From a virus, in the IMG/VR virus record IMGVR_UViG_3300034782_000022, positions 1 through 23,191 of that record: a stretch of 23,191 nucleotides of DNA, one strand, 5' to 3'. The position numbers and the translations under genes are program-made. The notes under the pieces are model-generated. The model was not told the DNA's origin. It did no database searches and saw only the letters and a list, made by a program, of their open reading frames with translations. This document shows positions 1-23,191 of the stretch, piece by piece. The number at the start of each line of letters is the position of its first letter. Positions within the stretch are counted from its first letter, which is position 1.

Positions 1-277
1 CCCCGACCTTCTTCTGCCGCTTCTTGCGAAGCTGGCGGTTCAGCCACGCCCGGTGCTGCGGGTCCTTCAGGTCCTCGACGGACCCGGCCTTGTTGCCCAG
101 CTTCCGCTGGACCCGGCTCCACCACGCCTGATCCACGCCCCCGGGAAGTGCGCCCTGACCCGCTGCCGTGGGCGGCGGCGTGCCGGCGGCCTTCTTCGGT
201 GGGGAGGGGTCCGCGCCGGGAAGCGTCTGGACCCGGCCCGGGGCGTCCTCCTGGTAGTCCTGGCCCCATCTCTCCAT
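1..277 (-). CDS. Hypothetical protein, N-terminal part (runs off the left edge)
   Basis: Only the first 92 codons are inside the window. The ATG at 277 is preceded by a good Shine-Dalgarno (GGGAGGGAG about 5-9 nt upstream), which decides the start. The visible protein begins MERWGQDYQEDAPG, has a Pro/Ala/Gly-rich stretch at residues 21-47 and then a basic segment with many Lys/Arg (residues 52-92). It follows the two tail propeller genes on the same strand with a short gap, so a virion or tail-associated role (for example an internal or ejection protein, or a tail appendage) would fit the position. No domain can be recognised from this fragment and no function is assigned. Confidence 0.7.
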   Translation of the reverse strand, partial: MERWGQDYQEDAPGRVQTLPGADPSPPKKAAGTPPPTAAGQGALPGGVDQAWWSRVQRKLGNKAGSVEDLKDPQHRAWLNRQLRKKRQKKVG

Positions 278-309
278 TGGCTACTCCCTCCCCGCAATAT
301 GGTAATCCA

Positions 310-2511
310 TCAGCAAAATCCCCCGGGGTCGCTGACGGTGATCGACACGTCCTTGTAGGCTCCGCAGGCGAACTGAGCGGGGGTTTCCGGATCGGAGGAG
401 TGCCCGACGAGACGGGCGGTCCAGCCGGCCCGCTGCTGGAGCAACTCGCACGTCACCTCGATCTCGGCCAGGAAAAGCACCGGGACGGCCCCGGAGCTCG
501 CGACCGTCTTTCCGCTCGACGGATTGACCAGTCGCAGCTCCCAGAACGCCGCGCCGACGCTCCCGTTGTCCACGTCGAGAGCCGAGACGAGAACGAACCC
601 GCCGGGCTCGATCTCGTAGGCCAGCGGTCCGGCGACGACCTGGATGTCGATGCCCTCGCGGTCGCAAAGCGCCTCGTCCCGCGGGGGCCGGTGCGCCGGA
701 CCCGGGGACCACATGCCGCCGACGCCACGGTACTTCATCCCGACCGGCTCGAGGGCCTGGACCTCGAAGGTGAAGCCGCGCCCCGCCACTTGCTCCGGGA
801 GCATGAAGTGGACCGCCTTCGCGCAGTATTCGTAGGAGTAGACCGAGCCGTCGTCATTCGTCCGGGTCTGCACATCGGCGCTGGCCGCATGGTCGGCCTT
901 CCAGAAGTGGCGGTCGTTGTCGGGCCGCACCGAGTCCCAGGCATCCTCGTCGCCGCCCATCGCGTAGAAGGTCCAGTCCGTGATCTCGGACTCCATGTGG
1001 GACCACACCTGGTCGAGTCGCTTCCCGCTCTGGATGTCGTCGCCGGGCTGCTGGAACAGGAGGTGCGGGTGCCGGATGATGAGCTTCTTCTGGAGCGAGT
1101 CCTCGTCGTCGTCGCCGCCCCACCACGTCGGGACGAACGGGGGCTCCTCGAGGGCCTGTTCCCGCGCCTGCTCGAGCTCGCACGGCTTGATCTGCCTCCG
1201 GATCTTCCCGTCGCAGGACGCGACGTAGAGCTCGTTGTTCTCCTGGCCTCCGTTCACGGACCCGGCGTAGAGCGACGAGGAGTCCTGGCGACCGCGGAAG
1301 TCGAAGCTCCAGTCGGGTTGCAGCTCCTGGCCGTTCATCGACGGCTCGAACTCCCCGATGTAGCCGACGTAGATGATCGTCCGCGGGTACAGGCCGGTCT
1401 TGGGCTCCCACTCCGGGGGGTCCTCCCCCTCCTGGAGGGTCGGGGTCCTGAACAGCATGTAGACCTTGTTGAGCTTGTCGTAGACGGAGAAGCTGCTCTC
1501 GAACGACGCCTTGTCCTTGCAGTAGTCCGATTCGTATTTCGGCCTCATGTCGTCCAGGACGTAGCGGAACGAGCCGTCGTAGATCCAGATGCCGTCGCGG
1601 GCCGCAAACCAGAGTCGGTTGTGGATCTCCTTGATCGTGTGGTGCGAGACGCACCCGACGTTGGAGTCGAGCCGCTCCATCACGAAGTCGTTGGCCCCCT
1701 GCCCGAACTGCCGGACCAGGTAGGAGTTGTCCTGGCAGAAGACGACGAGCTCGTTCCGGCCACGCCAGAGTCCGGTGATCGGCTCCCTCTCTAGGGTGTC
1801 GAGGAAGAACGAGCTCCCGACGTACTGCGGGTAGCCCGGCTTCGAGTACCAGAGCCGGTACGGGAACTCCGCGTTGTTGGCGTACCACATCCGCTGCGCC
1901 CAGGGGTGGATGTAGCGAATCCCGATGGGGGGGATGTCGTTGTTGAAGTCGTTGGGTCCCTGCAGCGAAAGCCGGGACGTTCGGACATTCTCGGAGACTG
2001 CGGTCACTCCGTAGGGGGCCTCCCACGCCATCCGGTAGGCGGCCCCGTTCATCGAGACGTAGCCGCGGACGTGGGTCACGCGGAGCTCGGCGAAGGTGTT
2101 CTGGATGTTGCTCCAGTCGCGCCCCTCCCCGGACAGGGTCCCGACATCCACGATGTTCGACGGGTTCGACTCGACCAGGACCCTGTTGCCCTCCTTGTGG
2201 AGGAAGGTGATGTAGGCCAGGCAGTCCCCGCTGGACCCCCCGCTGCCGGTTCCGGGCTGGACGACCACCGCATCCTGGGGCGGCTTGATCCCGGCCAGGA
2301 GCCAGGAGCGGTCGGTCGCGTGCCGGACCAGGACCCGGGTGTAGGGCCCGCCGAGGTAGATGTCGCCGCGGAAGTTCTCGAACACCGGGCGGAAGCCGGT
2401 GCGGAACACGCCCTGCGCGGTCAGCGAGTCGTAGCTCGCCCCGCCCACCCCGGAAGTGTTGGCGACGTTCGTCGTCGAACCGAGCTCCTGGACGTAGGCG
2501 ATGTTAGCCAC
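310..2511 (-). CDS. Tail nozzle-like beta-propeller protein with extra C-terminal beta domain
   Basis: 733 aa. The chosen start is a GTG at 2511, one base after the upstream stop and about 7 nt behind GAGGAG; it gives MANIAYVQELG. Residues 247-266 (GLWRGRNELVVFCQ...) and 287-313 (TIKEIHNRLWFAARDGIWIYDG) have the pattern of repeated blades in short-tail nozzle or stabilisation proteins (T7 gp12 and P22 gp10 types): short beta strands ending in 'GIWxYDG'. These proteins form the distal tube of podovirus tails; that role is inferred by family resemblance and gene order (adaptor, propeller, propeller). Residues 612-733 look like a separate all-beta domain containing four Cys, perhaps Ig-like or receptor-facing. 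The length is compatible with nozzle proteins. The family is fairly likely; the exact role is uncertain. Confidence 0.72.
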   Translation of the reverse strand: MANIAYVQELGSTTNVANTSGVGGASYDSLTAQGVFRTGFRPVFENFRGDIYLGGPYTRVLVRHATDRSWLLAGIKPPQDAVVVQPGTGSGGSSGDCLAYITFLHKEGNRVLVESNPSNIVDVGTLSGEGRDWSNIQNTFAELRVTHVRGYVSMNGAAYRMAWEAPYGVTAVSENVRTSRLSLQGPNDFNNDIPPIGIRYIHPWAQRMWYANNAEFPYRLWYSKPGYPQYVGSSFFLDTLEREPITGLWRGRNELVVFCQDNSYLVRQFGQGANDFVMERLDSNVGCVSHHTIKEIHNRLWFAARDGIWIYDGSFRYVLDDMRPKYESDYCKDKASFESSFSVYDKLNKVYMLFRTPTLQEGEDPPEWEPKTGLYPRTIIYVGYIGEFEPSMNGQELQPDWSFDFRGRQDSSSLYAGSVNGGQENNELYVASCDGKIRRQIKPCELEQAREQALEEPPFVPTWWGGDDDEDSLQKKLIIRHPHLLFQQPGDDIQSGKRLDQVWSHMESEITDWTFYAMGGDEDAWDSVRPDNDRHFWKADHAASADVQTRTNDDGSVYSYEYCAKAVHFMLPEQVAGRGFTFEVQALEPVGMKYRGVGGMWSPGPAHRPPRDEALCDREGIDIQVVAGPLAYEIEPGGFVLVSALDVDNGSVGAAFWELRLVNPSSGKTVASSGAVPVLFLAEIEVTCELLQQRAGWTARLVGHSSDPETPAQFACGAYKDVSITVSDPGGFC

Positions 2512-2512
2512 C

Positions 2513-4066
2513 TTAGAGCTCCTCGTCGTTGAGCACGATGTCCTCCGGAGCAAGGATCAGGGCCTGGGTGCCGACATTCGGCCCGCGCTCTCCTGGGATG
2601 GGGTTGTAGTATCCGATCTGGAGCTGCGCCCCCCCGAGCTCCGTCCAGTCGATCACCTCCGCGATGATCTCCTTGTCGTTGAGGAATCCCTGGCCGATGT
2701 CCTTCTCGATCCAGTTGCCGCCGAAGAAGGTCCGGCCCTTCGCGGTGACGAGGACCCAGTAGATGTTGGCACCGAAGTCCTGGAACCAGTTGATCTCGTT
2801 CGGATACTGAAACCAGTTCGTCCCATCCCCGCCGCCAGTCTCGCGCCAGATATACCAATGCCCCATCGGTGTCGCTGGGTCGAAGAGGACCGCAAACAGT
2901 CGGCCCACCCTGGAGAAAAACAGGCCGCCCGACGTCTCCCCGCCGCTCCACTCGTATTGGAAGGTGGGGTCGCCCCCGCCGACGGCGGTGAAGATCCTGG
3001 GTCCGAGCCACCCGGCCCCGGAGGGTTCGCTCGAGATGATGAACACCCTGCCGGCGAACGAGTAGAGGTCGTTCACGTTCAGGACGTAGGGCGCGGTCCT
3101 GGGAGTCCAGGTGCCGCCCACCGCGTCCAGGTGGTAGGCCACCGTGGAGGTGTCGCCCACGTCCGTTCCGATGGCGTAGACCCCGATCTCGTTCACCGTG
3201 CAGAGGCGAAGCTGGTGTGGCGAGCCCACGTCGAGACTCTCCTGGACCGTGGTCCCGTCGAAGTCGAAGACCTTGCCGTCGTGTCGGGAGATGAACAGGT
3301 GCTCCGCGATCTGCTCCTGGCCTGTGACGGGGTCGTCGGCCCGGGCGAAGACGGTCACCATGTCTCGGGCCGCCTCGCCCTCCTCGCTGAAGTCCGTGAT
3401 CTGCCAGAGGTCCTGGTATAGGTCGTAGTCCGCGAGCGGGGCCTCCTCGTCGTCCGGGAGCTTCACCTCCCACAGGCACGCCCAGGTCTGGATCGCCCCC
3501 GGATCCAGGTCGTTCGGGTTCTCCGGGTCGAGCCGGGTCCGGGTGCCCAGGTGCAGGAGCCGCTTCCGGTACTTGATGAGAGCGACGTAGGAGCCCTTGA
3601 GGACGGTGTAGCCCCATCGCGGAAACGGAACCTCCACGGCACCCGGACTCGGCGGCGGGGCGGTGCCGTAGTTGTAGGTGCGGAACTCGTTGCGCTGGGG
3701 GCCGGTGGTGCCGGCGGGGTTCTCGTAGAGCCCGGACTTCGTCTCGTTCCAGTTTGCCAGGATTCCCCCGTCCGGGAAGTTGGGGGTGGGGCTCGTGGGC
3801 GTGAGCCAGAGCCCGACGCCCACCTCGTCGATCTCGACCATCCCGGTGATGCAGCCCTCCTCCTCAGCCTCGTGCTCCGGGAACAGCAGGCCCGGTCGGT
3901 CGATCATCCCCGCGGGGGTGAGGCGCACGTTGGTGAGGAGGTGGAACTGATCGTCCGGGATCGAGGAGGGGTCCGCGGAGCGGTTCATGCCGCGCAGCCG
4001 CTTGAACTCGGCTCCGGGCCGGATCTCGAACGGGCCTACGCCCTGGTCAGGGGTTCGCCGTGGCAT
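2513..4066 (-). CDS. Tail protein, beta-propeller/nozzle-like (first of two)
   Basis: 517 aa. The ATG at 4066 has GGAG about 8 nt upstream. The N-terminal segment, residues 26-59 (GMNRSADPSSIPDDQFHLLTN...MIDRPG), is the characteristic opening of podovirus tail tubular B or nozzle-type proteins: a 'GxN...ipd.q...l.NV......~~~RPG' pattern in which a list of tail strands begins. The rest is rich in short beta strands with repeated G-x-W/Y and F-x-F-D-G-T elements (for example FDFDGTTV), consistent with propeller blades. It sits between the head-tail adaptor and a second propeller protein, and its stop lies one base from the next start, so the two are probably translated together. Whether this one or its neighbour is the true nozzle cannot be decided from sequence alone. 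Confidence 0.7.
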   Translation of the reverse strand: MPRRTPDQGVGPFEIRPGAEFKRLRGMNRSADPSSIPDDQFHLLTNVRLTPAGMIDRPGLLFPEHEAEEEGCITGMVEIDEVGVGLWLTPTSPTPNFPDGGILANWNETKSGLYENPAGTTGPQRNEFRTYNYGTAPPPSPGAVEVPFPRWGYTVLKGSYVALIKYRKRLLHLGTRTRLDPENPNDLDPGAIQTWACLWEVKLPDDEEAPLADYDLYQDLWQITDFSEEGEAARDMVTVFARADDPVTGQEQIAEHLFISRHDGKVFDFDGTTVQESLDVGSPHQLRLCTVNEIGVYAIGTDVGDTSTVAYHLDAVGGTWTPRTAPYVLNVNDLYSFAGRVFIISSEPSGAGWLGPRIFTAVGGGDPTFQYEWSGGETSGGLFFSRVGRLFAVLFDPATPMGHWYIWRETGGGDGTNWFQYPNEINWFQDFGANIYWVLVTAKGRTFFGGNWIEKDIGQGFLNDKEIIAEVIDWTELGGAQLQIGYYNPIPGERGPNVGTQALILAPEDIVLNDEEL

Positions 4067-4084
4067 CTCGGGGGCTCCAATTCA

Positions 4085-5026
4085 TCAGTAGGTCGGCCTT
4101 CCGAAGAAGGAGGGCAGCTGCCGGAACTCGCCCTGGAACCGGCCCTCCTCGCGCTTCATGTCCATGAGGGCCTTCTGGTAGGCGGCGAACATCGCCTGCC
4201 AGCGGGCGTCGCCCTTCGACTCGCGGGACTTGGCCTTCAGGCCGGGGATGATGACCAGTTGGTGGTACTGCTCCGGGATCTCCTTGATCCGGTCGACGTG
4301 GCCGGTCAGGTCCACCACGGGCCCGGCCCCCTCGGGCACGAGGGTGTCCGCGGAGCGGCCCTGGATCGGCATGGCGTTCGCCGTGACCGTCCCGGTGATC
4401 TCGAACTCCCCGTTGTTCTCGTCGTTGGCGAACCCGGAGATGGTGACCGCCCTGGCGTTGAGGAACTGGGTGGTGAAGTCCGTCGTGACCGAGGTGAGGG
4501 TCGCCCGCCGCCCGGAAACCGCGGTGACGGCGACGTCGACCAGGCCGAAAAGTCCGACGACCTCGTCGATGAAGGCCGGGTTCGGCTGGTACTGGACGGA
4601 GAGCTCGAACTCGGCGTTCGTGGGCGGGACCTGGAGCTGCGAGATGTTGGCCGCGTCCTGGCCGAAGATGGCGAAGATGTGCGGCGGCGAGCTGCGGTAG
4701 TCGCTGGCCCGGAGGTCCAGGATCACCGACTCCGGGACGAACTCGAGGCGTCGCCCGTCTCCAGAGCCGGCGATGGGGTAGTAGACCCCGCCGTACCAAC
4801 CGATGGAGGCGAAGTCCGAGGGAAGGGAGGCCGTGCCCGGCCCGATCGGAACCGTGACCGTCGCGCTACGTCGCTTGAACGGCCAGTCGCGGGCCCACCA
4901 GACCTCGGCGTGAACCTCCCGGAGGTACTCCAGGATGCGCTGACGCCGCTGGGCGTTGTGGGCCGCGCTCTCGGCCACGTTGTCGTCCCGGGAGACGACC
5001 TGGTCGATGATCTGTGTGACGTTCAC
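4085..5026 (-). CDS. Head-tail adaptor (tail tubular A / gp4-like) with inserted beta module
   Basis: 313 aa, GTG start at 5026 behind a strong GGAAGGAGG. The adaptor ring joins the portal to the short tail. The evidence is the helical N-terminus followed by residues 31-72 (LEYLREVHAEVWWARDWPFK, then a beta strand and SLPSDFASI), a pattern typical of phage adaptor proteins: 'L..l...y.ei....dWpf', then 'LP.DF'. The helical C-terminus (residues 265-300, KSRESKGDARWQAMFAAYQK) is also typical of the family. Residues about 154-236 interrupt the fold with a beta-rich module (NDENNGEFEITGTV, then LVPEGAG) that resembles the small 'ndGtftI...E.ag' domain seen in various phage structural proteins. The location directly before the tail propeller genes supports the call. 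Confidence 0.75.
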   Translation of the reverse strand: MNVTQIIDQVVSRDDNVAESAAHNAQRRQRILEYLREVHAEVWWARDWPFKRRSATVTVPIGPGTASLPSDFASIGWYGGVYYPIAGSGDGRRLEFVPESVILDLRASDYRSSPPHIFAIFGQDAANISQLQVPPTNAEFELSVQYQPNPAFIDEVVGLFGLVDVAVTAVSGRRATLTSVTTDFTTQFLNARAVTISGFANDENNGEFEITGTVTANAMPIQGRSADTLVPEGAGPVVDLTGHVDRIKEIPEQYHQLVIIPGLKAKSRESKGDARWQAMFAAYQKALMDMKREEGRFQGEFRQLPSFFGRPTY

Positions 5027-5044
5027 GGCCCTCCTTCCCGGTCA

Positions 5045-5860
5045 TCAGGAGGCTTGTGCTCCCTCCTGCTTGACCTTCAGCTTGTCGATCACGAGCTCGA
5101 CCATCTCGGTGTCGTTTTCCAGGAGTCCGGCGAGCTCGGTGCGCGTGAGTTTGACGCCGGCCTCCTTGGCCTCGTGGTAGAGCCGGATGTTCTTCTCGAC
5201 TTCCTCATCCGGGATGTCCACCGGTACCGTCTCCACAACAGGCGGTGCGGTGTCGGTCTCGGGCGACGGCGGCGCGGCCCCGCTCAGGACGGCCTTGATC
5301 TGGTCCGCGCCGTACTCCGGGCGGTCGGCCTTCCGGCCAGGTCGGGACAGGTGCTTCATCGCCCAGGCGACCTGTTCGGCGCTCGAGCTCTCGGGCGGGT
5401 CCTGCCCCTTGTCCCGGAAGCCCTTCTGGCGCTCCATCTCCGTCGCCAGGATCTGATGAGCCCTCGCGTCCTCGGCGGCCTCGTAGCGCGGGAGGGCGTC
5501 GTCCATCGCGACGCCGATCTCGCCGGGCTCGGACACGATCTGGAAGCCTCGCTCGAACAGCGTCTGCCGGTCCCTGTCGAGGAAGCGGCAGCAGGCGTCC
5601 ACGTCGAAGGTCTTCGAGTAGCCGCCGTCCGGGGTCCGGCTGAGGATGTCCTTGACCACGATGGTTCCGGGCACGGCGCGTCCGTTCCCGTCCTTCGCGG
5701 ACTCGAACCGGTACATGCTTCCCGGCCCCACCTTGGCGACCTCGTGGCGCGGGGGGACGTAGAAGATGAACCCGCTGTACTTCAGCTGCAGCGGTCGCTC
5801 GCCGGCCCACACGAAAATCTGGTTCTGCTCTCTATTCCAGAGCCTCTTGATTGGCCTCAT
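5045..5860 (-). CDS. Hypothetical virion-module protein, acidic C-terminus
   Basis: 271 aa. The start is the ATG at 5860, which overlaps the previous stop as TAATG and has AGGAG 6 nt upstream; the longer open frame to 5902 lacks such a site. Residues 1-120 look mainly beta (FVWAGERPLQLKYSGFIFYV; PGTIVVKDIL). Residues 120-175 are helical, residues 196-220 form a Pro/Thr/Val/Glu-rich linker, and residues 218-265 form a two-helix segment (EEVEKNIRLYHEAKEAG...) of a kind that can act as a small protein-binding domain. No family is recognised. Its position between the LamG-like protein and the adaptor suggests a head completion or virion-associated role, which is only an inference. Confidence 0.75.
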   Translation of the reverse strand: MRPIKRLWNREQNQIFVWAGERPLQLKYSGFIFYVPPRHEVAKVGPGSMYRFESAKDGNGRAVPGTIVVKDILSRTPDGGYSKTFDVDACCRFLDRDRQTLFERGFQIVSEPGEIGVAMDDALPRYEAAEDARAHQILATEMERQKGFRDKGQDPPESSSAEQVAWAMKHLSRPGRKADRPEYGADQIKAVLSGAAPPSPETDTAPPVVETVPVDIPDEEVEKNIRLYHEAKEAGVKLTRTELAGLLENDTEMVELVIDKLKVKQEGAQAS

Positions 5861-6564
5861 TACTGACTCCTGGAGGGGGCGACCCTCCCGTATGTCTCCC
5901 ACGGGGTCCGGGGCGACCGGCCCGCCGCTTTCCCGACTGCGACCATCGGCTTAGGCTCCTTGCGTTCCGGGACCGGCGTGCCCTCGCGCAGCGCCTTCTC
6001 TCGCGCCGCGTGCCAGGCCGCCAGCTTCTCCCAGTCCGCCTCCGACACCTTCTCGAGCTGCTTCAAGATCCACGGCTCGATCTGCCTCTTCCGATACTCG
6101 ATGTCCTCCTCGTGCTCCTTCTGCAGCTTCGCGATGATGTCGAAACGCTTCCGGAGACGCTTCAGGTACTCCCCCTCCTTGATCCGGTCGAACTGCTCGC
6201 GGCACCAGCGGTAGACCCCCCAATCCCAAGGGATGTACTCGCCGGGCCCGCCCATCTTGTAGCTCAGGCAGTAGTTGTCCTCGAAGATCGCGTCGAGGAA
6301 GTTGGGGGCCTCGAAGTCGGCACCCGCCGGCATCTCGACGCGAAACGGACGGCGAACGTAACGCGGGACCGGGTAGTACCTCCCGATCCCGTGATGGACG
6401 AGCTTCCGCTCGACCCTGTCGGGTCCGACCCAGAGGCTCACCCTCCAGATGGGGATGAGCCCCGGGTCGAACTCGCGGATGGCAGCCGTGACCGCCGGGT
6501 CCACGTCGAACCCAGGTGGTGCGACACAGGTGATGCGCTCTGCTCTCCATACCCAGCTGTCCAC
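5860..6564 (-). CDS. Hypothetical virion-module protein with C-terminal coiled coil
   Basis: 234 aa. The start is a GTG at 6564 preceded by a run of seven G about 5 nt upstream (MDSWVWRAERITC). The open frame extends far upstream, but only inside the preceding gene. Residues 1-120 hold a compact domain with conserved-looking aromatic and turn residues (PIWRVSLWVGPDR, GRYYPVPRYVRRPF, GGPGEYIPWDWGVYRW). Residues 122-195 are strongly helical and charged, compatible with a coiled coil. No family is recognised. Its stop is fused to the next start (TAATG), so it is probably co-translated with the following unknown protein. Both lie between capsid and adaptor genes. Confidence 0.72.
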   Translation of the reverse strand: MDSWVWRAERITCVAPPGFDVDPAVTAAIREFDPGLIPIWRVSLWVGPDRVERKLVHHGIGRYYPVPRYVRRPFRVEMPAGADFEAPNFLDAIFEDNYCLSYKMGGPGEYIPWDWGVYRWCREQFDRIKEGEYLKRLRKRFDIIAKLQKEHEEDIEYRKRQIEPWILKQLEKVSEADWEKLAAWHAAREKALREGTPVPERKEPKPMVAVGKAAGRSPRTPWETYGRVAPSRSQ

Positions 6565-6587
6565 GGCTACCCCCCCTTGGTTGCCGA

Positions 6588-7610
6588 CTACGGGATCTGC
6601 GCGGTGAAGATGACCGGCCCGGCGTCGACCAGGCCGTCGTTGCAGAGGATGTTGGCCTCGGCCTCCTGGATCTCGGTGTCGACGTGGTGCAGCCGGTAGT
6701 AGCTGAACTGCTTGTAGTCGATGACCCCCTCTCCGGTGGTCGTGATCCACCACATGAACGGCAGGAGGATCTTGTCCGCGGGGAAGGCGAAGTTCGGCGG
6801 GCCCGGGAGCTCGTCGCCGTTCACCCAGAACCCGCACCGACCGTCCTTCTCGATGCAGGCCAGCTCGATGCACTTCTCGAGGTCCCCGCCCGAGACGCTG
6901 AGGCTCTTGACCGAGGGCGCGGCGAGCGGGTCGCCGCCGTTGAGCGTCGGGGTCCTGCCCTCGACGTCGAGGTTGAACAGGTCGACACCGTCCGACACGA
7001 ACCGGAGGCAGGCGTAGTCCTCGTAGTTCGCGTAGAAATCGGTCCAGAACTTGAGGGGGTCGAGGTCGGCGGGATACGCCCGGACGCCGAAGACGAGCGA
7101 GACGGTTCCGGGCTCCGCGAGCACCTCTGCCAAGAACTGGGCCATCCCGACCTTCATCTTCGTCAGGAAGCCGCGGTTGAGGGCCTTGCCGACCTTGTGA
7201 GCGAACCGTCCCGGCCACCAGGTGATGGTGTCCTGCGCGGAGTTGCTCCCCATCGCGTCCGTCCAGAGATGCTGAACGCCCGATTGGGGATCGCCCGCGG
7301 TCAACATCGGGAAGCCGTAGGGGGACAGCGAGAACCCCTGGTCGAACCCCACCCCGCTGGGAACGTCGCGGGTCGCCACGTTGTGGTTCTGGAACCCCAT
7401 CATCACGCCGGCCCCGGGGACGATCTCGGCGTAGAAGGGGGCAGGGAAGTCCCCGGGGACCTTCTGGGTCCAGTTTCCGGTGGTGAACTTCTCCTCGACC
7501 ACCAGGCCCTCGAGGATCTCCTTGTCGAGCTTGAACCCGACGATCCCCGAGTCCCGAACCGAGCGGGACGTGATCCCCCCGGTGTTCTTGATTCTGCTGA
7601 GAAGCGACAT
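6588..7610 (-). CDS. Virion protein with concanavalin/LamG-like domain (putative capsid decoration)
   Basis: 340 aa. The ATG at 7610 has AAAGGAGG about 9 nt upstream, which rules out the longer open frame that begins inside the intergenic hairpin region. From about residue 150 to 308 the alternation of beta strands, the turn 'GRCGFWVNGDELPGPP' (residues 257-272) and the final strand 'GVIDYKQFSYYRL' (residues 295-307) resemble a LamG or ConA-like jelly roll, in which 'vdG' type turns and a terminal 'D.v.fy...' strand are common. Residues 1-60 may form an extended attachment arm. It is the first gene after the major capsid protein, the usual place of decoration or cement proteins. The fold assignment is from pattern only; it could be a different beta-sandwich. 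Confidence 0.65.
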   Translation of the reverse strand: MSLLSRIKNTGGITSRSVRDSGIVGFKLDKEILEGLVVEEKFTTGNWTQKVPGDFPAPFYAEIVPGAGVMMGFQNHNVATRDVPSGVGFDQGFSLSPYGFPMLTAGDPQSGVQHLWTDAMGSNSAQDTITWWPGRFAHKVGKALNRGFLTKMKVGMAQFLAEVLAEPGTVSLVFGVRAYPADLDPLKFWTDFYANYEDYACLRFVSDGVDLFNLDVEGRTPTLNGGDPLAAPSVKSLSVSGGDLEKCIELACIEKDGRCGFWVNGDELPGPPNFAFPADKILLPFMWWITTTGEGVIDYKQFSYYRLHHVDTEIQEAEANILCNDGLVDAGPVIFTAQIP

Positions 7611-7645
7611 GGTGTGCGTCCTCCTTTCACCCCTTGCGGGGAACT

Positions 7646-7674
7646 CCGTGGGGGGCCATGTCAGCCCCCCACGG
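7646..7674 (-). terminator. Perfect 11-bp hairpin after the capsid gene (attenuator/terminator candidate)
   Basis: CCGTGGGGGGC (7646-7656) and GCCCCCCACGG (7664-7674) are exact reverse complements separated by a 7-nt loop. It lies 36 nt beyond the capsid stop codon and 36 nt before the next start. There is no clear U-run after the stem, so it may attenuate or protect the RNA 3' end rather than be a full intrinsic terminator. Confidence 0.6.
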
Positions 7675-7679
7675 GGCAC

Positions 7680-7692
7680 CGACGTTACGTCG
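7680..7692. repeat. 13-bp palindrome beside the capsid hairpin
   Basis: CGACGT-T-ACGTCG is a perfect 6+1+6 palindrome between the capsid stop (7710) and the GC hairpin. It could be a protein-binding site or part of a larger RNA structure; its function is unknown. Confidence 0.4.
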
Positions 7693-7709
7693 AGATCACC
7701 ACCAACCCA

Positions 7710-8996
7710 CTAGGGGATCGGGGAGATCGGGTCCTGGAGGTTCTCCAGGCGGGCCGAGGCCCGGGGCATGGTGTTGATCTGGTTCTCCACGCAGCCCACA
7801 TACGCGAGGAACCCGGCGCGGTGACCGCCCGCGGTGGGGATCATCTTCAGCAGCGCGTCGTCGTCGATCCAGTCGACGTCCATCGACGTGTAGCGCCCGA
7901 AGACCTCCCAGGCCAGGAAGTAGATGCGCCGCGGCTCGATGTCGGTGTCGACCTCGAGCTTGACGTTGATCCCGGGGGCGATGATCTGGAGCGAGTCCTC
8001 GTCGTAGCCCACGGTGTAGCGAGGTGCCGAGCCGGTGGGCCCGGGGTAGCGGCGCTCGGCCTGGATGAACTCGACGTACTTCCGGGCCTGGCCGGTGTTG
8101 GTGAGGGCCTTGCTGATCCGCTTGCCGGTCTCCCGGAACGGGAGGTCGATGGTGTTGAGGATCAGCTGCTCCGTCAGATCGTTGCCACCCGCGTCCTCGA
8201 CGAACGCATTGAGCTCGGGGTACGTCGCCCGCGACTGCCCGAAGATCAGGGCGGTGTCGGAGGCGTCCCCGACGATCATCGAGAGGGTCCAGATGGACCG
8301 GCCCGAGGTGTTCTCGATGTAGATTTCGTCACCGGCGGCCACGGTCGGGTCGTCCGCGCCGTCGTAGACGATGGTCCTGGTGTCGCGGGTGAGCACCGTG
8401 ATGGTCTGGGACTGGAGCGCACGAAGCGCCCCGCCCGGAGCCTTGGCGTCGATCCGCATGTTCCGGTTGAGGAGCTCGGCCCCGAGGGGCTTGTTGAGCA
8501 CCAGGGTGTTGGCGGGCGTGAGGTTCGTCTCCACGGTCGCCAGGACGCCGCCGCCGACGTTCACCGGATCGGCGTTGCCCTGGGACCCGGCGTACACCTT
8601 GTTGATGTACTTGCCGAGCTCCGCGACGGTGTTCTCGACGCGGTCGGCCATGATGCCGCCCTGGTTGAAGGTCCCCTTCTTGGACTTCGCCGCCACCTTC
8701 GTCTTGACGCCGATGGAGAAGGAGCCCACGAACAGCTCCGGGGTCACCTCGCCCTGCACGCGGACGGGATCGACCGGGGTGGGGAACTCGCCGATGTCGG
8801 GGATCATCCCGACGTTCCAGGACGACGCGATGCCCAGGGGGAACCGGGCGATGCCTTCGTTCATCACCAGGTCGACTCTCTGGATGTCGCGACGGTACTT
8901 CGACATCTTGTTGACCGGCTCCTCGAAGGTGCCGGGGGGATACGCGTTCTTCAGCTCGGTGGTGATGTCCTCGAACGCGCCAGCTGGGGTTGCCAT
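7710..8996 (-). CDS. Major capsid protein (HK97-fold type, inferred)
   Basis: 428 aa, ATG at 8996. The position directly after the acidic coiled-coil scaffold, between the portal/terminase block and the tail genes, is the standard place of the major coat protein. The sequence supports this. An N-terminal helical arm (residues 8-45, ITTELKNAYPPGTFEEPVNK...) is followed by a long beta/alpha body with 'GIARFPLGIASSWNVG', a helix around 'NTVAELGKYINKVYAGSQGN', a loop-rich middle and a C-terminal beta region 'DTDIEPRRIYFLAWEVFG...VDWIDDDALLKMIPTAG'. Such proteins build the icosahedral shell. The length is within the usual range for coat proteins without a protease domain. The fold is inferred, not demonstrated. 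Confidence 0.82.
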   Translation of the reverse strand: MATPAGAFEDITTELKNAYPPGTFEEPVNKMSKYRRDIQRVDLVMNEGIARFPLGIASSWNVGMIPDIGEFPTPVDPVRVQGEVTPELFVGSFSIGVKTKVAAKSKKGTFNQGGIMADRVENTVAELGKYINKVYAGSQGNADPVNVGGGVLATVETNLTPANTLVLNKPLGAELLNRNMRIDAKAPGGALRALQSQTITVLTRDTRTIVYDGADDPTVAAGDEIYIENTSGRSIWTLSMIVGDASDTALIFGQSRATYPELNAFVEDAGGNDLTEQLILNTIDLPFRETGKRISKALTNTGQARKYVEFIQAERRYPGPTGSAPRYTVGYDEDSLQIIAPGINVKLEVDTDIEPRRIYFLAWEVFGRYTSMDVDWIDDDALLKMIPTAGGHRAGFLAYVGCVENQINTMPRASARLENLQDPISPIP

Positions 8997-9017
8997 TTGT
9001 TCCTACGCCTTACGCCC

Positions 9018-10217
9018 TCACAGGTTCTTCGACGCCAGGTACTGTCTCGCCCTGAGCATTGCCGGAGTCTGATCGGACGTTCCCATGAGAGACGCAGGGA
9101 CAGGCTTTCCCGGACCGCCCTTCGGCGGCGCGGACGGGGCCCGCCCGGTCACAGTACGCTTCGCCCTCGAACGCTCGTTGAAACGCTGACGCACGGCGAT
9201 ATCCCGGTCCTCCAGGTACTCCTTGACGTACCCCTGGATCATGGACGGCACATCGACTTCCTCGATGCCCTGCTCGCCCAGCCTGTAGAGGTCGACCATC
9301 ATGGCCTGGTTGACGTGCTTCCAAAGACCGCGACGAATCTTCTGGTCCTTGGGCGCCCCGAGGGCTTCCGCCTCGCGGGAAATCTGTGCGTCTACGAACT
9401 TCGGGAACTCGGCGTTGAACTGCTCCCTTCTCTGCGACTCGGCTTCGTGTGCTTGCGCCTGGTTCTTGTAGACGTTCTGGGCCCAGTCCCGGTCCTGGAG
9501 GAGGCGTTCCATGTCGTAGGACATCTGCTGCCGGCGATCATCGAGGTCTTGGTACCGCTCCACGATGGTCGTTCGCTTCAGCTGTGCCGCGTCGAGTCGT
9601 GCCTCCAGGAGCCCAGCCTTGTAGTCGTCCCCGCTCTCCTTCGCGATCTCGATGTGCGCCTCGAGCTTGGCGATGGACTTGTCGGCCTCGGCGAGCGAGA
9701 CGAGCTGCTTCTGCTGGGTGGCCTGGACCTGTTCGTCCTTCGTAACCAGCGCCTTGATGCGCGTGTCGAGCTTCTCGATGTGGGGGTTCGTTGGAGGCGC
9801 GTCGGGTTCTTCGTCAGCGTCGGGCGTCTTCGCTCCAGAAATGCGTGCGAGCTCGGCCCGGGCTTCCTCGTTCTCCTTCCGTACCTGGGCGGCGTAGTTG
9901 GTCTTGTCCCACCACGCACGCCCCATTGCAGCCCTGCGGTCACGGGGATTCTTGATGTGCTGGAACTTCTGCTCGAAGTTCGTCCAGGCTTCGTCTTCGT
10001 CGTCATCCCCGCCGGCTGCACCCTCATCGGGCCCGTCGCCCAGGTCGTCGTCCGAGGGCGTCTCGAACTCCTCTCCGGGCTCACCGGCTTCTCCACCGTC
10101 GAAGTCGCCGGGCTCATCACCGGGGGTCGACCCCGGCTGCTGGAAGTCGTCTCCAGCGTCAGGCGTGCCTTCGTCCGAGGGCGGCTCGGCGGGCACGTTC
10201 GATTCTTGGGACATCAT
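9018..10217 (-). CDS. Capsid scaffolding protein
   Basis: Up to 399 aa. Two ATGs are adjacent; the second, at 10214, lies 6 nt from GGAGG and is the better-spaced start, giving 398 aa. Residues 1-75 are extremely acidic (Asp/Glu/Gly/Pro). Residues about 110-125 and 147-265 are Glu/Lys/Gln/Ala-rich and predicted coiled coil. Residues 338-375 are basic and then Pro/Gly-rich, ending RARQYLASKNL. An acidic, elongated helical protein with a basic tail directly before the coat gene is the signature of a scaffold that assembles the procapsid and then leaves or is degraded. No protease domain is visible in it. The family is inferred from composition and gene order. Confidence 0.8.
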   Translation of the reverse strand: MMSQESNVPAEPPSDEGTPDAGDDFQQPGSTPGDEPGDFDGGEAGEPGEEFETPSDDDLGDGPDEGAAGGDDDEDEAWTNFEQKFQHIKNPRDRRAAMGRAWWDKTNYAAQVRKENEEARAELARISGAKTPDADEEPDAPPTNPHIEKLDTRIKALVTKDEQVQATQQKQLVSLAEADKSIAKLEAHIEIAKESGDDYKAGLLEARLDAAQLKRTTIVERYQDLDDRRQQMSYDMERLLQDRDWAQNVYKNQAQAHEAESQRREQFNAEFPKFVDAQISREAEALGAPKDQKIRRGLWKHVNQAMMVDLYRLGEQGIEEVDVPSMIQGYVKEYLEDRDIAVRQRFNERSRAKRTVTGRAPSAPPKGGPGKPVPASLMGTSDQTPAMLRARQYLASKNL

Positions 10218-10255
10218 CTACCTCCGGGGGACGACCCCGTGTTGATCCGAAAGTT

Positions 10256-10279
10256 GAGTCGTATGTTACCATTCGACTC
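10256..10279 (-). promoter_or_regulatory. Inverted repeat framing a possible extended -10 promoter before the scaffold gene
   Basis: GAGTCG (10256-10261) and CGACTC (10274-10279) are perfect 6-bp arms around a 12-nt loop. Read on the minus strand the loop contains TGGTAACAT, an extended -10-like element (TAACAT, 4 of 6 matches). No convincing -35 is seen. The 115-nt gap 10218-10332 between the GroES-like and scaffold genes is otherwise occupied by C/G runs near 10290-10320 and the scaffold ribosome binding site. It is a weak candidate for an internal promoter that boosts scaffold and capsid expression. Confidence 0.3.
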
Positions 10280-10332
10280 GGGCCAGAAACCCCGTGGGGG
10301 TGGGGGAGAGGTCCAGACAGACCCCCCTACCC

Positions 10333-10650
10333 TCACGCTACTTCCTCCTCCTCGGCCTTCTTCGGCCACCTCCAGGCCAGGATCTCGTCCTCCCGGAGGA
10401 TCACGAGTTCCGGGTTTCCGTCCTGGAGCTCGACGCCGCCGAACTTGGAGAACATGACCTCCATGCCGCGCTCGATCTGGAGCCGCGCCAGGTTGCCGGT
10501 CACCGAGGGCCGACCCCGGCCCGTCTCCAGGACGACGCCGACGTTCTTCTCCTGCTTCGCGGCCTCGGGGACGACCGTCGCCCCGATCATCTCGTCGGGT
10601 GCGTGTCGCCTCACCAGGATCTTGTCGTACAGGACCTGCCAGTTGCCCAT
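10333..10650 (-). CDS. Phage GroES-like co-chaperonin (Cpn10 family)
   Basis: 105 aa, close to the normal 95-110 aa of Cpn10 proteins. The ATG at 10650 follows a G-run site 4 nt upstream. The chain follows the GroES pattern throughout: residues 7-16 (LYDKILVRRH) match the first strand 'l.DrvlVkr'; residues 17-32 (APDEMIGATVVPEAAK) correspond to the mobile loop with the hydrophobic triplet that docks onto GroEL (TVV in place of IVL); VGVVLETGRGR (37-47) matches 'gevlavG.Gr'; GMEVMFSKFGGVEL (62-75) matches 'Gd.V.f.kyaG.ei'; and ELVILREDEILA (81-92) matches the terminal strand. It would cap host GroEL during coat protein folding, like T4 gp31. It lies just before the scaffold and coat genes. No GroEL is encoded here. 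Confidence 0.85.
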   Translation of the reverse strand: MGNWQVLYDKILVRRHAPDEMIGATVVPEAAKQEKNVGVVLETGRGRPSVTGNLARLQIERGMEVMFSKFGGVELQDGNPELVILREDEILAWRWPKKAEEEEVA

Positions 10651-10658
10651 GAAACCCC

Positions 10659-11309
10659 CTATCCTCTGAACCACTTGTAGAGCTGCATGTACGGGATGCC
10701 TCCGACCCCTCCCGCGCCGCCGCTCGGGGCCGGGGGCCCCAGGGGAACGGGCGGTGTCGGTGGGGGCGGGGGCGGCGGTGCCGCCGTTGCCGGCGGTGTC
10801 GGGATCGCGCCCGGGGGCGCGTACTGCGGGTAGACCTGGCCCTGGGTGGGCAGGCCCACCGGGCGCTGCGGGCCCACGGCGGGCCTGGCCCGCCTGGAGA
10901 GCACGTTCGCCGCGCCCCGGACCCCGGCGACACCCCCGGCTACCGTTACCGGGTCGGAGATCGCCGTGCCGAGGAGCCGCGCCGCCTCCGCGGCCTGGAT
11001 CGGGAGATCGGTGTCTCTCTCGACGGCCTCGCCCAGGAGCTCGCCGTAGCCCGCGGGGCGCTGGCCCGTCTCCGGGTCGTAGCCGTAGAGGATGTAGTCG
11101 AGGGGGTCCCCCTCCCACGCGCCCTCCGAACCCTCGAGCTTGCCGACCTCGTGACCCGCCGCGGTCACAGCTCGGGCCGGCATCGTGGCGACGTGGGCGG
11201 TCGCGTCCAGACCCGGGGCCGCGGCGCGGAAGCCGCGCTCGGCCACGCGCCCGATCCCGGACATCACCTCGTCGAACCAGGTGCCCCTCAGGTCTTCCCT
11301 CAGTCCCAT
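10659..11309 (-). CDS. Hypothetical protein with proline-rich C-terminal region
   Basis: 216 aa, ATG at 11309. Residues 1-135 are Ala/Gly/Glu-rich and probably helical (GIGRVAERGFRAAAPGLDAT; a possible weak hydrophobic segment around residues 118-132). Residues 140-190 are a low-complexity Pro/Ala/Gly tail with a run of seven Pro, and the chain ends YMQLYKWFRG, an aromatic/basic tail that could be a docking peptide. No family is recognised. It lies between small packaging-module proteins and the GroES-like gene, in the interval between portal and scaffold where phages often carry small head or ejection proteins. The function is not assigned. Confidence 0.65.
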   Translation of the reverse strand: MGLREDLRGTWFDEVMSGIGRVAERGFRAAAPGLDATAHVATMPARAVTAAGHEVGKLEGSEGAWEGDPLDYILYGYDPETGQRPAGYGELLGEAVERDTDLPIQAAEAARLLGTAISDPVTVAGGVAGVRGAANVLSRRARPAVGPQRPVGLPTQGQVYPQYAPPGAIPTPPATAAPPPPPPPTPPVPLGPPAPSGGAGGVGGIPYMQLYKWFRG

Positions 11310-11313
11310 CGGT

Positions 11314-11436
11314 CTAACCCTTCTTCATCGACTGCATGATCGCGTAGGCCGCGTCCTTGCAGCTGCGCCCCTTCCGGGGCTTGAGCTTCCCCGACCGGCA
11401 TTTCGCCATCAGGGCCTTCTTCTGAGCTTCGGGCAT
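11314..11436 (-). CDS. 40-aa basic small protein
   Basis: MPEAQKKALMAKCRSGKLKP begins the chain, which has 11 Lys and 2 Cys and ends MQSMKKG. The ATG overlaps the preceding stop as TGATG (11436), and the stop is four bases from the next start, so it fits the coupled layout of the module. Such short Lys-rich reading frames occur near portal genes in many phages; the function is unknown. Confidence 0.6.
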   Translation of the reverse strand: MPEAQKKALMAKCRSGKLKPRKGRSCKDAAYAIMQSMKKG

Positions 11437-11873
11437 CAGTTCCTCGATTTCAGAGCGTCGAAGGCTGCGCCCGGGCTGGCCCGGGTCAGCCGCAGCTTGC
11501 CAGCGACTCCGCGACGAATGCTGCGGCGGCGTTGCTTCGTCTCTTCGTAGTCGCGCCGGGCGCTGGCCTTGTCCTCCTCGTGGTATTCGGCCAGAACGTC
11601 TTCCTGGGATTCGTCGCTTCTGAACGGCTCCTCTCGGCCCGGGCGCGGAGCTCTCTCGATTGCCCTTTCGGTGCGGGCGATGGTTCGGTCGATCTCGGCG
11701 GTTTCGGCCTCAGTCTGACGCTCGCTCTTACTTCTCGAGCCCCTGGCAACCTTTGGGCGGCGCTTCTTCAGGCGCTCGAGGTACTCCTTTGAGCCGCCGA
11801 CGTTGATGTCGTCGCTGGTTCGCATTCGCCGCTCGTAGCGGCCCCAGGGCGTCCTCTTGGTGACCTCTGCCAT
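11436..11873 (-). CDS. Highly charged hypothetical protein
   Basis: 145 aa, ATG at 11873. The chain is dominated by Arg, Lys, Glu and Asp with almost no hydrophobic core: residues 30-60 are basic (RLKKRRPKVARGSRSKSER), residues 54-75 form a likely coiled coil (EAETAEIDRTIARTERAIER), and residues 85-125 alternate charges. It ends GAAFDALKSRN. This composition suggests an extended or disordered protein that binds DNA or other virion proteins; no family is recognised. It is coupled to the following 40-aa gene (TGATG) and lies 6 nt from the preceding one. Confidence 0.65.
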   Translation of the reverse strand: MAEVTKRTPWGRYERRMRTSDDINVGGSKEYLERLKKRRPKVARGSRSKSERQTEAETAEIDRTIARTERAIERAPRPGREEPFRSDESQEDVLAEYHEEDKASARRDYEETKQRRRSIRRGVAGKLRLTRASPGAAFDALKSRN

Positions 11874-11879
11874 TGGCCC

Positions 11880-12206
11880 CTACTCCATATAGCCGACCGA
11901 CTTGAAGAACGCCTCCTTGCCCATCGAGCCCTTGGCCCCGGGGGTCCGGCACGCCAGGGCGTGCGCGGCCTCGGTCGCGGAGAACCGTCCCCGCCGCCGC
12001 TTGGAGTTGATGCGCTTGACCTCGCGGGCCAGGTTCTTCCCGGGCGGCATGATGTTCGAGTAGTCGCTGATCTCGTTGCCCGTGACCCGGTCGTAGCCCT
12101 TCCGGTGCATGGCGTCCGGCTCGCGGTCATCGTTGATCCCGGGTGTCTTGGCCCCCTTGACCTTCATGTTCCCCTGGTACGGGGGACGCGACAGCTTGCC
12201 CTTCAT
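11880..12206 (-). CDS. Small basic hypothetical protein downstream of portal
   Basis: 108 aa, ATG at 12206 with a strong GGAGGAG 4 nt upstream, right after the portal stop (12216). The chain is rich in Lys, Arg and Gly (MKGKLSRPPYQGNMKVKG). Residues 58-75 are helical and basic (LAREVKRINSKRRRGRFS), followed by TEAAHALACRTPGAKGS. No family is recognised; basic proteins next to the portal may line or plug the portal vertex or bind DNA, which is speculation. Confidence 0.65.
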   Translation of the reverse strand: MKGKLSRPPYQGNMKVKGAKTPGINDDREPDAMHRKGYDRVTGNEISDYSNIMPPGKNLAREVKRINSKRRRGRFSATEAAHALACRTPGAKGSMGKEAFFKSVGYME

Positions 12207-12215
12207 CGTCTCCTC

Positions 12216-15014
12216 CTACTGTGGGGGCGGCGGTGCCCCACCTCCGGGCGGTGCGCCTCCGGGCCCACCGGGCGGTGCGGGAGCGCCCATCGCGCTCGCC
12301 ATCGCCGCCTGCTGCTGCTGGAGGCGGTACGACTCGATCACGGCTCTCATCCGGACCAGAAGGTCCAGGACCACGAACTGCTCCTGCGAGGGCTGCATGG
12401 CCTCGACGGCCATCGCGGCGCGGGCCCCCAGGAGCCCCTGCTTAATCGAGGGGTTCAGCCGCATCCAGACCGCGGCGATCTTCTCGTTCAGGGCCTCGGG
12501 CAGGAACGGCTGGACCGGAGGCTTCGGGAACTCCTGCATCGGCGGCGGCTCCGGGGGCGGCGGCGGCATCTCGCCTCGCTCCTGCGCCGACACGGACAGC
12601 TCCTGCCAGGACTGCTGGGCCTTCATGTGCGCGTCCATCGACTTCTGCACGAGGTCGCTTCCGGCCTGGTAGATTTGCTCCCACGTCGCCGGGTCCTGGG
12701 CTCCGTAGATCGCCTTGATCGGGGCCTCCTGGGCCTCCATCTCGGCCATCTTCTGCTCCCAGTTGGCGAGGCTCGGGAGGACGTCGCGCCACCCGGCCTT
12801 CTCCTGGAGGATGTAGCACTCGTCGGAGAACCACCGCTTGCCCAGGACCGCGTACCACGTCATCGGGTCCTCGATGGAGTAGTCGGGGATGTGGACCTTC
12901 TGCAGCCGCATGAAGTCGGACCACGCCATCTCGGCCCGCTCGACCTGGATCGTCTGGTTCTCGTTGACGTCCTTGGGTAGCTTCATCAGGTCGAGGATGC
13001 GGTCGATGGCCGCGGGGCTGTCGAGCTTGTAGAGCCCCATCTGGAGCGCCTCGCCGGCGGCCTCCTTGTTGTAGAGGGTCTGATCGTAGCCGGCCTCGGC
13101 CTCCATCTTGACCCTCATGTCGCCCAGGAGGTCCGTCCCGGTGAAGGACTTCTCCTCGTAGACCCCGCCCTCGCTCTTGACCTCGTAGGTGGCGTCCTCC
13201 TTCCGGAACGCCCAGGTCATCTGGAGGATGTGCTGGAAGGCCGACTCGTACATCTCGGTCAGGGCCCGCTCTCGAGGAGCTCGCTTCTGGCTCGCCTCCT
13301 CCGACAGGAGCATCAGGCCCGACGTGGTCTTCACGGAGCCGGGGGCCTGGCCGATCTCGATGTCCTGCGGCGCGCCGACCAGCTGCATGTCGTTGAGGAT
13401 GTCGGTGCGCTCGGACCCGTAGACGTTCCCGGTGATCGGCATTCCAGGGAAGATCCCCATGCGGGGCTCCCAGGCCGGATTCGGCGAATCGTAGTTGATG
13501 ACCGTGAGCGACCCCTGGACATCGTCCCGGGTGTAGAGCTCGGTCCCCTCCGGGGTCCACATGTTCGGCTTGCCGCGCTCCCGAAGGTCCACCACCTGGG
13601 CATCGAGCTCGTTGAGTCGGCGCTGCAGCGGGATCAGGTCGTCCACGAACGACCGGCCCCAGAAGTTGCGGGGGATGCGCTTGAACCGGGCGAAGTGGTA
13701 CTTCACCCGCGGGACCTGGGTCCAGCCCTGCTCGCCCTGGACGTCCACCACGAGCTCGCGCCGGGCCACCTGTTCGCCGCAGACCGCGAACTGGACCCCC
13801 CGTTCGAGGCCCTTCACGTTGGGCCGGGGGAGGATGACGACCTCCTTGAGCCGGGCGTGGTTGTAGAACGCCTCGAGGCCCGTCGAGAGGTTGTAGCCCA
13901 GGAAGCCCGACAGGATCGGCTCGGCGTAGAGTGGGTTGAGCCGGATCAGATCCTGGGCCGACTCGGGGGCGAGTTTGTCCTTGAACTCCGGGAAGCGAAG
14001 CGCGATGAACTCCAGCTCGCGGACGCATTGGCTCATCCAGATCGTCTGCTCGTGCGGCTCGACCGAGATGCCGCCGTTCTGCGGGAAGAACTCGTGGACG
14101 GTGAGCACGTCCATGAGCGGGTTGCCCCGGGGCACCAGAATCCCGATTTCCCGCCCGAAGGCGTCCTTCTCCAGGGCCTCCTGGGGGTTGACCGGGTACT
14201 CCTTGAGCTCCTGGGCCGTCTCGCAGAATGGGCAGAGTTGCATCTCCACCATCGCGATGCCCTTGGGGTGGACCGCGGAGGCTTCCCCGGACGGCATCTC
14301 CGAGGGCGGGATGTCGCGGAGCGTCTCCGCGTGCCGCATCTCGAGCGGGCCCTCCTCCTCGCCCCCGGGCATCCCGAGAGTGGCGAACGATCGGGGCACC
14401 TGGGGGGAGGCGAAGACGCGCCCGCACCCGTCGCACCGGCGCGAGTCCTCCGGGGCGATCAGCTCCGTCTCGACCTCGTTCTCGTCCCAGTAGGTCCGCA
14501 GCTGGGAGTTCGAGTCGATGCAGAGGTTGAAGGCGACCTCGTCGCGCTTCTCGCCCCACATCTGCTTTGTCATCTCCCAGCGGAGGATGTCCTTCGCCAG
14601 GCGGGCCGCGGCCATCCACTCGGGCTGGTTCTTGCCGGCGGTGGCCGCGGGGACCAGCTCCTTCCGGCTCAGGCGGGCGACCTCGTTGTCCACCGAGGGC
14701 CCGATGTAGTTCGACACGGGCCGCGGGAAGGCCGACCGGCTCTGGCGGTAAATCTCCTGGAAGTGGTAGACCCCGTTCCCGGGCGCGAGCTCGGAGCGCG
14801 GCTCGATCCATTGCCGGCCCATGTAGAACCACAGGTTGAGCGACGCCCGCTGCGTGTGGTAGCGCCGCCGGTGCGACATGGGGTTGACGTGGCGCTGAAT
14901 CCAGTCCAGCACCTCCCGATCCTCGGAAAGCATCGTCGGCGTGCCGACCCAGTCGGGCTGGCCCGCCGCCGGCTTCCGGAGGCCGGTGTCGAGAGACGAG
15001 GCAGGAAGGACCAT
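12216..15014 (-). CDS. Portal protein (large, with inserted split zinc ribbon)
   Basis: 932 aa, ATG at 15014 immediately after the upstream TAG. It forms the dodecameric ring through which DNA enters. The call rests on its size, its position directly after the terminase, and portal-like segments: an N-terminal helical region, 'DVLTVHEFFPQNGGISVEPH' (302-321), a wing/stem region with 'RNFWGRSFVDDLIPLQRRLNELDAQV', and a C-terminal helical barrel ending in a Pro/Gly tail (about 905-932). It is longer than P22-type portals (about 725 aa). Part of the difference is an insertion at residues about 190-270 holding C194xxC197 and C261xxC264, the halves of a zinc ribbon separated by an acidic loop. The call is strong by gene order and moderate by motif. 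Confidence 0.82.
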   Translation of the reverse strand: MVLPASSLDTGLRKPAAGQPDWVGTPTMLSEDREVLDWIQRHVNPMSHRRRYHTQRASLNLWFYMGRQWIEPRSELAPGNGVYHFQEIYRQSRSAFPRPVSNYIGPSVDNEVARLSRKELVPAATAGKNQPEWMAAARLAKDILRWEMTKQMWGEKRDEVAFNLCIDSNSQLRTYWDENEVETELIAPEDSRRCDGCGRVFASPQVPRSFATLGMPGGEEEGPLEMRHAETLRDIPPSEMPSGEASAVHPKGIAMVEMQLCPFCETAQELKEYPVNPQEALEKDAFGREIGILVPRGNPLMDVLTVHEFFPQNGGISVEPHEQTIWMSQCVRELEFIALRFPEFKDKLAPESAQDLIRLNPLYAEPILSGFLGYNLSTGLEAFYNHARLKEVVILPRPNVKGLERGVQFAVCGEQVARRELVVDVQGEQGWTQVPRVKYHFARFKRIPRNFWGRSFVDDLIPLQRRLNELDAQVVDLRERGKPNMWTPEGTELYTRDDVQGSLTVINYDSPNPAWEPRMGIFPGMPITGNVYGSERTDILNDMQLVGAPQDIEIGQAPGSVKTTSGLMLLSEEASQKRAPRERALTEMYESAFQHILQMTWAFRKEDATYEVKSEGGVYEEKSFTGTDLLGDMRVKMEAEAGYDQTLYNKEAAGEALQMGLYKLDSPAAIDRILDLMKLPKDVNENQTIQVERAEMAWSDFMRLQKVHIPDYSIEDPMTWYAVLGKRWFSDECYILQEKAGWRDVLPSLANWEQKMAEMEAQEAPIKAIYGAQDPATWEQIYQAGSDLVQKSMDAHMKAQQSWQELSVSAQERGEMPPPPPEPPPMQEFPKPPVQPFLPEALNEKIAAVWMRLNPSIKQGLLGARAAMAVEAMQPSQEQFVVLDLLVRMRAVIESYRLQQQQAAMASAMGAPAPPGGPGGAPPGGGAPPPPQ

Positions 15015-15272
15015 CTACTCGATCTCCACCTTGTCCTTCGGGCGCATCGGGTCGGGCTCGTAGCCCGGGAAGTACGACGGCCTCTGCCCCCGAAGGCCCG
15101 TGTGCGCCTTCGGCTCCACGGATCGTGGCCCCCTTTCGGCCTTGTCCACTCGCCAGGCCGCGCCGGGGTCCGCGAGCTCGAGGAGCCGCTTCTGCGCCTT
15201 GTCGAGCTGCTCCCGCAGGAACTGGAGCTCGCCGTCCTTGGCCCGGCACGCCCGGCACTCGAACAGAGCCAT
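15015..15272 (-). CDS. Small CxxC and coiled-coil protein between terminase and portal
   Basis: 85 aa. The ATG shares a base with the terminase stop (TGATG at 15272), and the TAG abuts the portal ATG, so all three are translationally coupled. The chain starts MALFECRACRAKDGELQFLR with one CxxC pair (C6, C9), then an amphipathic coiled coil (residues 14-33), then a basic/Pro segment ending KDKVEIE. With a single CxxC per chain, zinc could be bound by a dimer. Its place suggests a terminase or portal accessory factor; this is inference. Confidence 0.7.
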   Translation of the reverse strand: MALFECRACRAKDGELQFLREQLDKAQKRLLELADPGAAWRVDKAERGPRSVEPKAHTGLRGQRPSYFPGYEPDPMRPKDKVEIE

Positions 15273-16831
15273 CAGATACCCCCTCCCGACATGACCTCGT
15301 AGCCCTCGCGCTGGCGCTGCTGGTGCTTGATCTTCTCGTTGATCTTGCCCCGGAGCTCGTGCCAGAGGAGCTCGCGGTTGTTCGTCGGCCTCAGGTTCCG
15401 CTTCTCCCGCTCCGTGAGGTTCTCGTGGGCCCAGCCCTTCGGCATGAGGTACTCGATGGCCTGGACCATCGCGTCCACCGTGTCGTCGTGGGCCCCGTGC
15501 GGGAACTGCGCGGCCTCGTCCACCAGGACCGAGGAGTACGCGCGGTTGCGGGGCAGGAAGACCTGGCCGCGCTCGATGATGGCGCTCACCGAGTTGACGC
15601 CCCAGGTGAGCCGCACCTCCTTCGACCGGGACCTCGTCCCCACCGGGACGATCCCCTGCATCTCCCGTTGAAGGATCTGCATGATGGCGAAGCCGGACGC
15701 CGAACGCTCGATCAGCTTGAACTTGGCCTGCGGCCACAGCTCGGTCATCGCCCGGATGGCCCGGAGAGTGTCCGGCGTGTTCATCCGCTGCCGCACGGCG
15801 TCGAGGTAGTAAAACTCGTTGCCGCGCCGGCCCCAGACCTGGCCGACCACGAAGTCCGAGGTGTCGGCGTCATCGAACGTCGGGTCCCAGGACTGGATGA
15901 TCTGGTCGCATTGCTGCGCGATGGCGGACGGGTCCTCGTCGTACCACTTCCACCAGAGCCTCTGGATCGCCGCGCCCTCGGGTGCGGTGGGCCGCTGCTG
16001 GTAGAGGGCGTTGAAGGCCCTCGAGCCGACCTCGGCCTTCTTCGTCTCCAGGGCGAGCTCGTCGAAGCGTTCGGCCCACAGGGCCTGCCCCGGGGCCCGC
16101 CCGAGAATGTCGTCTCCGTCTTCGGCGATCGCCGGGAAGTTGACGATGTCCCACAGCTTCGCCTCCGGGCTGGCGAGGATGCGCCCGGCCAGGTCGTCCT
16201 CGTGCCACCGGGTGAGGATCAGCACGATGACGGCTTCGCGGCCCTGGTAGTCCGGATCGGTACGGGTCAGGAAGACCTTGGTCCACCACTCCCAGAGGTT
16301 CTCGCGGATGACCGCGCTGTTCGCCTCCTCCGCGTTCTTGATCGGGTCGTCCAGGATGAGGACGTTGCCGCCGCGCCCCGTAACGGGACCGCCCACGCCG
16401 GCGGTCACCATCCCGCCGCCCGCCGAAGTCTCCCAGCGGTTCGCCGCCCGGGAGTCGTCCAGGATGCGGGCCCCCAGGAGGGGGTAGTGTTCCTGCACGG
16501 AGCGCCGGGCCTTGCGTCCCCAGCTCGCCGCGTAGCTGGCCTCGTAGGACGCCAGGATCACCTTGTGCCTGGGGTCCAGGGCCAGGAGCCAGACCGGAAG
16601 CCAATGGCTGCACAGCTCGGACTTCCCGTGGCGCGGCGGCATCGTGACCATGAGGCGGCGCTTGCCGCCCGGGGGCCTCGAGACGAGCTCGACCAACTTG
16701 TTGGAGAGGTGGTGGAGGTGCGGGGCGTAGTCGTAGGGATTCGGCATCCCGTCCGTGGCCGTGATCGCCAGAGCCAGGGGGCTCAGGAGATGGGCGAACT
16801 CGGCCTCGGGGAGCTCAGCCGGTCTGCTCAT
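15272..16831 (-). CDS. terL: Terminase large subunit (packaging ATPase/nuclease)
   Basis: 519 aa. It drives DNA into the prohead with an N-terminal ATPase and cuts concatemers with a C-terminal RNase H-fold nuclease. Visible motifs are the Walker A-like MPPRHGKSE (residues 64-72), a Walker B-like VLILDDP (157-163, D161/D162), a coupling-type motif LTRWHEDD (206-213), and nuclease acidic residues in QSWDPTFDD (D316), LIERSASG (E375) and HDDTVDA (D449, D450, D453). The length is typical for phage large terminases. The start at 16831 overlaps the upstream candidate small terminase by 17 nt, the usual TerS-TerL arrangement. All the key residues seen are intact, so the protein should be functional. 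Confidence 0.95.
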   Translation of the reverse strand: MSRPAELPEAEFAHLLSPLALAITATDGMPNPYDYAPHLHHLSNKLVELVSRPPGGKRRLMVTMPPRHGKSELCSHWLPVWLLALDPRHKVILASYEASYAASWGRKARRSVQEHYPLLGARILDDSRAANRWETSAGGGMVTAGVGGPVTGRGGNVLILDDPIKNAEEANSAVIRENLWEWWTKVFLTRTDPDYQGREAVIVLILTRWHEDDLAGRILASPEAKLWDIVNFPAIAEDGDDILGRAPGQALWAERFDELALETKKAEVGSRAFNALYQQRPTAPEGAAIQRLWWKWYDEDPSAIAQQCDQIIQSWDPTFDDADTSDFVVGQVWGRRGNEFYYLDAVRQRMNTPDTLRAIRAMTELWPQAKFKLIERSASGFAIMQILQREMQGIVPVGTRSRSKEVRLTWGVNSVSAIIERGQVFLPRNRAYSSVLVDEAAQFPHGAHDDTVDAMVQAIEYLMPKGWAHENLTEREKRNLRPTNNRELLWHELRGKINEKIKHQQRQREGYEVMSGGGI

Positions 16832-17231
16832 CCGTCACTCCAGGGAACGGGAGGGTCTTCCGCTTGACCACCTTGGCGTCCAGGACCTTCGCGGCCTCGG
16901 GGTGGTCCCGCATGAAGGCGACGAGCTTCTGGCGGGACTCCTCGATCCGCTTCAGCATGTGCTTCGCCTCCTCGTTCTCGGCCTTGGGCGGGTCGCCGAA
17001 GCGGTAACGCCAGAGGAGCATCTCGATGTTGCCGGCCTCGCCGGCCCGGAGGCGGTCAAGGAGGTTCGTCTGGTACTCGGGGTCGTCCAGGAGCTTCGCC
17101 GCCACCGCCTTGGCTTCGCGCTGGCGCTCGCTCCCGAACTTCCCGTCCGCGGTGCGGTTCTTCGTCCGCTCCTCCACGGACGGGAGGTTGTCCTCGGGAC
17201 GATACTCGAGCTCCAGGCCGATCTTCTTCAT
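16815..17231 (-). CDS. Putative terminase small subunit / packaging accessory protein
   Basis: 138 aa. The ATG at 17231 overlaps the previous stop as ATGA; a longer open frame upstream is only a shadow of the membrane-protein gene. The chain has a disordered polar N-terminus (residues 1-40), a helical middle with 'NLLDRLRAGEAGNIEMLLWRYRFGDPP' (residues 56-82; shown as its pattern, a helix, turn, then 'lLw.Y.fGdPP'), and a helical region 85-120. The 'G.a..iE.LLW.Y.fG.P' pattern is common in proteins encoded just before large terminases in phages. No DNA-binding HTH is obvious. The call rests mostly on position and the short pattern. Confidence 0.6.
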   Translation of the reverse strand: MKKIGLELEYRPEDNLPSVEERTKNRTADGKFGSERQREAKAVAAKLLDDPEYQTNLLDRLRAGEAGNIEMLLWRYRFGDPPKAENEEAKHMLKRIEESRQKLVAFMRDHPEAAKVLDAKVVKRKTLPFPGVTDEQTG

Positions 17232-17428
17232 GGCCAGAACAGATGCCCAAAGAGGAATCCGAGCGAGAAGGCGAAGAGGATGAACGGGCCGGGTTGCGCC
17301 TCCACCGCCCTGCGGACGACCGCCGTGATGTGGTTCCCCGGGATGTCGTCCTTCAGGGTGCGCCACTCGAGGATGAGCCAGCCCGCGGCCAGGGCCACGA
17401 GCGACAACACCAGGATCGCTCCGGTCAT
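17228..17428 (-). CDS. Small two-helix membrane protein (holin-like candidate)
   Basis: 66 aa, overlapping the neighbours by 4 nt at both ends (ATGA). Two hydrophobic segments are clear: residues 4-22 (AILVLSLVALAAGWLILEW) and 47-65 (GPFILFAFSLGFLFGHLFW), joined by a charged loop with KDD and RR. This topology is that of small class II holins, but no endolysin is seen in the window, so it could equally be a membrane protein of other function. It sits in a run of short genes upstream of the terminase. Confidence 0.7.
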   Translation of the reverse strand: MTGAILVLSLVALAAGWLILEWRTLKDDIPGNHITAVVRRAVEAQPGPFILFAFSLGFLFGHLFWP

Positions 17429-17622
17429 CCCCTGCCTCCCAAACGCGGCGGGGCGGGGCGGTGCGGCGTGGAGTCGAACTTCGACTCGCCGGGCTTCGCC
17501 GGCCCGTCCTGCTGGTTCAGAAGGATCTCGTGGTCACCGACGTTGATCGAGATGCCCTTCGTCTTCTTCAGCCAGTTCCAGGGGAGCAGCGCCCGGAGGA
17601 TGTCGCCCAGGGGGATCTTCAC
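17425..17622 (-). CDS. 65-aa hypothetical protein with amphipathic N-terminus
   Basis: GTG start at 17622, overlapping the preceding stop as GTGA. The chain starts MKIPLGDILRALLPWNWLKK, an amphipathic, Trp-containing helix that could lie on a membrane, followed by a short beta-like part (ISINVGDHEILLNQQ) and a Pro/Arg-rich tail. It is coupled to the two-helix membrane protein that follows, which hints at a joint membrane function. No family is recognised. Confidence 0.6.
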   Translation of the reverse strand: MKIPLGDILRALLPWNWLKKTKGISINVGDHEILLNQQDGPAKPGESKFDSTPHRPAPPRLGGRG

Positions 17623-17789
17623 TTCTTGCTCGCCTTGACGCGCTCGGCGGCCTCCTCGCGCATCTGCTTCTGCCAGGCGTCAAAGCCGATCTTGCAATGC
17701 ACGCAGACGACCTTCGGCCCGCCCTCCTTCTTCGAGGGGTTGCGCCCCCAACGGTGGACCCGGCACTTCTCCTTCTTCTTGCTCGGCAT
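17619..17789 (-). CDS. 56-aa Lys-rich mini zinc-binding protein
   Basis: The ATG at 17789 directly follows the stop of the lipoprotein gene (TAGATG). The chain has potential zinc ligands C9-x2-H12 and C29-x2-C32 (KVVCVHC), separated by a Lys/Gly/Pro-rich loop, then a charged helix (DAWQKQMREEAAERVKASKK). This is a minimal zinc ribbon or knuckle. The spacing of ligands is the same as in the 53-aa protein at 22694-22855. Function unknown; it might bind nucleic acid. Confidence 0.65.
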   Translation of the reverse strand: MPSKKKEKCRVHRWGRNPSKKEGGPKVVCVHCKIGFDAWQKQMREEAAERVKASKK

Positions 17790-18980
17790 CTAACGCTCTC
17801 CTTCCGCGTAGGTGGGCGCGTTCGCGCAGAACGTCTCCCACCGTCCTCGACAGTCACTCTGCGCCGGGTTGCCCCGGTAGGGCGGGTAGGGCTCGCCGTT
17901 GCACTTCCACTTCTGGTCGCACAGCTCGGCCTCGCAGATCGGCCTGAGCGGGTCGCCATCCCCCCGCACCGGGCAGCCGCCCCGCGGCACGCACCCCGGG
18001 GAGCCACAGGTGTTTGGGGGGTTGCCCGTTCCAGGCATACAGCAATATCCGATGGAGGCGCAGAAGTCGGGCTGGTTGATCGTGACCCATGTGCAATCGA
18101 GGATTCCGTTGTGCTCGCGGCACTTGAACTGCATCCGTGCGGTGTCCGGGCGCGACTCCGGGCACTCACCAGACGGCGGCGGGGTTGGCGGGGGCGGGGT
18201 AGGGCCCGGGCCACCGCCGCAGACCGAGGGGTCGTTCAGTTTCCAGGCGGGTCGGTCGGCGTTGGGTGACCAGATCACCTTCCCGCCGCCGTAGTTGTAG
18301 ACCTTGTAGCCCTCCCACCAGCCGTCGCAGCGAGCGGCCACCGCGATCTCGTCAGTCCCGCCTGGAGTCGTGTCGATGTGCCTGCCGGCGCACAGCCCCG
18401 TGAGCTTCACCGCGTCGATCACCGCGTGCATCCACTCGTCCGGCTCCATCCCGGTCGGACAGTCCGTCCCGATGTCGCAGCCGGTGAGCTCGCGCATGGC
18501 GGTGTTCACCGTGGGGGCGTAGTTCCTCATCACGGGGCCCATCGTCAGGTTCTGCTCCTGGCCCTGGGGGAACGAGCAACCCTCGTCGGGCTCGCAGGGG
18601 TTCCAGGTCTGCCCGAAGTAGCAGTCGCACGCCTGGCTCTGTGGCCGGAAGGTCCCGCCCCTATCGGTGAACGTGGGGCATTGGGGCTCCGGAAGCGGCT
18701 CCCCGCCGTCGCACTTCGGGGCCTCCTCGCAATGCCGCGGGTCCTGGCTCGGGTTGTGGACGCACGGGCTCTCGACGCTCGAGCATTGCTGGGGCGGCTC
18801 GTCGTGACACCACTTGTACCCCTGGTCGAGGAGCTCCTGACATGCCTGGGTATACGGGGGTGTCGGCTGCGGAGTCGGCGTCGGCTGCGGGCCCGGGCCG
18901 GGGCCGCCGGGACAGGCGGGGAGGGTGAGGACTCCGAGGATGACGAACGGAAGGAGGGACTGTCCGTCTAGACTCTTCAT
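17790..18980 (-). CDS. Cysteine-rich secreted lipoprotein (31 Cys)
   Basis: 396 aa, first gene of the minus-strand module. The ATG at 18980 has GGAGG about 10 nt upstream. The N-terminus has a short basic start, a hydrophobic stretch (residues 9-20) and a lipobox-like LPAC (C23), so lipidation and export are predicted. A Pro/Thr/Gly linker (24-43) leads to Cys-rich module 1 (47-254), then a second Pro-rich linker (254-272) and Cys-rich module 2 (273-385). In all 31 Cys are present, an unusual density that suggests disulphide-stapled domains outside the cytoplasm. The middle (TVNTAMRELTGCDIGTDC...DEWMHAVIDAVKLTGLC) may be a small helical domain. No family is recognised. It may modify the host surface or be part of the virion; neither is shown by sequence. 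Confidence 0.75.
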   Translation of the reverse strand: MKSLDGQSLLPFVILGVLTLPACPGGPGPGPQPTPTPQPTPPYTQACQELLDQGYKWCHDEPPQQCSSVESPCVHNPSQDPRHCEEAPKCDGGEPLPEPQCPTFTDRGGTFRPQSQACDCYFGQTWNPCEPDEGCSFPQGQEQNLTMGPVMRNYAPTVNTAMRELTGCDIGTDCPTGMEPDEWMHAVIDAVKLTGLCAGRHIDTTPGGTDEIAVAARCDGWWEGYKVYNYGGGKVIWSPNADRPAWKLNDPSVCGGGPGPTPPPPTPPPSGECPESRPDTARMQFKCREHNGILDCTWVTINQPDFCASIGYCCMPGTGNPPNTCGSPGCVPRGGCPVRGDGDPLRPICEAELCDQKWKCNGEPYPPYRGNPAQSDCRGRWETFCANAPTYAEGER

Positions 18981-19025
18981 CTCATTCTACCCTCCGATTC
19001 AGAGACGGACGTCTCGCTCCGGTGG

Positions 19026-19055
19026 AGTTTGCCCCCTACACGGGAAGCGTGTCAA
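19026..19055 (-). promoter_or_regulatory. Leftward promoter candidate
   Basis: TTGACA read on the minus strand at 19055-19050, then an 18-bp spacer and CAAACT at 19031-19026, which matches TATAAT at only 3 of 6 positions. It would drive the lipoprotein and the rest of the virion module. The -10 match is weak; a phage-encoded activator or other sigma factor may be needed. Confidence 0.35.
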
Positions 19056-19072
19056 CAAGAACCGTTGACACG
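19048..19072. repeat. Perfect 9-bp inverted repeat (operator candidate)
   Basis: CGTGTCAAC (19048-19056) and GTTGACACG (19064-19072) are exact reverse complements around a 7-nt AAGAACC spacer. Each arm contains TTGACA, one facing each module. The size (25 bp, two 9-bp half-sites) fits a dimeric repressor or activator operator placed over the -35 elements. Confidence 0.7.
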
Positions 19073-19093
19073 AGCGCACGCCTTTGATACGTT
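19065..19093 (+). promoter_or_regulatory. Rightward sigma70-type promoter candidate
   Basis: A perfect -35 TTGACA at 19065-19070 is followed by a 17-bp spacer and TACGTT at 19088-19093 (3 of 6 matches to TATAAT, with TA and final T kept). The predicted start of transcription (about 19100) falls almost on the first ATG at 19102, so the transcript could be leaderless. Confidence 0.5.
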
Positions 19094-19101
19094 GCGCGGG
19101 C

Positions 19102-19464
19102 ATGGCAGCCAAGAAGACGCGCCCGAGCCGGGCCACGGTGATCGAGGAGGTTTCGGACGCCGATGCGAACAAAGCCAGCTACCAGCTGGTCCGGCGTCGC
19201 CAGGGGGCCAAGCCCTCAGCCGCTGCCTCCGAAGCCGCACGCCTGATGCAGCGCCGCCGCTCCGCTCAACAGACGGTCGAGGAGCGGTCGGAGATGATGC
19301 GGAAGGCGGCGACGGCCTACTGGAAACGACTGACTCCAGCCCAACGCAAGCTGGAGGCCCGCAAGCGCGCGAAGAAGCGGGCAGCCAACCGCCGGGCCCG
19401 CATTCGGGCAAAGCTCAAAGGGGGTAGTGGTGGGAGAGATTCCGGAGCCGGGGGCCTACGCTGA
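19102..19464 (+). CDS. Small Arg/Lys-rich protein at the head of the early module
   Basis: 120 aa, taking the ATG at 19102; an in-frame TTG at 19084 is the alternative. There is no Shine-Dalgarno in front of either, which agrees with leaderless translation. The chain begins MAAKKTRPSRATVIEEV, and residues 60-110 are extremely basic and helical (RRRSAQ..., KLEARKRAKKRAANRRARIR). Nucleic-acid binding is plausible from composition, but no helix-turn-helix is recognised. It is the first gene after the palindromic control region and overlaps the exonuclease gene by 38 nt, so it might be a regulator or a histone-like early protein; both are guesses. Confidence 0.65.
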   Translation: MAAKKTRPSRATVIEEVSDADANKASYQLVRRRQGAKPSAAASEAARLMQRRRSAQQTVEERSEMMRKAATAYWKRLTPAQRKLEARKRAKKRAANRRARIRAKLKGGSGGRDSGAGGLR

Positions 19465-20269
19465 CGTTTCGTTCGACGACTATGCGGCCTGGCCGGCAGT
19501 AAACCACTCCATCCTGCGCCACTTCCGGAAGACGGCGGCGCACGTTCGGCACGAGATGGAGAGCCAGGACGAGTCCTCGAAGCACCAGGAGCTCGGGCGG
19601 GCGGTCCACACCGCCGTGCTCGAGCCCGGCAACTTCGAGAGCGAGTTCGTCGTCAAGCCCAAGATGGACCGGCGCACCAAGGCGGGGAAGGCCGCCTGGG
19701 CCATGTTCGAGAAGGAGGCCGCGGGCCGAAAGATCCTCACCGAGGAGGAGTGGGCGATCTGCGACGGGATTATGAAGAACATCGAGAAGCACCCGACCGC
19801 CCGGGCCTTCCTCCGGGGCAAGGGGGTCAACGAGCTGTCCCTTCTGTGGCGGGACCAGGAGTTCGACCTCCTCTGCAAGGCCCGCCTGGACCGACTCCTG
19901 ATCTTCGAGGGCCACCCGTACATCCTCGACGTGAAGACGATGCACAAGCCCGCGTCCACGCACGCCTTCCAGGTATCCGTGGAGTCGTACCAGTACCACT
20001 CCCAGGGGGCCTTCTACCTCCGGGGGGCCCAGCAGCTGCAACCCGCCGAGCGCCGCTTCGCCTGGCTGGCCTGCGAGACGGAGCCGCCGCACCTCGTTCG
20101 CCTGTTCGATGCCGACGACGAGGCGCTCAAGATCGGGGCCGACGAGGTGGCCTCGTGGCTCCAGAGGTTCAAGGAATGCACGGAATCCGGTACCTGGCCG
20201 GGCTGGGGAGACGGAATGGATATCGCCGGGCTCCCTCCGTGGGTGATGAAGCGGTTCAATATTGAGTGA
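19427..20269 (+). CDS. RecE-like exonuclease (PD-(D/E)XK superfamily)
   Basis: 280 aa, GTG start at 19427 (a second GTG at 19430) behind AAAGGGGG. It resembles the exodeoxyribonuclease VIII (RecE) / DUF3799-like nucleases that resect double-stranded ends 5' to 3' to give annealing substrates. Core pattern: LGRAVHTAVLEP with H61 (residues 57-67), NELSLLWRD (E136), CKARLDRL (D155), YILDVKTM (D168, K170), and ESYQYHSQGAFYL (Y190, Q193, Y197). The N-terminal 'YADVSFDDYAAWPAVNHSILRHF' pattern is also typical of the family. All catalytic positions are present. The next gene codes for a probable annealing protein, completing a RecE/RecT-type pair for phage recombination and repair of replication ends. 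Confidence 0.85.
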   Translation: MVGEIPEPGAYADVSFDDYAAWPAVNHSILRHFRKTAAHVRHEMESQDESSKHQELGRAVHTAVLEPGNFESEFVVKPKMDRRTKAGKAAWAMFEKEAAGRKILTEEEWAICDGIMKNIEKHPTARAFLRGKGVNELSLLWRDQEFDLLCKARLDRLLIFEGHPYILDVKTMHKPASTHAFQVSVESYQYHSQGAFYLRGAQQLQPAERRFAWLACETEPPHLVRLFDADDEALKIGADEVASWLQRFKECTESGTWPGWGDGMDIAGLPPWVMKRFNIE

Positions 20270-20280
20270 GAGAGGCTCAG

Positions 20281-21309
20281 ATGTCAGAGAACAAGGGGGA
20301 CAAGACCCTCCAACGGGTTGAAGTAGCCGACAAGGATATGGTCTTCACCGACCGGGGGGTCCGGCTGGACTCGCCGGCGGCGGCGGTGAACTTCGCCAAG
20401 TGGTGCTACGAATCGGGCTATCTGCCCGAACACATCAAGAACGCCAAGCAGGCGTTCGCCATCCTCGCCCGCGGGGCCGAGCTGGGGCTCTCGCCCTTCG
20501 CCTCCTGGCGCTTCGTCTACATGACCAAGGGGGGCCGGCTGGCCCTGGAGACGGAGGGGGCCCTGGCCGTCTGCCAGTCCTCCCCCGTGTTCGAGGACTA
20601 CTCCGAGCGCATCGAGGGCCAGGGGAACGACATGAAGGCGGTCGCCGCGGCCAAGCGGAAGGGCCGCTCGCTCGTCGTCAAGGAGTTCACCTACGCCCAG
20701 GCGCTCCGGGCCGGGCTTCTGAAGCCGGGACGCACCCGAGATGGGCGCGAGTTCGACACCGTCTGGCAGAGCTACCTCGAGGACATGCTCCTCGCCCGAG
20801 CTCGTGGCCGGGCCCTGCGGCAGGCGTTCGCCGACGTCCTGGGCGGCATCCCCGTCCGGGGTGAGGCCGAAGACATCGACCGGCAGCGGGTCGAGGATCA
20901 CCGAGACGAGCCGGCCCCGACGCAGCTGGGGCCCGGCGACGACCAGCTCCTCGCCGCTCTCCTGCCCCCGGAGGCCCCGGCCCCGAAGGAGGAGGAGATC
21001 CCCAGCCCCCGAGAGCGGGCGGTCATCGACGCCCAGGTGGACGAGGTCCTTCCTCCCACCGTGACGAACACCACCCAGGAGCTCATGGAGGAGCGGCGGT
21101 CCAAGATGCCCGAGGAGCCCCCCGAACCCGAGGGCTCCAAGGTGGCCGTGGCCGAGTGCCAGGGCTGCGGAACACTCTACGCCATCGACCGGGAGGGCTG
21201 CCCGGAGTGCGGGCTGGCGAAGGGCCAGGCCCCCGAAGAACCCCCGCCGGCCCCGGAGCCTGAACCGGACGGCCTGTTCGCCAAGCTCGTCAAGGACCAG
21301 GGGGAGTAA
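20281..21309 (+). CDS. Probable single-strand annealing protein (RecT-like) with C-terminal zinc ribbon
   Basis: 342 aa from the ATG at 20281, with GAGAGG about 5 nt upstream; a GTG at 20266 would add five residues. The core (residues about 30-195) has 'AFAILARGAELGLSPFAS' with a following 'MTKGGRLALETEGALAV', a pattern seen in phage recombinases of the RecT type ('rG.elGl.p..al..iy.i.Gk..l..d..lal'). The region 'WQSYLEDMLLARARGRALRQ' near residues 162-181 resembles the conserved C-terminal helix of that family. After an acidic, Pro-rich linker (200-285) comes a zinc ribbon C293xxC296...C307xxC310, then an acidic tail ending LFAKLVKDQGE, which may bind partner proteins as SSB tails do. Its partner gene is the preceding RecE-like exonuclease. 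The family call is moderate. Confidence 0.6.
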   Translation: MSENKGDKTLQRVEVADKDMVFTDRGVRLDSPAAAVNFAKWCYESGYLPEHIKNAKQAFAILARGAELGLSPFASWRFVYMTKGGRLALETEGALAVCQSSPVFEDYSERIEGQGNDMKAVAAAKRKGRSLVVKEFTYAQALRAGLLKPGRTRDGREFDTVWQSYLEDMLLARARGRALRQAFADVLGGIPVRGEAEDIDRQRVEDHRDEPAPTQLGPGDDQLLAALLPPEAPAPKEEEIPSPRERAVIDAQVDEVLPPTVTNTTQELMEERRSKMPEEPPEPEGSKVAVAECQGCGTLYAIDREGCPECGLAKGQAPEEPPPAPEPEPDGLFAKLVKDQGE

Positions 21310-21423
21310 CGTGGCCCCCCTCTCGGGGGAGGTGGCGGGCTTGTCCTGCCCTCTCTCACCCGCCGGCCCCTCCAGCCGGTGCCTCGCAGCGGGGAGTCCG
21401 TCGCCTCCTCCGAGGGGGGGACC
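21310..21423 (+). other. Intergenic gap with GC-rich hairpins
   Basis: The 114-nt gap begins with CCCCC-TCTC-GGGGG (21316-21329), 6 nt after the annealing-protein stop, and also holds CCGGC...GCCGG (21363-21379). A ribosome site (GAGGGGGGG) precedes the ATG at 21424. Without U-runs these are at best weak terminators or RNA-stability elements; no promoter is convincing. Confidence 0.4.
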
Positions 21424-22449
21424 ATGAGGGCCGCGTGGTGGTGGCTTGACCGCTGGAGGAAGTCGACCGCCCGCACCGACATGAACCTCGCCGAGCGGGG
21501 GGCCTACCGGGAACTCCTGGACGAGTGCTGGCTGCGCCCGGACGGCATTCTCCCGCCCGATGATCGGACCCTCGCCATGATAGCGTGCTGCACCCTTGAG
21601 GAGTGGGCCCAGGTGAAGGAGAAGGTCCTGGCCCGCTTCCGGAAGGTCCCCGGTGGCTTCGTAAATGACACAGCCTTAGAGGTTAAGGCTCAGTCGGAGC
21701 GCCGGGCCCGCAACCAGAAAGCCTACCGTGACCGACAACGGACCGATAACGCGGACGATAACGGGACCGATAACAAACCCGATTCTCCGTCTCCGTCTCC
21801 GTCTCCGTCTCCGTCTCCGTCTCCGTCTCCGAAGAACGGCCAGAGTGCGAAACCTGACGGCTTCGCACCAGCGATCCAGGAGGTGTTCGACTACTGGCAT
21901 CGACGGACCAAGCGAACGAAGGCCACGAAGCTGGACCCACGCAGGACCCGGATGCTTCGGGCCCGGCTGAAGGAGGAGTCCGGGGCCCTGGAGGTCCGGG
22001 TGGCAGCCCTGAAGCTGGCGGTGGACGGGGCGATCAACGATCCGTTCTACGCCGGGGAGAACGAGCGGAGAAAGCGGTACTGGGAGCTGCCCAACATCTT
22101 CCGCAACCGGGACCGGGTGGAGGAGCTCCAGGCCGCGGGCCGGCGAGCAGTCGCCGAGCAGGAACCGCGGCAGGAGGAGCTCCCGGACCTGGGCCCCGGA
22201 GACGAGGCGGCGTGGAACTACTGGAACGAGGCCAAGCGACACCTCGCCGTCGAGGTGCCAGACCACAACTGGAACATCTGGTTCCGGCCCACGTTCGGCC
22301 ACCATTGGGAGGGCGAGCGGAACATCGTGCTCGTCGTGGCGGTGCCCTCGGAGCAGCACAAGGCGCAGCTGCGCGAGGTCTACCAGGACCGGATCAAGGG
22401 GGTGGTCGGAGACACCCTCGTCAAGCTGGTGGTGGGCCGTGTCGGATGA
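21424..22449 (+). CDS. Replication protein: DUF1376-like N-terminus, linker, and DnaA domain I-like C-terminus
   Basis: 341 aa, ATG at 21424 behind GAGGGGGGGACC. The N-terminal domain (residues 1-100, WWWLDRWRKSTARTDMNLAERGAYRELLDECW) has the pattern of DUF1376/YdaU-type phage proteins that begin replication. Residues 101-136 are a polar repeat (TDN/DDN) and eight Ser-Pro pairs. Residues 148-235 form a helical domain with 'VFDYWHRRTKRTKATKLDPRRTRMLRARLKEE' (shown as pattern: W.....k..KL...R...+.aRL) and 'INDPFYAGENERRKRYW', as in phage replisome organisers. Residues 263-339 (AWNYWNEAKRHLAVEVPDHN, then WFRPTF and VVAVPSEQHKAQLREVY) resemble bacterial DnaA domain I, including the W...W.RP pattern. 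It could recruit the host DnaB helicase through this domain; that is inference. The gene itself carries a possible origin. Confidence 0.7.
   Translation: MRAAWWWLDRWRKSTARTDMNLAERGAYRELLDECWLRPDGILPPDDRTLAMIACCTLEEWAQVKEKVLARFRKVPGGFVNDTALEVKAQSERRARNQKAYRDRQRTDNADDNGTDNKPDSPSPSPSPSPSPSPSPKNGQSAKPDGFAPAIQEVFDYWHRRTKRTKATKLDPRRTRMLRARLKEESGALEVRVAALKLAVDGAINDPFYAGENERRKRYWELPNIFRNRDRVEELQAAGRRAVAEQEPRQEELPDLGPGDEAAWNYWNEAKRHLAVEVPDHNWNIWFRPTFGHHWEGERNIVLVVAVPSEQHKAQLREVYQDRIKGVVGDTLVKLVVGRVG
21672..21690. repeat. Inverted repeat in the replication gene
   Basis: AGCCTTA (21672-21678) and TAAGGCT (21684-21690) are perfect 7-bp arms around GAGGT. It lies in an AT-richer pocket 39 bp upstream of the iteron-like repeats and may be part of a replication origin. 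Confidence 0.45.
21729..21775 (+). repeat. Iteron-like 12-bp direct repeats (candidate origin)
   Basis: Four near-identical units occur head to tail: GACCGACAAC (21730), GACCGATAAC (21741), GGACGATAAC (21753) and GACCGATAAC (21765). The second and fourth are identical, and the last three are spaced by exactly 12 bp. They lie in the coding region between the N-terminal domain and the Ser-Pro linker, and are AT-richer than the surroundings. Clustered short direct repeats inside an initiator gene are how the lambda origin is built. The alternative is simply a repeated TDN protein motif. Confidence 0.5.
21784..21831 (+). repeat. Hexanucleotide tandem repeat TCTCCG x8
   Basis: Eight perfect copies encode eight Ser-Pro pairs in the linker of the replication protein. 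Because the unit is six bases, slippage would change linker length without shifting the frame. Confidence 0.9.
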
Positions 22450-22666
22450 GCCGATAGCGGAGGGGAAGACCCTGATGCTCCTCGACGACGGGGAGACGGT
22501 GCGGTGCGACGGCCACGATCACGTCTGCCCGGTCCTGTGGCTGGCGATTCGCTCCTGCCTGGTCCGCATCAAGCAGCACCAGGACGAGCTGGGCCAGGCC
22601 GAGGCTCGAGTCCACGAGGCCCTGGCGAGACTGATGGAAGAAAATCCCGATGACCGGACCCACTAG
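22439..22666 (+). CDS. 75-aa hypothetical protein with CxxxxxxC segment and helical tail
   Basis: GTG start at 22439, overlapping the replication gene by 11 nt. The chain has a small beta-like N-terminus (KTLMLLDDGETVRCDGHDHVC) with Cys23, His26, His28 and Cys30 as possible metal ligands, then a helical, charged coiled-coil-like region (IKQHQDELGQAEARVHEALARL). No family is recognised. Its coupling to the replication gene suggests a role in early DNA metabolism. Confidence 0.6.
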   Translation: MSDEPIAEGKTLMLLDDGETVRCDGHDHVCPVLWLAIRSCLVRIKQHQDELGQAEARVHEALARLMEENPDDRTH

Positions 22667-22693
22667 CGCGCGCACGCATGTTAGGTTCTCACC

Positions 22694-22855
22694 ATGACGG
22701 GCTCCGAGCAGCGACGGTGTGAGAAATGCGGGCGGGGCTTCGCCTTCGTCCGCGGACACTCGGAGAGTAAGACTGTCTGCTTCTTCTGCCTCCACGGAAT
22801 CCGCCTGGGGCCGAAGAAGAAGCCGAGACGTCGCAAAAAGAGAGAGGGGAAATGA
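22694..22855 (+). CDS. 53-aa zinc-ribbon protein with basic tail
   Basis: ATG at 22694, 27 nt after the previous stop; no strong Shine-Dalgarno is visible. The chain has C9xxC12 (RRCEKCGRGF) and C29xxC32 (TVCFFCLHG), a compact treble-clef or ribbon layout, and a C-terminal run of Lys/Arg (residues 41-50) likely to bind nucleic acid. Its stop overlaps the next start as ATGA. No specific family is recognised; small zinc proteins like this are common among phage early genes. Confidence 0.65.
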   Translation: MTGSEQRRCEKCGRGFAFVRGHSESKTVCFFCLHGIRLGPKKKPRRRKKREGK

Positions 22856-23191
22856 CCAAGAAGCTGATGTTCCTGGGGCTCATCGCAGCCCTGTCGATGG
22901 TCGGCTGCGGAGGCGACAGCGTGTCGCCCACCGCGTCGACCCCTGCCGTTTCTTCCACCACGAGCTCGCCCGCCACGGCGAGCACCGACCCGCCGGCCCC
23001 GCAGCCGGCCACCGACCCGGCCACCGACCCGTGCGAGGGCGACGCCTCCTGTGGCAAGGGTGTCACCGCCCGCTTCCTCGAGGATCTGTCCCTCGAGGTC
23101 ACCTCGACCAACACCGGCCACAGCAACACCGGAGTCGTCTGCGCCACGGACGGCTTCCAGGGCCCCAACCTTCCAGCCACCCCGTACCCCT
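22852..23191 (+). CDS. Putative lipoprotein, N-terminal part (runs off the right edge)
   Basis: The ATG at 22852 overlaps the preceding stop (ATGA) and has GAGAGGGGA just upstream. 113 codons are visible. The signal peptide is a typical lipoprotein one: basic MTKK, hydrophobic residues 5-16, and lipobox LSMVGC with the modified Cys at residue 19. A long Ser/Thr/Pro/Ala/Asp-rich low-complexity segment (residues 20-60) follows, including two copies of ATDP, and then Cys-containing sequence (C61, C67, C97). A lipid-anchored, surface-facing protein expressed with early genes could act in superinfection exclusion, but this is inferred only from type and position. Confidence 0.7.
   Translation, partial: MTKKLMFLGLIAALSMVGCGGDSVSPTASTPAVSSTTSSPATASTDPPAPQPATDPATDPCEGDASCGKGVTARFLEDLSLEVTSTNTGHSNTGVVCATDGFQGPNLPATPYP
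23008..23031 (+). repeat. Two tandem copies of a 12-bp unit
   Basis: GCCACCGACCCG occurs twice in a row in the linker of the right-edge lipoprotein and encodes ATDP-ATDP. It is probably just low-complexity linker coding sequence. Confidence 0.7.

Follow-up and report, generated by a model that had tools for sequence, protein, structure and literature searches.

Most of what is known about which phages supply a GroEL lid of their own, and for what reason, comes from T4. Its gp31 is a proven phage lid needed for the capsid protein; it is without a roof and has a longer mobile loop, which results in an enlarged cage for the ~56 kDa coat protein gp23 (PMC6318259). GroES has previously been seen in both myoviruses and podoviruses, and in the Pseudoalteromonas siphovirus B8b it also lies among structural genes; that phage is long-tailed, and its GroES sits close to the tape measure gene (PMC4294664). 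The co-chaperonin is among the 13 core genes in 82 genomes of HTVC023P-type podophages (PMC9599517) and is marked in CRP-901-type phages (PMC10149686).

Our reading of individual records places GroES between the portal and a scaffold-sized gene, before the capsid, in CRP-901, HTVC023P, Pag-Yong1, RW, DSL-LC04, ctpbd312, and ct2G2228. Named carriers are the Roseobacter phages CRP-901/902, Planktothrix phage Pag-Yong1, Caulobacter phage RW, phage DSL-LC04, and Podoviridae sp. ct2G2228; by record classification, ct2G2228 belongs to Podoviridae and ctpbd312 to Siphoviridae. The neighbors of GroES in Caulobacter RW are mostly annotated as hypothetical, and a 304-aa protein there matches capsid families. 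Where searched, the scaffold-like gene of the published GroES podophages was PHROG 28737.

The DNA analyzed here is a virus record of 23,191 bases, taken at its full length and referred to as the window. A Cpn10/GroES co-chaperonin gene of 105 aa (11.8 kDa) occupies positions 10333–10650 on the minus strand, with the ATG at 10650 and the stop ending at 10333. The original prediction gave the coordinates exactly and was silent on the strand. The Cpn10 profile search that it proposed returned PF00166 far above the cut-off (E 6.7e-14, 52.1 bits against 21.1), with residues 5–92 aligned to model positions 3–91 of 93 and thus approximately the whole domain, as had been claimed. PHROG 3188, “co-chaperonin GroES”, also matches (E 1.2e-8), and a sequence search of the PDB gave Cpn20 and GroES chains as the best hits (E 2.1e-13 to 1.4e-11). 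An AlphaFold2 monomer model based on 18 relatives reached a pLDDT of 87.2 and contains the GroES beta-barrel on which the original prediction depended. GroES structures rank highest when this model is searched with Foldseek (best E 8.8e-8; TM to target mostly 0.70–0.85). By family and monomer fold, the product is a true Cpn10/GroES homolog. It has the whole-domain match, fold, mobile loop, and roof hairpin in common with bacterial GroES (PF00166) but differs in that it is not paired with groEL, has an altered triplet in the mobile loop, and falls in a clade of its own with a long stem.

The head block lies entirely on the minus strand and reads, in the order of transcription, large terminase, portal, three unassigned genes, GroES, an acidic 399-aa protein, major capsid protein, and tail/virion genes. 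The large terminase (519 aa, 15272–16831) matches phrog_38 with E 5e-106 as well as PF17289 and PF03237, and the portal (932 aa, 12216–15014) was identified through the head-tail adaptor family phrog_332 (E 2.6e-6) and a weak tblastn match to annotated portals. Directly upstream of GroES is a 216-aa protein with no function assigned (10659–11309), whose stop comes 8 nt ahead of the ATG of GroES. On the other side, the GroES stop is separated from the next ATG by a 115-nt gap (10218–10332) which can fold into stems (z -2.2 vs shuffles) and has no promoter or terminator consensus on the minus strand; it might serve in mRNA processing or in setting expression. The 399-aa protein that follows (9018–10217) has a pI of 4.7 and an acidic N-terminal tail, and no named family was found for it in PHROG and Pfam searches. 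Its composition, its conservation in relatives, and its position, which in relatives is always immediately ahead of the capsid gene, make it a putative scaffold. The major capsid protein comes next (428 aa, 46.5 kDa, 7710–8996; phrog_14242 major head protein, E 3.1e-13). A PDB profile search with this protein gave no matches, and its AlphaFold model, based on 13 relatives, had a pLDDT of 40, too low to judge an HK97 fold. Followed in the direction of transcription, GroES is directly upstream of the scaffold and coat genes, as the original prediction stated.

The phage had also been called apparently short-tailed, and the gene content points the same way. An SU10-type tail adaptor, a hallmark of short-tailed phages, is encoded at 4085–5026 (minus strand, 313 aa; PF24175, 39.2 bits against a cut-off of 27), and a virion protein at 310–2553 (minus strand) matches internal virion protein families (phrog_511, E 1.2e-8; phrog_3287, E 1.5e-7). 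Together with the T7-type portal family phrog_332, these point to a short-tailed phage, as far as genes alone can tell. Neither a tail tube nor a tape measure was found among the proteins searched, which were a subset of the genes in records that may be incomplete.

The order terminase, portal, small genes, GroES, scaffold-like gene, capsid, tail adaptor is common to the window, the HTVC023P-type pelagiphages, and others. The original prediction offered T4 gp31 and RB49 CocO as precedents and missed the already public short-tailed phages whose GroES occupies this slot too. What the window does share with these two is a GroES-like lid gene, with no GroEL found in the phage and the capsid protein as the proposed client. 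Like the window, the HTVC023P-type/CRP-901-like group carries a GroES of PHROG 3188 in the slot between the portal and a pre-capsid scaffold-like gene. The remaining head genes differ, as that group has a capsid of PHROG 371 or related and a portal of PHROG 1216, whereas those of the window belong to 14242 and 332, and no similarity was found between the window capsid and that of CRP-901. The GroES proteins of the group also form a separate clade, in which the I-V/I-L triplet is mostly kept and the roof segment is unlike that of the window clade. The best tree separates the two podophage GroES groups; a common origin was tested and was neither supported nor rejected (p-AU 0.30). The window is a new lineage of the GroES-before-scaffold arrangement already known in podophages.

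Relatives of the window were retrieved via the capsid protein, making the sample unbiased towards GroES. Seventeen contigs were obtained, two of which start too late, within the scaffold gene or beyond it, to be informative on GroES. All 15 records that reach past the scaffold have a Cpn10 gene upstream of it, although some are near copies and about 13 lineages are distinct, and wherever the portal is included, GroES sits between portal and scaffold. The placement beside the head genes is thus conserved across the lineage. Spacing varies, as GroES directly follows the portal in L012, with the scaffold ~3.5 kb further on, and several kilobases separate GroES from the scaffold in the L013/L014 record. 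Five further contigs found through GroES have the same gene order as far as they extend.

The GroES gene is under purifying selection, with dN/dS of 0.08–0.31 in six close pairs. Eighteen phage GroES sequences group in a single clade that excludes the bacterial GroES sampled, with support of 100/98 and 100/100 in two trees, and this clade has a long stem branch. A single phage clade set apart in this way favors one old acquisition followed by vertical descent, as judged from the trees.

The mobile-loop segment comprises residues 14–38 (RRHAPDEMIGATVVPEAAKQEKNVG; 10537–10611, minus strand) as delimited by alignments, and model strands together with alignment to E. coli GroES place the roof beta-hairpin segment, kept as in GroES, at residues 44–57 (GRGRPSVTGNLARL; 10480–10521, minus strand). 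For loop and roof we aligned against what we take to be the E. coli GroES sequence. In this alignment, I25-V26-L27 of E. coli GroES is matched by T25-V26-V27 in the window protein, so the TVV triplet that had been reported is present, and so is the mobile loop; the triplet, described as hydrophobic, starts with a polar T. Among the 18 phage relatives, only the window protein has T at the start of the triplet, where the others have L, I, M, or V; the middle residue is A, V, E, D, or K, and the last is V, with a single I. In the 81 bacterial sequences sampled, the first and last residues are each I or L, and the middle one is mostly I. The counterparts of I25 and L27 have largely stayed hydrophobic in the phage triplets, and in some relatives the middle residue is charged. 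From this variation, the change is partly a trait of the lineage and partly peculiar to the window phage, and an altered triplet characterizes the whole phage GroES clade. That a loop of this sequence could shift the affinity for GroEL, as the original prediction suggested, is plausible. The T at the first position here and the charged middle residues of some relatives make binding to any particular GroEL uncertain.

Such changes could also be expected if the Cpn10 fold had been reused as a virion or assembly component making no contact with GroEL, and that no host is known is compatible with this. The retention of loop, roof, and domain length, the low dN/dS, and PF00166 matches above cut-off in all nine phage records searched make a former co-chaperonin very improbable.

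A stronger version of the explanation we favor is that the altered triplet and the roof variants suit the GroEL-lid pair to this particular capsid better than host GroES would, as for gp31 and gp23. The lineage-wide change of the triplet, the long stem branch of the phage clade, and the shortened roof segments of three relatives speak for this. Roofs reminiscent of gp31 occur in the GroES of L007 (7304–7582), L014 (9389–9679, minus strand), and L036 (8001–8282), while most of the clade retains the full roof. The window protein itself has neither of the gp31-type features, as its roof is kept and its mobile loop, at 22 residues, is no longer than that of E. coli GroES, which has 23 when delimited in the same way; in some relatives the loop reaches 25. 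The capsid protein, at 46.5 kDa, is smaller than the ~56 kDa gp23, and gp31 is a weak structural match to the GroES model, at rank 39 in the Foldseek list (E 0.22). A coat protein in need of a T4-like specialized cap, as the original prediction suggested, is not supported by the data, and we consider a lid tailored to this capsid possible but doubtful. With three gp31 features unmatched, an extra supply of lids, or a lid fitted to the host GroEL, is at least as likely as a specialized cap.

No Cpn60/GroEL match was found in nine phage records, which include contigs of 66.8 and 61.5 kb and may be incomplete, and the same search gave a match in 14 of 14 control genomes. The phage protein, if it works as a lid, must therefore rely on the GroEL of the host, which it most likely caps. 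One viral contig (L042), in which a bacterial-type groES is directly followed by a GroEL frame (7932–9897), was set aside; this region is either host DNA or a phage carrying both genes.

The capsid protein had no relatives in cultured phages or in the bacterial genomes searched, and hence no host was assigned. A search of bacterial genomes with GroES found groES genes, many of them adjoining groEL and none adjoining phage genes of the window type. By identity, the nearest cellular GroES sequences were from Myxococcota (Myxococcales) and Acidobacteriota (Acidobacteria), in a sample biased by the search patterns that does not allow a host call. Extra GroEL copies occur in both phyla. This would suit a phage that provides more GroES, or a lid that chooses among host GroEL copies, for late folding in general and with no special tie to the capsid, and the GroES-like features kept in the model and in the Foldseek matches are in line with it. 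The slot before scaffold and capsid, which is fixed throughout the relatives and recurs in podophages whose capsids are of other families, points to head assembly instead, and we regard a purely general supply as unlikely.

The reading we prefer, with a probability of about 0.72, is that the protein is a true GroES of the head-morphogenesis block, acting as a heptameric lid on host GroEL and helping to fold one or more head proteins. Going by its family, it would form a seven-subunit lid and bind host GroEL through the mobile loop, and its expression would be late. Lid and GroEL together would help fold one or more abundant head proteins encoded in this block. The constant position of the GroES gene ahead of scaffold and capsid points to a head protein as the client, foremost the capsid protein, which the neighborhood makes the most plausible candidate; the portal, the scaffold, and the 216-aa protein are encoded as near to GroES. 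The phage would then be supplying an ordinary GroES alongside its head proteins and not a cage-enlarging lid of the gp31 type.

Tentatively, GroES may have been recruited at least twice to the pre-scaffold slot, in podophages with different capsid and portal families, and the lid retuned here for its own capsid or for a particular host GroEL; we think this rather unlikely. If true, podophages would have resorted repeatedly to a dedicated GroEL lid for assembling their heads. With a GroES fixed ahead of scaffold and capsid, and with other capsid and portal families, this second podophage lineage provides a comparative set for testing the link between lid and capsid, and the full-roof and short-roof variants within one lineage are natural test cases for the cage-size idea.

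Outside the head block, the plus strand of the window carries an Exonuclease VIII-like and RecT-like pair (19427–21309), a phage recombination module on the strand opposite the head genes. It is followed by a replication protein (21379–22449, plus strand) with an N-terminal DUF1376 and a C-terminal DnaA N-terminal domain. The 66.8 kb contig of one relative (L132) contains a single open frame of 4552 residues (1480–15138, minus strand), a giant polyvalent phage protein with a strawberry-notch-like helicase region, a weak RadC-like stretch, and a C-terminal match to internal virion proteins.
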